This document shows, piece by piece, positions 1 to 64,000 of a stretch of DNA of 64,000 bases. A model generated the notes under the pieces. That model saw only the letters and a program-made list of their open reading frames with translations, was not told the origin of the DNA and did no database searches. The number at the start of each line of letters is the position of its first letter. The first letter of the stretch is position 1. This stretch comes from Halorussus litoreus (GTDB lineage Archaea > Halobacteriota > Halobacteria > Halobacteriales > Haladaptataceae). Made by a program: the position numbers and the translations under genes. The stretch covers positions 62,001 through 126,000 of the forward strand of contig NZ_QLVG01000002.1 in assembly GCF_003382685.1 (NCBI RefSeq), given 5' to 3'.

Positions 1-57
1 CTGCGTTGCTTCGGTTTCGCATTTAAATATTCGCTGCACATCACTATTCCGGGTGCG

Positions 58-93
58 TATATAAGTACCAAGAATTACCGGATGTTCCGGTAA
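58..93 (+). promoter_or_regulatory. Distal promoter with palindromic operator, AbiE operon
   Basis: A TATA-like box (tatataag, 58-65) is followed by a perfect 8-bp inverted repeat, ttaccgga at 75-82 and tccggtaa at 86-93, with a 3-bp spacer. A start site 25-27 bases below the TATA box would fall inside the palindrome, which is where a repressor would sit. The antitoxin downstream carries an N-terminal HTH, so autoregulation is the simple inference. Confidence 0.6.
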
Positions 94-114
94 AGCCAGA
101 GCTTATAAGAGCTG

Positions 115-138
115 CCGGATTCCGGTTAGGTATATAAG
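115..138 (+). promoter_or_regulatory. Proximal promoter with second operator half-sites
   Basis: A second TATA box (tatataag, 131-138) lies just below ccgga-t-tccgg (115-125), which repeats the core of the upstream operator. The TATA centre is about 27 bases upstream of the ATG at 161. This is the spacing of a leaderless haloarchaeal transcript and favours 161 over the in-frame ATG at 140, which almost abuts the TATA box. Confidence 0.55.
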
Positions 139-160
139 TATGGCGAGCTACCTAGGTAGT

Positions 161-763
161 ATGCTCCTCGAACCGCCCGCTCGCGAACGCGGATTCAAGA
201 AGGAGCGACTGCATCGAGTTCTCCTCAATCACGCGACGGACGATTTGAGTACGTACGAAGTAGCCAAGCGCGCAGACGTCTCTCAGTCGTGGGGCTACGA
301 CTATATCGATCAACTCGAAGCGGCTGGCCTCGTCGACGATACGAGGGTTGTCGATCCGACGGCCCTCTACGAGCACTGGCGGGAGATACGAATCCAGCCT
401 AACGATCTCAGCGTGTCCCTCCAGCAGCCCCGCGACCAAATTCAAGAAACCGAGTGTGAGTACGCCTTCACGACCTATGAGGCCGAGAACATCCACCAAG
501 GATTTCTTTTTGTCTCAGAGACGGCCGTATACGTGAACCCCGACGATATCGAACAGTGGCTTAGATTCATTGAAGAGCAGGGGTTGATTGGTGGCGGGAA
601 CACGGAGTTCCGGGTGACCGACGAGCACGTCTTCTACAACGCCCAGACTATCGACGGCGTCCGGACGGTATCGATTCCACAACTGATCGTCGATCTCCTC
701 GATGAGGACGGCCCCGCTGTCGAGGCTGCCCATCGCCTGATCGAGAGGTATCACAATGAGTAG
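161..763 (+). CDS. AbiEi-like HTH antitoxin/transcriptional regulator
   Basis: A protein of 200 residues (207 from the ATG at 140). The first ~75 residues form a helix-turn-helix/winged-helix segment (around [20 protein letters not shown]). The remainder is a mixed alpha/beta region like the C-terminal part of AbiEi-type antitoxins. The stop overlaps the start of the next gene by 8 bases, and that gene encodes an AbiEii-like nucleotidyltransferase, so the pair is a candidate type IV toxin-antitoxin system. In the AbiE family the antitoxin represses its own operon by binding inverted repeats, and matching palindromes lie at 75-93 and 115-125. The start at 161 was chosen for leaderless spacing from the TATA box at 131. 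The family assignment rests on architecture and context. Confidence 0.75.
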
Positions 764-1583
764 CGGCGACCGGAGCCAGTACGTCGACGCGGTGACCACG
801 CTCTCTGAGCGGGAACTCCAGGATATCATCGCCGCTGCGAGCCCACCAGTGTGCCTCCTCGGCGGATGGGCCGTTCACCTGCACGTCACCGAGGGCTTTC
901 AGGCCGCACACGATCGACCCTACATTGGGTCACGCGACATCGATCTCGGCATCCATATCGAGACGGACTGGACGGCCGAGGAGCTACCCACGACGTCGGT
1001 CGCGACGACGCTCCAGGAGATCGAAGACGAACTCGAGTATACTCGTGGCCGCTTCGGCTTCTATCAGCAGTTCCATCGGGACACCGGGGAGCGACTGAGT
1101 GACGACGAGGCCAAAGACCAACCGCCACACAACATCTTTCGCGTCGATATCGACATTATCCCCGATACCACCGCACTCGATGCGTTTCACGAGGTGTTCG
1201 GGTTCCGCCCGCCTGCAGAACCACTGCTCGAACCCGCATTTACGGCCGGACGTGCTGAAGCGCTTGACGAATACGTTGCGTGGGATGCGCCTGCTGAGGT
1301 TCTCATTGCAGCACCGGAACTGCTCGCAGCGATGAAAGTCCGTGCCCTTCCACAGCGAGATAAGAGCCACAAACGGCTGAAAGACCTCGCTGACCTGCAC
1401 GCACTGCTCTGGTACGTAACCGAGTATGACGAGATAACGGAGGCCGTCCACACGTATCTGAATGACGACGATATCACGGTCTTTCGAGACGCGACGACAG
1501 ATGAGATATACGACCGCGCAGCGCGACTCATCGGCGTCGATGCATCCCTTCTCAGTCAGTCGATTGAACGCCTCTTCGTGTAG
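756..1583 (+). CDS. AbiEii-like nucleotidyltransferase toxin
   Basis: A 275-residue protein with the signature of minimal nucleotidyltransferases: LLGGWAVHL (residues 34-42) followed by GSRDIDLGI (58-66), where the Asp pair would bind metal and nucleotide. RVDIDII further on probably supplies the third carboxylate. [20 protein letters not shown] resembles the lysine-rich segment after the core in AbiEii/AbiGii proteins. AbiEii toxins transfer nucleotides to RNA, for example tRNA acceptor ends, and mediate abortive phage defence. It is translationally coupled to the antitoxin by an 8-base overlap. Its 3' end overlaps the convergent TFB gene by 32 bases. Confidence 0.82.
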
Positions 1584-2559
1584 GTAGCGGGTCGTTCCCA
1601 CCGGCTGCGAGCGGAGTACTGCTTCGATCTAGTTGATCGAGTAGCTCGTTGAGTGTGTTTCGATGAGTCCGCAACGTCACCGGCGACGTGTTCGCCACGT
1701 CGGCGATTGTCGACTGGGTGAGCAATAGCCCGTGTTCTTGGTCAGCTTTGTAGAGGCACGTCGCGGCGAACCCCGATGGTTGTACGCCGGTGGTGACGCC
1801 AGCCTCCTCCGCTTGCTCTGCGAGTTCACGTGCCCGTTGCCGAATTTGATCGGGGACATCGAGTTCTGACGCGAGCCGTGGGACGAAGGCACTGGGCGTG
1901 ACGGGCTGGGCCGGGAGTCCAAGTTCGGTGTTCAGCGTCTTGTACGCGTTCGTCACGCGCGATTGCTCGACGCGTGCCGGATCGATGACGTCATCGATCG
2001 TGCGCGAAGGCCCGTTACACCGACAGGCGCCGTAGACGCTCGCAGTGGCCATCGCTTCGATCGACCGGCCCCGCAAGAGGTCCTCGTTCTGAGCACTGCG
2101 GAAGAGCTGGCACGCCTGGTCGCGAATCGTCTCGGACAGCTCGAGCGCGCTCACGATCCGGCGAACTTCACCGAGACCGTGTGCGAGGTTGCGCTCGGCT
2201 TTCGATTGAAATCGACCGCGTTTCTGCTCCCGCCGCATTCGGGCGACCTGCTGGCGCTTCCGTCCGGAGAGCGTATTTCCGTTCACGTCCGTTCCATGTC
2301 CGATCTCGGTCGATAGCCCCCGGTCGTGCCGCGTCGCCGTGAGCGGCGCACCCGTCCGTTCACGCTCGTCGTCATCGTACGCCCGCCATTCGGGCCCGTG
2401 GTCGATGCGCTGTTCGTCGATAACAAGGCCACACTCCTCGCAGACGGTTTCGACCGCGTTGGTGGTGACCCGCCCGTTGCATTTGGGGCACTGGGTCGAT
2501 TCAGTTTCAGTCTGGACGTCTTCGTCGAACGTCGTCGCGTAGATGTCTCTGGTTGCCAT
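1552..2559 (-). CDS. tfb: Transcription initiation factor TFIIB (plasmid TFB)
   Basis: TFB bridges TBP-DNA and RNA polymerase. The N-terminal zinc ribbon has Cys24-x2-Cys27 and Cys40-x2-Cys43 (CPKC, CEEC), followed by a B-finger-like linker and two cyclin-fold repeats (~115-200 and ~215-305). The second repeat ends with an HTH-like segment (LLLTQSTIADVANTSPVTLR). At 335 residues it has normal TFB length. The ATG at 2559 (MATRD) was preferred over one 17 codons upstream, because the upstream extension is not TFB-like and overlaps a leader hairpin at 2602-2622. Haloarchaea carry many TFB paralogues, often on plasmids, for alternative promoter programmes. A TBP-family gene lies at the other end of this window. 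Confidence 0.93.
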   Translation of the reverse strand: MATRDIYATTFDEDVQTETESTQCPKCNGRVTTNAVETVCEECGLVIDEQRIDHGPEWRAYDDDERERTGAPLTATRHDRGLSTEIGHGTDVNGNTLSGRKRQQVARMRREQKRGRFQSKAERNLAHGLGEVRRIVSALELSETIRDQACQLFRSAQNEDLLRGRSIEAMATASVYGACRCNGPSRTIDDVIDPARVEQSRVTNAYKTLNTELGLPAQPVTPSAFVPRLASELDVPDQIRQRARELAEQAEEAGVTTGVQPSGFAATCLYKADQEHGLLLTQSTIADVANTSPVTLRTHRNTLNELLDQLDRSSTPLAAGGNDPLPTRRGVQSTD

Positions 2560-2601
2560 GATACGCACGAGGGGAATCACGCAGATCGCGCATCTCGGAG
2601 C

Positions 2602-2622
2602 GCCCCTCACCCATCAAGGGGC
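2602..2622 (-). promoter_or_regulatory. Leader hairpin H1 upstream of tfb
   Basis: A 6-bp stem (gcccct/aggggc on the plus strand) closes a 9-nt loop. Read in the sense of tfb, a T-rich stretch precedes the stem and the loop side contains TGATGGGTGAG. The element lies 43 bases upstream of the tfb ATG. Similar hairpins lie at 4772, 5421 and 14922, always upstream of a minus-strand gene. Confidence 0.5.
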
Positions 2623-2744
2623 AAATAAACACCCAGCGGTACGGGAACCTCGCGGTATCATGCTGTGGCGAAACCCCGGCTATGAACGGGTACTCGTAAA
2701 CAGTGAACCCTCACTCCGAGGACTAGACTCGGCCTATTCGTGAC

Positions 2745-3596
2745 CTACTCGGTCGCTTCCAGCGTCTGTTGCTCGTCGTCCACGACGACCTCATCGAAGG
2801 ACATGTACCCGTCGTCGTACTCCGGAATGTACTCCTCACCACCAAAGTACCGGATGAACTCGGAACGCGCATCACGGATCTGCCGGGCAGCGGCCTCGCT
2901 GATGCCGTCCATGTGCGAGTGATTCCGCCCGTAGCAGACCCATCCAGCGAGATCGCCCATCGTCTCGAAGCTCTTCGCGAGGGTTCGGCGCGCGTTCGAG
3001 GAGACATCGCTTAGCATATGATAGAGGTGACTCTGCTGAACGCGATCCTCGGCGGGATCGACTGCCCCGTCCCAGATCTCCATGAGGCGCTGGAGATTCT
3101 CGCGCCGATTACCCTGGTCCCAGAGGACATCTTCGTACTTGCGTGCGAGGGCGATCTCCTCGGCGTACGTAATGTCCTCGAGGTCGATCTCTTCGAGGTC
3201 GCCGACCGCCTCGGGCCGAGGGGCGGTGTTCGTGGGGTACTCCCGGTCTATGAACTGCTTGCGGTACGAGGGATTCCGGAGGTCCTGGCGCTTGATTGTC
3301 CACGACTCGCCCGTGAGTTCGCGCTTCACGAAGTTCTCCGCGAAGAGGTGGTAGTTCTCGACGGCCTCGTCGACGCCTGTGAGCGGCGCGAGGAGCGCGA
3401 TGGCGAGCTGGCAGGCCCGGTCATCGTCGGCATCCGGCCCCCAATCGAACCCGCCGGGGGCGACATGATGGACGAACAGGTGCTTGTCAAGGAGGTTGTC
3501 GCCAGCGGAGACGATGTTCCCGCCGATCCCACGTTCGCCACGATATTCTCTGGATTTGTACTTGGATTTCCGTTCGTAATCGGTTTTTGAGGGCAT
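2745..3596 (-). CDS. DUF6166-like haloarchaeal protein
   Basis: A 283-residue soluble protein. Residues ~17-70 (YRGERGIGGNIVS, then HHVAPGGFDWG and ACQLAIALLA) match my recollection of the DUF6166 pattern: YRG near the N-terminus, then a hydrophobic GF-W-G segment and an Ala/Leu helix. The C-terminal half is charged and helical, with a strongly acidic tail. It sits upstream of tfb and downstream of the plasmid PCNA, all on the minus strand, with 99 bases separating it from the PCNA stop. The function is unknown. Its neighbours suggest a plasmid maintenance or replication cluster, but nothing in the sequence proves it. Confidence 0.7.
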   Translation of the reverse strand: MPSKTDYERKSKYKSREYRGERGIGGNIVSAGDNLLDKHLFVHHVAPGGFDWGPDADDDRACQLAIALLAPLTGVDEAVENYHLFAENFVKRELTGESWTIKRQDLRNPSYRKQFIDREYPTNTAPRPEAVGDLEEIDLEDITYAEEIALARKYEDVLWDQGNRRENLQRLMEIWDGAVDPAEDRVQQSHLYHMLSDVSSNARRTLAKSFETMGDLAGWVCYGRNHSHMDGISEAAARQIRDARSEFIRYFGGEEYIPEYDDGYMSFDEVVVDDEQQTLEATE

Positions 3597-3671
3597 GGTT
3601 TGAGTCGGTCGAATCGAGTCGGCGATGCTACCGCGTCTATCGTCGACAGTGTTATCTCCGTGTGAACGTCG

Positions 3672-3695
3672 GGAGAGACCTCGAAGGAGAGGTTC
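3672..3695 (-). terminator. Possible hairpin after the PCNA gene
   Basis: Immediately below the PCNA stop codon on the minus strand is an imperfect stem built around cctct and aggtc arms with a ccttcg apex. It could be a weak terminator or RNA 3'-end structure. No clear T-run follows. Confidence 0.25.
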
Positions 3696-4697
3696 TCAGT
3701 CGGTCCGGATGCGCGGAGCGAGCATCCGGTTGACCTGCCCATCGCCGTCTGCGAGTTCGTAGGCCATGATGACCGGGAGGTCAGTCCCGAACGTCATCCT
3801 GACCGCCGTCCCCTTCGGGATGGTACGAACGATATCTTTCAGATAGTCGAGGCTGAACAGTCCCTCCGCGTCGGCCGCTGTCACATCTTCGAGGTCCTCG
3901 CTATCGATCTCTAGCGACACATCGTCCGTGTCTCCCTCTGCTTCGATGCTGAACAACTCGGGGACGTCGTCCATTGTGAACCTGATGTGGTCGCTCACCA
4001 TGTCCGCCGCCTTGACGCCCCGGTCGAGCGCATCACGGGAGATGGTTACTTCGGCAGGGTGATCCAGGTCAGGAATCTCTGGTTCGGCGCGAATCGTCTT
4101 CGGGTTAAGACACGCCATCGTGAACTCGACGTCGTCGACGTGGATGACGAGTTTGCGCGTCTGCTGGTCGAAGGAGAGTTGGACGAGATCGTCCTTGTTC
4201 GCCATGCCCACGACGTCGGCGAACCGACCGAGGTCGACACCGACGATACCCGGCGTCGCGTCGTAGGATTCGAAGGCCGCGGCATTGAGGTCGAGGTCAT
4301 CCATCGCGACGTTCGCGGGGTCGACCGCCCGCATGCTGATACCATTTTTGTCGATGTGGATGCGCGCCTCGTCGACGATGGCTCGGAGCGTCTTGAGAAC
4401 GGTCTTAAGCTTGCCGCCCTGGATGGCAGCCTGGAACTTCGCTGGGGGACCTTCTACCGTCGACTCTTCCTTGGCGTTTGCGTCGTCCACCGTACCCGCA
4501 ACGTCCTGCCCCGCTTCCTTGCTTTCAATACCGAATTCGGTCTCCGGGCTCTCCGTGACTGCCGACTCCTCTTGTTCACCTTCAGTTGCGATATCCACTC
4601 CGTCCTGGTCGACGCCCGGCTCCTGCTCGCCTCTAGCATCGGTGTCGGCCCCTGTGCTCTCAGTCTCTACGTTGTCGGAATTGGCGTTTGTACTCAT
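3696..4697 (-). CDS. pcn: DNA polymerase sliding clamp (PCNA) with long acidic N-terminal extension
   Basis: Residues ~88-333 form a full PCNA: FQAAIQGGKLKTVLKTL at the start, DPANVAMDDLDL, the interdomain region around DLGRFADVVGMANKDD, and a C-terminal LAPRIRTD in place of the usual acidic IAPRI tail. PCNA trimers encircle DNA and tether polymerase, ligase, FEN1 and other PIP-box proteins. The first ~87 residues are a low-complexity Glu/Asp/Ser/Thr tail that chromosomal PCNAs (about 247 residues) lack. The ATG at 4697 (MSTNAN) was chosen because the 14 codons above it are not acidic and run toward hairpin H2. As a plasmid copy it may form homo- or hetero-trimers that favour plasmid replication. 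Confidence 0.92.
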   Translation of the reverse strand: MSTNANSDNVETESTGADTDARGEQEPGVDQDGVDIATEGEQEESAVTESPETEFGIESKEAGQDVAGTVDDANAKEESTVEGPPAKFQAAIQGGKLKTVLKTLRAIVDEARIHIDKNGISMRAVDPANVAMDDLDLNAAAFESYDATPGIVGVDLGRFADVVGMANKDDLVQLSFDQQTRKLVIHVDDVEFTMACLNPKTIRAEPEIPDLDHPAEVTISRDALDRGVKAADMVSDHIRFTMDDVPELFSIEAEGDTDDVSLEIDSEDLEDVTAADAEGLFSLDYLKDIVRTIPKGTAVRMTFGTDLPVIMAYELADGDGQVNRMLAPRIRTD

Positions 4698-4771
4698 TCT
4701 TGCGCAATTGCCCTCGATCGTAGTTTCCACACTACCCAACGGTCGAATTGGATGATGCTCTCCGTTTGAGC

Positions 4772-4793
4772 ACCCCTCACCCCATCTGGGGGT
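4772..4793 (-). promoter_or_regulatory. Leader hairpin H2 upstream of PCNA
   Basis: The acccc/ggggt arms (4772-4776/4789-4793) enclose an alternative tight hairpin, cccc-atct-gggg (4780-4791). In the gene's sense the apex reads CAGATGGGGTGAG after a TTTATT stretch, matching H1, H3 and H4. It is 75 bases upstream of the PCNA start and contains the minimal upstream frame ATG GGG TGA. Confidence 0.5.
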
Positions 4794-4844
4794 AATAAAC
4801 CAAACGCGCAGTACAGTCCGAGGACTTTGCTCGGAGCTGTCAGG

Positions 4845-5384
4845 TCAGAAGCCGTAGTCAACGGCGACCAACTCTGCGCTCGCGTCCGTTTCGATCCAGC
4901 CGATGTTCGCGGTAATTCCGAGATCTAGCTCAAAACCGTAGTCGCTGAACGTCTCCTGAAGCGTCACACAGTACGCTTTGTCCGTCTCCTCTACTGCGTA
5001 GGGCATGATGACCCACCGGGCATCGTCGTCGATGTCCACGAGCGGCGCGAGGTGGTCGCGCGCTGGCTCCGGCATGGTTTCGAAGCGGTGGATCTCGGTC
5101 TCGTTCTGGATGACGCCATCCTGAATGTCACGGTCGTCCATCGGCGAGAGTGCAAACTTGACCACAAGATCCTCCTCGACGGTACGGAAATCGTCGGGAA
5201 GCCGGAAGACGATTCGCGATTGGCCCTGTCCGACGTGCTCGAAGTCGTACCGATCCTCAATGGTCTGCTGATACCGGCGTACCTCCGAGCCCGCAATGAC
5301 CTTCGATCGACGAAGACCGTAGAACTCGGTCGCAATTTCGGTTAGCGTGGCTCTGCATCCGTCGTGGAGAACATCTCGGTACAT
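4845..5384 (-). CDS. Small protein-kinase-like protein ending at a DYGF motif
   Basis: A 179-residue protein from the ATG at 5384 (207 from 5468). It reads like a stripped-down kinase fold: Gly-rich loop VGQGQSRIVF (51-60), VVKF with a VAIK-type Lys at 76, ETEIHRF as a possible alpha-C Glu, a hinge-like WVIMPYA (124-130), DLGITANIG (154-162) at the position of a catalytic D-x4-N loop, and DYGF (176-179) in place of DFG, where the protein ends. No activation segment or helical C-lobe is present, so it may be a nucleotide binder or regulator. The downstream ATG was chosen because hairpin H3 otherwise falls in the coding region. I do not recognise an orthologue family; this is inference from motif order. 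Confidence 0.6.
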   Translation of the reverse strand: MYRDVLHDGCRATLTEIATEFYGLRRSKVIAGSEVRRYQQTIEDRYDFEHVGQGQSRIVFRLPDDFRTVEEDLVVKFALSPMDDRDIQDGVIQNETEIHRFETMPEPARDHLAPLVDIDDDARWVIMPYAVEETDKAYCVTLQETFSDYGFELDLGITANIGWIETDASAELVAVDYGF

Positions 5385-5420
5385 GGAGAACACCTCGGAC
5401 ACGCGCCGCTCGTCTCTAAG

Positions 5421-5445
5421 GCGCGCCTCGCCCCATAGGGCGCGC
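5421..5445 (-). promoter_or_regulatory. Leader hairpin H3 upstream of the kinase-like gene
   Basis: A perfect 7-bp stem (gcgcgcc 5421-5427, ggcgcgc 5439-5445) with an 11-nt loop. In gene sense a run of T precedes it and the apex reads TATGGGGCGAG, closely matching H1 and H2. It lies 37 bases above the ATG at 5384. Confidence 0.5.
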
Positions 5446-5619
5446 AAAAAATCGACCGAAAACGTCACATCTGTCTTCCGTGCTGGTTCCTCGTTCCGGG
5501 TGAGTAGGCGATGGCGAAAGCCCGGCGGCTCTGTGAGCCGCCCGGAACGTGGAGGTTGGGTGGGGCGGCGGGAAGCGGGTGAACGGGCATCAGTAAAAAA
5601 AGAAGGCCGCGTTAGCCGA

Positions 5620-6516
5620 CTACTCCCACCACCGACCGCGCTCTGGGAACAGCACGGTGCTCCACCCGGTCAGGGCCACTGAGACGCGCCCCTGATACCA
5701 GTTCCGCGCCGCCCCGTGAATCCGCACACGTTCACCTTCTTCCATCCACGGTGCATCCGACGCTTTCCAACTCGTGAATTTCGTGCGCCCGCTCTCGTCC
5801 TCAATGAGTCCGACTTGGGCAATGGCCGGATTCGACGGCTCCCACAGTTGTGTAATCGTCCCTTCGATGCTCACCTCCTTTCGGTTCACGTCCTCAACCT
5901 TTCCAATCGGGATTACCTGGCCCGGCGCCGTCTGTAACTCCTCGAACACCCCGACGACCGCACTCATCATGTCTTTCCCGGCGATGACCGCCTCGGCCAG
6001 CCGCCGACTGATCGCCGCCCGCGACCACCCATCCAGCTTCTCGGCCAACCGCATCGACTGTTCGTTCACCGCCGCCAACTGCGCCTGTTCGAGGTCTGCA
6101 CGGGGATCCTCCCGTTCTGGGTCTGCCATCGGGTCCACGCTCGCTCGCCGCTTCTGGAACTCCGTCCGCCGCTTCGCACTTCGTTTTGCCGCGATATCTC
6201 GCGTCCGCATCTCCCGACCCTCCTGCGTCCCGAGTTCGGCCTGGGCACTAATGCGCTCCAGCTCAGCCTCCCGCGCCTGGATGCGCTCTTCCTGTTCGAG
6301 GGTCTTCCCGAATATGTGATCCGGTCCTTCTTCGATCCGCGCGTCCGGATGGTTGGAATCGACCTTCGCCTGCACTTCCATGTCGACCGTCGCCCGGAAC
6401 TCCGGGGTCTCATCGACGACCTCGGAGCCATCCTCGTCGAACTCCGCTTCGTCCGCTTTCTCGAATGCCTGTTCATCGACCGAAACTACTTCACTGGAGA
6501 CGTTCTTACTTGACAT
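5620..6516 (-). CDS. RPA-like single-stranded DNA-binding OB-fold protein
   Basis: 298 residues. The first ~60 are acidic. Residues ~75-150 are a charged helical stretch, and the C-terminal ~100 residues form an OB fold: QVIPIGKVEDVNRKEVSIEG, TQLWEPSNPAIAQVGLIEDE, GRTKFTSWKAS, then GERVRIHGAARNWYQGRVSV. This strand order is typical of archaeal RPA domains. Such proteins coat ssDNA in replication and repair. No CxxC zinc finger of the RPA41 type is visible. Gene order (RPA-like, kinase-like, PCNA, all minus strand) points to a plasmid replication-accessory set. A small stem (ggatc-tcact-gatcc) lies immediately above the ATG and echoes the GTGAG loop of the leader hairpins. Confidence 0.78.
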   Translation of the reverse strand: MSSKNVSSEVVSVDEQAFEKADEAEFDEDGSEVVDETPEFRATVDMEVQAKVDSNHPDARIEEGPDHIFGKTLEQEERIQAREAELERISAQAELGTQEGREMRTRDIAAKRSAKRRTEFQKRRASVDPMADPEREDPRADLEQAQLAAVNEQSMRLAEKLDGWSRAAISRRLAEAVIAGKDMMSAVVGVFEELQTAPGQVIPIGKVEDVNRKEVSIEGTITQLWEPSNPAIAQVGLIEDESGRTKFTSWKASDAPWMEEGERVRIHGAARNWYQGRVSVALTGWSTVLFPERGRWWE

Positions 6517-7140
6517 TGGATCTCACTGATCCGAAGGCGCTCACGCGCCCGACACCGCGATGCTATGACATCGCGGATTTCCTCGACGGACTACGACCGA
6601 CAGACTCGTCTGTGCGCTCTCGCTCGCGCCTTCGCGCGCCCCTTTGGGGCGCGAGCGAGAGCGCGCCCGAGGCGGCCGCCCAGCCAGCACCGCGCGCCGA
6701 CCCGCCCGGAGCGAGCGGCCAGCGCATTCCCCGTTTCGCCCACGACGCAACCAAGTCCGTCGTGGGTCGGCGAGTCCCGGAAGCCCCCGGAAGTCCGGGA
6801 CCGAAACGGGAGAAGCGCTGGCGTCGAGGGCACATGCATTTTAGCCCGGAACGGGCGCTCGCGGTGCGGGGAGCGCCCGCATGCCCGGAATGGTCGGTCG
6901 CGAGCGACGCGGAGGGCGGAAGCGGCGAGCGGGGCGGGCCGTTGAGAAACACCGTCCATCCGGGTTCGACGCTTAGTGACTCAGCCGACCTCCTGGTGGA
7001 CTTAGAAAGGGCGAGGCCGCCTCGGCCGTCCCCCGACCCCGCAAGCACCGCAGGCACGAGGCGCGCAGCGGCGGTCGTGGGACGTAGAGCGGCCGAGGGC
7101 TTTCGAGTGTCCTCTCCCATCAAATCAGACTAGCAATCAG
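6517..7140. other. GC-rich gene-free region with a series of inverted repeats
   Basis: No convincing protein is present: the long open frames here are in several overlapping frames on both strands, as expected for extreme GC. The segment holds a chain of perfect inverted repeats: 6614-6630/6648-6664 (17 bp), an alternative 6635-6642/6646-6653 (8 bp, 3-nt loop), 6739-6746/6759-6766 (8 bp), 6774-6781/6794-6801 (8 bp), 6852-6860/6871-6879 (9 bp) and 7020-7028/7090-7098 (9 bp). It could be a structured RNA, a replication origin element or a dense regulatory region between two divergently maintained modules. Confidence 0.6.
6614..6664. repeat. 17-bp perfect inverted repeat with a competing inner hairpin
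   Basis: Arms gcgctctcgctcgcgcc and its exact complement are separated by 17 bases. An 8-bp inner stem, cgcgcccc-ttt-ggggcgcg, overlaps the end of the right arm, so the two structures are mutually exclusive. That geometry is typical of switches, although GC-rich sequence also makes such pairings more likely. Confidence 0.6.
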
Positions 7141-7650
7141 TCAGCTGTTGCCGGCGACCAGGTCCTCGATGAACCGAAACCCGTTCACGAACGTCACCGA
7201 GTCACCGTACCTCTCGCTCGCGAGCACGGTTTCAGCCCCCTCGCCGGCCGCGATATCCGTCGTGTAGATGTAGACCTCCGTCGCAGACCCTGCGCTGGGG
7301 TGCTGGGCAGCTAGCGCAGCGAGGGCGGCGTCGGCACGCTCAACCTCGTTGACGGGTCGGTTGTCGGCGTTCGCGATGTACCGCTGGACACTGTCCATTA
7401 CCCGCGAGACGACAGGCTCGGAGAAATCCAGCGGCGCCGCAACCGTTACCCAGCCCTCGTCGATCGCGGTGTCAATCGGCGCTTCCTCGACGTCGGGTTC
7501 GTCGACGGTCAGCTCCTCGTACACCCGTTTGGGCAGGACGAAGGTGACGTCGTTCTGGCGACCGAATCGCCGAACAGCCTTGTACCGGCTGTTCGACGAC
7601 TGTCCCATCGCGACGAACAGGCCGGTGTCGGCGATGTGGAGCCGGCTCAC
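7141..7650 (-). CDS. PIN-domain-like toxin (VapC type)
   Basis: 169 residues with PIN-domain features: IADTGLFVAMG at residues 5-15 with the first catalytic Asp, LPKRVYEEL with an acidic residue, VERADAALAALA (second acidic cluster) and YIYTTDIAAGEGAETVL with the late Asp. PIN domains of VapC toxins are Mg-dependent ribonucleases that cut tRNA or rRNA. The start overlaps the stop of the upstream winged-helix gene by 4 bases (ATGA), the usual antitoxin-toxin arrangement. The core spacing differs somewhat from classical VapC, so this belongs to one of the haloarchaeal PIN-like families. Confidence 0.75.
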   Translation of the reverse strand: MSRLHIADTGLFVAMGQSSNSRYKAVRRFGRQNDVTFVLPKRVYEELTVDEPDVEEAPIDTAIDEGWVTVAAPLDFSEPVVSRVMDSVQRYIANADNRPVNEVERADAALAALAAQHPSAGSATEVYIYTTDIAAGEGAETVLASERYGDSVTFVNGFRFIEDLVAGNS

Positions 7651-8246
7651 GCGTCGTCAGCCGCGTCGCCGTAGTCGATATCCAGCTCGTCGAGTCCAGC
7701 ACCTGCCTCCTCGATGTCGTAGTGCTCGTGGACGACGGGCCGGAGCGCTTGGAGGATCATCTCCGCAGCCAGCGGCGAGATGTCCAGATCCTCCGCCATC
7801 AGCCGGTGGGTCACCTCGCCGCGTTCACGGGCGACGGCGTAGGTGAGCGCGGTCGCGAGACCGGCGACGCCGTGCCGGTCGATGTAGGTGTCGATGTCGG
7901 CGTCCGTCTCGCGGCGGCCGACGGCGTCGATCAGCGCCGGCGTGATCGTGTACTCGCGGTCGCCCGCGGTCGTCGTCACGGTCAGGTCGATCTCCCGGGC
8001 GGCGTACCGGCGCGGCTGCTCGTCGTCGGTAACGTCGACGATGCCGGCGTCGACGAGCCGGTTGACGTAGCTGTAGGCCGTCCCCTGGGCGAGCTCGAGG
8101 TCGTCCATTACGTCCTGGACGGTCGCTTCCCCCTCCCGAGCGAGATACGCGTACAGCTGCGCAAGCTGTGGCTCCTCAAGGAGATTGGCGACCGAGAGGA
8201 AGTCCTGGACGATGTCGCCGTCGGCGCGGTTTGGGGTGCGTGACAC
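7647..8246 (-). CDS. Winged-helix regulator, putative antitoxin
   Basis: 199 residues. A wHTH occupies residues ~20-75 (QLAQLYAYLAREGEATVQDV, then GTAYSYVNRLVDAGIVDV) and is followed by a beta wing and an alpha-helical C-terminal half with an acidic tail. From memory this matches a haloarchaeal regulator family (DUF7437-like) found next to PIN-like genes. It is the first gene of the pair and overlaps the PIN gene by ATGA. A direct repeat of TTACAG (8260-8265, 8267-8272) just above the start is a candidate operator. Confidence 0.75.
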   Translation of the reverse strand: MSRTPNRADGDIVQDFLSVANLLEEPQLAQLYAYLAREGEATVQDVMDDLELAQGTAYSYVNRLVDAGIVDVTDDEQPRRYAAREIDLTVTTTAGDREYTITPALIDAVGRRETDADIDTYIDRHGVAGLATALTYAVARERGEVTHRLMAEDLDISPLAAEMILQALRPVVHEHYDIEEAGAGLDELDIDYGDAADDA

Positions 8247-8257
8247 GATTTGTTCTT

Positions 8258-8275
8258 GATTACAGTTTACAGCGA
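8258..8275 (-). promoter_or_regulatory. Direct-repeat candidate operator before the PIN toxin-antitoxin operon
   Basis: ttacag is repeated back to back (8260-8265 and 8267-8272), about 15-25 bases above the antitoxin start. The rest of 8247-8432 has no gene that I can support. Confidence 0.35.
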
Positions 8276-8432
8276 ATCAGTAAAGAGTATGGAGGTCACT
8301 CCGTCGGCGTCGCGACGAGATGGTCCTCGATGTTGCGCGCCCAGTACGTTGCGAGCTCCTTGGATACAGCGGGCGTAGAGGTAGGAGTAGGCCGGTGAGC
8401 TAGCTCAGTTCGACGGGGCGACGGTCGCTGCG

Positions 8433-10088
8433 CTACTGGAGACGCCGCCGAACCACCGCCGCAGCGTCACCGACGTACTCCTCAGCCGTCTCGAGCACGC
8501 GCTCCTCGAGCGGCGGCGTCAGCACGCGCTCGGCGCAGAGACGACCCGAGGCCGCGTTGTTCCCGGCGCCGGGCCATGTCGACGCCCCGCAGACGTAGAG
8601 GGCCTCGACGGGTGTGCCGTACCGCGACCAGCCGGGGAACGGCCGCCACAGGAAGTTCTGGCGGAGGTGGTGGCTGCCGGCGACGCTATCGCCACCGACG
8701 AGATTCGGATTGGTCGCTTCGAGGTCTGCAGGCGAATGAACATCGCGATCCCGGATCGCGTCCTGGATTCCTGGGGCGTACGTCTCGAGTTTGTCGAGGA
8801 CGCGGTCGGCCATCGGTTCGGCCGCCGCCGCCCAGTCGGTCGCCTCGATTTCGCCGGCGGCGTCGTCCTCGATCTCCGAGGGGAGCGCCCGCACCTGGAT
8901 CCAGAGGACGTGCCCGTCGTCGGGCGTTCGGGACTCGTCGACGGCGGTCGTCTGCCCGACGATGAGCATCGGCGATTCAGGGAGGTGCCCGTTCTGGGCG
9001 GCGGTGTACGTCGATGCCAAGTCGTCGACGCCCGGCGCGATGTGGACGTACGCGAACTCCGAGAGCTCCTCACCGGCGGCCCAGTCCGGGAGCTCCTCGA
9101 GCGCGAGGTGGATCATCATCGTCCCTGGGCCGTACTCGTAGCGGTCCACCCGGTCGCGGAACGACTCGGGGAGCGCGGCGTCGTCGACGAGCCGGTCGTA
9201 CAGCACCGTTGGCGTCAGGTTCGCGATGACCGCCTCGCGGGCGCGGACCGCTGTGCCGTCGGCGAGCGTGACGCCGGTCGCTCGCCCATCCGTGATGTCG
9301 ACGGCGGTGACCTCGGCGTTCGTGCGGACCTCGCCGCCGCGTGCTTCGATGAGTGTCGTCAACGCCTCTGGGATCGCCGACGCGCCGCCGGTGGCGATGG
9401 AGATCCCCTCCGAGAGCGCGGTGAACGATTCGAGGAAGGGGAACATCGCGCCGCCGGAGACGTCCGGCCCGAAGTCGATGTGGAGCCCCCAGCAGGCCAT
9501 CAGTGCCTTCGCCTCCGGCGTCTCGAAGTAGGCGTCGCCGAGCTCCCGCGTCGAACTCAGCGGGATTTGTGCGAGGTCGACCAACCCACTGGGTCCTTCA
9601 GTCCGCGCGGCGGCGAGGAGTGTCCGGCCGGCGGCAACAGACGGGAGTGGCTGACCCATCAGCGGTGCGAGGGTCTCGGCGAAGCGGCCGAACTCTTCGT
9701 GAAGTGTCTCCCAGCCCTCGGCGTCGGCAGGAGAGTGCGCTTCGAACTCCTTGCGAGTCTGGTCGACGTCTTGATAGACGCGGAGCGCATCGCCGTCCGG
9801 GTAGACGTTCGCGAACGGTTTTCCGGACTGTGAGAACGAGAGTCCCGCCTCTTGGAGCTCGTCACCGAACTCCTCGAAGACTTGCGAACCGAGGAAGAGG
9901 TTCTGGTTCGTTGAGTGGGTATCATGGATATAGCCCTCTCGAGTGAGTTCGTCGCTGCGAATAGAGCCACCTGGCTTGTCGTTCCGTTCAAGGACGCAGA
10001 CATTCCATCCTTCGTCGGCGAGGTATAGTGCCGCCGTGAGACCGTTGTGTCCTGCCCCGACGACGACGGCATCGTACGTTTCGGACAT
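8433..10088 (-). CDS. FAD-dependent oxidoreductase of the phytoene desaturase (CrtI/PYROXD2) family
   Basis: 551 residues. The N-terminal Rossmann motif is VVVGAGHNGLTAALYLAD (GxGxxG) ending with an acidic/Arg pair (LERNDKPGG) that binds FAD ribose. The C-terminal FAD motif is YVCGASTWPGAGNNAASGR. The middle part contains GGASAIPEALTTLIEARGG, where CrtI-like proteins rebuild the active-site lid. The family catalyses carotenoid desaturation or related oxidations; the PYROXD2-like branch has no assigned substrate. Start: ATG 10088, one codon below an in-frame GTG. It is the only clear metabolic enzyme in the first 16 kb and has no pathway neighbours, so its substrate cannot be inferred. Confidence 0.85.
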   Translation of the reverse strand: MSETYDAVVVGAGHNGLTAALYLADEGWNVCVLERNDKPGGSIRSDELTREGYIHDTHSTNQNLFLGSQVFEEFGDELQEAGLSFSQSGKPFANVYPDGDALRVYQDVDQTRKEFEAHSPADAEGWETLHEEFGRFAETLAPLMGQPLPSVAAGRTLLAAARTEGPSGLVDLAQIPLSSTRELGDAYFETPEAKALMACWGLHIDFGPDVSGGAMFPFLESFTALSEGISIATGGASAIPEALTTLIEARGGEVRTNAEVTAVDITDGRATGVTLADGTAVRAREAVIANLTPTVLYDRLVDDAALPESFRDRVDRYEYGPGTMMIHLALEELPDWAAGEELSEFAYVHIAPGVDDLASTYTAAQNGHLPESPMLIVGQTTAVDESRTPDDGHVLWIQVRALPSEIEDDAAGEIEATDWAAAAEPMADRVLDKLETYAPGIQDAIRDRDVHSPADLEATNPNLVGGDSVAGSHHLRQNFLWRPFPGWSRYGTPVEALYVCGASTWPGAGNNAASGRLCAERVLTPPLEERVLETAEEYVGDAAAVVRRRLQ

Positions 10089-10207
10089 CACGTAACTGTT
10101 GTTTCGACGCAGACAGAAAGCTTTCGCCCCCTTGTACGGTTGCCCTCGACTGCGAGGTCTCAGTCATGACTTGCGGTGCCAACAAGGTACCTTTCGAAGA
10201 TGTGCGT

Positions 10208-10498
10208 TCAGTACGTGGTTAGACCACTGGGGCTACAGCGGGCGCACAGCTGCAACGGGCCTTCCAGATGCCCCAGTTCGACCCGGAACCGGGTGAGCGC
10301 CGCGAGCGTGTCGACGACCAGTCCACAACCGTCACAGGCGACGTGATCGCGCTCGTCGGGATTCGGCTCCATCTGAATCGCACAGTCGACGCAGATCGGG
10401 TGGGTGACCTGCTCGTCCCGGCCCCAGGTGTGGGCCTCGCCAATCTCAGTGCCGGGCGGCGCGTCGTAGAATGCACAGCCGACGAGGGTCTGCTGCAT
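10208..10498 (-). CDS. Small zinc-ribbon-like haloarchaeal protein
   Basis: A 96-residue protein with several Cys pairs: CAFYDAPPGTE, HPICVDCAIQ, VACDGCGLVVD and a C-terminal LCARCSP. The CxxC pairs suggest one or two structural zinc sites. The start ATG overlaps the stop of the upstream gene (ATGA at 10498). I recall this as a recurrent plasmid-borne haloarchaeal family (DUF7558-like) of unknown function. Confidence 0.7.
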   Translation of the reverse strand: MQQTLVGCAFYDAPPGTEIGEAHTWGRDEQVTHPICVDCAIQMEPNPDERDHVACDGCGLVVDTLAALTRFRVELGHLEGPLQLCARCSPSGLTTY

Positions 10499-10788
10499 CA
10501 CTCGCCCTCCGCGTCGGCGTCGCGGCCGGCCATCCAGCCACGGTGGAAGACGGCCAGCTGTGTCGTCGAGTCGAACGTGGTGCTGCTCGGCTCGTGAACC
10601 AGAACTTGGTCTTCAGGAACCGGAGTGACGACGTCCGCGTCGACGAGGTCGCTGACCAAGCGTTGGGCCGTCGAGTCGTTGATGTCCGCCGTGTCGACGC
10701 CGGCGGCGTCGCGGTCCTGGGCAAGCTGCGCTTTCTCGAACTGTTCGTAGTCGCTACTCGTGTCGTCGTGAGGATCGGGACTAGGCAT
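10498..10788 (-). CDS. Hypothetical acidic protein
   Basis: 96 residues, acidic. The N-terminal ~25 residues are disordered, followed by a short helical segment (NDSTAQRLVSDLVDADVVT) and a C-terminal FHRGWMAGRDADAE. It has no recognisable domain. It is coupled by ATGA overlap to the zinc-ribbon protein downstream, and its leader carries three successive hairpins (10799-10886). Such pairs recur in haloarchaeal accessory regions; no function is known to me. Confidence 0.6.
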   Translation of the reverse strand: MPSPDPHDDTSSDYEQFEKAQLAQDRDAAGVDTADINDSTAQRLVSDLVDADVVTPVPEDQVLVHEPSSTTFDSTTQLAVFHRGWMAGRDADAEGE

Positions 10789-10798
10789 GGTGAGTCAC

Positions 10799-10886
10799 GC
10801 AGCGCACGCTGTCGCGCGCTGCACGCCTCCCGGAGTGCACGAGAAACAGCGTTCTCGTGCGCACACCAGAACGCTCTGCGTTCTGG
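10799..10886 (-). repeat. Three consecutive perfect hairpins
   Basis: Stem 1: 10799-10805/10816-10822 (7 bp, gcagcgc). Stem 2: 10837-10845/10852-10860 (9 bp, gcacgagaa, 6-nt loop). Stem 3: 10866-10873/10879-10886 (8 bp, ccagaacg, 5-nt loop). They fill the gap between the broken endonuclease gene and the two small genes downstream. They could act as a terminator for the former, an attenuator for the latter, or remnants of a mobile element. Confidence 0.55.
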
Positions 10887-10917
10887 GGACGCCGACAAAC
10901 AGTCAGGAGTGATAGCG

Positions 10918-11463
10918 TCAGTCAGGTCGCGGATCGCGATAGCCGATGACGGCGACATCGTCGATGAACAAGACGCCCTTCATGAAGTCGAGCTTGGTCA
11001 GGCTGTGCTGGTAGAGGTTATGCTGGCCGAGATAGTTCACCGGCACCACCAGACAGCCGAACTCGATCTTTGGCCGGCCGTCCTTCTAGGTGCGGTACCC
11101 CTTCTGGAACTTGAGGAGGTCGTCGCTGACGTTCTTCCGTTCGCTCTTCTCGACCTCGATGGCGATGCGGGCGTCGGCGTCGTAGAGATCGACACTGTAG
11201 TTAAATCCCTGATGCGACCAGAGCTTACAGTTCGGATTGAAGCCGCCGGTGGCAGCACCTTCGTATTCGTACTGGGGTAGCCCCTCGGCGATCGCGGCAT
11301 CGAACGCGCCGATTTCTTTGTGCTTCGTCGTATCCTCAAAGACACTCGTCGGAACGGCTTCGACGGCCGACTGTATCAGCTCCAGCGTATCATCTGGGAA
11401 CGCCTCTGATGATGTTTGCGTGCGTCGGTCACTCAACCGGGTAACGTTTTCGACGACGACCAT
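10918..11463 (-). pseudogene. Restriction-endonuclease-like gene interrupted by an in-frame TAG
   Basis: Translation from 11463 gives 125 residues and stops at TAG (11086-11088). The same frame then continues open for another 56 codons to TGA at 10918, and the continuation is protein-like (KIEFGCLVVPV, then FMKGVLFIDDVAVIGYRDP). Full length would be about 181 residues. YSVDLYDADARIAIEVEKSE has the D-xn-E-x-E/K arrangement of PD-(D/E)XK nucleases, and the overall layout recalls small type II enzymes of the BglII/BstYI class. No methyltransferase is adjacent. One base change (for example CAG or TGG to TAG) would explain the break. Readthrough cannot be excluded, but no suppressor system is visible. 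Confidence 0.7.
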
Positions 11464-11609
11464 CTTACCTACTCCCTCACAGAAGGACGCTAAAAGCGAT
11501 GGGACTCGTCTTCGTGAGAACTCCGATACCTTGTGTTACTATTCAAAGCCATAGTTTGCAAAGCAACAGTAGAGCACCTATCACCACCTACTATCCTCCT
11601 TGAGCAAGA

Positions 11610-12593
11610 TCATATCTGCTCTCTCAGGGATAACGGTAAGTGTTCGTATGCTGGCTTACTAAACAATGACTGATACGCGTTATCGATGTCCCGACCAGAG
11701 AGATGGACATACCTTGCAGGAACTCTTGAGCCTTGTACCCAGCCAAACCACTCACAGAGCTGGGCTTCCGTAAGCCAGTTTGCGAGGTGAGTAGCACGAC
11801 TGTGCCTAAAGTGATGTGGATTTACCGGTTTCTCAATGCCAGCACGTTCTTGGGCTCGTTTGAGGAGTCGTAGTCGGATGTAGTTGTAGCCAATCGGTTC
11901 GTTCGGAGTCCCTTGCTCGATTTTACACCAGAGTGGAAGGTTTGGTCGTGGTGCGGGGTGGGCCATCAGCCACTGCTCTACATATGGTCTCGATTCGATA
12001 AGCGGGAGTCGTCGAGCCCCTGTTTTCCCCGTGACAATGACGTACGTTCCACGAGTATCCGTTTCGATATCACCGTACTGTAAGTCGATGAGTTCGCCAA
12101 TGCGAGCTCCGGTCTCCCAGAGAATTGCAATGAATGCCCGATCGCGGTCGTTGACACACGCGTCGATAAGTCGTGTGACGTCCTGTGGAGTGAGTAGTTG
12201 CCGGGGCAAGATTCGACGGTAGGAGACTGATCCTCGACGAATCCACGCCGTTTGATCTGGCTCCTCACCGCCATTCAACCACTTGTAGAACTGCTTGAGA
12301 ATCTGCTTGTAGTCAGCAACCGTTGATGCTGCAGTCTCTCGAGTATGAATCCATTCGAGAAGACTCGTAATGTCGGCTCGGTCTAATTGATCGAACTGGT
12401 TTTGCCCGACGTGTTCCGCAACGACTTTGAGATGTGCAGTGACTTTCTGGCGGCGTGCTGCGCTGATTCCATCCAGTAGGAGTTCCCGGTGGAAGTCTTG
12501 GATGAGACGCTTGTTCGTCGGATGGATTGACGAGGAGTTTGTGATAGCGTTGAGCGTACGAGTGACACTTGCTTCGTAATCCATCGTCGGCAT
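11610..12593 (-). CDS. Tyrosine recombinase/integrase (XerC/D-like)
   Basis: 327 residues. A SAM-like core-binding domain (~10-110) is followed by a catalytic domain with Arg164 (TGARIGEL), Lys190 (VTGKTGARRLPL), His260-x2-Arg263 (NPHHFRHSRATHLA), Trp285 in place of the usual second His (FGWVQGS), and nucleophile Tyr295 (ARYVHLSG). The family cuts and rejoins DNA at specific sites through a 3'-phosphotyrosine. It is divergent from the next gene across 151 bases. Codon use is more AT-rich than the replication cluster at 2-8 kb. It could serve the conjugative element to its right, but no attachment site was identified. Confidence 0.9.
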   Translation of the reverse strand: MPTMDYEASVTRTLNAITNSSSIHPTNKRLIQDFHRELLLDGISAARRQKVTAHLKVVAEHVGQNQFDQLDRADITSLLEWIHTRETAASTVADYKQILKQFYKWLNGGEEPDQTAWIRRGSVSYRRILPRQLLTPQDVTRLIDACVNDRDRAFIAILWETGARIGELIDLQYGDIETDTRGTYVIVTGKTGARRLPLIESRPYVEQWLMAHPAPRPNLPLWCKIEQGTPNEPIGYNYIRLRLLKRAQERAGIEKPVNPHHFRHSRATHLANWLTEAQLCEWFGWVQGSRVPARYVHLSGRDIDNAYQSLFSKPAYEHLPLSLREQI

Positions 12594-12744
12594 AGCCTGC
12601 TAGTGGACGGTCCGCATCGCTATCTGCTTTGGTAGTCGAGTTGTCCTGCCTGAATCCGTACTCCTTACCGCGTTTTTGGGATAGTGACTTATAAACACTC
12701 AAGAACTTAGTTGTTAGAATATACATTACAAGTAAGATAGTCCA

Positions 12745-13785
12745 ATGCCTCGGCGAACCACGCGTATTCCCGATGAACTTGCGGATCAAATGGCTGATGC
12801 AGATGAGATCGATTGGTCAGAAACGATTTGTCGATCTGTTCGTCGACGACTTGGAAATCCTGGATCCTCTCCCATACAGAAGCTCGTCGCTGATTATCGA
12901 GATGATATCAATCGACTCTGGGCACTTCATATGCTCTCCCATAGTATTTCCACACAGCATGTCTGTGAGACGATGGAGCTCATTTTTGGGTCGGACCAGA
13001 GTGATATTGTTGACGCAGTTGAGACAGAGTTAGCTAACCATGACATCGATGGTATGTACAGTCGAACCGCTGATGGATATCGAGTCGGAGACCTGATTCG
13101 TGGTGCAATCGCCTGTAACGGACTGGCCGATCTTAAGTCATACACGAAAACCCAGATCCAAGATGCACCACTTAAGATTCGAAAAGGAGTATTCGTTCTT
13201 TCGTTGTTCCTTTGGAACCGGCTTGATGGAGACGGTGCAACAATACACCCAAAAGGCGTTGAACGAACATGGCAGACGTACGCAGATGATACTGACGTAG
13301 AATTTGAAGACCTGATTGCAAGAGGATTCGCTTACAAGAAATACCATGATGCAAATGCCTACAAACATTGGAACCATCTCATTCCAGAGTACAGCCTCAG
13401 TATCCTCAACGCCTGTATCGACCGTACTCCGTCGATTTCCTTCCCCGGAACGTACCCAGGTAAGTCCACACTTCGGGAATTATACGCCGATGATGCCTGC
13501 CGAGAAGTAATAGAGTGGACTGGCGGTACGTTTGCTTCTCATCGTGCTCATAGTGAGGAGGAATACATCCAGAATGCAATCAATGAGCAAGATATCTCGC
13601 TCACGGTAGAAGAGTTCAAAACGGCTCGTGACCAACTCATCCAAAACGGCGTTCTCGTTCTTGATTACGATCCTCGACGCAGGAGTGCAGGGAGTCGAAG
13701 CAGCCAACCTGCTAAATGGCAGTACCGACTTACTCCTCCTGCTCGGAATGCCCTTCCGAAGGTACTCTTAGAATCAAACGCATAG
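12745..13785 (+). CDS. Hypothetical protein with RHH-like N-terminus, AT-rich gene
   Basis: 346 residues. The N-terminus (RRTTRIPDELADQMADADEI, then WSETICRSVRRRL) resembles the ribbon-helix-helix DNA-binding fold of small antitoxins. The large remainder (~60-346) is an alpha/beta protein with no motif I recognise, ending in a wHTH-like segment and basic linker (DYDPRRRSAGSRSSQ). The gene uses many A/T-ending codons, unlike most of the window, suggesting separate acquisition. An AT-rich promoter (gaatatacatt, ~12717-12727) precedes the ATG. It stands alone between a recombinase and a toxin-antitoxin pair. Confidence 0.7.
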   Translation: MPRRTTRIPDELADQMADADEIDWSETICRSVRRRLGNPGSSPIQKLVADYRDDINRLWALHMLSHSISTQHVCETMELIFGSDQSDIVDAVETELANHDIDGMYSRTADGYRVGDLIRGAIACNGLADLKSYTKTQIQDAPLKIRKGVFVLSLFLWNRLDGDGATIHPKGVERTWQTYADDTDVEFEDLIARGFAYKKYHDANAYKHWNHLIPEYSLSILNACIDRTPSISFPGTYPGKSTLRELYADDACREVIEWTGGTFASHRAHSEEEYIQNAINEQDISLTVEEFKTARDQLIQNGVLVLDYDPRRRSAGSRSSQPAKWQYRLTPPARNALPKVLLESNA

Positions 13786-13804
13786 ACTGAATACTCTCTG
13801 ACCT

Positions 13805-14257
13805 CTAATGAGGCCCGTAGTCACTTGTTTGCCGAAGTTTGTCCGGAAGTTGATCGAGACAGGTTTCGAGGAAGCTGAGCGGGGCTTCGACTTCAATCGC
13901 TCCCGGTTCATGGACTGATTTGTCATCAGTTTCGAACTGGAAATGCGTTGTCCCGAGTTCTGGATGATCGTCGTCTTTGTGCCAGCCAAGATTCACGACA
14001 TCGTCCGCCCAATGAACACGCTGCACATCAGTTCCTTCACGTGGCCGCCAGAGGACCTCCACTTTAGCATCCATCCGGGGGAATGACTCGCCAAGGAACA
14101 GTTCTACATCGACGTCTGCAACGATGGTTCGGGGCCGAATCCGCGAGGGGTCATATCGCACATCGTGGAACCCAGGGACGTTCTCCATTCGTTCTTTGAT
14201 ACGACGAAGGCCTTCTCGTCGGGTGAATCCCCGACCACCAGCAAGCAATAGCACCAT
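13805..14257 (-). CDS. TumE-like (DUF6516-like) putative toxin
   Basis: 150 residues. The central core has alternating strands and conserved-looking WRPREGTDVQRVHWADD, LGWHKDDDHPELGTTHFQ and a final SFLETCLDQLP helix. This order (R-D segment, H-P-E-L, H-Q/H, C-terminal helix) is what I recall for DUF6516/TumE toxins, small basic-acidic proteins paired with HTH antitoxins. It lies 8 bases below the stop of an HTH gene on the same strand, which fits. No catalytic residue is certain. Confidence 0.6.
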   Translation of the reverse strand: MVLLLAGGRGFTRREGLRRIKERMENVPGFHDVRYDPSRIRPRTIVADVDVELFLGESFPRMDAKVEVLWRPREGTDVQRVHWADDVVNLGWHKDDDHPELGTTHFQFETDDKSVHEPGAIEVEAPLSFLETCLDQLPDKLRQTSDYGPH

Positions 14258-14265
14258 CTATCTCG

Positions 14266-14835
14266 TTATCCTTCCTGCGGAAGCTTCGTAGACGACTCAT
14301 CACCAAGCGACTCCGCACCTAATGTCGTGAGCGAACTCTTGAGGCTGATTGCAAGCTGAATCGATTCACGCATCTCGATATTGTATTCCCACTCTTCGAT
14401 GGTTTCGAGGCGTTCACGGCGCTCGTCGCCAGCCAAGTCATCACGGCCGATGCTCTGGCGCAGTTCCGCGAGTGACTCGACCCCGTAGGTGTCTTTCCAC
14501 GTATCGAGCTCCTCACCGATTGCATTGAGTTCGTGCGTGAGTTCGTCGAGTGTGTGTGCTTCTGCAAGTTCACGGACCTCACGGAGCAACTGCGTGACGT
14601 TATCCGGCTGGTAGCTCGTGCCCTCGTTTGTCTCGACGACTTCCAGATCGCCCTGTTCAACCATCCGTTCAAGATACTTCACCGCCGTATCGCGTGAGAC
14701 GTCTGCCTCCTCAGCGATCCAGCCTGCATTCCGTGGTTCTGTCCGCGTTAGCGCGACATGGCGGACACGCTCTGCTGCATCCGCGTTATCGGGCCAGCGT
14801 GGTTCTTTCTTGCTCATACGTTGTGTCTTCGTCAT
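14266..14835 (-). CDS. HTH regulator (DUF7342-like), putative antitoxin
   Basis: 189 residues. A winged helix occupies ~20-75 (RNAGWIAEEADVSRDTAVKY, LERMVEQGDLEVVETNEG), followed by a long helical segment with coiled-coil character (LAEAHTLDELTHELNAIGEE) and a C-terminal helical region. It matches my memory of a common haloarchaeal regulator family (DUF7342) that precedes a small toxin-like gene. It is the first gene of the pair; hairpin H4 lies ~90 bases upstream. The start may instead be the internal ATG at 14817. Confidence 0.72.
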   Translation of the reverse strand: MTKTQRMSKKEPRWPDNADAAERVRHVALTRTEPRNAGWIAEEADVSRDTAVKYLERMVEQGDLEVVETNEGTSYQPDNVTQLLREVRELAEAHTLDELTHELNAIGEELDTWKDTYGVESLAELRQSIGRDDLAGDERRERLETIEEWEYNIEMRESIQLAISLKSSLTTLGAESLGDESSTKLPQEG

Positions 14836-14921
14836 GGTTTCACTAATAGTTTCGCACTAGTACGGACTATTTAGCACTCTACGATAGGTCACTTTCAGCA
14901 CCCCGCAGAATTTCGTACAGA

Positions 14922-14945
14922 GTGCGCCTCATCCTTCAGGCGCAC
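14922..14945 (-). promoter_or_regulatory. Leader hairpin H4 upstream of the HTH/TumE-like pair
   Basis: A perfect 8-bp stem gtgcgcct (14922-14929)/aggcgcac (14938-14945) with an 8-nt loop. In gene sense it is preceded by TTTTT, and the apex reads GAAGGATGAG. It is the fourth member of the series H1-H4 and has the longest stem. Confidence 0.45.
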
Positions 14946-14953
14946 AAAAACCA

Positions 14954-15124
14954 TTACTCGGAGTCGCTTCCGAACGATCACTTCATCCACCCCCAGACAA
15001 ACTCCGACTGCGACTCCTCCTTGTCCGGACTTGTATCAACACCTTGCTCGTCGTGGGTCTGGTTCATCGGTTGGTCACGCTCTGTGAGTTCGGCTGTGAG
15101 TCACTTCGCTTTGCTTCAAGTCCC
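14954..15124 (-). pseudogene. Decayed C-terminal fragment of the PrimPol-like gene
   Basis: Reading the minus strand gives LTAELTERDQ, then ...SPDKEESQSEFVWGWMK, a stop, SFGSDSE and a final stop. The C-terminus of the intact gene at 19384-20655 reads LTAELTERDQ...SPDDEESESGSVWGRTKRLF. The two are clearly homologous over ~50 codons and end at the same position. The fragment has an in-frame stop, lacks everything upstream and is a relic of duplication or of a former copy of the mobile element. Confidence 0.75.
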
Positions 15125-15484
15125 CTAGTGCGCTTGTTCCTGTTCTATAGTGGTCGATCGCAGGTGAGAATTAATGCCGGAGTTAGAATAAACGGGGCCA
15201 CGAGCACCTAGGGCCGTTCAAAGATGCAGTTGCTGCTGTTTTGAGAAGCCTCGGTCTTAACCAACAGGCGCTCCCGAGTAGTACCGTCTGTTGGTTAATG
15301 ATTTGGGCTTGCTGGAACCGTCTGCTGTTGAGAGACGTAACTCCGGGGAGCATTGCAGTTCCAATACCGCACGTTTATATCGTGCGGCCAGAACCAATCG
15401 GGGCGTGGGATACCCTCTTCCTCCCCAAATCCCCCACTATGGGTATCCCACGCCTGAGCCTACTCCGATAGTCCGCCCTACGTA
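15125..15484. other. Gene-poor stretch with three strong inverted repeats and ORF debris
   Basis: No intact gene is supported. Plus-strand debris (LRSLGLNQQALPSSTV, then in the next frame NDLGLLEPS) looks like a broken transposase-type reading frame, but I cannot name the family. Inverted repeats: 15257-15267/15288-15298 (11 bp, ttaaccaacag), 15368-15374/15382-15388 (7 bp around tttatat), and 15402-15415/15441-15454 (14 bp, ggcgtgggataccc). Confidence 0.5.
15402..15454. repeat. 14-bp perfect inverted repeat, 25-nt loop
   Basis: ggcgtgggataccc pairs exactly with gggtatcccacgcc. The loop is C-rich. It lies 100 bases above the likely start of the YegP-like gene. It may be a bidirectional terminator, a transposon end or a recombination site. 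Confidence 0.6.
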
Positions 15485-15553
15485 GTGAGTCACACCGCCG
15501 AACCAGTTACAGCCTACAAACTAAATAACGGAATTGCACTTCCACCGACGGGC

Positions 15554-15793
15554 ATGAGCGAAGGCAACCAAAATCCGTATGGTATCTCCGAGTATAGCCG
15601 GGGTATGCCGAGCAACCCCCGTTTTGAACTCTATATTGACGGCGCAGGTGAGTATCGGTGGAGACTTGTCGCGACGAATGAGGAGATAATCGCGACTAGG
15701 GGCGAAGGGTACGTGTCGAAACAGGGGGCTAAACGCGGTATTGCAAGCGTCAAGCGGGCGGTTCCGAATGCTGAGGTTCGGGACGAGTCCTAA
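15554..15793 (+). CDS. DUF1508 (YegP/HVO_2922-like) small protein
   Basis: The C-terminal ~55 residues are a single DUF1508 repeat: FELYIDGAGEYRWRLVATNE, then IIATRGEGYVSKQGAKRGI and SVKRAVPNAEV. Archaeal members are ~60 residues and form a small beta-beta-beta-alpha dimer of unknown function. Three in-frame starts exist: GTG 15485, ATG 15554 and ATG 15605; the last gives the typical family length. I give the middle one. The upstream residues are not conserved-looking. Confidence 0.75.
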   Translation: MSEGNQNPYGISEYSRGMPSNPRFELYIDGAGEYRWRLVATNEEIIATRGEGYVSKQGAKRGIASVKRAVPNAEVRDES

Positions 15794-15827
15794 CTTCATT
15801 GAGGCTCGCTAACACCCAAGAAGGTGG

Positions 15828-16040
15828 ATGACAATCGGTAGAGGACTGCTTGCACCAGAATTCACTCATGAACTCGATTTTGGAGATATCATTGGGAGAG
15901 CGCCGTTATCTCCCGCATACAGCCGTCTCGCAGACATTGCGCGGTTTATACGTTTCCTTGTGAAACTGGGGAGTAGAACGATGATCGGCTGGCTGTCACT
16001 CAGATATGCAGAACATACGCTCCCCAGGGTGGTGGCGTGA
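15828..16040 (+). CDS. Small hypothetical protein coupled to the exchanger gene
   Basis: 70 residues. It contains LADIARFIRFLVKLGSRTMI, a possible amphipathic or membrane-associating helix, and ends VVA. Its stop codon overlaps the GTG start of the exchanger (GTGA, 16037-16040), which suggests translational coupling. No family is recognised. It could instead be an untranslated leader that happens to be open. Confidence 0.35.
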   Translation: MTIGRGLLAPEFTHELDFGDIIGRAPLSPAYSRLADIARFIRFLVKLGSRTMIGWLSLRYAEHTLPRVVA

Positions 16041-17044
16041 ATCCGCTTCTCGTCGCGACCGTGTTAGTCGTTGTCTCGGCGGGCGTTATTTGGAAGGGGA
16101 GCGAGGTATTGGAAACCTCTGCCGAACGCCTCAGTAAGCACTACGGGCTTCCGGTCGCTGTCCACGGGGCGGTCGTCGTCGCCGTCGGGTCGAGTTTCCC
16201 AGAACTCAGTTCGGTCGTGGTTAGTACACTGCTCCACGGGGAGTTCTCCCTCGGCGTCGGCGCCATCGTTGGGAGTGCCGTGTTCAATCTCCTCGTTATT
16301 CCGGCGCTTTCGACCCTTTTCAGCGACGGTCTCGAATCGACACGCGACCTCGTTCACAAGGACGCGCAGTTCTACATTATCAGCGTACTCGTCCTGTTCA
16401 TCACTTTCGCGTTCGGCGCGACCTACGTTCCGGCCGGGACGAACCAGGAAGCGGTTCTGACGCCGGCGCTCGCCGTGTTCCCCTTGCTCACGTACGGTGT
16501 CTACGTTTTCTTGCATTACCAAGACGTGCAAGAGCACGACCGGACGGGTGACATCGCCATCGAGCCCGGACGCGAGTGGGGGCGACTCGGGGTGTCCCTC
16601 GCGCTCATCGCAGTCGGCGTTGAGGGGATTGTGCGTGGGGCGCTCGACTTTGGCGCCATCTTCGATACGCCGACGTTCTTCTGGGGGCTCACAGTCATCG
16701 CTATTGCGACGAGCCTCCCCGATACGTTCGTCAGCGTCCGGGCGGCCAGACGAGATTCGAGCGTCACCAGTCTCACGAACGTTCTTGGGAGCAACACGTT
16801 CAACCTTCTCGTTGCAATTCCGGTCGGTGTGCTTATCGCTGGCGCGACGACCGTCAACTTCCTTGTCGCGGTCCCCCTGATGGCGTTTCTCGGAATCGCA
16901 ACGCTGGTGTTCATGATCTTCGCAAGAACAGGTCTCGAAATTTCGAACTCCGAGGCGTACGTCTTCCTCGCGTTGTACGCCGCGTTTCTACTCTGGATGG
17001 GATTGGAAACTGCCGGAATCGCCCAGACCGTTCGCGGATTGTAA
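16037..17044 (+). CDS. Sodium/calcium exchanger family membrane protein
   Basis: 335 residues with about ten membrane segments and the two inverted alpha-repeats of the CaCA superfamily: VAVGSSFPELSSVVVSTLL with VGSAVFNLLVIPA, and IATSLPDTFVSVRAA with LGSNTFNLLVAIP. The paired Ser/Pro/acidic motifs (SSFPE, TSLPD) and the GSN/GSA-FN motifs line the ion site. The family exchanges Na+ (or H+) for Ca2+ across the cell membrane. GTG is the likely start. It lies between integrative-element debris and an RNA ligase, with no obvious regulator. Confidence 0.88.
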   Translation: MNPLLVATVLVVVSAGVIWKGSEVLETSAERLSKHYGLPVAVHGAVVVAVGSSFPELSSVVVSTLLHGEFSLGVGAIVGSAVFNLLVIPALSTLFSDGLESTRDLVHKDAQFYIISVLVLFITFAFGATYVPAGTNQEAVLTPALAVFPLLTYGVYVFLHYQDVQEHDRTGDIAIEPGREWGRLGVSLALIAVGVEGIVRGALDFGAIFDTPTFFWGLTVIAIATSLPDTFVSVRAARRDSSVTSLTNVLGSNTFNLLVAIPVGVLIAGATTVNFLVAVPLMAFLGIATLVFMIFARTGLEISNSEAYVFLALYAAFLLWMGLETAGIAQTVRGL

Positions 17045-17171
17045 ATACATGGGTTCTATAAGTGGACGTCACTGCCATGCTCTCCGAAATCACTTATATC
17101 AATCATTCATAGGGAGAATACGTACGGAAGCTACTGTTGATCGATTCGACCGAACTACACTCACCAAACAG

Positions 17172-18248
17172 ATGAAAGTGTATCCGAAAATTCCACGCTA
17201 TGACCATCCCGTCGTGCCAGCGGAACTCTTCGAGAGGGACGACCTGACGTTGGTTGAGAAGTTCGACGGGAGTGCGTTCCGGTTCACGCTGTACGACGAA
17301 CGATATAGAGAAGCCTACCCCGAGCAGGTCACGACCGCTGCTGATGGTGATGGCAGTCTCGTTTTCGGAACGCGAAAAGCGGTCCGTGGCTCGCACCGTG
17401 ACTCCTTCAAGGATATCGACGGGGCACTCCATCGCGCCGTTCGGTGTCTCCGCCATGGGATCGACACCACTGCGCTCCGAGCACTCCACGAGGAGTTTGA
17501 CACGCCACTCATCATCTACGCGGAGAACCTCGTGTACTCGACGCTCGACTACGGCTATACTGACCGCGAGCTACCTGCACTCGTCGGGTTCGACGTGCTC
17601 CCGTACAGCGCAGTCGAGACGATGACACCGCCGGGGAACCCCTACGAGGAGACGTTCGAGGGATTCCTCGATACTGACACTGCTTGGGAGATATTCGACC
17701 GACTTCAACGCGAGGATGCACCACCTGCGGCGTCGTTCATTCCAGCGTCGATTATCGAGCGCACTAACAGTAGCTTCGATCCTGAATCCTACACATTCTC
17801 GTCGTCGGCACTCGCGCCGGACGTGCAAGTCGAAGGTGTTGTTGTGCGGAGTGACGAACACAACCGCCGGGCGAAGTTGGTTCGTGACCAGTTCAAGGAG
17901 CTGAACCGCGAACAATTCGGACAATCCCAGACAGAGGCGGAGTCAGGTGCAGAGTACGTCGTTGCCACGTACTGTACGCCAGCGCGAATTCGGAAACAGG
18001 TTCGAACGATGGTCGTCGAGGAAAACCGGGAGTTCGGCCTCGGGTTGAACGAGGACCTCTACCCGCGAGTCGTCGAAGATATCTGGGCTGAAAACTGGCC
18101 GGAATTGATGGGCCTCGACATGTCGTTCACGCCTGCCGATGTGTATCCGCTCGTTGCAAAACGCTGTATCACGGAACTCCAGAAAATGCAGACAAATGCC
18201 GAACTAAACGAGACAGAGCCGACGAACATCTGGCAACATCTTTCTTAG
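17172..18248 (+). CDS. RNA ligase family protein (covalent nucleotidyltransferase)
   Basis: 358 residues. The ligase signature is LVEKFDGSAFRF (KxDG, Lys is the AMP acceptor), followed by FGTRKAVRG (motif Ia/III region), LIIYAENLVYSTLDYGY (motif IIIa with Glu), QVEGVVVRS (motif IV, EGVV) and RAKLVRDQFKELN (motif V). This places it with T4 Rnl2-like or DraRnl-like RNA ligases that seal RNA nicks, possibly repairing tRNAs cut by toxins or anticodon nucleases. A TATA-like tatatcaat lies at ~17095. The start at ATG 17172 (MKVYPKI) was preferred to one 41 codons upstream because those codons are not ligase-like. It converges with the next gene and the stop codons overlap. Confidence 0.82.
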   Translation: MKVYPKIPRYDHPVVPAELFERDDLTLVEKFDGSAFRFTLYDERYREAYPEQVTTAADGDGSLVFGTRKAVRGSHRDSFKDIDGALHRAVRCLRHGIDTTALRALHEEFDTPLIIYAENLVYSTLDYGYTDRELPALVGFDVLPYSAVETMTPPGNPYEETFEGFLDTDTAWEIFDRLQREDAPPAASFIPASIIERTNSSFDPESYTFSSSALAPDVQVEGVVVRSDEHNRRAKLVRDQFKELNREQFGQSQTEAESGAEYVVATYCTPARIRKQVRTMVVEENREFGLGLNEDLYPRVVEDIWAENWPELMGLDMSFTPADVYPLVAKRCITELQKMQTNAELNETEPTNIWQHLS

Positions 18249-18508
18249 CCTGCACTTGCGGGTGTACTTTCTATGTCCTCGTCCTCAAGGAGCAGATAGT
18301 TGCTGTGTAGCTCGATTTTGTCGAAGGGCACAACTGGCTGGATTGCGCCACTCAGACCACCTTCTTTGGACTCGTCGTTCACGATACGGAGAAATTCGAG
18401 ACAGTCCGGAAGATGGTGTTCCACGGTGCTCTTGATGAGTAGAAACTCCGATCCGCAAGCGATCACGGACGCGCTTGATGTAGCGATTGACGCAATTGAT
18501 TCAGACAC
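18245..18508 (-). CDS. Small hypothetical protein, possibly a truncated gene tail
   Basis: Up to 87 residues from a GTG. The C-terminal ~60 (FLLIKSTVEHHLPDCLEFLR, then PFDKIELHSNYLLLEDEDIE) look like genuine coding sequence with G/C-ending codons and an acidic tail. The N-terminal ~20 are antisense to a different, also protein-like, acidic tail on the plus strand (DPQAITDALDVAIDAIDSDT, ending 18515). Two gene tails may therefore have been joined near 18430. The function is unknown. Confidence 0.4.
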   Translation of the reverse strand: MSESIASIATSSASVIACGSEFLLIKSTVEHHLPDCLEFLRIVNDESKEGGLSGAIQPVVPFDKIELHSNYLLLEDEDIESTPASAG

Positions 18509-18604
18509 CGATTAGAAAACACAGCTAACGAAAGCCTGTCACCTGCTAGCCGCTGTCGAAACCATTACCGCGCAAGGTGTCTATTCCGGACGTGCATTCT
18601 ATCG

Positions 18605-18934
18605 TCACCGAAGGTACGTCTCTAACGTCTTGACGACGGTATCGACGAATTCCTCCGTGACTCGGCCTTGCCACGTGATCAGGTCTTCGCCCCGAGGTGA
18701 ATGGATAGCCCACGGGGAGACAAACGACTCCTGGGGGACACCACCAGTCACCCAAACATCGGACTGTAATGGAATCGAATCGGAATACTCCTTTGTCGAG
18801 ATAGCGATAGCTATGTACTGCTCATCACCGAACGGATGCGACTCGTTGTTGATTATTAACCACGGTCGTTGGCTGTCCTCGCCCAGCTTGAACGGGTCCG
18901 AACTTCGGACGACATCCCCTCGTTCCGGTTGCAT
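18605..18934 (-). CDS. MazF/PemK-family toxin
   Basis: 109 residues. It opens MQPERGDVVRSSDPF, the usual RGDV(V/Y) start of MazF/PemK-type endoribonucleases, then has SQRPWLIINNESHPFGDEQY (RP-h-h-h-hN) and AIAISTKEYS. These match strands beta1-beta3 and the catalytic Arg/Thr-Ser region of the fold. The family cleaves mRNA and other RNAs at short sequences. Its ATG directly abuts the TAA of the upstream winged-helix gene, the probable antitoxin. Confidence 0.82.
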   Translation of the reverse strand: MQPERGDVVRSSDPFKLGEDSQRPWLIINNESHPFGDEQYIAIAISTKEYSDSIPLQSDVWVTGGVPQESFVSPWAIHSPRGEDLITWQGRVTEEFVDTVVKTLETYLR

Positions 18935-19297
18935 TTATTCGTCTTGTTCACTCGGATGCGGTTCGTCCGGAGCGGCTGCGTCCCACTCGTCGGGTTCGAT
19001 ACCTCCATCATCCTCATCAAGTCGTTCAGTAATCGAATGGAGAGCATACGCGTCCGCTACCCGGTCGAGATCGTTCGTTATCGCCCAGTACTCTCCCTTG
19101 TGCCGGACGAGATTGCGCTGTTTCAGCCGTGAGAGGGCTGTCCCGACTGTATTCGGGTCCTCATCGATGCCAGTAGCGATTTCCGAGCGGGTAAACGCCT
19201 TCTCCCAGTTCGCGTACAGATACGTGAGTATCTGTTCTGGCACGCTCGGCCCACTTGGGAGCTCCCCGGCCTCGAACTCCTCAATACGAACAGGCAT
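18935..19297 (-). CDS. Winged-helix (MarR-like) putative antitoxin
   Basis: 120 residues. A wHTH occupies ~20-75: VPEQILTYLYANWEKAFTRS, EIATGIDEDPNTVGTALSRL and the wing KGEYWAI. An acidic C-terminal tail (~88-120) could wrap the toxin. Stop and start are fused (TAA-ATG) with the MazF-like gene. A DNA-binding protein of this size just ahead of MazF is the haloarchaeal arrangement I would expect for the antitoxin. Confidence 0.78.
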   Translation of the reverse strand: MPVRIEEFEAGELPSGPSVPEQILTYLYANWEKAFTRSEIATGIDEDPNTVGTALSRLKQRNLVRHKGEYWAITNDLDRVADAYALHSITERLDEDDGGIEPDEWDAAAPDEPHPSEQDE

Positions 19298-19383
19298 ACA
19301 CTGTACTTAGCGTGCCGGCGTAATCAATGTACGGATGTGCTACGAGTGATGGAGATTGGGAAATCCGTCCAGCGCACAGAACA

Positions 19384-20655
19384 CTATTCGGAGTTCTTCC
19401 CGAACAACCGCTTCGTCCTCCCCCAGACAGACCCCGACTCGGATTCCTCATCATCCGGACTCTCAGCAACAGCATGCTCCTCGCCGGTCCGATCGGTCGC
19501 TTGGTCACGCTCTGTGAGCTCGGCTGTGAGCTGCTCCACTTCTGCTTCCAGTTCCTTTATACGCTCGTTCTTCCACTCAAGGCGCGTCTCGAGTTCTTCA
19601 ACACGCTCAGCTAACAGCCGATTCTTCTCGGCGAGGTACGCCTGACTACGGGCTGATTCGTTCTGGTCTGTATCAACGGATGAGTTCGCTGTCGAGGCAG
19701 AGTCTTGAGACGATTCCTCTCTTGGTTCTGGGTCGTAGAACTCGGAGGTATTCGCCACGGCTCGCTCGATCGTCTTCTCCCCGTACGTAGAGCCGTCTGC
19801 ATAGTGGACCTCGTCCCACTTCTCACGAAGCAATCCCGATTGGCGGAACAACTCGTCCATCCGCGTGTGGTCGCCACCAGTCCAGAACGCCAGCAGATTA
19901 CAGAGCGCCATATCAGCCTCCGACTGGCTCTCATATCCACCCGTATCCCCCTTCCAGAGTTGCTCGAACTTCGCACCATTCGACGCGTTCATCGCCTTCT
20001 CGAGTAACTTCTCGTCCTCGAGGTCAACGTCAACCTCACTCGGTCCATCCGCTTCGGACACCTCGCTAACTCTCTCACCGCGGTCGGAGTCGGACTCCGA
20101 GTTATCGTTACTGTCTTGGATGTACTCAAGATGAATAGCCGCAAGCGCGTCCTGCCGCCGGGCAACCCGTGTCGGTGTCTCCTCGATACGGTCGCCGGTG
20201 ACGGTAAAGAACCGCGCCGTCTCATAGAACTCGAAACTGCCACGTCGATTCCGACCATCCGGCAGGTCGCCCTTAATGAGCACGTGATATCCGGTGCCGG
20301 ATGGTGAGACCTCCGTATACGAGTCAAGCCGCTCGATAATATCCTGTGTCGCATCGTCGGCATCTCCTGTTTCAGGGTCCCGGCAGTCGTCGAGGTCCAC
20401 CCCCACAATCGGATCATCGTCCGTAAAGACGAACCCGATACCATCAGCGCTCCCCGTGTCGACGTAGTTGAGCGCGGTCTCGAAGTCCGTCCACGTCTCC
20501 GAATCCGTTGAGGATGCAAACTCGCCCAACCCGGGTGTTACTGGGATCTTCGTCGCTTTCCCGTCCCGTTGCTCCTCCCGCCAGCACACCCACTGCTCGC
20601 GCTCGGTCAATTCATCTGGTAGTCCCGATACCGCAACTGGTAACTCAGAGCCCAT
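19384..20655 (-). CDS. PrimPol-like protein (NrS-1 polymerase/AEP family)
   Basis: 423 residues. The N-terminal ~160 residues have archaeo-eukaryotic primase features: QWVCWREEQRDGKATKIPVT at the start, metal-binding GVDLDDC (Asp87/Asp89), SPSGTGYHVLIKG (Ser-x-His type motif, His124) and ETARFFTVTGDRI. This is the pattern of the phage NrS-1 polymerase family. A helical PriCT-like domain follows (LLAFWTGGDHTRMDELFRQS, then YGEKTIERA), then a coiled coil (~330-380) and an acidic tail. It probably primes or replicates the mobile element. It lies below the transfer operon on the same strand. A decayed copy of its tail exists at 14954-15124. Confidence 0.8.
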   Translation of the reverse strand: MGSELPVAVSGLPDELTEREQWVCWREEQRDGKATKIPVTPGLGEFASSTDSETWTDFETALNYVDTGSADGIGFVFTDDDPIVGVDLDDCRDPETGDADDATQDIIERLDSYTEVSPSGTGYHVLIKGDLPDGRNRRGSFEFYETARFFTVTGDRIEETPTRVARRQDALAAIHLEYIQDSNDNSESDSDRGERVSEVSEADGPSEVDVDLEDEKLLEKAMNASNGAKFEQLWKGDTGGYESQSEADMALCNLLAFWTGGDHTRMDELFRQSGLLREKWDEVHYADGSTYGEKTIERAVANTSEFYDPEPREESSQDSASTANSSVDTDQNESARSQAYLAEKNRLLAERVEELETRLEWKNERIKELEAEVEQLTAELTERDQATDRTGEEHAVAESPDDEESESGSVWGRTKRLFGKNSE

Positions 20656-21009
20656 CTTCCTTTCTCCTTGTAGATATTTTTTGGAACATCACACACTCTC
20701 TCTCACGATAGTGATAAAACGGCTCCTGACTCGTGGACTGTCCGCTCTTCCACCCAACGGGTGCACCCCGTTCTATAGTAGTTGGTATCTGGATGGCGGG
20801 CTGCATGGACAGCGCTCCCGTCATGCGATTTTGCGTGGACAGTCGCGTCCATGCAACGTCCTTGGCCGTCCAATCTGCGTGGACGGGCGGAGTAGAAGCC
20901 GGGTTCTGCTTGTCTTGTGCCTTGTACTGCGGTAATTTGTCGGTTAAATTCTGTCGAATGAGGGGGCTGTCTAAGCCACCCTCTGGTTGTATCACATCTC
21001 TGTTTGATT
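20656..21009. other. 354-bp gap between PrimPol and coupling protein: candidate oriT or leader region
   Basis: No convincing gene. It contains gcatggac (20803-20810) and its exact complement gtccatgc (20847-20854), a second near-match left arm gcgtggac (20833-20840), repeated tggacag and a later gcgtggacgg. A hairpin cluster between the replication protein and the coupling ATPase would suit an origin of transfer or a cis element for PrimPol. The 122-codon minus frame here lacks haloarchaeal composition. Confidence 0.4.
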
Positions 21010-24000
21010 TCATTGTTCGAGTAGTGTCTGGCCCTCTTGTGTCAGAGTGACCCCAACATAGAACTGGACACGGTCACCGTCTACTCTCGACCGATCAGTA
21101 TCGAATTCAATGACGTTCTGCAACTTCCGAGTAAACCACCCCTTGTTCGTCCCGTCGATATCATGCTGATCAGTCCACTCGGAATACGCTTGAAACAGCT
21201 CGTCCTGTGGAACTCTGGCCTCGTCCACCTGCTGGACATACATCGCTGTGAACGCTTCAACACCGTCACCACTCGGATCAACGTCCACCGGCTCAGCTGA
21301 AATCTGAGTGTCAACCTCCTTTGGGGATGAGGAGGTCTTCTCACGCTGTGTAGAAGTGGTAGCCTGATTCGATTCTTCAGTTGGCGTGTCCGGCCACAAC
21401 TCCTCGGCACTCGGATTCGCTGGGAGCGCATAGGTTTCGCCCTGATGGAAGACCGTCGGACTGTCGTCTGCTGGCAGAATCAGGACGACGTAGCTGTCTC
21501 GGGGTGCCTCTGATTCCGGCAGTTCCTCATTCGGGATGAACGGTCGCTTGATTGGCGTCCACTCCGCCTCAAACTCGCCTTTTGAGTCATATGTCTGCGT
21601 CTCGCCGGGTTTGTGGACGGTGTACTGGCCGGTTTCTCGGTCGTGACTGTAGTAGGCTGGAACCGCGTCTTTCGAGAGTGTCCCTTCATCTGGCACACGG
21701 GTGAATTCTGTCTCACCGTCGGAGAGGACATGCTCATCTCTATTGCGGGTCCAAACGGTCCGATTCGTGTCGGAGGTGCGTGGCCGGACTGCAGTTACAC
21801 CACCGTGGGCTGTCGCACCACCGCCGAATGTCACGACCTCATCACAGTTGTAGAACTGCTCCGTCCCGTCTGCGCGCTCACGAAGGGGCGGTGAGAGGAT
21901 ATTCTCAACCCGTGACGCCCACTTCGTCTCCGAGTCACCCGGCCGAACGACGAAGATTGGAATTCGGTCTGCTTCGTGGGCACGCTTGAGATTCTGCAAA
22001 ACCTTCACCGGGCGGTCCGGTGTCGTGGTCTCTGCTTCGATGTTGAATACGACGTCATGGTCCGGATGGGTTGCGACGGCGTCAGGCTGTTCACTTCCGT
22101 CCTGTTCAACGATTTCGACGCTAAACCCACGTTCAGTCAGTGCTGCCTCGGTCTCAACGAGGACTGCATCATGGGTTTCACCACCTGCGGATCGAACGGA
22201 CCCCGTCTCCGGTTCGACCATCGTTTCTCCGTCGTCGGTGAGACGGGCCACGATATCGTCGTCCTTCAACTCGACTTCCATTAGTCCAGAGGCATCACGG
22301 ACGTCGGGCAAGTCTTCAGGTGCGTACTCGATATCGGCGTCCTGGTTTTCAAGGCGGACTGCAAGTTCGTCGTCCACGGGGGTGACGTCCACCCAGCCGT
22401 TTTCTGCACGGACACCTGCTCGAATCTGGACTGCACGAACTGCTTCCGCCATCGTCTTGTCCAGTATCTGTGTCGGACTCGCTGCTTCGTTTGCGTCGCT
22501 GTAGATGAGATTTTGCATGATCTCCTCGTCAGTCAGCGGCTCCGTCCCATACTGCTCTAAACTCTGCTCGATGATGCCATCAACCGCCTCTGTTGACCGA
22601 AGCGGTGGATACGGTGGAAACGAATTGAGCAGAACTGGCTCGGAGTAGCGACCGCCGTCAAGCGGGAGTTTCGTCCACGCTTTGTACTGATCGGTCGAGA
22701 TGAGGTCCTCAGCCGTGTAGTCACGGAACCGCTTCATCAAGAGTCGGGCATCGTCCACATCGTTCACCGAGAACGCGATGAGGTTGTCGCAGTTGTTCTG
22801 CATCGCCTTGAGTGTCTCCTCGTCGAACTGCGACGGATACTGCGAAGCGAGCGTGACCGATAATCGCATTGAGCGAGCGCGAGCGAGCATCGATTCGATG
22901 TCGAGGTTATCGCTCGCAATATCGTCAAACTCGTCGCAGAGGACAAAATACGGATCGGGGTCACTATCGTGTTCGTACGACCGCTGTTGAATCGCGCTCC
23001 AGAGACTCCGCATCACGCCGAGCGTAATCATCTTCTTGATGTCCGTGTTCTCGACAGGTGTGCGAACGATGACGATGCGGTCATTGTCGATAATATCCCG
23101 GAAGTCGATGGTACTCTCGCGGTGGGAGATAATCCGACGGATAACCGAATTCTCCACCCACGACTTAATGCGTTTCAGTATCGGTCGCACCGTTTCGTCG
23201 TCCATCTGGGCGATTTGGATACAGAACTCGCGGACGTAGGGATCCTCGACGTTAGCCGCGAACTCTTCACGGCGCTCAGCGTTCAACAGCGTGAAGTACA
23301 TATCGATCACCGAGAACGGTTTCTCGGACTGCATCATCGCCCGACCCATCGACTCGGTGATCGACTCCATGTTGATCCCCCAGTACTCGTCAGTATCGAA
23401 AATCGCCTTCAGATTCTCGATGCGATTCTCGATCTCGTTTTCACGCTCCTCCTCGGTGTCACAGTCCGGTACTTCGAGGAAGTTGAGTCCGACTGTCTTG
23501 TCGAACTCAGAGGAACCGGGTTCAATCCAGACTACGTCGTCAAGGCGGTCTGCAGGGAGTTTCCGGAGGAGGTCACGGGAGTCGCGGCCCTTCGGGTCGA
23601 AGTAGACGAAACCGTAGCCAGTGTTCGCCCATTGGACCATCATATTCTCCATCTCGGTGGTTTTCCCGTAGCCTGTCGTGCCTGTAATCCAGATGTGGCG
23701 GAAGAGCGACTCGAACTGGAGCGGGGCTTCTCGGAAGCCACGTTGAGCATCCTCGTTGTAGCCAATCCAGAGTGGGGTGGACGACGTCCGCGCTCCTGAC
23801 TCGAACATTTCGCGGATGTACGGGCCTGCGACGATGCCTTCGTCAGCTGTGTCGGTAATCGCTGGCTTTCCACCGACGTACGTCGTATCCCGCTCGGTGA
23901 TATCGTACGTCTTGCCAAGGCGCGACTGGGCGGCTTCTGAGGAGTCTACCGCTGGACTATCGTTGTCAGAAGTCGGGGACTCAGTCGGTGGCTGGTCAGT

Positions 24001-24072
24001 TGTCGTCTGTTCCTGGGATGACTGCGGTGAATCTGTAGCGTCGTTTCTATCGAAGAATCGGTCAAACACCAT
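21010..24072 (-). CDS. VirD4/TraD-like conjugative coupling ATPase
   Basis: 1020 residues. The N-terminal ~70 residues are disordered. The ATPase domain has Walker A GTTGYGKTTE (~131-140), VYFDPKGRD, Walker B YFVLCDEFDD (~376-385) and LASQYPSQF typical of TraG/TraD/VirD4 proteins (AS/TQ-P-SQ). No N-terminal membrane helices are evident, so it may rely on partners for anchoring. The C-terminal ~400 residues include a region around NIEAETTTPDRPVKVLQNLK, like an archaeal nuclease/coupling domain, and end in a helical tail. Coupling ATPases bring the relaxosome to the type IV channel and pump DNA. The start at 24072 overlaps the upstream stop by 11 bases. Confidence 0.85.
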   Translation of the reverse strand: MVFDRFFDRNDATDSPQSSQEQTTTDQPPTESPTSDNDSPAVDSSEAAQSRLGKTYDITERDTTYVGGKPAITDTADEGIVAGPYIREMFESGARTSSTPLWIGYNEDAQRGFREAPLQFESLFRHIWITGTTGYGKTTEMENMMVQWANTGYGFVYFDPKGRDSRDLLRKLPADRLDDVVWIEPGSSEFDKTVGLNFLEVPDCDTEEERENEIENRIENLKAIFDTDEYWGINMESITESMGRAMMQSEKPFSVIDMYFTLLNAERREEFAANVEDPYVREFCIQIAQMDDETVRPILKRIKSWVENSVIRRIISHRESTIDFRDIIDNDRIVIVRTPVENTDIKKMITLGVMRSLWSAIQQRSYEHDSDPDPYFVLCDEFDDIASDNLDIESMLARARSMRLSVTLASQYPSQFDEETLKAMQNNCDNLIAFSVNDVDDARLLMKRFRDYTAEDLISTDQYKAWTKLPLDGGRYSEPVLLNSFPPYPPLRSTEAVDGIIEQSLEQYGTEPLTDEEIMQNLIYSDANEAASPTQILDKTMAEAVRAVQIRAGVRAENGWVDVTPVDDELAVRLENQDADIEYAPEDLPDVRDASGLMEVELKDDDIVARLTDDGETMVEPETGSVRSAGGETHDAVLVETEAALTERGFSVEIVEQDGSEQPDAVATHPDHDVVFNIEAETTTPDRPVKVLQNLKRAHEADRIPIFVVRPGDSETKWASRVENILSPPLRERADGTEQFYNCDEVVTFGGGATAHGGVTAVRPRTSDTNRTVWTRNRDEHVLSDGETEFTRVPDEGTLSKDAVPAYYSHDRETGQYTVHKPGETQTYDSKGEFEAEWTPIKRPFIPNEELPESEAPRDSYVVLILPADDSPTVFHQGETYALPANPSAEELWPDTPTEESNQATTSTQREKTSSSPKEVDTQISAEPVDVDPSGDGVEAFTAMYVQQVDEARVPQDELFQAYSEWTDQHDIDGTNKGWFTRKLQNVIEFDTDRSRVDGDRVQFYVGVTLTQEGQTLLEQ

Positions 24073-25195
24073 TGTTTCCTCTGTTCTCGGCGTTGGAATC
24101 GGTAGACGAATCGTCGTCGGTGGGACTGTCGTATTGGCCTGCGTCGGCAGGAATGCGGTCGCCGCGCTGGGTGTGTCGCCAGTCGATGTTCGGCGTCTCG
24201 ATGTCGTCGTTCGGAATATGCGCGACGCCAGCGAGTTCATCGACAGTCATAATCATCCGCCGGTCGGTCCAGTCACGGTCGGCCATTCGCCGAACGTGGT
24301 CGTGGAGTTTCCGCGCTCGTTTGTCCTCGGTTCGGTGCCAGACCGGCGTATCATCGAGGCCCTGTTCAGTGATGCCGTTGTAGTAGTTCCGGAACATCCC
24401 GGCAACACCGCGAGCGCGGGCCTCGGCTTCGTTCTTGTCCGCCGAGACGGCTAGAATACGGATGTTGACGTGGAAGGCCTGCTGGCCGCGCTGTTGCTCG
24501 ATGGTTTTCGCGGCCTGCTTGTCCTTCTCGCTTGCCGGTCGTGTCCGGGGATTCAGCCATCCGACCGATGTTCCCTGCCGGAGCGCGTGGGCGAGATCAT
24601 CGACGCTGTTGTGCTTGAATCGGTCACCACTGGTCCACGACTGTTTCGCTGGTCGGAAGACGACCTGCGTGATGACCTTGCTGTCGTCGAGCGAGAGCAT
24701 CTCGCTGGTGATTTCGCCGTACGGGTCGGCCTCGAATTCCTGGCTGTTATAATGGCGAATCGGATAGTAGGGAATCTTCTCCATTTCCAACCACGCACCA
24801 GCGACGTACTCGTCAGGCTCGATTACAGGGAACGCATGGCCGCCTTCGACGGGGAATACCTCGCTGTTGGCGTAGTTGGTTCCGACACGGCGGCGGAACT
24901 TGTCGGCGGCCGCCTCGGACGCAGCGTGCATGTAGAACTTGATTTTTCCCTCGTCGAACCAGACCTCGAAGGAGTGGGGGTCGCTCGTATTCTTTCCCCG
25001 GAAGTTGGTCGTCACGTCATGGACTGATTGCAGGAGGCCAGCACCGTCGATGACCCCTTGGTTTTCTTTGAAGGGGCGAATTCGAAGCAGGACACCCGGA
25101 ATACTCTCGGGGTGCTGGACGAACGGGTCGTCAATCTGGAGCTGTGTCGCATCGTATTGGGGTGAACCAAAGACGAGCTGACTGAGTTTAGACAC
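24062..25195 (-). CDS. Conserved conjugation-operon protein next to VirB4
   Basis: 377 residues from a GTG at 25195 (SKLSQLVFGSPQYD), which overlaps the VirB4-like stop codon by 8 bases. The frame is open above, but that part is antisense-like. It is a soluble alpha/beta protein with LLRIRPFKENQGVIDGA, PFAKQSW-like VFRPAKQSWTSGDR, QQAFHVNIRILAVSADKNEA (a strand-helix typical of type IV ATPase N-terminal domains) and an acidic tail. Haloarchaeal and other conjugative elements often split the VirB4/TraC-type N-terminal domain into a separate partner; that is an inference here. It overlaps the coupling protein gene, so the three are tightly coupled. Confidence 0.65.
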   Translation of the reverse strand: MSKLSQLVFGSPQYDATQLQIDDPFVQHPESIPGVLLRIRPFKENQGVIDGAGLLQSVHDVTTNFRGKNTSDPHSFEVWFDEGKIKFYMHAASEAAADKFRRRVGTNYANSEVFPVEGGHAFPVIEPDEYVAGAWLEMEKIPYYPIRHYNSQEFEADPYGEITSEMLSLDDSKVITQVVFRPAKQSWTSGDRFKHNSVDDLAHALRQGTSVGWLNPRTRPASEKDKQAAKTIEQQRGQQAFHVNIRILAVSADKNEAEARARGVAGMFRNYYNGITEQGLDDTPVWHRTEDKRARKLHDHVRRMADRDWTDRRMIMTVDELAGVAHIPNDDIETPNIDWRHTQRGDRIPADAGQYDSPTDDDSSTDSNAENRGNNGV

Positions 25196-28100
25196 GGTCG
25201 TCCTCCTCGCTCGGTGTCGCAGAGATATCGTTCTCTGCCGGTGACTGTCCGCCGTCTGCCCGCGCAGGTTTGGTCCCGCTTCCAAATGTCTGTGCGACGA
25301 CTGCATTCACGATCTCTTGCTGTGAGAGTCCGTCATTGAGCAGGTGTGTCGCTTCCTCGTCCGTGAGGTCGAATCGGTTCGTGAGTGCGTTATGGCGGGC
25401 TTCGTTCTCGACGAACTCCTCGAAGGTGACGAGCTCTTCCGGTTCGGCGTTAATCGCCTGCTGGATGAACTCGCGGTCGTCGGGTTCGTAGTCGATGACG
25501 CGCTTCTCGAACTCGTCGGCAACGACATGCAACGGGTACGTCCCGTGTTCTTCGACGCGGACAAGCGCCTGACTGTAGCCGAGGTCTTCCTTACCTGCGT
25601 CGGCCCCACGGACGTACTTCCGTTGCTCACGAGTCAGCCCAATCTTGTCCGCCGTCTCGTCGTCCAAGTCCGGCAGTTTATGGAAGACCTTGATTGGACA
25701 CATCCCGAGGATTTTCTCGGCTTGGTCGGTCTCGTAGAACTCCTGAGCGGTCTGCGAGAGCAACACCATTCGAAGGCCAGCGTGGCGCTGATGGCGGAAT
25801 GCTGTTTCGAGGAAATCGAGGTTGGCCTGATCTTCGAAGAGGTAGTGAGCCTCGTCGATGGCGAGTTCGACGTTCCGGTCGGTTTTCTTCGCTTGCTGGT
25901 AGACTGTCGAGAGGAGTAATTGCATCAGGAACGTCTGGCGGTCGATACCTGATGCACTCCCTTCGATTTGGCCGAGGTCGATGTAGACGACCTTGTTGTC
26001 GCCCTCGAGGATGTTGATCTCCGAGCGTGCTGCGAGGTTGTCGTATGACCCACCTTCACGGAACGGTTGGAACGCGATCGCCAATTCGTCCGCGTACTCT
26101 GCGGCGCGCTCCCGAGCAGATTCGGATGTGGCGATATTGTGTTCGTCTGGGTTTTCAGCGATGTCGGCGAGAATCCGATGCACGTCCGTCATCGTCGGCG
26201 AATTCTCGGGCGTGTGCGTCGAAACGTCACCTTCTACGACACCGGCTTGCCGGTACGCCTCGTCGATGACGTACGAGAGGACGCCCGTTTCGGTCCCGAG
26301 GTCGATGTCGCGGGCGGTCAGGAAGTTCTCAAGAACGGCATACACCTCGTCTTTCTTCGCGGACAGCGGCGAAATTCCATCCTCGGCATCGAGGACCTCC
26401 TGCGGTGTCTCGCGGATTTCTAGTGGGTTCAGCTGGGTGTCGCCACCTACTGTGATCGTCTTTGCATCGAGTGCATCGGCGATCCCTTTGAACCCGCCGA
26501 CCGGGTCGATCATGACGAGCATCGTGTCCTGCTGGCGTTTCATCATCCGCAGATGCCGCATGATATCGCCGAACGTCTTCCCAGCACCAGGCATCCCAAC
26601 GACGAGTTCGCTATGGCCCGTTTCAAGGTTCCACGGGTTGATTTGGACGGGGGAACCGTTGTGGCCGTGATAGCCGTATTCGACGCCATCGTCCATCATC
26701 ATGTAATTCGATGAGAACGGGAACATCGCGCCGACCGCCTGATTGGTCATCGTGGACATTCGGTCCTGTCCGAGTTCGTTTGCGCCGAGCGGTGACACCG
26801 TCGCCAACCCCTTCTCCTGCCAGCGGTTCGCTACCTTGAGCGTGCAGTTTGCGGGCGCATCCTTGATGATCGAGCGGAGACGCGTCGTCTGGTTATCGAG
26901 CTCCTGCTTGCTCTTGGCAGACAAGCGGATGAAGACACCGCCACGGTAGAACGACGCCTGGTTCGCGCGGACCAGCGACCGCATGAACTTCCCACGATCA
27001 ATGTCTTCCTGGAGGTCTTCGGCTTTGAGACTGTTTGCGTCGTGCTGGTTGACCTTCAAATCCGAAATCCAGTCAGCCATCATGTCTTCGGCCGATTGCG
27101 TATCGAACGGATCGAGGTAGATGCTGACGTTTGTCTGGAGATCCGTCTCTAGGAGCAATCGCTCGAACATCCCGTTCGCAGGTTCCTCGGGGAACTGCTC
27201 GATCCAGAACGTTCGGACGTACGTCTCGTCGTTGAGGACCGCGTAGGTTGTCTCCCAGTCAACCGTCGACGGCGCGATGACCGACTGGTGCATCGTGGAG
27301 GCGTCATCAAGGCGGTCTTCGGAGGCAACGTTCGTCTCCGTATCCGATTCGACGACGTTGCTGTCCTCGGCGTCGTTCATTGCATCGATGACGGTGTCTG
27401 GGTCGGGAGTCGACGGTACGCCGTCGCTGAGACCGTGTGCAACAACTGGGAACGTCCCGATTGCATTCGTGAGATTGTCGTACTCCTCAGTGCGACCTGT
27501 CCAGTATTCTTTCGTCACGCGAGCGAGGTCGTAGGCATCGACTGGACTCACCGAACAGCGGTAGAGCGACGACCCACCTCGACGAATCTGGCCGAGACGC
27601 GACTCCAACTTGTCCTCTTTCAAGCGGTCGCGTTCGGCCTCGGAGAGACTGTCTGACTGGAACCGGCCAACCACACGCCCGAAGATAGGGACAGTACCGA
27701 GATAGGCGAGGACACTATCCCCAGTTTCATCGAGTTGTTCGATATCGGCGTCACGGACGGCCGTGATGACGTAGTATTCGCGGATAGTGGTGCTCTCCGA
27801 GTCGATATCACCATTCTGGTTGGTGTTAGTGGTGATGTACTCTTCGAGTAGTCGTTTGAGGACCGGCCGAGAGCGAACGTCGGCGTCACCGAGACGCTGC
27901 TGGTGTTCACGGACGGCATCGTCTTGGTCAAGCTCTCGACTCGTGATGTAGAACTTGGCGGGGAAGTCAACGGTCGAATTGACGAACTCAGACAGCGACT
28001 CAACGGCCTTCGCCCACGCCTCATCGTCTTCGAGTGCCATATTCGCCGGTTCGACTTTCATGGCACCGACGAGTGCACCGTCCGACCGTTCGATGGCGTG

Positions 28101-28460
28101 CGGGAAGATTTGCCCGACACGGGTAAGGTAACGGACTTCGCTGTTATCTTCGCCGTGGGTGTACCCCTTGTTCTTGACTGCCCAACCGAGGCGCGCGGCC
28201 AGCCATTCGGTCAGCCAGAGGTAGGAGGGCTTCACTTTGTGGAGCAACCCGAGGAGCAGACTGAGCATGATACCAAACCCGAGGAGTGGTATCGTGAAGG
28301 TAGCTGGAACAAGTGCCACGCCGATGAGCGTGACGAACGCCACGCCGACGAACAGCATGAGTTCGCCGAGAGTGTATCCGCGGAAGAATGCAGTTGTTCC
28401 ACCGAGCGACTGATGGATTCGCCGGGCACTATACTCGCGATCGTCAGTGTTGGTACTCAT
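25188..28460 (-). CDS. VirB4/TraC-like type IV secretion ATPase with fused VirB3-like membrane segment
   Basis: 1090 residues. Residues ~25-75 contain two hydrophobic helices (LGELMLFVGVAFVTLIGVAL, then FTIPLLGFGIMLSLLLGLLH) resembling VirB3/PrgI. A long N-terminal VirB4 domain precedes the C-terminal RecA-like ATPase: VVGMPGAGKTFGDIMRH (~620-632), DPVGGFKGI, Walker B VELAIDEAHYLF (~864-875), RHQRHAGLRMVLLSQT and the LGMCPIKVFHK region. VirB4 energises assembly of the transfer channel and pilus. It is the third of the large minus-strand genes in the operon. Confidence 0.9.
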   Translation of the reverse strand: MSTNTDDREYSARRIHQSLGGTTAFFRGYTLGELMLFVGVAFVTLIGVALVPATFTIPLLGFGIMLSLLLGLLHKVKPSYLWLTEWLAARLGWAVKNKGYTHGEDNSEVRYLTRVGQIFPHAIERSDGALVGAMKVEPANMALEDDEAWAKAVESLSEFVNSTVDFPAKFYITSRELDQDDAVREHQQRLGDADVRSRPVLKRLLEEYITTNTNQNGDIDSESTTIREYYVITAVRDADIEQLDETGDSVLAYLGTVPIFGRVVGRFQSDSLSEAERDRLKEDKLESRLGQIRRGGSSLYRCSVSPVDAYDLARVTKEYWTGRTEEYDNLTNAIGTFPVVAHGLSDGVPSTPDPDTVIDAMNDAEDSNVVESDTETNVASEDRLDDASTMHQSVIAPSTVDWETTYAVLNDETYVRTFWIEQFPEEPANGMFERLLLETDLQTNVSIYLDPFDTQSAEDMMADWISDLKVNQHDANSLKAEDLQEDIDRGKFMRSLVRANQASFYRGGVFIRLSAKSKQELDNQTTRLRSIIKDAPANCTLKVANRWQEKGLATVSPLGANELGQDRMSTMTNQAVGAMFPFSSNYMMMDDGVEYGYHGHNGSPVQINPWNLETGHSELVVGMPGAGKTFGDIMRHLRMMKRQQDTMLVMIDPVGGFKGIADALDAKTITVGGDTQLNPLEIRETPQEVLDAEDGISPLSAKKDEVYAVLENFLTARDIDLGTETGVLSYVIDEAYRQAGVVEGDVSTHTPENSPTMTDVHRILADIAENPDEHNIATSESARERAAEYADELAIAFQPFREGGSYDNLAARSEINILEGDNKVVYIDLGQIEGSASGIDRQTFLMQLLLSTVYQQAKKTDRNVELAIDEAHYLFEDQANLDFLETAFRHQRHAGLRMVLLSQTAQEFYETDQAEKILGMCPIKVFHKLPDLDDETADKIGLTREQRKYVRGADAGKEDLGYSQALVRVEEHGTYPLHVVADEFEKRVIDYEPDDREFIQQAINAEPEELVTFEEFVENEARHNALTNRFDLTDEEATHLLNDGLSQQEIVNAVVAQTFGSGTKPARADGGQSPAENDISATPSEEDDRV

Positions 28461-28466
28461 AAGGAA

Positions 28467-29669
28467 TTACCACCGTGAAACCTTCTCCTTCGTATTTCTG
28501 AATGCCTGTTTCGACCGCGCCTTCGCGGCCTGTGTTGCATGCGTTACGTCTGCTTCCGCTTGGTCACGCATCCGGCCCGAATCCGACTTCCGGAGATCGT
28601 TATAGCGGCCTGCGTGTGTTTTTGCGGACTGAGCGGACGACCCTAGTTTGTAGGCCTTCGAGTTACCGCTCCCGAGTTGGGTCTGGCCACTCTGCGTTAC
28701 TGGTCCGTGACTATTCTGGGCGTATCCTCGATGCACGTTTCGGGCACCGCGAACCGATTTCCTAGCCCCTTTCTTCGCGGCGTTCTTTGCTTTCGGGGCT
28801 CCTTTCGTGGTTGTTCCCGCACCGGAGTGGGCAATCCGTTGGAGTGTCGGCGCACTCCAGTAGACGGTTAGAATACTCGCAATGCAGGCTGCCGGAATGA
28901 GCGATAGACCGAGTATCAGCGCAAACAACGCGCTCAGTCCGCTAGCTGGGTCAGTCTGCCAGCCTAGTCGGAACAGTACTGCCGCCGGAAGCCCAGCAAT
29001 GATGAGTCCTGGGTAGATACTCGCTCCGCGCCGAGCAATGTTCGACACGGAATTTAGCGGCCAGACCTCAACGGCCCATAAAACGCCGAGTAGCGGCATC
29101 AACGGCGTCAGTACGATCACTCCCAGCCATCGAAGACCATAGACGAAGGCGGCCACAAGCAGAAGGACGTTCTCTACGAACACCATCACTAGCGTCGTAA
29201 TTAGACCGCCGAGTCCAGCTTTTGCTAACCCGCCAAACCCTGCGGACATCTCTTCGACGGGGGCGAGCGTCATTCCAATCGCGTTCACGAACTGGAGCGG
29301 TATCGAGATGAGCGGAAACCAGACGAACGACCCCATGAACACGATACCAATACGTCGGAGGAGGCGCTTCCGTCGATACTTGCTAATCGACCCTGCACGA
29401 AGCCCGATAAACGCAAGCGCGACGATTAACAGCATGATCGTCAGTGGCAGGATATACGGGAGATAGAAGTCTTCGTAGATGGACTGCCATGGGTCGTTTG
29501 ATGGCGTTCCAACAACGATGTATCGGGCATTGGATTCTGGGGCCGGAACACCGACAATCGGTTCCAAAAGTGCTTGGAAGAGGTCTTCCGCTAACCCAAG
29601 CAGTCCGTCCTTTATCCGCGTAAGAACATCGTTGATGGCGTTCTCTACCTGCTTTTCCAGCCATCCCAT
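28467..29669 (-). CDS. Polytopic membrane protein, VirB6/TrbL-like
   Basis: 400 residues. About six to seven hydrophobic segments lie between residues 70 and 275 (YILPLTIMLLIVALAFIGLR, GLGGLITTLVMVFVENVLLL, GLSALFALILGLSLIPAACI), preceded by an amphipathic N-terminus. The C-terminal ~120 residues are basic and low in hydrophobics (KAKNAAKKGARKSVRGARN). This layout matches VirB6/TrbL inner-membrane channel subunits. It lies between VirB4 and the exported lipoprotein, 2 bases from the latter. No sequence signature is decisive. Confidence 0.72.
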   Translation of the reverse strand: MGWLEKQVENAINDVLTRIKDGLLGLAEDLFQALLEPIVGVPAPESNARYIVVGTPSNDPWQSIYEDFYLPYILPLTIMLLIVALAFIGLRAGSISKYRRKRLLRRIGIVFMGSFVWFPLISIPLQFVNAIGMTLAPVEEMSAGFGGLAKAGLGGLITTLVMVFVENVLLLVAAFVYGLRWLGVIVLTPLMPLLGVLWAVEVWPLNSVSNIARRGASIYPGLIIAGLPAAVLFRLGWQTDPASGLSALFALILGLSLIPAACIASILTVYWSAPTLQRIAHSGAGTTTKGAPKAKNAAKKGARKSVRGARNVHRGYAQNSHGPVTQSGQTQLGSGNSKAYKLGSSAQSAKTHAGRYNDLRKSDSGRMRDQAEADVTHATQAAKARSKQAFRNTKEKVSRW

Positions 29670-29671
29670 GT

Positions 29672-30574
29672 TCAGGTTTCACTCCCGTTACCCGATATTT
29701 GTGGAGAGTTCGCAGTCTTGCTATCGACAATGGTGAGTTCGCACGCGCCTTCCTCGCCACTGTATTCAACCGTCTGTGAGTACGTCAAGTCAGAACCAGG
29801 GTTGACAATCGCGGTCAGGCGCATCGTTTTCGTATCGATATTCTCGCATTCGACAGAAGATGCACCGACGAGGCCACCGCTGGTCTCGTAAACTGGCGGT
29901 ATCGCATAGATAGTCGTTGTTTGATCTGGTGGGAGCGTCTTCGTATGGTCAAACGTCTGTCCCTCTTCGTCAGTTCGAAGGACAAACGGCGCGTGCCGCC
30001 AGCGAGTACGAGTACGTATTGCGGGGCCGCTCACCGTGTTTTGCACGCGAAATGCAGCGTGTGTTACCCAGTTGTTCGCTGACTTGTCCCACTCCACATC
30101 CGGGTTGTTTTTCGCCCATCGGAAACTGGTGAGTGTCACTTCTGGTTCGAGATCGACCGTCATCTCATCGATTGACTCGTCGTTCTTGACGGCGACGAGC
30201 TGATGCTCTCCCGGTGTATACCCGTCGACGCTCTGTCCGACAAGATCAAACTCCGCTTCCTGGCTGTCCGGTGCAACCTTCGTCTTCTCCATGAGATTCC
30301 CGTCTGGCCCCAAACGATGTACCCAATCAGCGGACGTATCAGGAGCGAGTGCCACGATTAGCTGGTTGCCGTCAACTCGAACATCGATGAATACGTCAGA
30401 CTGTGACCCAGACGGTTCAGTTGTCGTCTCAGTACTATTGATGGAGGAATCATTATCAGTCTCAGAGTTATCTTTACAGCCAGCGAGTACAACGAGCGTT
30501 CCGCTGAGTCCACTGAAGACTGTTCGACGGACGATACTCCTGCTATGATTGGGGGAGTTTGTGTTGTCGTTCAT
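29672..30574 (-). CDS. Exported lipoprotein of the conjugation operon
   Basis: 300 residues. The signal is Tat-like with a lipobox: SIVRRTVFSGLSGTLVVLAG then Cys, followed by a Ser/Thr/Asp-rich linker (EDND.., NSTETTTEPSG). Haloarchaeal lipoproteins usually use Tat with L-A-G-C. The mature part is beta-rich with two cysteines and no enzyme motif. The start overlaps the stop of the upstream gene by 4 bases (ATGA). A surface lipoprotein in a transfer operon could stabilise the pilus or mate contact. Confidence 0.75.
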   Translation of the reverse strand: MNDNTNSPNHSRSIVRRTVFSGLSGTLVVLAGCKDNSETDNDSSINSTETTTEPSGSQSDVFIDVRVDGNQLIVALAPDTSADWVHRLGPDGNLMEKTKVAPDSQEAEFDLVGQSVDGYTPGEHQLVAVKNDESIDEMTVDLEPEVTLTSFRWAKNNPDVEWDKSANNWVTHAAFRVQNTVSGPAIRTRTRWRHAPFVLRTDEEGQTFDHTKTLPPDQTTTIYAIPPVYETSGGLVGASSVECENIDTKTMRLTAIVNPGSDLTYSQTVEYSGEEGACELTIVDSKTANSPQISGNGSET

Positions 30575-32331
30575 GATTGGTTTGAGAGTCCGAGCAACGC
30601 ACCGTCGGACATGTAGTTGAAGCCGAAGACCAAGGCTGCGAGCGGAATGAACCAGAGCATCGTCACGACAGCGAGTTGGATGAGCGACTGAAGGTCAGGG
30701 AAGTCTGCAGGCGTCTTTGCCACATCTTCCGACGTTGCATAGGGTTGGTCAGTCCGCCACCATGGGGCTGAGGCGTACTGGCCTCGAACGATAATTGCCG
30801 GGTTTGAGATGGTGATGACCGCCATCCCGCTATTGTTGAGGACTGCGGTCTGGTTCTCAATTATCACGCGGCCAGTCGTGACAGCGTCGCCGGTCGCGGT
30901 CTCCGTCACCGTTGCACGGACAACTGCGTGGGTCGCGTTAGCGTCGGTGACGGTTAGGGACAGATTCGTCTCACGGACGGTCTGCTGTTCGGAGAGCGAG
31001 ACTGTTCGCGATTGCCCACGAACGATACCGTGTACCGTAACCTCCTGGAGATCGGTCTTGTCGAGAGTTGTGGAACTCACCGCAATCGAATCTGCGTTCA
31101 CGTACGAATCAGCAGACTCAAGGTCGATGTTCGGCGGTAGCGATGGCCCTGCCTGCTCGGTTCCCCATGTTTCCTCGATAGCAAGCGGGCGCTCACCATG
31201 GTCAGTCAGGTCAGTCGGTACGTACGGTGCTTGCTGACTCGGAAACGCATGAATCTGGACAGGACGCACCAACGAGATTGCACGAGATGTATTAGTCGCA
31301 GTACTCGTGACCACCGTCTGCCAGCCGGATTTCCCTGCCGTGTAGAACCACCAGTTGCTCCGGGCCTGAATGTCGTCCTCAACCGTGATTGTCGACCACT
31401 CAGTATTTGGATGGATGACTGCGCCGACTCGGTCCTCGTTTGCCTCGAACTGAACTCGGTTCCCAGCGATATCCGAGAGTCGGTTGACAACGACGGTCTG
31501 TGACGTCGACACCGTTTTCGATGCTTCACGAGTTTCGACCTCCCGATTCCAGTCGCCGCCACAACTGGATACCGAGGTATTCCAGTCCGAGCAATTCAGC
31601 GTGACGTGCCGGAGTGTCACCGTGATAGTGGCTTCGACAGTCAGTTGCGTCGATCCAGAAAGGTTGGTAAACTGGAGCGTGGCTTGATGACCGCTTCCCG
31701 AGTCGATGGATTGCCTATCAGCGGAGAGTGTTACGGACTCGACCCTCGTTCGGTCGATTGACCAGCGTTCACGGTGCGACCCATTTTGATCGTCCTCGGG
31801 AACGGCAATACGGTAGTCACTAAGCGCGCGGACCTGGCCATCTGGAGCAACATACTGTGTCGTCCCGTTCGTCTGGTGGAGAATTGTCGACGGCTGAGTG
31901 GCGAAGATGCTGACATACGCATCCTTGATGTACGCGCCATCTTCGAGGGAGGCTCCGCTAGGATGAACCGACGAGTGGCGGCCACCGGGATTGTAATCGC
32001 CGAAATCACCAGTGTTCCAGTCGTCGGGAGCCTGCGGTGGACGAGCGAACGGAATGTCCGTTGAGCGGGCAAGTCGGTGCGCGAATTCTGCGCGCGATGA
32101 CGCAGTTCCGTTATCGAAATCGTCAGCCGAGAGGGTGCCGTTGTCGACATCTTCCGACCAGAGCCGCTGGAAGGTGCTATTGTTGACACCGTAGGCTGGG
32201 CCGTCGTTAGGAACAGCATCACCCGAGTCCGGGGATGTGATGGCATCCATCCCTCCTGCGACGACAATCCCAGCGGTGCTACTCACGAGGAGGAGGGCAA
32301 GCACGGCGGCCATGGGACGGAGGGCGGACAT
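30571..32331 (-). CDS. Large exported protein with C-terminal membrane anchor
   Basis: 586 residues. The Sec signal is PMAAVLALLLVSSTAGIVVA. A long acidic, Thr/Ser-rich, beta-type ectodomain follows, with a cysteine pair (CSDWNTSVSSCGGD) and two or three Ig-like segments. Near the C-terminus are hydrophobic LAVVTMLWFIPLAALVFGF and a short tail, so it is likely cell-surface anchored. It is coupled to the lipoprotein by ATGA overlap. It is a probable extracellular component of the mating apparatus, but I know of no functional assignment. Confidence 0.72.
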   Translation of the reverse strand: MSALRPMAAVLALLLVSSTAGIVVAGGMDAITSPDSGDAVPNDGPAYGVNNSTFQRLWSEDVDNGTLSADDFDNGTASSRAEFAHRLARSTDIPFARPPQAPDDWNTGDFGDYNPGGRHSSVHPSGASLEDGAYIKDAYVSIFATQPSTILHQTNGTTQYVAPDGQVRALSDYRIAVPEDDQNGSHRERWSIDRTRVESVTLSADRQSIDSGSGHQATLQFTNLSGSTQLTVEATITVTLRHVTLNCSDWNTSVSSCGGDWNREVETREASKTVSTSQTVVVNRLSDIAGNRVQFEANEDRVGAVIHPNTEWSTITVEDDIQARSNWWFYTAGKSGWQTVVTSTATNTSRAISLVRPVQIHAFPSQQAPYVPTDLTDHGERPLAIEETWGTEQAGPSLPPNIDLESADSYVNADSIAVSSTTLDKTDLQEVTVHGIVRGQSRTVSLSEQQTVRETNLSLTVTDANATHAVVRATVTETATGDAVTTGRVIIENQTAVLNNSGMAVITISNPAIIVRGQYASAPWWRTDQPYATSEDVAKTPADFPDLQSLIQLAVVTMLWFIPLAALVFGFNYMSDGALLGLSNQS

Positions 32332-32382
32332 CTATTCCGTGGGAGGGGCGCGGGGACAGTTCGTTGACAATCCGAAGTTGGT

Positions 32383-32862
32383 TTAGAAGGGCTTCACGCA
32401 GTCCGAGAAGCCAAAGCCCATCTGACTGCCGACCTTGTCGATGAGTTCGGGCGAGACGAGCGCAAGCACGACGATGCCGAACCCGATGCCGGACATGACG
32501 AGTTTCTCCTTGGCCTCGTTCTTTTTCTCTGGATTGCCGCCCGCACGCATGTACGAGAGCCCAGCCTTGCCGGTGTAGTAGCCAGTTGCAGGAAGTCCGA
32601 GTCCGGCGACCGCGCTGAACACGAGATTGATCCCGGTCGCAACGCCAGTATTGCAGTACACGTCACCGACTTGGTTTTGCGCAGCGGCAGGGCCGACAGC
32701 GGCGACGAAGAATGCAAGCCCTAATGCTAGGGTAGTAGCTCGCGGAGCAGCCTGAGTGATGGTTGTCTGGTAACGGCGTCTAAGTAGGGCCACAGTGTGT
32801 AAATCGTCACTGGAGCATGTGGTCGATTCCTCGTTTGGAGGGTCTGTCGTGTGGTCGTTCAT
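32383..32862 (-). CDS. VirB2/TrbC-like pilin candidate
   Basis: 159 residues. A charged N-terminal ~40 residues precedes a signal-like TTLALGLAFFVAAVGPAAAQ, then GINLVFSAVAGLGLPATGYY and VMSGIGFGIVVLALVSPELI. The latter are the two hydrophobic helices separated by a short charged loop (GGNPEKKNEAKEK) that VirB2/TrbC pilins have. It is the first gene of the minus-strand transfer operon, matching the common VirB2-first order, and its promoter must lie in 32863-33100. Confidence 0.72.
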   Translation of the reverse strand: MNDHTTDPPNEESTTCSSDDLHTVALLRRRYQTTITQAAPRATTLALGLAFFVAAVGPAAAQNQVGDVYCNTGVATGINLVFSAVAGLGLPATGYYTGKAGLSYMRAGGNPEKKNEAKEKLVMSGIGFGIVVLALVSPELIDKVGSQMGFGFSDCVKPF

Positions 32863-33343
32863 AGAGTTGGTCTGTCACCTGAACGCGGTCGTGTCGGTCA
32901 ACTGCAGACCAATACCGAGGTCGGTGTAGTTGGTACTCCTGGATCAGCGGTCTATCGTCTTGGTCCGCGATTTTGCGACCGCGGTTCGGCGGTAACTCGT
33001 GGTGCTGGCCACGGTTGCATATACTTTCTGTTCGGCCAAAAATAGTCAGTATATTTCTAGAATTGGCGTAGATAATGCTGTAGGGAAACGCCTCCGACAA
33101 TAGATGATACGTCGACAACGACAGAAATTCTGGTCAATTATACCCAACAATAAACTAGTACTGGAAAACATACCTAGTACTTTTCGCAAAAAGATAGCTG
33201 AGACGGAAATTATAACCCCACAAACTTCGGAGAATAGCCGAGCCGAACGTCAAAGCCATCGTCCTCAAGATTCGATTCCATCAAGAACCACTGATACGCG
33301 AGCGACGTACTCCGAACGCAACGCTGAAAGAGATATTTCCCAG
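32863..33343. other. Promoter and AT-rich spacer above the transfer operon
   Basis: A 480-bp gap without a supportable gene; the plus frame starting at 33104 lacks haloarchaeal composition. On the minus strand, TATA-like tatact/gaaatatac (~33043-33058) and gtatatgc (~33016-33023) could drive the operon. ctagtact is directly repeated at 33155-33162 and 33174-33181, 19 bp apart (nearly two helical turns), as a regulator site might be. Confidence 0.4.
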
Positions 33344-33549
33344 CTAAAGTCCGGTTATGATCAACAACAGCATCAGCAGTACAGCGATCGCGACCTTGTA
33401 GTAAATCGGTGGGAGGGCCTCGGGTGCGGTCGCTTCATCGACTGCTTCGGCGAGCTCCTGTTCGTGTTCGTGCTCCTGCTGGAAGGTCTCGTACGCAGCG
33501 TCGAGCTGTTGCTCCAGCGGCTCGATCTCACTCGCAAGGAACTTCAGAC
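33344..33549 (-). pseudogene. Gene tail: coiled coil with C-terminal membrane anchor
   Basis: The C-terminal ~68 codons (FLASEIEPLEQQLDAAYE, heptad-like QEHEHEQELAEAVDEA, then YYKVAIAVLLMLLLIITGL) are protein-like: an acidic coiled coil and a C-terminal transmembrane anchor. Above ~33549 the frame becomes antisense to a SHOCT gene tail and is no longer plausible. The 5' part appears to be missing. Confidence 0.55.
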
Positions 33550-33645
33550 CAAGCCCTCGAGGAACTCCGGCTCGCCTACGCCCGTGGTGAGCTGACCGAC
33601 GAGGAATACGAACAGCGACGCGAAGCACTCGAACGAGATACCTGA
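33550..33645 (+). pseudogene. SHOCT domain fragment
   Basis: The plus frame reads QALEELRLAYARGELTDEEY then EQRREALERDT and a stop, which is a complete SHOCT (short C-terminal) motif. Upstream of ~33550 the frame is the complement of the minus-strand coiled-coil gene. Haloarchaeal SHOCT proteins normally begin with membrane helices, which are absent, so only the tail remains. Confidence 0.6.
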
Positions 33646-33668
33646 TTCCCGTCCGGCAAACTTGAACG

Positions 33669-34309
33669 ATGACCGGCTTCCCCGACCACCGTCAACAGTC
33701 GACGCGTCCGCAACTTCCAGCGTGGCTCGACCGATACACGACGCTGGGAGTATACGGACTCCTCGTCGGGACGGGACTCTGTCTGGTCGCGTACCTCACG
33801 AATCCCGTTCCCGACCCCTCGTTCCCGTGGGCGACGATGCCCGAGTCTCTACGATTACCGATTGTACAGCCCCGAATCGAACACTGGCCGGTGACCTACA
33901 CTATCGGCATCTGGCTGTGGGTCTTCTGCTTTCCTGCACTCTTCCTCGCTGGATACCGGCGATACGGCGACGGGAATCGTGGGGCAGCGGTGTGGCTCAT
34001 TGGGTTGCCGACCGTGGCGATGCTGGGCTGGACCTCCTACTGCCGGTTCTTCTGGCCGAAACTCCATCCACCGACCTGGAACGCCCGGCCTACACGTTCG
34101 TTTGCTGGCTGTACTGTTCGACCTACGACGTGCTCTGGAGCAACACCGCATACGTCATTGCACTGTTCGGCATCGTCACAACCATCCTCGTCATGCGACA
34201 CCAGGATAGAGACCGATATGTCCTTCTCGGGGTTGGATTCCTCGCACTCCCTCTTGGGTTACCCGCCCTGTACGAAGGATACCGACGGACGACTCAAACC
34301 GAGACCTGA
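33669..34309 (+). pseudogene. Membrane protein gene with a -1 frameshift
   Basis: Frame 1 from ATG 33669 encodes plausible membrane segments (LGVYGLLVGTGLCLVAYL, TIGIWLWVFCFPALFLAGYR, LIGLPTVAMLGWTSY) up to ~34075, then becomes Arg/Ser/Pro/Thr-rich nonsense. The overlapping frame becomes plausible exactly there (ERPAYTFVCWLYCSTYDVLW, YVIALFGIVTTILVMRHQD) and ends at 34309. Together they form a ~213-residue protein with five hydrophobic segments. One missing base near 34055-34085 explains it. It is either a true mutation or an assembly error. The function is unknown. Confidence 0.65.
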
Positions 34310-34453
34310 GGATTTGTAACAGGTGACTGCTTTCAACTCTGTTCGAAAAAGTGGTAGGAAGACTGCTAATTCGAGGAGGAGAGGGTGACCGAGACTTCTT
34401 CACTGATCACAGCCCGAAGAAACGTTTTCTGTGGGCAGCTCCTCAACACGAGT

Positions 34454-34675
34454 ATGTCGACGACTGTCTCAACACCCGAAACAGACGAGACATGTGCGTA
34501 CTGTGAATCCAGGATCTTCGACCACGATCCAATCTGCGTCCGCGATTGCGATGACGAGTGTGGCTCACCCACGTATTTCTGTAACTATGCCTGTCTGTCC
34601 GCATATATCGACGAGAACGACCTCACTACCAGGAATGCGTGCAAGTGGACTCCCGACGGCACTAGTTGTTGCTGA
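34454..34675 (+). CDS. Small Cys-rich zinc-finger-like protein
   Basis: 73 residues from the ATG at 34454. Cysteines are arranged TCAYCESRIF, ICVRDCDDECG, YFCNYACLSAYI and a final SCC. The first CxxC and the C-x3-C with following aromatic resemble small treble-clef/TRASH-type metal sites seen near heavy-metal ATPases. It ends 38 bases from the convergent metal ATPase gene, which suits a metallochaperone or sensor role. This is inference. Confidence 0.6.
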   Translation: MSTTVSTPETDETCAYCESRIFDHDPICVRDCDDECGSPTYFCNYACLSAYIDENDLTTRNACKWTPDGTSCC

Positions 34676-34713
34676 TCGGCGCTATCGGTCCATTCGTCGC
34701 CTTCAGCGACCGA

Positions 34714-36954
34714 TTATTTGCGGAAACCGAGTAATCGAAGCCCGTTCAGGGACACGAGGACCGTCGATCCCTCGTGGCCGACCACGGCCAGCGGTAAGGG
34801 GATACCACGTAATAGAATCGTGCCAACCATCAGCGCAATCGCACCAAATGCGATTGCGAGGTTGACTGTCAGCGTCCGGCGCGTCCTGCGACCGAGTCCG
34901 AGCACGTAGGGAATCTTCCCGATGTCGTCGCCCATCAGGACGACGTCAGCCGTTTCGAGAGCAACGTCAGTCCCGGCGCCACCCATGGCGATCCCGAGAG
35001 TCGCCGTCGCCAATGCCGGTGCGTCGTTCACTCCGTCACCCACCATCGCCACGTTCTCGTATCGCTCGACTAGCTCTTCGATGGTCGCTACCTTCTCTTC
35101 CGGCAGCAGTTCCGCCTGCACCTCGTCGATACCGACTTCGTCGGCGATCTGCTGGGCGACGCGTTCGTTGTCGCCGGTCAACATGACGATGTGCTCCACG
35201 CCGAGCGATCGAAGGTCCTCGATCATCTCTGCAGCCCCAGGGCGAACCGTGTCGGTGAACGCCAACCATCCCAGTACTGTGACATCGTCGCCGTTCTCGC
35301 GGGCGACGAGGACGCTCGTCTTCCCCTCGGCCTCCAGGGTCTGGAGCCGAGCAAGACTAGGTTCAAGGCCCTCAATCACGGCGTCTTCGAGAACCGTCTC
35401 GACGTAACTTCGATTCCCGATATGGATGGTTCTGTTGTCGACATCGGCGCGGACGCCTTTCCCGGCCTCCGACTGAAACCGTCGCGCGTCGGGAACGTCG
35501 AGCGCGCGGTCTTCGGCCTCCGAGACGGTCGCACGAGCCAAGTGATGCTCCGAGCGGGCCTGCACGGCGGCCACGAGCGAGAGCAGTTCGTCAGCAGTCG
35601 GTGACTCGTCCCCAAGACCGTCCCGGACGAATACGTCCGTCAGCTGCGTCTCGCCCCGCGTGAGTGTGCCCGTCTTGTCGAACGCGACCGCGTCGATGTT
35701 CGCGGCCGTCTCGACGTGTTCGCCGCCTTTGAACAGGACGCCCTGCCTGCCGCCGGAGGCGATCGCCGACAGCACCGCCGCCGGCGTGGAGATGATGACC
35801 GCACACGGCGAGGCAGCGACCATCAGGGTCATCGCGCGGTAGAACGTACTGGTAAATTCGCTTCCGAGCGCGAGCGGGATGGCGATCGCTGCGATTGTGA
35901 GCCCGAACACGCCGAGGACGTACGGCTGTTCGAGGCGGTCGATGAGCCGCTGTGTCGGCGCCTTCTCGCTCTGGGCGCGCTCGACCATGTGGATGAGACG
36001 GCTGATCGCCGACTCGTGGGCTTGCCGCGTGACCTCAATCTCCAAGCTGCCGCTCTCATTGATCGTCCCGCCGAACACCTCATCTCCGGGCTCTTTCGGC
36101 ACGGGCACTGATTCGCCAGTGAGCGACGCCTGATCGACCGTTCCCTCGCCAGATGCGACGACGCCGTCGAGCGGAATCCTGTCGCCGGGACGGACGACGA
36201 ACACGTCACCCACGGCGACCTCGTCGATGGGCACAGTGACCTCTTCACCGTCGCGGAGGACCTGTGCCTCGTCCGGCCGCATCTCGACGAGTGACTTGAT
36301 CGCCCGTCGCGAGCGGCCAATCGCGTAGTGCTGGAGAGTGTTCGATAGTGAGAACAGGAACAGCAGCATCGCGCCCTCGAATGGTGCGCCAATCGAGAGG
36401 GCGCCGAGTGCGGCAACGATCATCAAGAGGTCGATATCGACCGCATAGTGGCGGAGCGTCTCGATCGCGCCTTTGAGCCCGTACCACCCGCCGAAGACGT
36501 ATGCGACGCCGTACCCGGCCCACATGAGGGGCGGTGGTCCTTCGAGCCACCCCATCACAAGGCCGACTGCCATCCCGAGGAGCGTCAGACCGACGAACAC
36601 GGCCTCCCGCCTGAGTTCCGAGCGGGTACTTACGTCATCCGTTGCTGTCTCAGATTCGTCCTGAATCGACACGTGGCGGTCGCGGACAGCGTCTCGAATC
36701 GTTTCTTCTGAGGTGATGCTCCCGTCGTAGGTGATCTGGGCGTCCCCTGTTCGAAACGAGACGTCGACATCGTGAACGCCGGAGAGACGCCTAAGATGTC
36801 GTTCGAGCGCCCGTGCTCCCGCGTCGCCACGACCACCTCGTCGTTCAATGTGGATCGTACACGTTGAGAGAGGTGGTGATTCAGTAACAGCCACGTTCTC
36901 GGTACCTATGATTTGGTTTGATTTCACGTTTGAGGTGGGCCCACGAGCATTCAT
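34714..36954 (-). CDS. P1B-4 heavy-metal P-type ATPase (SPC type)
   Basis: 746 residues. The N-terminal ~80 residues resemble a ferredoxin-like metal domain but lack CxxC. Transport core: TGES actuator, MVAASPCAVIISTP (Ser-Pro-Cys instead of CPC) in the key membrane helix, AFDKTGTLTRGE with the phosphorylated Asp, MVGDGVNDAPAL, and a late HEGSTVLVSLNGLR. SPC plus HEG-(G/S)-T defines the P1B-4 subgroup, known to export Co2+, Fe2+, Zn2+ or similar ions rather than Cu+. It probably detoxifies a divalent metal. Neighbours are the Cys-rich small protein and a universal stress protein. Confidence 0.92.
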   Translation of the reverse strand: MNARGPTSNVKSNQIIGTENVAVTESPPLSTCTIHIERRGGRGDAGARALERHLRRLSGVHDVDVSFRTGDAQITYDGSITSEETIRDAVRDRHVSIQDESETATDDVSTRSELRREAVFVGLTLLGMAVGLVMGWLEGPPPLMWAGYGVAYVFGGWYGLKGAIETLRHYAVDIDLLMIVAALGALSIGAPFEGAMLLFLFSLSNTLQHYAIGRSRRAIKSLVEMRPDEAQVLRDGEEVTVPIDEVAVGDVFVVRPGDRIPLDGVVASGEGTVDQASLTGESVPVPKEPGDEVFGGTINESGSLEIEVTRQAHESAISRLIHMVERAQSEKAPTQRLIDRLEQPYVLGVFGLTIAAIAIPLALGSEFTSTFYRAMTLMVAASPCAVIISTPAAVLSAIASGGRQGVLFKGGEHVETAANIDAVAFDKTGTLTRGETQLTDVFVRDGLGDESPTADELLSLVAAVQARSEHHLARATVSEAEDRALDVPDARRFQSEAGKGVRADVDNRTIHIGNRSYVETVLEDAVIEGLEPSLARLQTLEAEGKTSVLVARENGDDVTVLGWLAFTDTVRPGAAEMIEDLRSLGVEHIVMLTGDNERVAQQIADEVGIDEVQAELLPEEKVATIEELVERYENVAMVGDGVNDAPALATATLGIAMGGAGTDVALETADVVLMGDDIGKIPYVLGLGRRTRRTLTVNLAIAFGAIALMVGTILLRGIPLPLAVVGHEGSTVLVSLNGLRLLGFRK

Positions 36955-36987
36955 CCAATCCTAATCTCGGTACACGAGTCGAGGATT

Positions 36988-37416
36988 TCATCCAATGATC
37001 GTTACCGGAATCCGTGCTCGGCGAGTGACTGTCTCGGCGACACTTCCGAGGAACGTCCGGTCTAGGCCGGACCGACCGTGGCTACCCATAACGATCTGGT
37101 CGATGCCGTTGCCGACAGCGTAGTCGAGAATCTCACGCGCCGGTTTTCCGACTTCAGTGACGGTGTCGAGAGCAATATCGTGTTCCGCCGCGATATCTGT
37201 CGCCGTCGTGTGGATGTGGGTGGCGCGTTCCTGGGCGTTGTCGTACCAATCCTCCGCGACTGGCAAGCCACCAGCCTCCACGTCGATTACTGAGTCAATC
37301 GGATTGATAACGTACAGTGTGGTGATGGTGGCGTCGGGGAAGTTTTCGAGAGCGTAGGTGAGCGCACGCTCGGAAAGCGGAGAACCGTCGAAAGCGACGA
37401 GAACGTCGTCGGACAT
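36988..37416 (-). CDS. Universal stress protein (UspA family)
   Basis: 142 residues, one USP domain: VLVAFDGSPLSERALTYALE at the start, and the ATP-binding signature GSHGRSGLDRTFLGSVAET (G-x2-G-x9-G-S) near the C-terminus, ending IPVTIIG. The family has an alpha/beta Rossmann-like fold and binds ATP in such members. The Asp in VAFDGS contacts the nucleotide. It sits 33 bases above the metal ATPase on the same strand and may be co-transcribed with it. Confidence 0.92.
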   Translation of the reverse strand: MSDDVLVAFDGSPLSERALTYALENFPDATITTLYVINPIDSVIDVEAGGLPVAEDWYDNAQERATHIHTTATDIAAEHDIALDTVTEVGKPAREILDYAVGNGIDQIVMGSHGRSGLDRTFLGSVAETVTRRARIPVTIIG

Positions 37417-37450
37417 ACGAGTGGATTCGAGACGTGTTCAGAAGAGTGTA

Positions 37451-37468
37451 GTGCCGAAAACTCGGCAC
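37451..37468. promoter_or_regulatory. 7-bp perfect hairpin/operator between divergent genes
   Basis: gtgccga (37451-37457), aaac, tcggcac (37462-37468) lies midway between the divergent universal stress protein and CPBP protease genes. It is placed where a regulator could control both. Confidence 0.45.
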
Positions 37469-37508
37469 CTGGCGTACCATTAACTGCGATGTGGTCCCAC
37501 TCGTTGGT

Positions 37509-38405
37509 ATGTCTAATGTCCGCATGTGGATCGATCAGCATCGTCTCGTAAGCTTCGTCGCAATCGCGTATGCGTTCACCTGGACGATCCAAGGTGCGCT
37601 CGCGTATTCGGGTATGGAAGCCTCCTGGACGCACTCAATCCTGATCGGCTTCGGCGGGTTCGGTCCGCCAATTGGTGCCGCAGTCGTCATCTGGGCCTCC
37701 GGTGGAAGCCTCCGCAGGTGGATCGGCCAGATGTTCAAATGGCGAATCGGTGCGAAATGGTGGGCGCTCGCGTTCGGGCTCCCGTTGATTATTCTCTCAT
37801 TGGGTGTCCTGCTGTTCGTTTTAGCTGGCGGCCCAATCGACCTCACCGAATTCGAATCGCCATTCATCTACCTGTTCGCGATGGTGTGGGGAACCGTGTG
37901 GGGTGGCGGTCAGGAGGATCTCGGCTGGCGTGGCTTCATGCTGCCTATCCTGCAGGACTCCTACAGCGCGCTGACCTCAAGTGTCATCGTGGGCGTCACG
38001 TGGGCTGCTTGGCATCTCCCGTTGTTCCTGAACGCGACGACCACCCACGGCGGCTGGCCGCTCTCCCAGCAACTCCTCTGGATAGTCTCCATCCTTGCTG
38101 GTTCCATCCTCTGGACGTGGATGTACAACAGCACCGGCGGCAGCGTGCTCGCCCTCGCGGTGTTCCATGCTGGCGTCAATGCGATGGGAATCTTCCATCC
38201 CGCTGACCCGGAAGCGCTCATCCCGAATGGTGTCCCTGACCCGTGGCTGAACCTGCTCGCCGAAGTTACAGGGGCCCTTCCACTCGTATTGATTGCCGTT
38301 CTCTTGGTGATCCTCTACGATGGGGAACGCCTCGCGAATCGCGACCCACCAACTCCCCAAGACGCTGGCCTTCCATCAGAAACAGACTCGAAGCCCGCCA
38401 CGTGA
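37509..38405 (+). CDS. CPBP-family intramembrane metalloprotease
   Basis: 298 residues with about eight hydrophobic segments. The CPBP/Abi motifs are present: GGGQEDLGWRGFMLP (E-x3-W-R-G), VGVTWAAWHLPLFL (x3-H) and LALAVFHAGVNAMGIF (H-x3-N). Relatives cleave prenylated or other substrates inside the membrane and include immunity proteins for peptide bacteriocins. The ATG at 37509 (MSNVRMW) was chosen because the six codons above are not membrane-protein-like. No halocin-type peptide gene is evident next to it. Confidence 0.88.
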   Translation: MSNVRMWIDQHRLVSFVAIAYAFTWTIQGALAYSGMEASWTHSILIGFGGFGPPIGAAVVIWASGGSLRRWIGQMFKWRIGAKWWALAFGLPLIILSLGVLLFVLAGGPIDLTEFESPFIYLFAMVWGTVWGGGQEDLGWRGFMLPILQDSYSALTSSVIVGVTWAAWHLPLFLNATTTHGGWPLSQQLLWIVSILAGSILWTWMYNSTGGSVLALAVFHAGVNAMGIFHPADPEALIPNGVPDPWLNLLAEVTGALPLVLIAVLLVILYDGERLANRDPPTPQDAGLPSETDSKPAT

Positions 38406-38483
38406 CTACTCCGATACGTCGGTTAGCCAGCGGCAATAAAGCTCGATAATGTATTTGTCGGATATCCACAACTGTCTGTTCGT

Positions 38484-39140
38484 ATGGTAACGTCGAAAGC
38501 GATCGGGCCGGTCGGTCGAATCTCGGAGCGAATTGGGCGGTACGTCAACCACGATGATGTCCTCGTCCGATTCGTTTCCCTGTGGCTTGTCGTCGCGAGC
38601 GTGTTCACGGCGGCATGGATCCTCAGCTATTATCATCTCCCACAGGGGCTCCTGCGCGGTGGAGACCCCGCCGCGACCGCGGACTACGCAGGAAGTGTTT
38701 CGCGGGAGTTCTTGACGCTGTTTGGATGGAATGTAGCTGTCTCGTTGATCGCCGTCATAGCGAACACCTTCAGGTCTGTGAATACTCCGCTCGGGTACGT
38801 TATCCAGGTCGTACAGGCACCTCGGTACGGAGCGATCTGGGGTACCGGGTCACTCGCCATTGGGACGGGCGACCGCATTGCGCCGTCGCTGGCCGTGCTC
38901 ATCGAACGCAGCGGCCCGATGGAGATTACGGCGTTCGTTGCGATCGTGGTCGCGACACGAGGTGTAATGCTCTGGCATCAGGAGTCCGGGCCCCGGTGGC
39001 GGGAAGAGTTCGAACGCGTTCGTTCACCCAGCGACTGGGCGCTGACGCGTCGGGAGTGGACGCTTCTGGTCGGTGGATATCTGTTGCTGGCAGTCGCGTG
39101 CTATCGGGAAGCCATCGCGATCGCACAGATCGCCGGTTAA
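38484..39140 (+). CDS. Membrane protein, SpoIIM-like
   Basis: 218 residues. Hydrophobic segments: FVSLWLVVASVFTAAWILSY, LFGWNVAVSLIAVIANTF, GAIWGTGSLAIGTGD, MEITAFVAIVVATRGVML and LLVGGYLLLAVACY. A segment like FLTLFGWNVAVSLI followed by GPMEITAFVAIVVA matches the N-x5-F/G-x3-E-x-A pattern of stage II sporulation protein M family members that archaea also carry. The function in archaea is unknown. It follows the CPBP gene by 78 bases, possibly in one transcript. Confidence 0.68.
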   Translation: MVTSKAIGPVGRISERIGRYVNHDDVLVRFVSLWLVVASVFTAAWILSYYHLPQGLLRGGDPAATADYAGSVSREFLTLFGWNVAVSLIAVIANTFRSVNTPLGYVIQVVQAPRYGAIWGTGSLAIGTGDRIAPSLAVLIERSGPMEITAFVAIVVATRGVMLWHQESGPRWREEFERVRSPSDWALTRREWTLLVGGYLLLAVACYREAIAIAQIAG

Positions 39141-39165
39141 TCTCTGTCGTTCACTCGATATTATA

Positions 39166-40392
39166 TTACCCATCAATCTCTGAGAGCGCCTCTGTTGCAA
39201 CGTCACCGAGTTCTCCGGCCTCGATGTGCGAATATCGCTCCCGGACCATCTCCTCCGAGTTATCGAGATACCGGGCTGCGACCGTGTACCCGAACGCGCG
39301 GACGAGGACCTCACCCATCCCGCGTCGACCACCGTGCGGGGCAAGATAATCGTGTTTCGGATGGGCGATGTCGATTTCTGCGGCCTCCGAGAGCCGTTGG
39401 AGAATCGACCGTGCGCCGTCCGTCGTGATTGACGGCGGCCGGATATCCCCATCGAGCGCCAGCAGTAGGTCGCGAACGTACTCCTCACGCCGCTCAGCAA
39501 TTGCCTCTGGGCGTTCCCCTCGGTCGGCGAACTCATCCTGAACGAGCCCTGCGAGCGTCCGTTGGTCGAACGTGGGAAACACCGGCCAGCGCTCCGTCGG
39601 TGGGTCCATCAGCTGGCGGTAGCTCCGCAGCGGTGAGATCACCGGGTCGGGGAGACTGGCGGCGTCCCACTGCTGTTTCTTCCGGTAGACGTCTATACTC
39701 CCGTCATCGAGGGAGAGGTCCTCCCAGCGGACGCCACGCCGGCGCGGGTCGTTCGGATCCCGGAGCAGTTCCCCAACGCGGACAGCTGTATACGCGAGAA
39801 CAAACACCAGGGATCGGTCACGAGCCGCCTTCAGCGCTACGTAGCGCGCTCGCTGTTTGTCGAGTGGGTCAGTATCCTCCGGGAGTGTCGTGTACGTCTC
39901 GATGGCGTGGCGGGCTCGCTCGTCGACGTGGCGGGTGAGGGCGTGGCGCTGTTCGGACGTCCAGGCCTGCTGGTCGCCGGGCTTGCGTCCGTCGTCCTCC
40001 GGTAACGGCGCCATCGCACTCGCCCGCTGCGCGTAGTGGGCCTCGAGGTAGCCCTCGTTGACACACCACCCGCACCACGCAGAGATATAGCGGTAATAGG
40101 TTTGTACCGTATTCTGTTTGAGTCCTCGGTCGCCACCAAGATGCCGGGCGTACTCCCGGAACACGCGTTCGTCAAGATCGTCGAAGGTCGGCTCGCGGTC
40201 GACGTCGTCGGGGACGATCCCGGTCCAGTCGTCGTCGCCGCGGTCGCCGGCGGCCCACTCCGCGAACCGCTCGAGTTCGCGGGCCGCATTGCGTCGATAG
40301 TTCCCACCGTCGCCGCCGCGGCCTTTCCCCTTGTCTTGGAGGTAGCGCTCGAAGCTATCGTCGAGCGGCGTCGAAAGCGCCCGGTCAGGCAT
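39166..40392 (-). CDS. Tyrosine recombinase/integrase (second)
   Basis: 408 residues. The N-terminal core-binding domain (~10-130) has LDERVFREYARHLGG and NTVQTYYRYISAWCGWC. The catalytic part has Arg205 (YTAVRVGELLRD), Lys at YRKKQQ (238/239), APHGGRRGMGEVL (His-x2-Arg) and Tyr in ERYSHIEAGEL. It is longer than XerC/D and typical of haloarchaeal plasmid integrases. A 13-bp perfect palindrome lies ~120 bases above its start. It sits beside the partition locus, so it may resolve plasmid multimers rather than integrate an element. Confidence 0.9.
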   Translation of the reverse strand: MPDRALSTPLDDSFERYLQDKGKGRGGDGGNYRRNAARELERFAEWAAGDRGDDDWTGIVPDDVDREPTFDDLDERVFREYARHLGGDRGLKQNTVQTYYRYISAWCGWCVNEGYLEAHYAQRASAMAPLPEDDGRKPGDQQAWTSEQRHALTRHVDERARHAIETYTTLPEDTDPLDKQRARYVALKAARDRSLVFVLAYTAVRVGELLRDPNDPRRRGVRWEDLSLDDGSIDVYRKKQQWDAASLPDPVISPLRSYRQLMDPPTERWPVFPTFDQRTLAGLVQDEFADRGERPEAIAERREEYVRDLLLALDGDIRPPSITTDGARSILQRLSEAAEIDIAHPKHDYLAPHGGRRGMGEVLVRAFGYTVAARYLDNSEEMVRERYSHIEAGELGDVATEALSEIDG

Positions 40393-40508
40393 TCACCGGC
40401 CCTCCACCGTCCTGCGGGCCCGGTCTCGGTGCCTCTACCCCAGGGGAAGCGCCGTCGTGAGGCGGTTGCAGCATTCGTGCTTCACCGACGGCGGCGGGGT
40501 ACTTCAAA

Positions 40509-40540
40509 GTGGTCGTGATTACGAGCATAATCACGACCAC
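40509..40540. repeat. 13-bp perfect inverted repeat between recombinase and partition genes
   Basis: gtggtcgtgatta (40509-40521), cgagca, taatcacgaccac (40528-40540). It is the best palindrome in the 273-bp gap 40393-40665, which contains no gene. It could be a recombinase core/arm site, an operator or a bidirectional terminator, as genes on both sides are on the minus strand. Confidence 0.6.
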
Positions 40541-40665
40541 ATTCTGTATTCGGCCCATCGGGGGAATTCGAGGAACTGAAGTCTCTTAGCGCCGGAATTC
40601 CGCACTACAGGAAGATGTATATCGTATACCGCTATACAAAATCTCGGTCCTCGTTCTGCGCGAGG

Positions 40666-41073
40666 TCATTCGTCGCCGAGTTCCGAGAGCCGAGCCTGGA
40701 TTTCCTCGGCATCCGCCTCAGAGAGCGCCTCAACACCGAACTGAACGAGTAGTGGGTAGAAGTGGCGGTTCTTCTTGAACTCGTCCTGGCCCGCCTTGCG
40801 GAGCTTCAGCTGGGACTCGAGGTAAGTGTCCTCCATCTCGTCGAGGACATCGTCGGGAATGTAGATCGTCCGCCCGTTCCACTCGTCCTTGATGTTCGTT
40901 TTCGTTTTGCTCGTTTCGTTCGTTTCACTCGTTGAAGTCGAGTCGGTCGTTTCGGTCGATGAACTGGTTTCCACCGTTTCACTCACCTCGCTCGTTTCGC
41001 TGGAATCAGCCTCGTCGTCCTCCTCTTCGTAGTTGCCCTCGATGCCGGAAGCATCGCCCCAGCCGTCGGTCAT
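40666..41073 (-). CDS. ParA partner protein (centromere-binding candidate) with Ser/Thr/Glu linker
   Basis: 135 residues. The N-terminal ~60 residues are a repetitive Ser-Glu-Thr linker; the C-terminal ~75 form a compact domain (WNGRTIYIPDDVLDEMEDTY, RKAGQDEFKKNRHFYPLLVQ) resembling a ribbon-helix-helix/CopG-type fold, as in non-ParB partner proteins. It overlaps parA by 4 bases (ATGA) and sits directly below it, the standard position for a centromere-binding adaptor. The DNA of the linker is part of the AACGA repeat array, so coding sequence and putative centromere coincide. Confidence 0.72.
   Translation of the reverse strand: MTDGWGDASGIEGNYEEEDDEADSSETSEVSETVETSSSTETTDSTSTSETNETSKTKTNIKDEWNGRTIYIPDDVLDEMEDTYLESQLKLRKAGQDEFKKNRHFYPLLVQFGVEALSEADAEEIQARLSELGDE
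40893..41010. repeat. TCGTT/AACGA repeat cluster inside the partner gene
   Basis: Eight TCGTT (AACGA on the coding strand) occur in ~118 bp, several joined as tcgtttcgttcgtt. It includes cactcgttgaag (40926-40937), repeated exactly at 42009-42020 above parA. The same pentamer array continues at 41889-42180. Confidence 0.7.
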
Positions 41074-41888
41074 GCTTCCACCTCCTCAGGTACGGTCTTG
41101 TCAAACGTCTCGTCGAACAGGTCGGCGATCTCGTTGAACAGGTCGCGTGCATCCTCGACGCGCTGGTTCTCCTTGCCGAAGCCGAAGACGGACACCCCTT
41201 CGCCAATCGACTGAGAGAGGTCGGTCCGCTTCGGGATCTCGAACACCGGGAGAGAGTACGCCGACTTGATCTCCTCGATGGTGTCGCGGTGTTCGGCGTT
41301 CTGCTCGACGCGGTTACAGACGATTGCGAGCCGATTGATGTCTCCGTACGCCTGTTCGAGGGAGCTCAGCTGCTTAGCGAAAATCTGGAGGCTGTTGGCG
41401 TTGAGCTTCTCGGGAATGACGGGGATGACGACGTTGCCAGTCGCGACGAGCGCGTTGTCGGTGAGGACGTTCAGGGATGGCGGCGTGTCGACGATGATGT
41501 AGTCGTAGTCCTTGTCGAGCTCGTCGAGTGTCATCTCCAGCCGCTCGCGACTCTTCGGCGCCTCAAGCAGCGTCTGGATGTTCTTGTTGTTCGCGAGCTT
41601 CTCGCTGGCGGGAAGGATGTCGAATTCCTCGTGCTCGACGATGATGTCGTTCACCGACTCCATCTGGTCGAAGTCGAGGACGTCGAACAGCGTCGTACGG
41701 TCGGTATCGTAGTACAGATCGTTGTAGCCGAGCGAGCAGGTAAGCCCGCCGTGATAATCGATATCGACCAGGAGGACGTCGTGGCCTCGGGCGGAAAGTG
41801 CGCCGCCAGTATGAATGACGTCCGTTGTTTTCCCCGCGCCTCCCTTCTGATTCGCCACCGTGATTCGTGCGGTATTGGTGTCGGTCAT
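41070..41888 (-). CDS. parA: ParA/Soj-family partition ATPase
   Basis: 272 residues from ATG 41888 (MTDTNTARIT). Deviant Walker A NQKGGAGKTTDVIHTG (Lys15 and Lys20), LVDIDYHGGLTCSLG (Walker A'), YDYIIVDTPPSLNVLTDNAL (Walker B) and VIPVIPEKLNANSLQIF. ParA ATPases form dynamic gradients on the nucleoid that move plasmid copies apart with a centromere-binding partner. Here the partner gene overlaps downstream, and a dense repeat array covers the upstream region including the promoter. The frame is open for 41 more codons, but that part encodes the repeats and is unlikely to be translated. Confidence 0.93.
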   Translation of the reverse strand: MTDTNTARITVANQKGGAGKTTDVIHTGGALSARGHDVLLVDIDYHGGLTCSLGYNDLYYDTDRTTLFDVLDFDQMESVNDIIVEHEEFDILPASEKLANNKNIQTLLEAPKSRERLEMTLDELDKDYDYIIVDTPPSLNVLTDNALVATGNVVIPVIPEKLNANSLQIFAKQLSSLEQAYGDINRLAIVCNRVEQNAEHRDTIEEIKSAYSLPVFEIPKRTDLSQSIGEGVSVFGFGKENQRVEDARDLFNEIADLFDETFDKTVPEEVEA

Positions 41889-42180
41889 TATTTTCGTTAC
41901 TCTCGTTATGTTCGTTTCGTTCGTTTTGGTCGTTGAGTTCGGTGCGTTCGGTGAGGGTGTTTCACTCGGTGAGAGTATTACTACGATGTTAAAACCAACT
42001 GTTCGTTCCACTCGTTGAAGGGGTTTCGTTCATTTTCATCATATTGTTCGTTTCTCTCGTTTTGCTCGTTTCGTTCACCGAACACTATGTTCCAGCGTCG
42101 GTTCGGCTCGTTCCAGTAAATTCATTCATTACTCGAAATACTCTCGTTGCGTTCGTTTCGTTCGTTCTATTCGTTTCTCG
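41889..42180. repeat. Putative centromere: TCGTT/AACGA array upstream of parA
   Basis: About 19 copies of TCGTT in ~290 bp, mostly one orientation, often as ttcgtttcgttcgtt (near 41911, 42142). It is far above chance for the window and fills the whole non-coding gap up to 42244. It includes the second copy of cactcgttgaag (42009-42020). No gene is present. Its position around parA/partner and its extension into the partner gene suggest a segrosome-binding site that also controls parA expression. Confidence 0.7.
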
Positions 42181-42244
42181 AAGGGTGCCACCAAGAGCTT
42201 GTCCTGACCTATCGCAAGGTGGGTGAATTGGCAAAAACAGAGGC

Positions 42245-45200
42245 TTAATCCACCAAATCCACCATTGACCGTAGTTCAGATTCCATCTCCGTCATCTGAT
42301 CCGACACCCAATGGAACCGCTCCTCTATCCCCTCGTCAGTAAACCGGAGTGACGCTCGTACGTCACGATTCCGATCATGTTGGATGAGGGCAAGAGCGTA
42401 CGCGAGCAACTGAGGTCGATAGTGTTCCGCGAGCCCATCCGATGTCGTAGCTGAGAGGTCGTTGGTCTTGTAGTCGATAATGTGGAATGCGTCCGGCGTG
42501 ACGAGCAGCCGGTCAATGTCACCGACAATCCGCGACTCATCGATTCGAGCGACAACAGAGTACTCGTCGTAAACCCCCTGAAGCTCGGTATCAGACTCGA
42601 TGCGATCAACAAATTCGACTGCATCAGCAGCGTGGTTGACAGCATCACGGAGGTCCGATTCTGACGGCTCCTCACCAGCCATCCGACTCAAACGACGGAT
42701 CAGGGTGGTCCACTCGTCTCTCGGTGGACGAAGTTCGTTGATCCGGTGGACGACCGTCCCAAACGTCGTTGGACTCAGGCCGGCCGACTCCTCACGCTGA
42801 GAGTAACTGTGACCGTCTGGAGACGCATCCGCCACCGCATTCACGAGGGTCGTAGCCGCGATCCGTTTCGCCGGCGATAACGACGGCGGTGAAGGAATCG
42901 AGATCTCCGGCGCTGAATCAACAGCGTCGTCGTCGGTGTACCAGTCTACTGGGCGCGGCGGCCTGCGAACAGTATAGCTGGCTCCATCTATCTCACCACG
43001 GGCTTGTCCGTCACGAACCGCCTCGGCGACGAGTGCTCCGTCGAGGAGGGGTGGCTGTAACCAGTCGCGCCACCGGTCTGCGTCGTCGAAGGCTGCAGGC
43101 TCGCCGAGTTCGATTGTACCAGACTCGTCGACATCGATGTCGTGCGTGCCGCAGAGAAGGAGGTGATCCCGCATTCGTGTACACGCTACGTAGAGGAGGC
43201 GTTTCGACTCCGCCCGCTCCTGTGGACGCGACCGTCGGTCGGCGTACTCGTGGACGGCCGTCTTCTCGATGGAGAACGCATCGCCCGGATTCGGCCCGCC
43301 GACCGCCGGGACCGGCGGCGCGTCATCAGTTCCGTCCACGAGTCGAACATAGCCATGGTCGTCGACGGACCGACCGAAGTTGAGATCACTCCCGAGATCG
43401 GGTACCGTGACGATCGGGAACTCGAGTCCCTTCGCGGAATGGATCGTCATAATCCGGACGCCCTCAGCGTCACCCGGAATATCTGCCTCCCCCTCACGAG
43501 GGTCGATCTCGGCTTGGCGGTCGATCCGGTGGAGCAACCCGGCAGCTGTGTGAACACCATTCTCGCTCCAAGTACGGACCTGGTCGCGGAACTTCTCGAC
43601 GTTCGCGACGGCCTGTCGACCGCGTTCATCTGCACTCACACTTGCCAGATACCCGGTGTCGTCGATCACCCGGGACAGCAGGCGGTTCCACGGGAGGACG
43701 CCATCTTCGGACGGCGTCGCACAGCCGCTGAGAGTCCGCCACGTGGTGAGGAGGTCGAACGCGTCCGCGAGCTGTGGATCGTCCGTCTCGGCGAGCGCGT
43801 CCCACACTGAATCAGCCTCTGCGACCGCCGGTGCGAGGCGATCATCCGCGAATCCGAACAGCGGCGACCGAAGCACCCCGTAGAGGGAGACGTCGTCCTG
43901 TGGATCACCGAGTACTCGAAGCAGGTTCGTAAGCGCCTGGACCTCAGGCGTATCGTAGAACCCGACGCCACCGACGACAGTGTAGGGGATGTCGTACTCC
44001 TCGAGGGCGCGCTGATACCGATCCAAATGGGTTCGCCGGCGGAGGAGGATTGCCGTGTCGTCCGGCGTAGCGTCGCGATGAGCACCCGTGTCAGGGTCTT
44101 GGACTTGCGGCGGATCGTCGAACAGGTGGGTCAGTCGAGCAGCGAGCGCTTGCGCCTCGGCCTCGATGGTGTGGTCCAGCGCACCTTCGGCGACCGGATG
44201 GTCGTCGCCGAAGAGCTCTGCCGCCGTGTCAGCGTCGTCGGGGACAGCGAGATACTCGACACTCCCGGTCAGTCCCTCGATGTCCTCGATACGGTCGCGT
44301 TGTGTGGTCAACTCCTGCGGTGGCGCTTCGTGGGGTTCGTGGCTGTCACCCTCCGGCTGGAACAGGTACTCGAAGAGCTCGTTCAGGAACGACAGCGGCT
44401 CATCCAGCGTCCGGAAGTTCCCGGACAGTTCGAGTGCCGTCGGACTCTCGGCCTCGCTGTCGGGGACATCGTCGACCCCACGGGCTTCATTAACGGCCTG
44501 GAGTTCCGCTCTTGCCGCCCCGAACGTCGTAACGTCGGCCCCACGGAATCCGTAGATACTCTGTTTCTCGTCGCCGACCAGGAAGACGTTCGACGCCGTC
44601 TGCTCGTCGACGCCCGTGAGGAGATTGACTAACTCCCACTGTCGCGGGTCCGTGTCCTGGAACTCGTCGACCATCACGGCCGCAAACTGCTCTCGTAACC
44701 GCTCCGTGACGGCATCGTTCGTTCGCAAGAACTCAAGGGTGGTCTCGATCACGTCGGGGAAGTCGAGCGTATCGCGACGCTCCTTCTCGTCGGCGTAGGC
44801 GGCGAGGACGTCATCGAAGACCCGTATCAGAGCCAGCGCGTAATGGGCGCTGTTTACTTCGAGCTCACCGGGCGTCGTCTCGACTGCATCCGCGTGCGGT
44901 TCGACGCCCGCGATGACCACGTCGATGGCGTCCTTTAGATCGTCGTAGACGTCACCGTACTCACCCCAATCGTCCCGGTCACCAACGACGTACCCCGAAC
45001 TGCTGTACAGGCCACCGTTCTTCTTCTCACAGGCCTCGTATAGCTCGAGGATTGCCCGCTGACAGTCGCGGGGATCGCTTTCCTGGGGATCGTCAGGGAG
45101 TGTCGTCGAGACCTCGGTGAAGGTCCGGTAGGCCCGAAGACCGTCCTCGTCGACGATGGCGCTCTCGCGGTCGACGCGGCCCGCGACGGTGTGTAGCTGC

Positions 45201-45880
45201 TCGAGGAGTCCGTCCGCATACAGCGTCTGCCGAGCGTCGGCAACGTCGAGATCGCAGACGACCTCCCAGCAGATATCGACGTAGTCATCGACATCGGCGT
45301 CACGCCACGCCTTGAGGACGGACTCGCTCTGGGGGCGCTCGTCGAGTAATCCAGCGAGTACATCGACCAACTGGTCGCGATCCCAGAGCTGGGCAAGGAG
45401 CGCAACATCGTCATCGTCCTGATTGCGTTCAAGGAACTCCGTCACGACTTCGCGCTGGAGTGTCGCTGCACCGTCTTCGTCGAGAACATCGAAGCCGAGT
45501 GGAACCGGAGCCTCAACGGCTCGTTCTCGCAAGAGCCGGGTACAGAACGCGTGAATGGTGTGGACGTAGCCGTCCTCCAGGTCGTCAAGGACGTTTCGCC
45601 AGTGGTTGTAGGCCTCTGGTGAGTCGACAGCATTGAGCCGGTCGTACACCTCCTCCCGAACGCGCTCGGTCAGTTCGGCAGCCGCCTTTCGCGTGAAGGT
45701 GATCGTGACGATGTTCTCCGGCGTGAGCGACGGGTTTTCGGCCAGGATCGTCACGTACCGCTCGGTGAGTGTTGTCGTCTTCCCCGTCCCAGCACCGGCA
45801 GTGATCGCGACGTTCCGGCCCTGGACGAGCGCGTCCTCCTGTTCATCTGTGAGCTGAATCTCCTCGGGGTCCTCAGTCAT
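42245..45880 (-). CDS. AddA/RecB-like UvrD helicase with C-terminal nuclease
   Basis: 1211 residues. SF1 motifs: Q-motif LTDEQEDALV (10-20), Walker A AITAGAGTGKTTTLTE (25-40), TFTRKAAAELTERV (Ia), VDEFQDTDPRQW (II), LVGDEKQSIYGFRGAD (III), MTIHSAKGLEFPIV (V) and LLYVACTRMRD (VI). The C-terminal region has GDIDRLLVTPDAFHIIDYKT, a PD-(D/E)XK nuclease of the RecB type. It overlaps by 8 bases the AddB-like gene upstream. AddAB resects double-strand breaks and degrades linear foreign DNA. Chromosomal haloarchaea use Mre11-Rad50/HerA, so a plasmid AddAB is an accessory resection or defence machine. Confidence 0.9.
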   Translation of the reverse strand: MTEDPEEIQLTDEQEDALVQGRNVAITAGAGTGKTTTLTERYVTILAENPSLTPENIVTITFTRKAAAELTERVREEVYDRLNAVDSPEAYNHWRNVLDDLEDGYVHTIHAFCTRLLRERAVEAPVPLGFDVLDEDGAATLQREVVTEFLERNQDDDDVALLAQLWDRDQLVDVLAGLLDERPQSESVLKAWRDADVDDYVDICWEVVCDLDVADARQTLYADGLLEQLHTVAGRVDRESAIVDEDGLRAYRTFTEVSTTLPDDPQESDPRDCQRAILELYEACEKKNGGLYSSSGYVVGDRDDWGEYGDVYDDLKDAIDVVIAGVEPHADAVETTPGELEVNSAHYALALIRVFDDVLAAYADEKERRDTLDFPDVIETTLEFLRTNDAVTERLREQFAAVMVDEFQDTDPRQWELVNLLTGVDEQTASNVFLVGDEKQSIYGFRGADVTTFGAARAELQAVNEARGVDDVPDSEAESPTALELSGNFRTLDEPLSFLNELFEYLFQPEGDSHEPHEAPPQELTTQRDRIEDIEGLTGSVEYLAVPDDADTAAELFGDDHPVAEGALDHTIEAEAQALAARLTHLFDDPPQVQDPDTGAHRDATPDDTAILLRRRTHLDRYQRALEEYDIPYTVVGGVGFYDTPEVQALTNLLRVLGDPQDDVSLYGVLRSPLFGFADDRLAPAVAEADSVWDALAETDDPQLADAFDLLTTWRTLSGCATPSEDGVLPWNRLLSRVIDDTGYLASVSADERGRQAVANVEKFRDQVRTWSENGVHTAAGLLHRIDRQAEIDPREGEADIPGDAEGVRIMTIHSAKGLEFPIVTVPDLGSDLNFGRSVDDHGYVRLVDGTDDAPPVPAVGGPNPGDAFSIEKTAVHEYADRRSRPQERAESKRLLYVACTRMRDHLLLCGTHDIDVDESGTIELGEPAAFDDADRWRDWLQPPLLDGALVAEAVRDGQARGEIDGASYTVRRPPRPVDWYTDDDAVDSAPEISIPSPPSLSPAKRIAATTLVNAVADASPDGHSYSQREESAGLSPTTFGTVVHRINELRPPRDEWTTLIRRLSRMAGEEPSESDLRDAVNHAADAVEFVDRIESDTELQGVYDEYSVVARIDESRIVGDIDRLLVTPDAFHIIDYKTNDLSATTSDGLAEHYRPQLLAYALALIQHDRNRDVRASLRFTDEGIEERFHWVSDQMTEMESELRSMVDLVD

Positions 45881-48800
45881 CGCTCATCACCGCCTCGATG
45901 TCCTCGTCGTCGCGAACACGGAGCGGAACATACGCTGCATCGTCCTTGTGAACCTCGTCGACGAACTCCCGCTTGCGGTGATGGCGGACATCGCACGCCC
46001 GACGGTAGTCACAGTATCGGCAGTTCGCTCCGCGGGCGGACAGAAGCGTCGTGTGGAACCGTCCGTTGCCGATCGCCTCGTCGATCTGGCCCAACCACTC
46101 CGGAACGACATCGTTCAGGAACCGGCGGAGTGCGACCTCTGAATCGAACTTCGATTCGACGCCGCGTGGAACCTTGAGGTCGTTTGGCGGTCGCACCTGA
46201 TAGTACGTCGCCGAGAGCGAGCCCTGTTCGAAGAGATCACCGTCGACGACCTCGGCGGCAGCGAGCAGATAGATGGGGAGTTGGAACTTCGTGCCGCCGG
46301 TCGTCTTCGTCATATACGGTACTCGACCAGTTTTGTAGTCGTAGAGCGTGAGTGTCGGTTGTTCGCCACCCGGGCTCACGTCAACGCGGTCGATGTATCC
46401 CCGAATCGAGACAGTCGAGCCGTCCGGTCGCTCAACTGTGAACGGCCCAGCATCCGAGTCGGGAAGTCCCTCGCCGAACGGGGCTTCGAACAGGTGTGGG
46501 CGGGCGGTGCCGTCCCGCGAGAGTTCGTTGTCGAGGAAGGTAGCGAACAACCCCTGTTCCGGTGCGTCGTGGGGTTTGCTCCCGGCCTCGTACGGAGCAC
46601 TCTCGCCGTCACCCAGGCCCGCGAACAGCTCCGCCTTCCACCGTTCGTAGAACAGGCCGTCGTACTCGAAGTCAGCATCCCGGAGTTCTTCGACGGCAAT
46701 CTCGCGAAGGTGCGTCGCCAGGTCGTCCCGGTCGAAGTTTGTGAGATCGACACCATCCTCCGTCTCGTACTGCAGATCCGCGAAAAACCGTTCGAGGACG
46801 TCGTGGACGTACGATCCGGTTTCGAGGGGCGTAGGGACGACCTCGACGTCGTCGGGATCCTCGATTCCGAGCACTTCGTCGGCGTAGAACTTGAACCCAC
46901 ACTCGACGTATCGCTCGATGCGACTCGCGCTGTAGGGTTCCCGCTCCGACAGAGGGTATACCTCATCGACTGTCTCGGGATCCAACACGCCGTCGTGGTC
47001 GGAGAGGCCAGCCGTTCCCCTGTTGGCCGCACAGTGGAGTCCCCGATCCGTGCGCTTCGTCTGCTCGGGGGAGAGATCACCTCGGTCGCCGGCGCGGCTG
47101 ACTGCCGCACGCCGGTCGTCCGTTGCAGCGACGTGCCGCTGCAGGTCTTCGCGGGATCCCACGCGGTCGTCGACGCCGCCTTCGGGTTCGATGCCGGTCA
47201 CGCGCTGGAGTTCGTCGAGGACCGGCGACCGGACGACGGCGGATTCGTCGTCGCCCGTCTCTGGTGTAGTGATCGTGAGTTCGTCGACGTTCGCGAGGAG
47301 CGTCGCGAAGAGATAACGCCCTCGGAGGCGCTCGTCTCCGGTGTCGAATCGTGGATGGGCGTCGGTCATCTCCTCGAAGAAGGCCGGGCGTTCCGGCGTC
47401 ACCGGGAAGTGCTCGCTCGTCAGTCCCACGAGGAACACCTTCTCGAACGAGCGCATCCGGGCGTCGAGTAGCCCCATCACTTCGACATGGCCGCCGGCAG
47501 CGCGCTGTGGAACCCGGATCGGCACACCATCGAACGCCCGGGTGAAGAGTGCCAACGGGGAGAGGTCGCTATTGACTGCCGCCAGCGACTCGAACGAGGA
47601 GAGGACCTCGTCCACGAGGTCGTAAGCTCGCTGTTCGACGGCTTGCTCGGCGCCGCTAGCGTAGTCCTCCGTTGCCGCCTCCAAGCCGAACCGGTCGTTC
47701 AACAGTCGCCGGAGCGTCTCGGTTGCTCCCTCGATGTCCTCTGTTCTGAGCGAGTCCAGGGTGGCCAGCAGATCCTCGATCAGAGCCGCCGCTTCGTCGT
47801 CGACGTCATTGAGCAGAGGTGATACAGAAACAGTATCACGTCGGCGAGCAGCTGCCGTGACAGCGTTGTCTTGGTCGGTGTCAACGACGTCGACCAGTGG
47901 ATTCGCTAACAGGGATGTGAGGTCCTCCGCCCGCGGATCCAGTTCGGCGAGGTTCAGGAGGTCGTGGACAACGCTCCCGGTGAACGTCCGGTTCAGCTGT
48001 GAGGCGGCGGTCGTGACGTGCGGGATGTTGAACGTATCGAATGTGTCCTCGACGTACCCCGAATAGGCCTCGGTTCCCGGGACGACGACGGCCAGGTCGT
48101 CGGGGTCACGGCCATCGGCCAACTCGGTTCGGAGCTCGCGAGCGACGAAGCGAATCTCGCGCTCGGGCGTCGGGAGTTCACGCCATCGCAGAGCGTCTGG
48201 AGCAGGGACAGTATCCGGATCCGGGCGGTAGAGTGACTCGGTGATCGTTCCGAAGGCCCGCCCTGGCTCGTCGACTGGCTCGAGTTCTACTGTCTCAAAG
48301 TCGAGCTCTTCGTAGACCTCCAGGGCATCTTCCGCAACAGCGTCGACTCCGCTACGACCATCCTGATGGAGCGGCAGCAGTGCAATCATCGGAAGTTCGT
48401 CGACGAGGCGTTCGATGAGGCGAAGTTCGACGGGGCGGAACTCGTGATACCCGGAGAGGACGACGACATCCAGTTCCGGGGAGAGCGTCGATAGTGACTG
48501 GTCCGCCGTCGCGACGGCGTCGAACATCTCTCCTCGGGTACAGACCCACTCATCAACGTAGTCAGCATGGAGGTCCTGATAGTGGCGGTACGCGTCGACA
48601 GTAGCTGCCGCGATACGGTCATCGAGGGTTGAGCCCTCGAACTCCGCCGCCAGTGCGTCGACGGTCCCGACGCCGGCGTCATCGAAGAGTGAGAAACGAC
48701 TACTGAACGAATCCGCGAGAACGGGCGAGGCCGGTTCGCCAGCAAGAGCGCCATCTGTTTTGGCTGTCGTTCTGTCGAGTGCGTACTCCGCCAGGCGGCG

Positions 48801-49061
48801 GTTCAACTGTCCAGAAAGTGGTTGGACCGGACCGTGGAGATGCTCGTACCACTCACGAACGACCGCATCAAGCGTCTCAGCGCGAAGGCGGAGTGGGTCG
48901 TGCGACGCGGCCCAGCTGTCCTCAACCGCACTTCGGCGTGCGTCATTCCGAGTTAGGTAGAGAACACTTCCCAGCGAATCGGTGGCGATATCATCAGCCA
49001 ATTGAAACGACTTCTGTTCCAATCGGACATGTTTCGGGCCGGTAAGAAGCGTTGAATCCAT
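45873..49061 (-). CDS. AddB-like nuclease/inactivated helicase subunit
   Basis: 1062 residues from ATG 49061. The N-terminal region is helicase-like without a clear Walker A. The middle has VFLVGLTSEHFPVTPERPAF, as in AddB. The C-terminal PD-(D/E)XK nuclease has VDVSPGGEQPTLTLYDYKTG and QLPIYLLAAA. Four cysteines suit the AddB iron-sulphur cluster: RYVECGFKFYADEVLG upstream and NCRYCDYRRACD near the end. The protein's stop overlaps the start of the AddA-like gene. The start was chosen because residues above 49061 are Cys/Arg/Ser-rich and non-acidic. Together with the next gene it should form a heterodimeric helicase-nuclease. Confidence 0.82.
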   Translation of the reverse strand: MDSTLLTGPKHVRLEQKSFQLADDIATDSLGSVLYLTRNDARRSAVEDSWAASHDPLRLRAETLDAVVREWYEHLHGPVQPLSGQLNRRLAEYALDRTTAKTDGALAGEPASPVLADSFSSRFSLFDDAGVGTVDALAAEFEGSTLDDRIAAATVDAYRHYQDLHADYVDEWVCTRGEMFDAVATADQSLSTLSPELDVVVLSGYHEFRPVELRLIERLVDELPMIALLPLHQDGRSGVDAVAEDALEVYEELDFETVELEPVDEPGRAFGTITESLYRPDPDTVPAPDALRWRELPTPEREIRFVARELRTELADGRDPDDLAVVVPGTEAYSGYVEDTFDTFNIPHVTTAASQLNRTFTGSVVHDLLNLAELDPRAEDLTSLLANPLVDVVDTDQDNAVTAAARRRDTVSVSPLLNDVDDEAAALIEDLLATLDSLRTEDIEGATETLRRLLNDRFGLEAATEDYASGAEQAVEQRAYDLVDEVLSSFESLAAVNSDLSPLALFTRAFDGVPIRVPQRAAGGHVEVMGLLDARMRSFEKVFLVGLTSEHFPVTPERPAFFEEMTDAHPRFDTGDERLRGRYLFATLLANVDELTITTPETGDDESAVVRSPVLDELQRVTGIEPEGGVDDRVGSREDLQRHVAATDDRRAAVSRAGDRGDLSPEQTKRTDRGLHCAANRGTAGLSDHDGVLDPETVDEVYPLSEREPYSASRIERYVECGFKFYADEVLGIEDPDDVEVVPTPLETGSYVHDVLERFFADLQYETEDGVDLTNFDRDDLATHLREIAVEELRDADFEYDGLFYERWKAELFAGLGDGESAPYEAGSKPHDAPEQGLFATFLDNELSRDGTARPHLFEAPFGEGLPDSDAGPFTVERPDGSTVSIRGYIDRVDVSPGGEQPTLTLYDYKTGRVPYMTKTTGGTKFQLPIYLLAAAEVVDGDLFEQGSLSATYYQVRPPNDLKVPRGVESKFDSEVALRRFLNDVVPEWLGQIDEAIGNGRFHTTLLSARGANCRYCDYRRACDVRHHRKREFVDEVHKDDAAYVPLRVRDDEDIEAVMSDD

Positions 49062-49290
49062 CGAACACCCCTCACAAAGATATCGGTAACACTTTACTCT
49101 TGGTGGTTCCGACAGCTTTGAAAGGAAGTCACCCAGATTGATCCGCAGACTTCGAGGACAGCACGTCGATCTCGATGGAAAGACGCCAGCGGAGGGGGAT
49201 GCTGAACTAAATAGTGCCAAAAATTACCAATTGTCTAGTAGAAATGGAAAGCATTGATTTTTCGGCAGACCATCCCAACACTATTCAATA
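49062..49290. promoter_or_regulatory. Divergent promoter region between AddB and the nuclease gene
   Basis: A 229-bp gap with an AT-rich segment at ~49205-49280 (aaaaattaccaattg, attgatttttcgg). TATA-like sequences on both strands suit divergent expression. No gene is seen. Confidence 0.3.
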
Positions 49291-51030
49291 ATGGATGTGA
49301 ACGAGGATCCGCCCTTTGCGAACTCTCCTAAACATCTTGACCCTTCTGAGGTTCATCGTCGAGATGAACAACTCCAGCGTGGGAACCACTCACTCGCAAA
49401 CGCCGACCGCGATGAGATCCTCTCCTCTTTGCTTCAGATCATTCGCGCGAATGGGACTCGCCGGACGCTAACACAGTTCTATGTCCATAATCTACTTTGG
49501 ATGAGACTGTTGCGAGAGGTTGATCAGAGTCGTGCAAAATCAAATCCGACTGGTTTGGAGCTCTCACCGGAGCAGGATCCTGGTCTCCCACCGCGACTCG
49601 TCCAGTTCGGCGTCGGAATTACCCTCCAGACGGATACTGAAACGACCGATCCACAGTCGTTCGAGCAGATTGCGACATATCTCCTCGAACTCAAGAACTG
49701 GTACGCTCGGCAGGGCAACTCACACCTCCCGCTCGACTCACCGATGGCGGATCCGTGCTTCGGAATGGTGTGGCGTGAACTCACGACGCTGCGTCACGCA
49801 GATGGTTTTCAGATGCTCGACAGAGCGTACCGGGCATACAAACCCTGGGAGCAGGAAATGGAGGAGCTACTCGGCTTTTCCATTGAGGATGCCGTCTACT
49901 ATACCCGTGAACTCACGGATTGGATCACACCGAAATTAGAGGGACAGGATACGGAGGTCGCAAGGTGGTCGCCGTCATTGCTAGATTTCTCTCAGAAAGC
50001 GATTGATCTCACGGACGAGGCGGTATGGGTATCCGACGAGACTCTTGTGGACTGGTGCGACGACAGTCCACGTTTCCAGAACTTCCTCGAACGACTGGCC
50101 ATCGAACCGGGCACTGTTTCCGGATTTCGAACGCCGGTAGATGTGAATCCACTAGAACGAGCGCCGTTCGTTCGAACTGATGATGAGTACTTGCTTCCGC
50201 TTCCCCGTACCGTTCTCTATGCTCTCGCCAACACATTCTACTACGATTTGATCGATTCGGAGTACCAGGGCGAATTTCAGCTGCGGTTCGGTGATTGGCT
50301 CGAGGAGTGGACTGAGGACTGTCTCTCGAAGGTCTTCTCGGAAGACGAGATCATTCGGAACTACACCTATGAGTACGACGGAGAGGAAGTGGAGGGTGAT
50401 ATACTGATCCTCCACGACGATGAACCCATTATAATCGAATGTAAGGGAAAGAAGCTCCGCGCCGAGACTCGGAAAGGAAATTTCGGGGGCATCGACGCGA
50501 TCAAGGAGGACATCGAACGGGGAATCGGGGACGCGTACCACCAGGCTGATCGGCTGGTGACGGGCGTTCAATCTGGCCAGATTACTGAGATCGAAACGTC
50601 GGATGGGACGACGATCTGCTTGGAACCCTCCACTCTTGCGGATGCACATCGGTGGCTTGTACTTGGAGAATCGTATGGGTCAATCGCGACTCGAGACTTC
50701 GCGAAGATACTGGATATATCGCCTGTCCCGTACGTCTGTGATATCTATGATCTGCAGGTCCTTACAGAGGTTCTTGAGTCCCCGAAGCGACTTCTCCACT
50801 ACGTCCGGCAACGGACACGTCAAACGACGGTTCAACTCCGGCGTCCTGGTACTCAATATGCGAACTCGAAAACCTTCAGTTCTGATGAGATTGACTACTT
50901 AGCCGTCTACAAGCGCAACGGATGGGAGTTCCCTCCGGGTGCTCAACGCATCACTGGGGCTGGGGACAACCTTCGAGAAGACGCCATCGATTCGATAATG
51001 GATAGCGGGGAGTTTCGATTCACGTTCTAA
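49291..51030 (+). CDS. PD-(D/E)XK (NERD/Mrr-like) nuclease-domain protein
   Basis: 579 residues. The first ~330 residues are helical with no known motif. Residues ~345-400 carry a nuclease core: LEEWTEDCLSKVF (helix with Glu), EVEGDILILHDDEPIIIECK (E, D, and E-x-K), then KGNFGGIDAIKEDIERGIGD. This is the order of NERD/Mrr/archaeal HJ resolvase-like nucleases. The C-terminal ~150 residues may be a specificity or DNA-binding region. It is divergent from AddAB and 250 bases ahead of the RHH-helicase operon. It is a likely defence or repair endonuclease; target unknown. Confidence 0.72.
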   Translation: MDVNEDPPFANSPKHLDPSEVHRRDEQLQRGNHSLANADRDEILSSLLQIIRANGTRRTLTQFYVHNLLWMRLLREVDQSRAKSNPTGLELSPEQDPGLPPRLVQFGVGITLQTDTETTDPQSFEQIATYLLELKNWYARQGNSHLPLDSPMADPCFGMVWRELTTLRHADGFQMLDRAYRAYKPWEQEMEELLGFSIEDAVYYTRELTDWITPKLEGQDTEVARWSPSLLDFSQKAIDLTDEAVWVSDETLVDWCDDSPRFQNFLERLAIEPGTVSGFRTPVDVNPLERAPFVRTDDEYLLPLPRTVLYALANTFYYDLIDSEYQGEFQLRFGDWLEEWTEDCLSKVFSEDEIIRNYTYEYDGEEVEGDILILHDDEPIIIECKGKKLRAETRKGNFGGIDAIKEDIERGIGDAYHQADRLVTGVQSGQITEIETSDGTTICLEPSTLADAHRWLVLGESYGSIATRDFAKILDISPVPYVCDIYDLQVLTEVLESPKRLLHYVRQRTRQTTVQLRRPGTQYANSKTFSSDEIDYLAVYKRNGWEFPPGAQRITGAGDNLREDAIDSIMDSGEFRFTF

Positions 51031-51280
51031 TTGCTTGGCCTCGACGATCTGGTGTTGAGTGTGTCTTCCCAAACTACTGTTCAGTACTCGCCGCTAATGT
51101 TTGGTAAGAAACGGGTGGGTTTCCAGCAGAAGCCTCGGAAATGGTGGAGGTAGCAAAGCATCTGGAACACCGGAATGGTAGTATCAAGGGGTCTCTTTCG
51201 CACTCACACAAACCCATACAGACCCACGAAAAATATAAATACTCATAGAGTATGGTAATGGGTACGAGGGGATACAAAGG
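51031..51280 (+). promoter_or_regulatory. Promoter region of the 51.3-57.1 kb operon
   Basis: A strong TATA-like aaatataaatac lies at 51231-51242, with a predicted start near 51265. gaggggat at ~51266-51273 could serve as a ribosome-binding site for the GTG start at 51281. No gene is visible in the rest of the 250 bp. Confidence 0.45.
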
Positions 51281-52423
51281 GTGAATATCGTAATAGACGT
51301 GCCCGATTCACTCGTCGGCCGGATGAAACGCGCTGTCGCTGCGGGCAACTACGATGACCCGCAGGAGTTCGTTCGGACGGCAATCGAGAATCAGATCCAG
51401 CTCGAAGAGGAGGAGACTTCCCAGGAGGTCAAATCACTCGACGAAGCCCTCAATTCTGTAGAGCCAGAGTCCGAAATAGAAGCATCGCCTGAGGAGACCC
51501 AGCCCGACGATTCGGCTCACGAACAGGCGCAAGAGCGCCGGTCCGACGATGCTGCGCCGGCTGATCGGACGAACAAGACAACGCTGTCGCTGGCTCGACA
51601 CCAGTACGACGACATTCCGACGGTCGCACCGCCCGACGAGTCGCGGTTGGACAAAGGTCCTCTCTGGGGACAGTACAATCGTATTTTCCCCGTCAAGCTT
51701 GTCGTTCGGGGATTAGCGAATGCTTTGCTGGACTCGTCCGAGGGGCTCCCCGACGGTCCGTGGCTTGATCTCCAGCCGTTTCAGCGACGCGCCGCGAGGA
51801 CGGCTCGGAAGATCGGGACTGAAATCGCAACTCACGATGAGCGAGCAGGGCGCAAACGAGGTGAGAAGCTTGCTGCCGCGTTGCCCACAGGTGATGATCC
51901 CGACAAATCGATGGATCGATTCGAGACGCATTTCATCGGACGCGTCGAGCATGACGATGAATTAACCGGGGCACTACCGCACCTGTCCTTCGTCGACATC
52001 GTTCGAGAAAGCCCCCAGCAAATCGGGCTCACGGACGCTGGCCAGGAGTTTGCAAGCCTCTCGAACCCACTTCTCGATGACGGCGTCGACGCCGACACGT
52101 CTCTCTCACAGGAGGAGCGACAGTTCTACATCTCGCACGTACGGGGCGTGCGAGAAGAAGAATATACGGCGATGCAAAAGGTCGCTCAAGCAATCGAAGA
52201 GGGAGACAACCGGCCAACGTCGCTGACCGAGCGGGTAGCTTATCTGAATCCGGAGTGGTCGAACTCGCAGGCTGAGACGATTCGCTCTGGCCTCACGAGT
52301 CGAATGTACGAGCTGGGACTGGTCGACCGGAGCCAGGTCGGTCAACGAGGTATTGCCTATGAACTAACAGCTGCCGGCGAGACGTTCCGATCCAACGACA
52401 CAGAATCCACACAACCTCAATAG
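51281..52423 (+). CDS. Ribbon-helix-helix protein with winged-helix C-terminus
   Basis: 380 residues from GTG. The N-terminal ~45 residues fit a ribbon-helix-helix DNA-binding domain (NIVIDVPDSLVGRMKRAV, then DDPQEFVRTAIENQI). An acidic linker (~46-100) is followed by a helical middle domain and a C-terminal winged-helix-like part (LTSRMYELGLVDRSQVGQRG then IAYELTAAGETF). No catalytic motif. It is the first gene of a four-gene plus-strand operon (spacing 10 bp to the next), so it may recruit the downstream proteins to DNA or regulate the operon. Confidence 0.7.
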   Translation: MNIVIDVPDSLVGRMKRAVAAGNYDDPQEFVRTAIENQIQLEEEETSQEVKSLDEALNSVEPESEIEASPEETQPDDSAHEQAQERRSDDAAPADRTNKTTLSLARHQYDDIPTVAPPDESRLDKGPLWGQYNRIFPVKLVVRGLANALLDSSEGLPDGPWLDLQPFQRRAARTARKIGTEIATHDERAGRKRGEKLAAALPTGDDPDKSMDRFETHFIGRVEHDDELTGALPHLSFVDIVRESPQQIGLTDAGQEFASLSNPLLDDGVDADTSLSQEERQFYISHVRGVREEEYTAMQKVAQAIEEGDNRPTSLTERVAYLNPEWSNSQAETIRSGLTSRMYELGLVDRSQVGQRGIAYELTAAGETFRSNDTESTQPQ

Positions 52424-52433
52424 ACTAACACCA

Positions 52434-53321
52434 ATGGCCGATAACGAGACATCCACCCCCGAATCGACGATCGACGCGCTGAGTCCTGGTGATGAGTGGC
52501 CGTTCCACTATCGTGGCTACGGGCTGAGCATAAACCAGGACGGCGACATTTGGTGGCAGGCGTATAACGGAACTGACCGCTTCGACCTGGAGCCGGTACC
52601 ATCCGGCCTCATTACCGAGCTCCTTGAGCTGAAACGGAGCGGCGGCGCGCTACGGGTTACCGAAGGCGGAGCCGTTATCACGCGAATCGAGACCGGAGAC
52701 GGCAGTTCAGACGCGTACAAGACCGTGTACGTCGGTCAAATGGACCTCGACGGCCGGCTCGTCCCCCGTGATGAACCGGGGCACGCCGTCCCGATCAGTC
52801 CGAACGGACTCAATCCCGGCGACCTCTGGAAGAGCGTCTATGATGGAGCGACGTACTCGTTCAGTGGCGAGCGGTTCTGGTGGCAGGACGGCGAAACGAA
52901 GCTTCGGCACTCATTTGCCGATACGTTGCCCCAAGAGATCACCGACGAGCTGAAACGGCTGCGGATGAACGGCGGTCGGTTCGTGATCACGCCCTGTGGT
53001 GACGTCATCACGCAGATCCCCAACGAGAAAACGCCTCCCGATATCCGAGCGCAATTCCGGGAGCTGTCTCGCCCGGTGAAACGGTTCCTCCAGCTTCGAC
53101 GCGACCGCGGCAACGTCGATATGGTCCCCGTCTACGTTGGCCATCTCTCCGCTGACGAGCGGCCGATCGAAGTCGAAGAGCCGACCCGGCTGACCGATCC
53201 GCTCTCTGAGCAAGAGGAAGCCTCGTTAGAGGCCTGGGTCGCCGCGATGGGGTCCTACGAAGAGAGCGATCTCTCAGAAGACGACCACCGCCGCGACGAT
53301 CGAGGAGAGGGGTCACGATGA
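52434..53321 (+). CDS. Tandem-domain protein A of the RHH-helicase operon
   Basis: 295 residues with an internal duplication. Copy 1 (~17-105) has DEWPFHYRGYGLSI, DIWWQAYNG, a helix LITELLELKRSGG, ALRVTEGGAVITRI and VYVGQM. Copy 2 (~122-240) has DLWKSVYDGATYSF, RFWWQDG, EITDELKRLRMNGG, RFVITPCGDVITQI and VPVYVGHL. The shared pattern is a Trp-rich strand pair, a helix ending in GG, a strand, G-x-(V/I)-I-T and (P)VYVG. I know no named family. The final ~40 residues are acidic and disordered. It overlaps the next gene by 4 bases (ATGA). Confidence 0.72.
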   Translation: MADNETSTPESTIDALSPGDEWPFHYRGYGLSINQDGDIWWQAYNGTDRFDLEPVPSGLITELLELKRSGGALRVTEGGAVITRIETGDGSSDAYKTVYVGQMDLDGRLVPRDEPGHAVPISPNGLNPGDLWKSVYDGATYSFSGERFWWQDGETKLRHSFADTLPQEITDELKRLRMNGGRFVITPCGDVITQIPNEKTPPDIRAQFRELSRPVKRFLQLRRDRGNVDMVPVYVGHLSADERPIEVEEPTRLTDPLSEQEEASLEAWVAAMGSYEESDLSEDDHRRDDRGEGSR

Positions 53322-54208
53322 GCGCTGAGGGAAACGGGTCGCTCAGGCAGGAGCCGACCCAGGTCCCGACCGTCAACCGGCGACAGCTGACGGTTGAACC
53401 GGGACATCCGTGGCCCTCTGCATATCGCGGTTCGAAATACAGTATCGTTTCGTCCCGGAAGTTCGGTGATGTGGCCCAGTGGAGCCACATGGGCGACATC
53501 CAGGCGATGACCGAACGGCCGGGCGGACTCAAAACTGCCCTCACCGAACTCGGGAAAACCAACGGGCGTGGGAGCTTTCGGCTGACCGCTACCGGGGAAG
53601 TACTGACAAAAGTCCCAGCTGACCAGTACCAACGGACTTCGCAGGCCCGTGCTAACCGTGGTCATATCCCCGTTTATGTCGGCAAGCTCGATGGCGACTT
53701 TGATTTCGAGGAGATCTCCAACGACCCTACGCCACCCAGCGACACAAACGTCGTGGAAATCTGGACGGGCCTCCCGTTCAATCACGGCGAGACTTGGGCG
53801 GTTTGTACAGATGATGTGCTCCGATGGAGCTGGCAGGACTACCGCTTTGAATCGGCCTTTGATCATCCGGAACTTGTTGCGGCGTACAAATCTCTCCGTC
53901 CAGAGGGCGGGCGGATCTATATCAACGAACACGGTCACATCTGGGGGAATGTCGATCGCGATACAGTCCCCTCAAGCGAACGGGGACGGATCCGCGACGC
54001 TTTCGACGAGTGGGAACGAACGGCGTCGAATGCTGAACGCCGACTTGTAACTCGTCGACTGAACCGTACTGAGAGTGAGGCCGCTGCGAACGGTCTCCTC
54101 CCCGTGTATCTCGGTCATATTTCACAGTTCGACGGAGGGATCGTTCCGAAACCAGTGGTCACTGACAACAGCTACTTCGGAGACAGTGCGATGGACCCGG
54201 ATCAGTAG
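53318..54208 (+). CDS. Tandem-domain protein B of the RHH-helicase operon
   Basis: 296 residues, paralogous to the preceding protein and also duplicated inside. Copy 1 (~28-125): PWPSAYRGSKYSIVS, VAQWSHMGD, a helix LKTALTELGKTNGRG, SFRLTATGEVLTKV and IPVYVGKL. Copy 2 (~147-280): TWAVCTDDVLRWSWQDYRF, ELVAAYKSLRPEGG, RIYINEHGHIWGNV and LLPVYLGHI. Conservation between A and B is low except for this pattern, so they are old duplicates, possibly a heterodimer. It lies 32 bases ahead of the SF2 helicase gene. Confidence 0.72.
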   Translation: MSAEGNGSLRQEPTQVPTVNRRQLTVEPGHPWPSAYRGSKYSIVSSRKFGDVAQWSHMGDIQAMTERPGGLKTALTELGKTNGRGSFRLTATGEVLTKVPADQYQRTSQARANRGHIPVYVGKLDGDFDFEEISNDPTPPSDTNVVEIWTGLPFNHGETWAVCTDDVLRWSWQDYRFESAFDHPELVAAYKSLRPEGGRIYINEHGHIWGNVDRDTVPSSERGRIRDAFDEWERTASNAERRLVTRRLNRTESEAAANGLLPVYLGHISQFDGGIVPKPVVTDNSYFGDSAMDPDQ

Positions 54209-54240
54209 CGCACCTCAAATAATGACTGCCGACTAACATC

Positions 54241-57138
54241 ATGGGACGGCGTTTTCCAACACCGATCTTCGGGATTGAACGCGGACCGGAATGGGTACCG
54301 ACACTGGTAGAGATCGCTATCGAGAACGACGACGAACTCACTCGAGATCAGTTCGAGGAGCGCTGTCGTGAGCGCTTGCGCAAACCAGACGGCAGCCGGT
54401 ATTCGCCGAGTTACATCGAACGAACGCTGTCGACGTTCATCCAGATGGGTGTCCTCAGAGAACGCGACGATAAGATCACCGTCTGGGAGTTCGCGCGCCG
54501 GTTCCACGACGGCGACATCGAGTATACGGAGTTCCTCTGGCGTGGCATCAAACAGAGCTGGGTTCTCCGGGGTAATTATCCGGAAGGAATTGAGGGGCTC
54601 CGGGATGCGCATTACGTCGTTCGACACGCTGATCGGCCGTTACAAGCGGGAGAGATTCGTGAACGGCTGACCGACGAGTTTGGATACGAGTACAACGATG
54701 CTGGGATACGCGGCTATCCGGAACTGTTAACCCAGCTCGGTGCGCTCCGGGAAACCGACGACGGCTACGTTCCTGGCCCCAGATCGAGCACCTACGAGGG
54801 TCGGTGGCGGGATGTCGACATCTTCCACAACCTCGAACGGTGGATCCATCATCGAGGCCCGACGTTCGATGTCCCAGCTGCTGACATCAAACAGGCGCTC
54901 GTAAAGTACTACATGTACCGGGAGTCCGGTGGGTGGGGACGGCACCGCAGCCTGTACAACCGCTTCCTCGACGACTATGTTCGTGAGACGTCGCGTGAGA
55001 GCGACGTGGCTCATCCCCAGATTCATCTGTCCGAAGAATACCAGGAGGATGAACGCATTCGAGACACCCTCAGCGAACAAATCAAAGCGAAATTCGATGA
55101 TATCGACGGCCGCGATCTCGCTGGACTCTATGCCGAGACACTCGAGGACATCCTCGCTGCCGAGACCGAGGCGGAAGCCAAGGACCTCCTCTCAGCGGCG
55201 AGCCCCGGTATCTCCCGCCGGGACGTCAGAAATGCGTTTGACGAGGAGAGAGAACCGTACACGTTCCCTGCTGGATTTTCGCTTTACGACTGGCAGTCTG
55301 AAGCGATTGACACGTGGTTCGACAACGAGGCCAGCCCATCTGAACGCGGTATCGCGCAGGTGGTGACGGGGGCCGGTAAAACGGTGATGGCGCTTGGTGC
55401 TATCGACGAGTGGCTGGACAAGCATCCCGACGGCGTCGTCACGGTTGTTGTGCCGACGAAGGTGTTGATGCACCAGTGGCTCCGCGAATTCCTCGAGAAA
55501 TTGAACGTCCCTCCGTCGGAGATCGGCTGGGCTGGCGGTGGTCACAAGGACGATCATAGTGACCGTCGCATCATCGTGAGCATCGTCAACTCCGCCGTCA
55601 AGGACGATTTCCTGGCCCGGTCGCTCGACGCTGCCGATACCGATGAGCACCTCTTGGTTGCCGATGAGTGCCACCGGTATACGGGGGACGTCCACTCGAA
55701 AGTCCTCGAATATCCCAACACAGCGACGATGGGGCTGTCTGCGACCCCGCTGTCGACGATCGATCCGGAGAACGACGAACTCACCGACGACGACGAGTTC
55801 CTCCTCGAGAACTTGGGCTCGCTTTTCTACAGGCTGAGTTACGACGAGGGGGTTGACCGCGGCCTCATCTCCGAGTTCACCATCAACTACGTCGGTTTCG
55901 AGTTAACGCCGGCCGAACGTCACACCTACGAACAGTTCTCGAAGAAGGTGTCATCTGCCGTTCGGGATATCGAAGCGCGCCACGGCCACCGACTCGCCGA
56001 ATTGCGGGGGAACTATTCACAGAATCTACAGACGATTCGCGAGTCGACGGACTCGCCGACGCCGGCGATTGCCGACTTCTTCGAGTACACGAAACGGCGG
56101 CGTGAGCTGATCGCCGAGGCGGTCTCCCGACAAGCGATCACGCACCGCCTCCTCGAGGACGCAATCGAAGAGGACAAGAAGACGATCGTATTCCAGGAAC
56201 GAATCAAACACCTGGAGCAGATGGTCGCCCCGTATGATCAGCGGGATGAGAAGACCCAAACGGGCAAGTATGGCTCGAAGGAGAGCGAACGGGCGAGTCT
56301 CTACCAGCAGTACGAGGACGAACTCGACGATATCAATCGCGACCTCGAAAACCTGTTTTTCCGTCGCGATTACGCACCCGTGATGTACCACTCCGGGCAC
56401 CGCAATTCGGAGTGGAACGAGTGGGGGATCGAATGGTTCCGGGACGAAGGGTTTGCGAACGTGATGCTGAGTGTCCAGGCTCTCAAGGAAGGGGTTGACG
56501 TCCCCTCGGCAGATGTCGGGATTATTCGTGTCTCGTCTGGAAATGTCCGTGATCGCATCCAGACACTCGGGCGCATCCTACGAACCGGACACGCTCCGGA
56601 CAAGCCTTCGACGCTATACGTGCTCTATGCCCAGGATACAGTTGACGAACGAATCTTCGAGGAAGTCGACTGGGAGGCCGAAATCGGCGGTACCCATCAC
56701 TACTACAAGTGGGAGACCAGCGACGAAATCATCAAGGGCGAACTGGAGGGTCCTTCGAAGGAACACGAACCGGACGTCTCTGTGTATCAGCAACCGGAGA
56801 TCCCCGATCCGTCCGACCTCGAACGTGGGGATCCATATGAGGGGCCTCGTCGTGGGCGGACTGTGAGCGTCGACACGCAGGGACGTCCGTTTCGTGACAC
56901 AGCCGATGGCCGTCAGTATATCACGACTCCGGAAGTCGAAGAAGTGGCTGAGTACGTCCACCGCCTCCGCGGCGGCGGTCGCATCATCATCAATGATGCC
57001 GACCACATGATCACCGTCTCCGATGAGGGGCCGGTCTTTCTTGGAGTTCTCGAGGCCGACTCGCTTGACTACGAAGAACAGACGGAGGACGAGGAGGTTC
57101 CCGAAACCTTCGAGGAATTCATGAATGAGGGGGATTGA
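54241..57138 (+). CDS. SF2 (DEAD/DEAH-type) helicase with winged-helix N-terminus and C-terminal repeat module
   Basis: 965 residues. The N-terminal ~200 residues contain two winged-helix-like units (LTRDQFEERCRERLRKPDGS, AGEIRERLTDEFGYEYNDAG). Helicase core: FSLYDWQSEAIDTWF (Q region), VVTGAGKTVMAL (~376-386), VVVPTKVLMHQWLREF, LLVADECHRYTG (~470-480), MGLSATPLS, MLSVQALKEGVDVPSADVGI and DRIQTLGRILRTG. The last ~70 residues (VEEVAEYVHRLRGGGR, then IIINDADHMITVSD and PVFLGVLE) match the module duplicated in both preceding proteins. This suggests the three assemble together or recognise the same ligand. The helicase class is that of restriction and defence translocases. Confidence 0.85.
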   Translation: MGRRFPTPIFGIERGPEWVPTLVEIAIENDDELTRDQFEERCRERLRKPDGSRYSPSYIERTLSTFIQMGVLRERDDKITVWEFARRFHDGDIEYTEFLWRGIKQSWVLRGNYPEGIEGLRDAHYVVRHADRPLQAGEIRERLTDEFGYEYNDAGIRGYPELLTQLGALRETDDGYVPGPRSSTYEGRWRDVDIFHNLERWIHHRGPTFDVPAADIKQALVKYYMYRESGGWGRHRSLYNRFLDDYVRETSRESDVAHPQIHLSEEYQEDERIRDTLSEQIKAKFDDIDGRDLAGLYAETLEDILAAETEAEAKDLLSAASPGISRRDVRNAFDEEREPYTFPAGFSLYDWQSEAIDTWFDNEASPSERGIAQVVTGAGKTVMALGAIDEWLDKHPDGVVTVVVPTKVLMHQWLREFLEKLNVPPSEIGWAGGGHKDDHSDRRIIVSIVNSAVKDDFLARSLDAADTDEHLLVADECHRYTGDVHSKVLEYPNTATMGLSATPLSTIDPENDELTDDDEFLLENLGSLFYRLSYDEGVDRGLISEFTINYVGFELTPAERHTYEQFSKKVSSAVRDIEARHGHRLAELRGNYSQNLQTIRESTDSPTPAIADFFEYTKRRRELIAEAVSRQAITHRLLEDAIEEDKKTIVFQERIKHLEQMVAPYDQRDEKTQTGKYGSKESERASLYQQYEDELDDINRDLENLFFRRDYAPVMYHSGHRNSEWNEWGIEWFRDEGFANVMLSVQALKEGVDVPSADVGIIRVSSGNVRDRIQTLGRILRTGHAPDKPSTLYVLYAQDTVDERIFEEVDWEAEIGGTHHYYKWETSDEIIKGELEGPSKEHEPDVSVYQQPEIPDPSDLERGDPYEGPRRGRTVSVDTQGRPFRDTADGRQYITTPEVEEVAEYVHRLRGGGRIIINDADHMITVSDEGPVFLGVLEADSLDYEEQTEDEEVPETFEEFMNEGD

Positions 57139-57211
57139 CACATTATATTGGTAGCTGCTGAAATTTCTCAACCACCTATTTTTAGGGAGGACGCAAACAC
57201 CTCTGGAACGA

Positions 57212-59029
57212 ATGGAGATCTCGTTTCAACACACGAATTCTCTCGCAGGGCACGAATCAACACTCCTGCATGTGTCTACACGGGATGACGATACCTACAG
57301 CTATCTTATTGATGCTGGCGAAAGTGTCTCTTCTACAGCGTTTTTGGACACGGATGCCGAGTTGGATGGCGTCTTCCTAACGCACGCCCATACCGACCAC
57401 TATGCAAGCCTCAGTCAAATTCTCTCGACAGCTTCCGATACGCAACTCTATACGTCACCTGGAACGGCGACTATGTTTGAAGATGTCTACACTGAGGCCG
57501 ATCGGTACCAAGACCTCGGCGATGTCATCCACATCACAGAAGCACTGACTCCGATCATACTTGGACATCCCTCAATGATGGTGTGTTTGTCCTCCCGGTG
57601 CCTGCAGGGCACACGCTAGGCGCAGCCGGCTTTCTCTTCCGAATCGATGATCTACAGAACAATGAAACCGTGACAGTACTCACGACGGGTGACTTCACAA
57701 CTCGACCAGTCGGGGGGTATCCTAGCTTGACGATCCCCGAATCGATCGATATTGATATTATGATCGCGAACGCCGCTACTTCGCCACACTTCGAAGACAA
57801 GCTCAACGATGCACTCGAAGTCCTCCTCGAACGGGGACTCAGTGGTGCCACGACACTTGTCGCGGCAAGTGCCCTGACCGGAGTTCACATGCATACCTCC
57901 TTGGACATGTCCTCGACGAGATTGACCGTCAACTTCCGATCCACCTCGCTGGCCAAGCAGCGAAGCTCTACACTACGCTCGATTACGATGTCCCCTTCGT
58001 CTCTGTTCATCCTCAGTTCGAACACACCGACGAGGTACTTGCCTCCGGTGCGATCACTATCGCCGGGCCCGAGGCTCCGACACAAGGAAGCATCGCCCGT
58101 CTTTACGGGGTAATCAAGGACGATCCAGACGCCGTCTTCGTCCAGCTCTCGACCTCAGGCGTAGAGGCTGTTAATGATGGTGAGTGTACCAAGCACTACG
58201 CCGAACTCGCAAACCACCCGACCAAGCAACAATTCATCAACACCGTTGAAGAAAACCTTCCTCGGCACCTGATTCTAAAACACGTCCGACCGGAGCACGG
58301 CAAGGAAATCGGGGCGAACTTCGATAATCTGTTTCACTGGAGCAACGACGATACGCAGGCCCACATCCTCTATGATGACGGTGACTGGCCGGCTTCACAT
58401 TGGGTGGATGACGGGACCGCAAGCAGAATTCGGCGGCGAAATTACCAGCAGAGTGGCTCTCGCCTCCTGATCGACCGCCCTATCGATGAGCTCCCAACGG
58501 TCTCCATGACACGGCAATCCCCAGAACTGTCGCCAGAGGGCGTCGAAATTACCCAATTCAAAGACCGCTATGAGTCGATACAGTCAATCCAACAGCCACA
58601 AGCGATGAATCAGCGAGTGGAGAGGAAGAACAGGAATCGCCTGGTGTCCATTCCGATGCCGAGGATTCGAATCAACCACCGTCGATTGATATGGAACTCT
58701 GGACGGACATCACCGAACGACTGGATGCACTTGAAGCTGTACTGGACGATATCAGAGATACGATCCCGACGGAGGAGACCGTCACGAGCGGAATCGACAC
58801 GTTAGAGGGTCGGATCGACGATATTGAAGCAGACATCAGCAGCCTCCCCGCCCAGATAGATTCAGACGACGGGAACACAATCTCCAGCACCGTTCTGCGG
58901 CAGGAAGATCTCGTCTTGTTCCGCGTAAACTCAGATGTACTTGCCGATCAGGACCTCTCGCTTAGCCACCAACAAGATGTCAAACTCAAAATCGTTGAGG
59001 TCTCTGATGACCAATCTAAAGAAAATTAG
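57212..59029 (+). pseudogene. Metallo-beta-lactamase/beta-CASP nuclease gene with three frameshifts
   Basis: The protein is recoverable in four consecutive segments: frame from ATG 57212 to ~57555 (FLTHAHTDHYASL, metal ligands His58, His60, Asp62, His63); next frame ~57560-57885 (VFVLPVPAGHTLGAAGFLF, LTTGDFTTRPVGGY); third frame ~57888-58570 (GHVLDEIDRQLPIHLAGQ, VSVHPQFEHTDEVL, HLILKHVRPEHG); and the original frame again to 59029 (acidic linker, then a coiled coil LDALEAVLDDIRDTIPTEE). Each step needs one extra base, so three single-base deletions have occurred. Intact it would be ~606 residues, a beta-CASP-type nuclease. It follows the helicase by 73 bases. Confidence 0.78.
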
Positions 59030-59176
59030 GTCGAGCAGAGTCGCCGGGATCAGTCGGTCGGTTCTCGTTGACTGAGGTGGTGTCTCGCCTCTTTTTGGAG
59101 ACGTTGTCAGCTGGAGATCACTCGCCGCATCTTACCAAACGATTCGGCTATATTCCTTGGCTATATTTTGGTAAGA

Positions 59177-59725
59177 TTAGTCGGCGAGAAGGCCCTCCAC
59201 CTTTGTCTGAAGGTGGTCGAATGCCTCCTCCGCAGTCTCCACATCTGCTGCGCCAGTGATAACGGCATTACCATTCGCGAAGACTAACAGCACGGCTGGG
59301 AAGTCCGGCGGCCGATAGATGAGACCAGGGAACTGCTCAGGTTCGTACTCGACTGCTTCTAGTCCCAGCCCGATCGACAGCGCATTGAGGTTCACCGATC
59401 GCTGCAACTCTCCCGTACAGACGACGTTCTGGACGGTGAACCCGGTCTCGATGGATGTATTGATGATGTCCAGCTCGGCTAGGGTTTGCAGGAACGCACG
59501 GTTTGTCTCGTGTAATTCATCGAAGCTGGAGCATCCGCTGATGATGTACTTGCCACTCCGGTAGAGGGTAATGAGTGGCCCATCCTCGACGAGCCGTACG
59601 TAGAGACCGTGGTAGTTCTCGGGATCGTATTCGGTGTACGGAACTGGGAGATCAGCTTCGACTTCCGCAATGTCCAGTTCGACACCGACGTCGCCCGAGC
59701 CAACGGCGTTCGCGATCTCGACCAT
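59177..59725 (-). CDS. tbp: TATA-box-binding protein (divergent TBP)
   Basis: 182 residues, the usual archaeal TBP length, with two direct repeats (~1-88 and ~95-182). Repeat 2 is canonical: TVQNVVCTGELQRSVNLNAL, GLGLEAVEYEPEQFPGLIYR, FANGNAVITGAADVETAEEA. Repeat 1 is degraded (YDPENYHGLYVRLVEDG, LYRSGKYIISGCSSFDE), without the FPG and the Phe that normally wedges the TATA box. The ATG directly follows the TAA of the SNF2 helicase gene, so it is translationally coupled to a helicase and methyltransferase. It may direct a special promoter set with the plasmid TFB, or act as a DNA-bending subunit of the helicase. Confidence 0.88.
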   Translation of the reverse strand: MVEIANAVGSGDVGVELDIAEVEADLPVPYTEYDPENYHGLYVRLVEDGPLITLYRSGKYIISGCSSFDELHETNRAFLQTLAELDIINTSIETGFTVQNVVCTGELQRSVNLNALSIGLGLEAVEYEPEQFPGLIYRPPDFPAVLLVFANGNAVITGAADVETAEEAFDHLQTKVEGLLAD

Positions 59726-62692
59726 TTAGTCCCCTCCAGACGACGGTGACACAACGAACGCCGCAGTCACGAGGTCTGGTTCCTGCGGCGTGACGTGTTT
59801 CTCTTCCTCAAGCCGGGACAGCTCCTCTTCACGTTCTCGTCGCAGACTCTCGAGCTTCTGCTTTGCGTTCCCAATCGGCGCGGACATATCCGCACCCTGC
59901 TCAGCCCGCTGTTGGTACTGCTCTAACCGCTCTTCCCACTCTTCGATTTGTTCTTCGAAGTATCGCTCAGCGTGCTCGCGTTTGATTTCGATCTCCCGTT
60001 CTCGTTCGGTTCGGGCCTCTTCTGCAAACGACTCAACGTGCGCCCACGCCTCCATCTCTGCAGCCTCGTAGAGGTTCTCAGCCATACTCGAGAGCCGATC
60101 AACCTCGTGAGACGATGAGATATCGTCGGGAGCGGCCGTTTTCGAGAGTTCCGGAACATCCGTCGTTACACTGCCATCCGGGCCAGCATAGAGGCGTACG
60201 AACTTCTCGGTCACCACATCCCCGGCACCGGAGACGTAGCCAAGGCGGTAATTGAACAGGATGCCAGGCGTTCGAGACGCCGTCGCAGCGACCTTCGTCG
60301 CAATTTCACCCTGGATTCGGTCGCTGTCTAGGCAGAATTCGATGAGCGACTCGACGAGAGGATGGTCAAGCGAGATGAACTCGACATCATCCGCCTTCAT
60401 CGCGATATCCTTGGTGAACGTGGCCCGTGGGTACTGTCGTGCCACCTGATTTCCACTCAAGACCTCAGGGACGTCCAACTGGAACACGTCACCTTCCATC
60501 CGCGCCGGTCCGGGTCGAACACCCTTGATAGAGCCGCCGAATTCGTCGAAGAACACTCGCACGAGCGTCTCGATATCGTCCTCAGACACCTCGCCGTGTT
60601 GACTGCGTTCGATCACATCGAGAATCTCGTCGTCCTCGCCGGAGAGGTCGAAGCGATCGCGAATCAGGAACTCGTTTTCGACAGTCTGAATCGCTTCGCG
60701 TTTCTCCTCGATGGTCGCCTCGATATCGGCGACGACACGTTCGGTTGGCTCCCCTTCAGCGATAGCCGCCATGATCGTCTCGTCCAAGTCGACGTCCTCG
60801 AGGACGCGACCGAGAACATCCGAGCGCATCCCGAGGTCCGACTCGATCTGGTTCGTCTTCTCGATGAGCAGGTTGAGGATCTCGCTCTCGCGGGTATCGG
60901 CGAAGAAGAGGTTGCGAATCTCGACCGTGTGCTCCTGGCCGTAGCGGTGGAGCCGCCCCATCCGCTGGTCGATCCGGATGGGATTCCACGGGAGGTCGTA
61001 GTTCACCATGATGTGGGCGAACTGGAGGTTGAGTCCCTCCTGGGCGGCGTCGGTCGCGAGCATCAGGTTGGCCTCCTCCTCGAATTTGCTCATCTCTTCC
61101 CGTCGACGGGACTGCTCGAGGTCGCCGTATACCTGCGCGACGTCGTGGTCAGCGAAGACCTCGTCACGTAGATACTCTAGCGTGTCCGTGTATTCGGTGA
61201 AGATCAGGATTTTCTCGTCGGGGTCCTCTGAGAGAATACGGTCGACGAACTGCCGGAGCAATCGGGCTTTCGAGTCCGTCTCGATGTTCTTGGCCTGCTG
61301 CCAGAGCTGTTTCACGCGGTCCAGTTCCTGCTGGACTTGCGACTGATTGAGCGTAATCGTGACCGTCTCAAGCGCCTCCTCGACCCGAGCGCGTTCTGCG
61401 TCGGTCAGCGTCTCGGGTTCGGTACTATACCGCGGAATGAGGTCCTGAACCTCGTCGGGAAGGTCTTCGGCCACGGCGTCGTTCTGAATGGCCCGCATCC
61501 GGTTTTCGAGGGACTTCCGGATCGCGTAGATACTCGAGACCAGCCGCTTCTGGTAGATGACCATCGTGAACCCCGCCGCCTGGTTCTCCTCCTGCTGGGC
61601 GAGGTTGTAGTACTCGCGGATGTACTCGGTGACATCGTCGTACAGCTTCCGCTCCTCGCGAGTCATCTCGACCGGGAGCGCCTCGATGTTCTTCTCGGGG
61701 AACATTCGGGTCCCGTCGGTCTCGTACATATCATCCTTCAGCCGGCGGATCATCAGGTCCTCAAGCGCCTCAGGACTGATCTGCGACTCGTGGCTGAAGC
61801 GATACGGGTCGAGCAGGCTCACGAGGAAGTAGAACTGGTCTGATTTCCCCTTGTGCGGGGTCCCGGTGAGCAGCAGCAGCGCATCGGAGTTGTCGGCGAC
61901 GGCCTCACCGACCTGATACCGCTGTGTCCGCTCGATTGAGTCGTCGCTCGACCGGCGAGCTGTGAGGTGATGAGCCTCGTCGAAGACCGCGACGTCCCAC
62001 TCCTCGTCGAGATTCTGGAGGGCATCGAGGACAGAGACGCGGTCCGACTCGGGGTCGTCGGTGGTCTGCTTCGCGAAGTCGATGGAGGTGATGATGAGGT
62101 CCTCTTGCTTCCAGACGTTCTGGTTGGGGTGGGACTTCCGGTGTGTACGAACCGTCTCGCGGTCGTAGATGACAAAGTTGCGGTCGAACTTCTCGCGCAT
62201 CTCCTCCTGCCACTGGACGGTCAGCGGGGCCGGCGCGACGATGAGCACCCGGTCGGCGCGGTCGCGGGCGATGAGCTCTTCGATGACGATGCCGGCTTCG
62301 ATGGTCTTCCCGAGGCCGACCTCGTCGCCGATGAGGTAGCGGTGGTCGTAGGAGTTGAGGATCTCATAGGCGGCCTGTACCTGGTACGGTTCGATCTCGA
62401 TGCGGTTGCTGGTCAGGGAGAGAAAGCGGTCGTATTTGTAGGCGAGATCGAGTCGAATCGCGCGCTCTCGAAAGTCATAGTGGAGTGGGGCGTCGGATTG
62501 GCCGGCCGCGAGGCGGTCGACGAGCGAATCGAGTTTCTCGATGTGAGGGAGGCCACTAGGGAGTTTGCGGAGCTGGCCCTCCGAGGTGTAGACGTGGAGG
62601 AGGTGACCGTCGTTGGGCCGTTCCTCGATTTTCGTAATCTCTCCACGCCCGCCGGCGAACTTGACATGATCGCCGACTTCAAATTTAGTCAT
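59726..62692 (-). CDS. SNF2/RapA-family helicase-like ATPase
   Basis: 988 residues. An N-terminal SH3/Tudor-like strand region (VGDHVKFAGGRGEITKIEER) precedes the Snf2 core: YLIGDEVGLGKTIEAGIVIE (120-139), LIVAPAPLTVQWQEEM, WDVAVFDEAHHLT (~232-244), LLLTGTPHKG, then ILIFTEYTDTLEYLRDE, ATDAAQEGLNLQFA and WNPIRIDQRMGRLHRYGQ. The C-terminal ~250 residues end in a long charged coiled coil. Such ATPases translocate on dsDNA; family members act in DISARM (DrmD) and BREX-type phage defence. The start overlaps the methyltransferase stop by 4 bases. The next gene is TBP with no gap. Confidence 0.9.
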   Translation of the reverse strand: MTKFEVGDHVKFAGGRGEITKIEERPNDGHLLHVYTSEGQLRKLPSGLPHIEKLDSLVDRLAAGQSDAPLHYDFRERAIRLDLAYKYDRFLSLTSNRIEIEPYQVQAAYEILNSYDHRYLIGDEVGLGKTIEAGIVIEELIARDRADRVLIVAPAPLTVQWQEEMREKFDRNFVIYDRETVRTHRKSHPNQNVWKQEDLIITSIDFAKQTTDDPESDRVSVLDALQNLDEEWDVAVFDEAHHLTARRSSDDSIERTQRYQVGEAVADNSDALLLLTGTPHKGKSDQFYFLVSLLDPYRFSHESQISPEALEDLMIRRLKDDMYETDGTRMFPEKNIEALPVEMTREERKLYDDVTEYIREYYNLAQQEENQAAGFTMVIYQKRLVSSIYAIRKSLENRMRAIQNDAVAEDLPDEVQDLIPRYSTEPETLTDAERARVEEALETVTITLNQSQVQQELDRVKQLWQQAKNIETDSKARLLRQFVDRILSEDPDEKILIFTEYTDTLEYLRDEVFADHDVAQVYGDLEQSRRREEMSKFEEEANLMLATDAAQEGLNLQFAHIMVNYDLPWNPIRIDQRMGRLHRYGQEHTVEIRNLFFADTRESEILNLLIEKTNQIESDLGMRSDVLGRVLEDVDLDETIMAAIAEGEPTERVVADIEATIEEKREAIQTVENEFLIRDRFDLSGEDDEILDVIERSQHGEVSEDDIETLVRVFFDEFGGSIKGVRPGPARMEGDVFQLDVPEVLSGNQVARQYPRATFTKDIAMKADDVEFISLDHPLVESLIEFCLDSDRIQGEIATKVAATASRTPGILFNYRLGYVSGAGDVVTEKFVRLYAGPDGSVTTDVPELSKTAAPDDISSSHEVDRLSSMAENLYEAAEMEAWAHVESFAEEARTEREREIEIKREHAERYFEEQIEEWEERLEQYQQRAEQGADMSAPIGNAKQKLESLRREREEELSRLEEEKHVTPQEPDLVTAAFVVSPSSGGD

Positions 62693-64000
62693 TCTTCTAA
62701 GGTAGACTCAACCACTGCTATATCATCTTCTTCCAAATTGAACAGATTATAGACTATTGAATCGATCTGACGGCTGAGACGTTCAATTTTGGCACTTAAC
62801 TCCTCAGCTTGTTCTTTCCGATTCAGATATCGATTGAGATCATCCTCAATATCGTCAATCCTGGGGAGAGTAAGAGCTTCTAAACGGTCAATCAGGGATT
62901 TCGTCGTGGTAGCATTTTCGCGGAAGTTAGCGAATCCGTCCGCCTCATCAACAGCATATTCAATGAATTCAGTAGCCAGAGCTTGTGTCTGATCATCCAT
63001 TCCGATGAATTCTATCGCAGGAATGAAATCTGTTTCAGTGTAACCCCATCGATCAGTCTCATACTCATCCTCGTTTTCAGGTTTGTACCGGGCACTAACC
63101 AGCACAACCAGCTTTGAGCGCTCTTCCTCAACCCGGACAGAGCCCACCCGTAAATTGTCTCTCGATTCCGAAGTTTCGGATAGAATCGTATTAGACACTT
63201 CAGATGGAGGCTGATAGGAGGGAAGCTCAGCAAGGCTGGGACCGTCCTCGTATGGTTCGATATAATCTAGGAGTGAGAGATTCAGTTCGCCTAGCTGCTG
63301 GTTCGTAGCCGTGATTTCCTTGGCGAGTTTCGACAACTCATTTTCTGAATCACTTTTGAGTAGATTAGACGGGATTGGGAGGTTCTTGATCGCATGGGTG
63401 AATGAACGTTGATACCCACCCCGGTACTCAGAAGTGACGAATTGGTAGTACCAGTTGATTGGCGTGGAGTTAAGAACTGCAAGTAGGGCGTATGAGTCGG
63501 ACGGAATGAAATAACAAGTGTTTGCTAGATAGAAGCCCTCATCGTCCATCGCAAAACTACACTCTTTCGAAATATCGGGATAGCAAATCTTCCCGTTTTC
63601 GAAGAACCTCTCATACTCAGCTTGATCCTGCATCAATTCATACCACTCTTCATCGGTCGCAGTACTACCGATCTGCTCCTTGTATTGCTCTAGATGGCTC
63701 TTGATAGCAGGATAATCATCAATCTGGATCCCTTGCTTTGCATATATTAGATATCGATTCTGGAAGTCAATACGATATTTCTCAAGGTCTTTACCCTTGA
63801 GGAGTGGTTTGATGATCTCCTCTGAGCGAGGATCCTTGTCAATTAGCTCCCTACGGGTTCCCTCATCGATTATAAACGCATCATTCCCTCCAGTCTTAAT
63901 CCCCCATCCAATTCCATCTGAGGCACCTGAAATGTCTAATGAGTTAGTGATAAATTCAGAAAGAGAATCAGACCGTCCATCTAAGATCCTTTTGACTCGC
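62689..64000 (-). CDS. Adenine DNA methyltransferase, C-terminal part (TaqI-like specificity domain), runs off the window
   Basis: The frame stays open to the window end, so only the last ~436 residues are seen. They contain the TaqI-like target-recognition domain of Eco57I/type IIG-type enzymes: IKPLLKGKDLEKYRI, YLIYAKQGIQI, YPAIKSHLEQYKEQI, GKICYPDISKECSF, YLANTCYFIPSDSYALLAVL and GGYQRSFTHAIKNLPIP, then a coiled coil (~350-420). The catalytic NPPY motif lies outside. The gene is noticeably AT-richer than its downstream partners. The ATGA overlap with the SNF2 gene makes a methylase-helicase pair like drmMI-drmD of class 1 DISARM; that reading needs the sequence beyond the window. Confidence 0.85.
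   Translation of the reverse strand, partial: RVKRILDGRSDSLSEFITNSLDISGASDGIGWGIKTGGNDAFIIDEGTRRELIDKDPRSEEIIKPLLKGKDLEKYRIDFQNRYLIYAKQGIQIDDYPAIKSHLEQYKEQIGSTATDEEWYELMQDQAEYERFFENGKICYPDISKECSFAMDDEGFYLANTCYFIPSDSYALLAVLNSTPINWYYQFVTSEYRGGYQRSFTHAIKNLPIPSNLLKSDSENELSKLAKEITATNQQLGELNLSLLDYIEPYEDGPSLAELPSYQPPSEVSNTILSETSESRDNLRVGSVRVEEERSKLVVLVSARYKPENEDEYETDRWGYTETDFIPAIEFIGMDDQTQALATEFIEYAVDEADGFANFRENATTTKSLIDRLEALTLPRIDDIEDDLNRYLNRKEQAEELSAKIERLSRQIDSIVYNLFNLEEDDIAVVESTLEE

What the first reader, a model, noticed from the sequence alone, without database searches (positions are those of the whole stretch)
51281..57138. Operon in which one unnamed module recurs five times across three consecutive proteins including a helicase
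Seen: proteins A and B (52434-54208) each contain two copies of a ~100-residue unit with a helix ending in GG, a strand, G-x-(V/I)-(I/L)-T and VYVG. The SF2 helicase ends with the same half-unit (RLRGGGRIIIND, MITV, PVFLGVLE). Genes are spaced 10, -4 and 32 bp and start with an RHH DNA-binding protein. Inference: the proteins share a fold or ligand and form one complex, possibly a phage- or plasmid-defence translocase, as it sits between a PD-(D/E)XK nuclease, AddAB and a broken beta-CASP nuclease. I cannot match the set to a named defence system.
Basis: partly seen in the sequence, partly recalled or inferred. Interest (0 to 1): 0.9.

Follow-up and report, generated by a model that had tools for sequence, protein, structure and literature searches.

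The report
Haloarchaeal helicase trio with swappable partners
Salt-loving archaea carry a mobile three-gene set, a DNA-motor helicase plus two helper proteins built from the same unnamed domain, which always travel together but are plugged into different DNA-cutting or DNA-marking genes, so it is probably an undescribed type of anti-virus system.

Summary
Proteins A and B each hold two copies, and the helicase tail holds one complete copy (not a half), of one ~100-residue domain. Profile comparisons connect the five segments, and AlphaFold gives the same strand-strand-strand-helix-strand-strand-strand order in the three copies that were modelled. No Pfam, PHROGs, PADLOC, NCBIfam or PDB match exists for the domain. 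A, B and the helicase are an obligate set: found in the same 17 of 392 Halobacteriales genomes, 16 genera. Their partners are exchanged: (1) here, a PD-(D/E)XK nuclease and an RHH protein, in a 7.9-kb block shared at 95-96% identity with other genera; (2) most often, an SNF2 helicase, a giant zinc-knuckle-repeat protein, an Mrr nuclease and B; (3) Pbe genes or dndCDE. The helicase is an XPB/PbeA-like SF2 clade of its own, without the PLD nuclease of PbeA. Best reading: a dsDNA-translocase core with two adaptors that docks onto alternative recognition/nuclease cassettes, i.e. an undescribed ATP-dependent defence system. Defence and complex formation are inferred. The RHH protein is not specific to the set: its relatives sit beside DISARM and PDC-M33-type genes.

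The parts
49291..51030 (+). PD-(D/E)XK nuclease (NERD/Card1/GapS1-like), probable fifth component of the window's version
   Evidence: NCBIfam GapS1 1.6e-8, Pfam NERD 0.004; conserved [D/E]xD...(I/V)ECK signature at residues ~368-387, aligned with a homologue; inside the shared 49219-57138 block; omega 0.11-0.17. Absent from most other loci with the trio.
51231..51241 (+). TATA-like element AAATATAAATA, putative promoter of the operon
   Evidence: sequence; conserved in L009 and L041, one base different in L040
51239..51253 (.). perfect inverted repeat ATACTC-ATA-GAGTAT overlapping the TATA element, candidate operator for the RHH protein
   Evidence: intact in window, L009 and L041, one mismatch in L040; not found upstream of more distant RHH relatives
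51281..52423 (+). RHH-type N-terminus plus C-terminal winged-helix-like region (380 aa), probable regulator or adaptor
   Evidence: relatives in L111, L112, L114 and L115 beside PDC-M33-type genes, with drmA/B/C nearby in L112
52434..53321 (+). protein A (295 aa), two copies of the module
   Evidence: orthologues in 17/392 genomes
52482..52772 (+). module copy A1 (residues 17-113)
   Evidence: hhalign; AF2 strands 28-53, helix 57-66, strands 71-102
52791..53174 (+). module copy A2 (residues 120-247)
   Evidence: hhalign; AF2 strands 139-161, helix 167-176, strands 181-196 and 230-237
53318..54208 (+). protein B (296 aa), two copies of the module
   Evidence: orthologues in the same 17 genomes
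53375..53707 (+). module copy B1 (residues 20-130)
   Evidence: 98% with A1 and A2
53735..54157 (+). module copy B2 (residues 140-280), the most divergent copy
   Evidence: (89% with A2, 51% with helicase tail), null 0/60
54241..57138 (+). SF2 helicase (965 aa), XPB/PbeA-like
   Evidence: Pfam ResIII 2.9e-24 and Helicase_C; invariant Walker A TGAGKT 376-381, DECH 475-478, SAT 500-502, motif VI QT-GR-LR; XPB closest solved structure
54241..55230 (+). helicase N-terminal region (residues 1-330), mostly helical with two winged-helix-like units; unique to this helicase family
   Evidence: AF2 secondary structure; profile A7 rings in exactly 17 genomes
55258..56640 (+). SF2 motor core (residues 340-800)
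56806..57099 (+). module copy in the helicase tail (residues 856-953), a complete unit
   Evidence: hhalign 95% with A1; b-b-b-a-b-b-b at 872-936; its HMM finds A
57212..59029 (+). decayed beta-CASP/MBL gene (frameshifted); intact 606-aa version directly follows the helicase in Halalkaliarchaeum plasmid pAArc-CO; not required
   Evidence: absent from the block in L009 and L040

Best explanation
A, B and the helicase form the exchangeable motor core of an uncharacterised haloarchaeal defence system of the ATP-dependent restriction type. The helicase is an XPB-like dsDNA translocase. A and B are non-catalytic adaptors made of the same domain that the helicase carries at its tail, and they probably assemble on that tail through like-with-like contacts. 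The core is then coupled to one of several cassettes that supply target recognition and cutting: a PD-(D/E)XK nuclease with a DNA-binding RHH protein here; SNF2 + zinc-array + Mrr nuclease in most hosts, where B is encoded as the last gene of that cassette; or Pbe ABC-ATPase genes or dndCDE in others. On invading DNA the core would translocate and deliver or activate the partner nuclease. Shown: the shared domain, obligate co-occurrence, partner exchange, intact ATPase motifs, purifying selection, horizontal spread. Inferred: complex formation, translocation, DNA cleavage, antiviral role.
For: Same domain in A, B and helicase tail. A, B and the helicase N-domain ring in the identical 17 of 392 genomes, 16 genera. 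Partner exchange around an invariant trio: nuclease+RHH, SNF2-Zn-Mrr-B (9 of 17 genomes), PbeA-PbeC-A-B-hel, A-B-hel-dndC-dndD-dndE. G323 has one A and one helicase but two B genes, one per cassette. The 5-gene block moved between genera with edges at the AddB start and the helicase stop, all five genes at omega 0.04-0.23. Helicase motifs invariant; XPB, whose archaeal partner is the Bax1 nuclease, is the top structural match. Neighbours include type I RM, pAgo and AddAB.
Against: No antiviral phenotype, binding or nuclease activity is shown. In Natrinema pellirubrum the trio stands without a conserved nuclease next to it. Patchy, plasmid-borne distribution also fits a plasmid-maintenance or anti-defence role. 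The fold of the module has no confident structural relative, so adaptor function is a guess from duplication and lack of catalytic motifs.
Confidence: 0.55

Rival explanations
1. It is a restriction or effector arm of the Dnd/Pbe phosphorothioate world: the trio reads PT-marked or ABC-ATPase/DndE-scanned DNA, as DndFGH or PbeABCD do.
For: Directly contiguous, same strand, with pbeA-pbeC (L045, L056) and with dndC-dndD-dndE (L057); helicase scores best on PbeA (160 bits) and dnd_restrict_1 (116 bits) models.
Against: DndC in only 2 of the 17 trio genomes and PbeC in 6 of them, never in the window genome or the type 1 genomes; helicase separated from PbeA by a very long, fully supported branch and lacking the PLD domain.
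Confidence: 0.15
2. It is a DNA repair or plasmid-maintenance complex (XPB-Bax1-like nucleotide-excision or recombination), not defence.
For: Closest solved relatives are XPB/Bax1, RAD25 and UvsW; often on plasmids; AddAB-type genes next door in the window and beside B in L058.
Against: Present in only 17 of 392 genomes and exchanged between genera, unlike housekeeping repair; repeated pairing with restriction-type genes.
Confidence: 0.15
3. RHH plus downstream genes act as a toxin-antitoxin or addiction unit, the RHH protein repressing its own promoter and neutralising the rest.
For: Palindrome overlapping the TATA element and a weak ParD-like N-terminus.
Against: RHH is missing from 14 of 17 trio genomes and pairs with unrelated defence genes elsewhere; no small toxin-like gene; a 965-aa ATPase is not a typical toxin.
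Confidence: 0.07

Closest known systems
DndCDEA-PbeABCD (CxC ABC-ATPase-DndE systems; Xiong 2019 PMC6459918; Reappraisal 2024 PMC10853773)
   Same: ResIII-type SF2 helicase whose best PADLOC model is PbeA; in three genomes the trio is contiguous with pbe or dnd genes.
   Different: No PLD/HKD nuclease on the helicase, unrelated N-terminus, extra C-terminal module, separate deep clade; no PbeC or DndC in this genome.
DISARM
   Same: SNF2 partner in type 2 loci is DrmD-like (253 bits); relatives of the RHH protein occur in DISARM-containing loci.
   Different: DrmA, DrmB and DrmC do not occur in the trio operon; those genes are in separate loci that only share the RHH relative.
Zorya (ZorD)
   Same: SNF2-type helicase and Mrr-like nuclease combination in type 2 loci, as separate genes.
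   Different: No ZorA/ZorB motor genes were seen in the trio loci; SNF2 scores better on DrmD.
Archaeal XPB-Bax1 helicase-nuclease complex
   Same: Motor fold; top solved structures for the helicase.
   Different: Window helicase has an unrelated N-terminus and a C-terminal module; Bax1 (DUF790) is not its neighbour. A normal XPB-like/DUF790 pair lies elsewhere on the Halobaculum plasmid.
GapS1/NERD/Card1-like nucleases
   Same: Protein 49291-51030 has the PD-(D/E)XK signature and matches GapS1 at 1.6e-8.
   Different: Score 33.8 bits is far below the GapS1 cut-off of 320; only in the near-identical type 1 copies.

Membership tests
PbeABCD | PbeA = PLD/HKD nuclease fused to SF2 helicase | tested here: not met
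   No PLD hit in the 965-aa helicase; 160 bits vs 555 bits for a true PbeA-type protein; separate clade
PbeABCD | PbeC CxC ABC-ATPase in the same genome | tested here: not met
   No PbeC in G000; present in 6 of 17 trio genomes
PbeABCD | PbeD/DndE cognate | tested here: inconclusive
   No DndE-like gene in the window operon; the RHH protein is only loosely comparable; the gene at the PbeD position in L045 has no Pfam or PADLOC hit
Dnd phosphorothioation | dndC in the genome | tested here: not met
   TIGR03183 absent from G000, found only in G272 and G115
DISARM | DrmA + DrmB (+DrmC) core | tested here: not met
   None of the operon proteins hits DrmA, DrmB or DrmC as a family; only generic helicase similarity to DrmD at 16.6 bits
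Zorya | ZorA/ZorB membrane motor | tested here: inconclusive
   No ZorA/ZorB match among the operon proteins scanned; the whole genome was not searched
SF2 helicases, XPB/ResIII-like | Walker A, DExH, SAT and motif VI intact | tested here: met
   Invariant in 14 family members; Pfam ResIII 2.9e-24; XPB top structure
PD-(D/E)XK nuclease (49291-51030) | acidic residue plus (D/E)xK motif | tested here: met
   EGD...IECK aligned with TD...IECK in a homologue; catalysis not tested
Antiviral defence system (general) | protects host from virus or plasmid | not testable with these tools
   Only genomic association is available

The most novel reading that the evidence does not exclude
A previously undescribed archaeal defence core in which one new domain, present in two adaptors and in the tail of an XPB-like translocase, acts as a universal docking system. 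It lets the same motor be plugged into unrelated cassettes: SNF2/zinc-array/Mrr nuclease, Pbe ABC-ATPase, DndCDE phosphorothioation, or a PD-(D/E)XK nuclease.
Probability: 0.4. Interest if true: 0.85.

Novelty: new variant of a known kind. Interest (0 to 1): 0.7.

Why it matters
Archaeal immunity is poorly charted and a 2026 survey calls for archaeal-specific systems (PMC12988326). This is a compact, obligate three-gene set with a domain that no searched library recognises, spread over 16 genera, and it links restriction-type, DISARM-like, Pbe and phosphorothioate machinery. If the docking idea holds, it would show how defence modules are exchanged around a common motor, and it gives a direct test: one tail domain, two adaptors, three alternative partners.

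Tried and rejected
Viral and phage origin: no match to the helicase in viral contigs or phages, or to B in phages. Sliding-clamp fold for A: PCNA chains lead both Foldseek lists, but at E 0.02-0.07, probability 0.2 or less and TM about 0.15, so not accepted. Sequence-profile search of A and B against PDB: nothing significant. RHH as obligate member: rejected. PbeA membership: rejected by tree and missing PLD domain. AddAB as partner: adjacent in window and in L058, but the B-AddB gap is 148 bp and the L058 locus also holds an SNF2 remnant, so left open. Weak A hits in G243, G378, G191, G294, G364 and G150 (E 1e-3 to 1e-2) were treated as chance. Papers: no description of this set found.
Full report
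What was checked. The four ORFs, their spacing and the A/B ATGA overlap are as reported. The window is part of a 163-kb contig of a 3.84-Mb haloarchaeal genome. The nearest named relatives come from Halorussus.

The repeated unit. Family alignments of A (14 sequences), B (17) and helicase (14) were cut into five segments and compared by hhalign. The A1, A2 and B1 copies match each other at ~98%. The helicase tail matches A1 at 95% and A2 at 73%, and B2 matches A2 at 89%. The weakest pairs, B1-B2 (27%) and B1-tail (11%), are weak by direct comparison but are joined through the other copies. 35 comparisons with other helicase stretches gave at most 2.1%, and column-shuffled nulls never reached the observed score in the seven pairs tested. 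Single-family HMMs cross-detect directly: tail to A at 2.7e-11 in the best case and 5.9e-6 in the window. AlphaFold of A (pLDDT 82, pTM 0.75) shows strand-strand-strand-helix-strand-strand-strand twice, and the helicase model (pLDDT 72, pTM 0.58) shows the same order at 872-936. No superposition was computed and B was not folded. Pfam, NCBIfam, PADLOC, PHROGs and PDB sequence searches give nothing for A or B. Foldseek of A gives no confident relative.

Co-conservation. A strong A match, the helicase N-domain profile and B all occur in the same 17 of 392 genomes from 16 genera. One further genome (G318) keeps B without A or helicase, in a cassette with a shortened zinc-repeat gene, and two have B fragments. 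A search of 393 genomes across the phylum found A only in the same order.

Partners. Neighbourhoods fall into types. Type 1 is the window's: nuclease, RHH, A, B, helicase; Natrinema pellirubrum has A, B, helicase alone near a Piwi gene. Type 2 (9 of 17 genomes, plus a Haloferax lucentense plasmid) has A-helicase adjacent to, and in most cases divergent from, SNF2, a 1030-1245-aa zinc-knuckle-repeat protein, Mrr nuclease and B. Type 3 has pbeA-like, pbeC and a small gene followed by A, B, helicase in L045 and L056, or A, B, helicase followed by dndC, dndD, dndE in L057; in the fourth genome (G330) PbeC is on another short contig and adjacency is unknown. In G323 a single A and helicase coexist with two B genes, one in the Pbe-type operon and one ending an SNF2-zinc-Mrr cassette.

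Mobility and selection. The window block 49219-57138 is 95-96% identical to copies in Halorussus marinus (L009) and a Halobaculum plasmid (L040). It starts at the AddB start codon and ends at the helicase stop, so the nuclease 49291-51030 travels with the set. With Halalkaliarchaeum pAArc-CO (L041) similarity runs on through the MBL gene. All five genes show omega 0.04-0.23 between copies. The MBL gene is frameshifted here but intact in L041.

The helicase. SF2 motifs are invariant. XPB, RAD25 and UvsW are the closest solved relatives. PADLOC's best model is PbeA at 160 bits, against 555 bits for a genuine PbeA-type protein. In a tree the trio helicases form their own fully supported clade on a very long branch, so placement among deeper groups is unsure. 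PbeC and DndC are absent from this genome.

The RHH protein. Relatives at 48-57% identity occur in genomes without the trio. In L111, L112, L114 and L115 they sit next to a PDC-M33-type ATPase gene set; drmA, drmB and drmC, identified by PADLOC in L112, lie just upstream, with the same annotated arrangement in L111. It is best seen as a shared regulator or adaptor of defence operons. A palindrome overlaps the operon's TATA-like element, which fits autoregulation but is not tested.

Mechanism. Duplication of one domain over two non-catalytic partners and the motor's tail, strict co-inheritance of those three genes, and exchange of everything else argue that the domain mediates assembly and that cassettes provide recognition and cutting. 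Steps shown are the anatomy, co-inheritance, exchange, selection and transfer. Steps inferred are assembly, translocation, cleavage and protection.

Literature. Xiong 2019 (PMC6459918) and the 2024 reappraisal (PMC10853773) describe Pbe/Dnd systems; the passages read do not mention such a trio. A 2026 survey of archaeal immunity (PMC12988326) was checked by term search only. Absence from these and from the paper searches is not proof of absence from subscription literature.

Noticed in passing
L051:7214-10501 (-) and orthologues in L044, L046-L050, L053-L055, L045: Type 2 partner of about 1030-1245 aa with an N-terminal coiled-coil-like part and a ~650-residue array of dozens of CxxC...CxxH zinc-knuckle repeats; no Pfam family; N-terminal part matches phrog_36169 (4.7e-16).
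   Followed up: partly
L057:9457-18527: A-B-helicase is followed on the same strand by DndC (fused to Sp-DndD), a DndD-like ABC ATPase and DndE.
   Followed up: partly
L042:9589-15733: In Natrinema pellirubrum plasmid pNATPE02 a Piwi-domain gene lies just upstream of A-B-helicase, with a primase-like remnant in place of the RHH gene.
   Followed up: no
L111, L112, L114, L115: RHH-protein relatives are linked to a GHKL-like ATPase (PDC-M33A, 105 bits), a 336-aa protein and DUF6339; drmA/B/C lie upstream in L112 and, by annotation, L111. L114 and L115 hold two copies of the ATPase set.
   Followed up: partly
window 59726-62692 (-) with G000:C2 ~124689-128819 (L119:4690-8820): SNF2 helicase (BrxHII-like 568 bits, DrmD-like 446 bits) directly followed by a 1376-aa ORF whose C-terminal part in the window has a TaqI-type specificity domain; probably another defence locus next door.
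   Followed up: partly
window 42245-49220 (-) and L058:3867-10344: AddA/AddB-like pair is adjacent to the operon in the window, and a related pair lies 148 bp after a solitary B gene in G045.
   Followed up: partly
L042:4644-8702, L044:18975-25260, L050:36-5704: A MoxR-like ATPase, VWA and MBL gene group recurs near the trio; the MBL is related to the broken gene of the window.
   Followed up: no
window 59177-59725 (-); L009 and L040 transcription-factor genes after the helicase: Extra TATA-binding-protein genes lie just downstream of the trio in the window and in two relatives.
   Followed up: no
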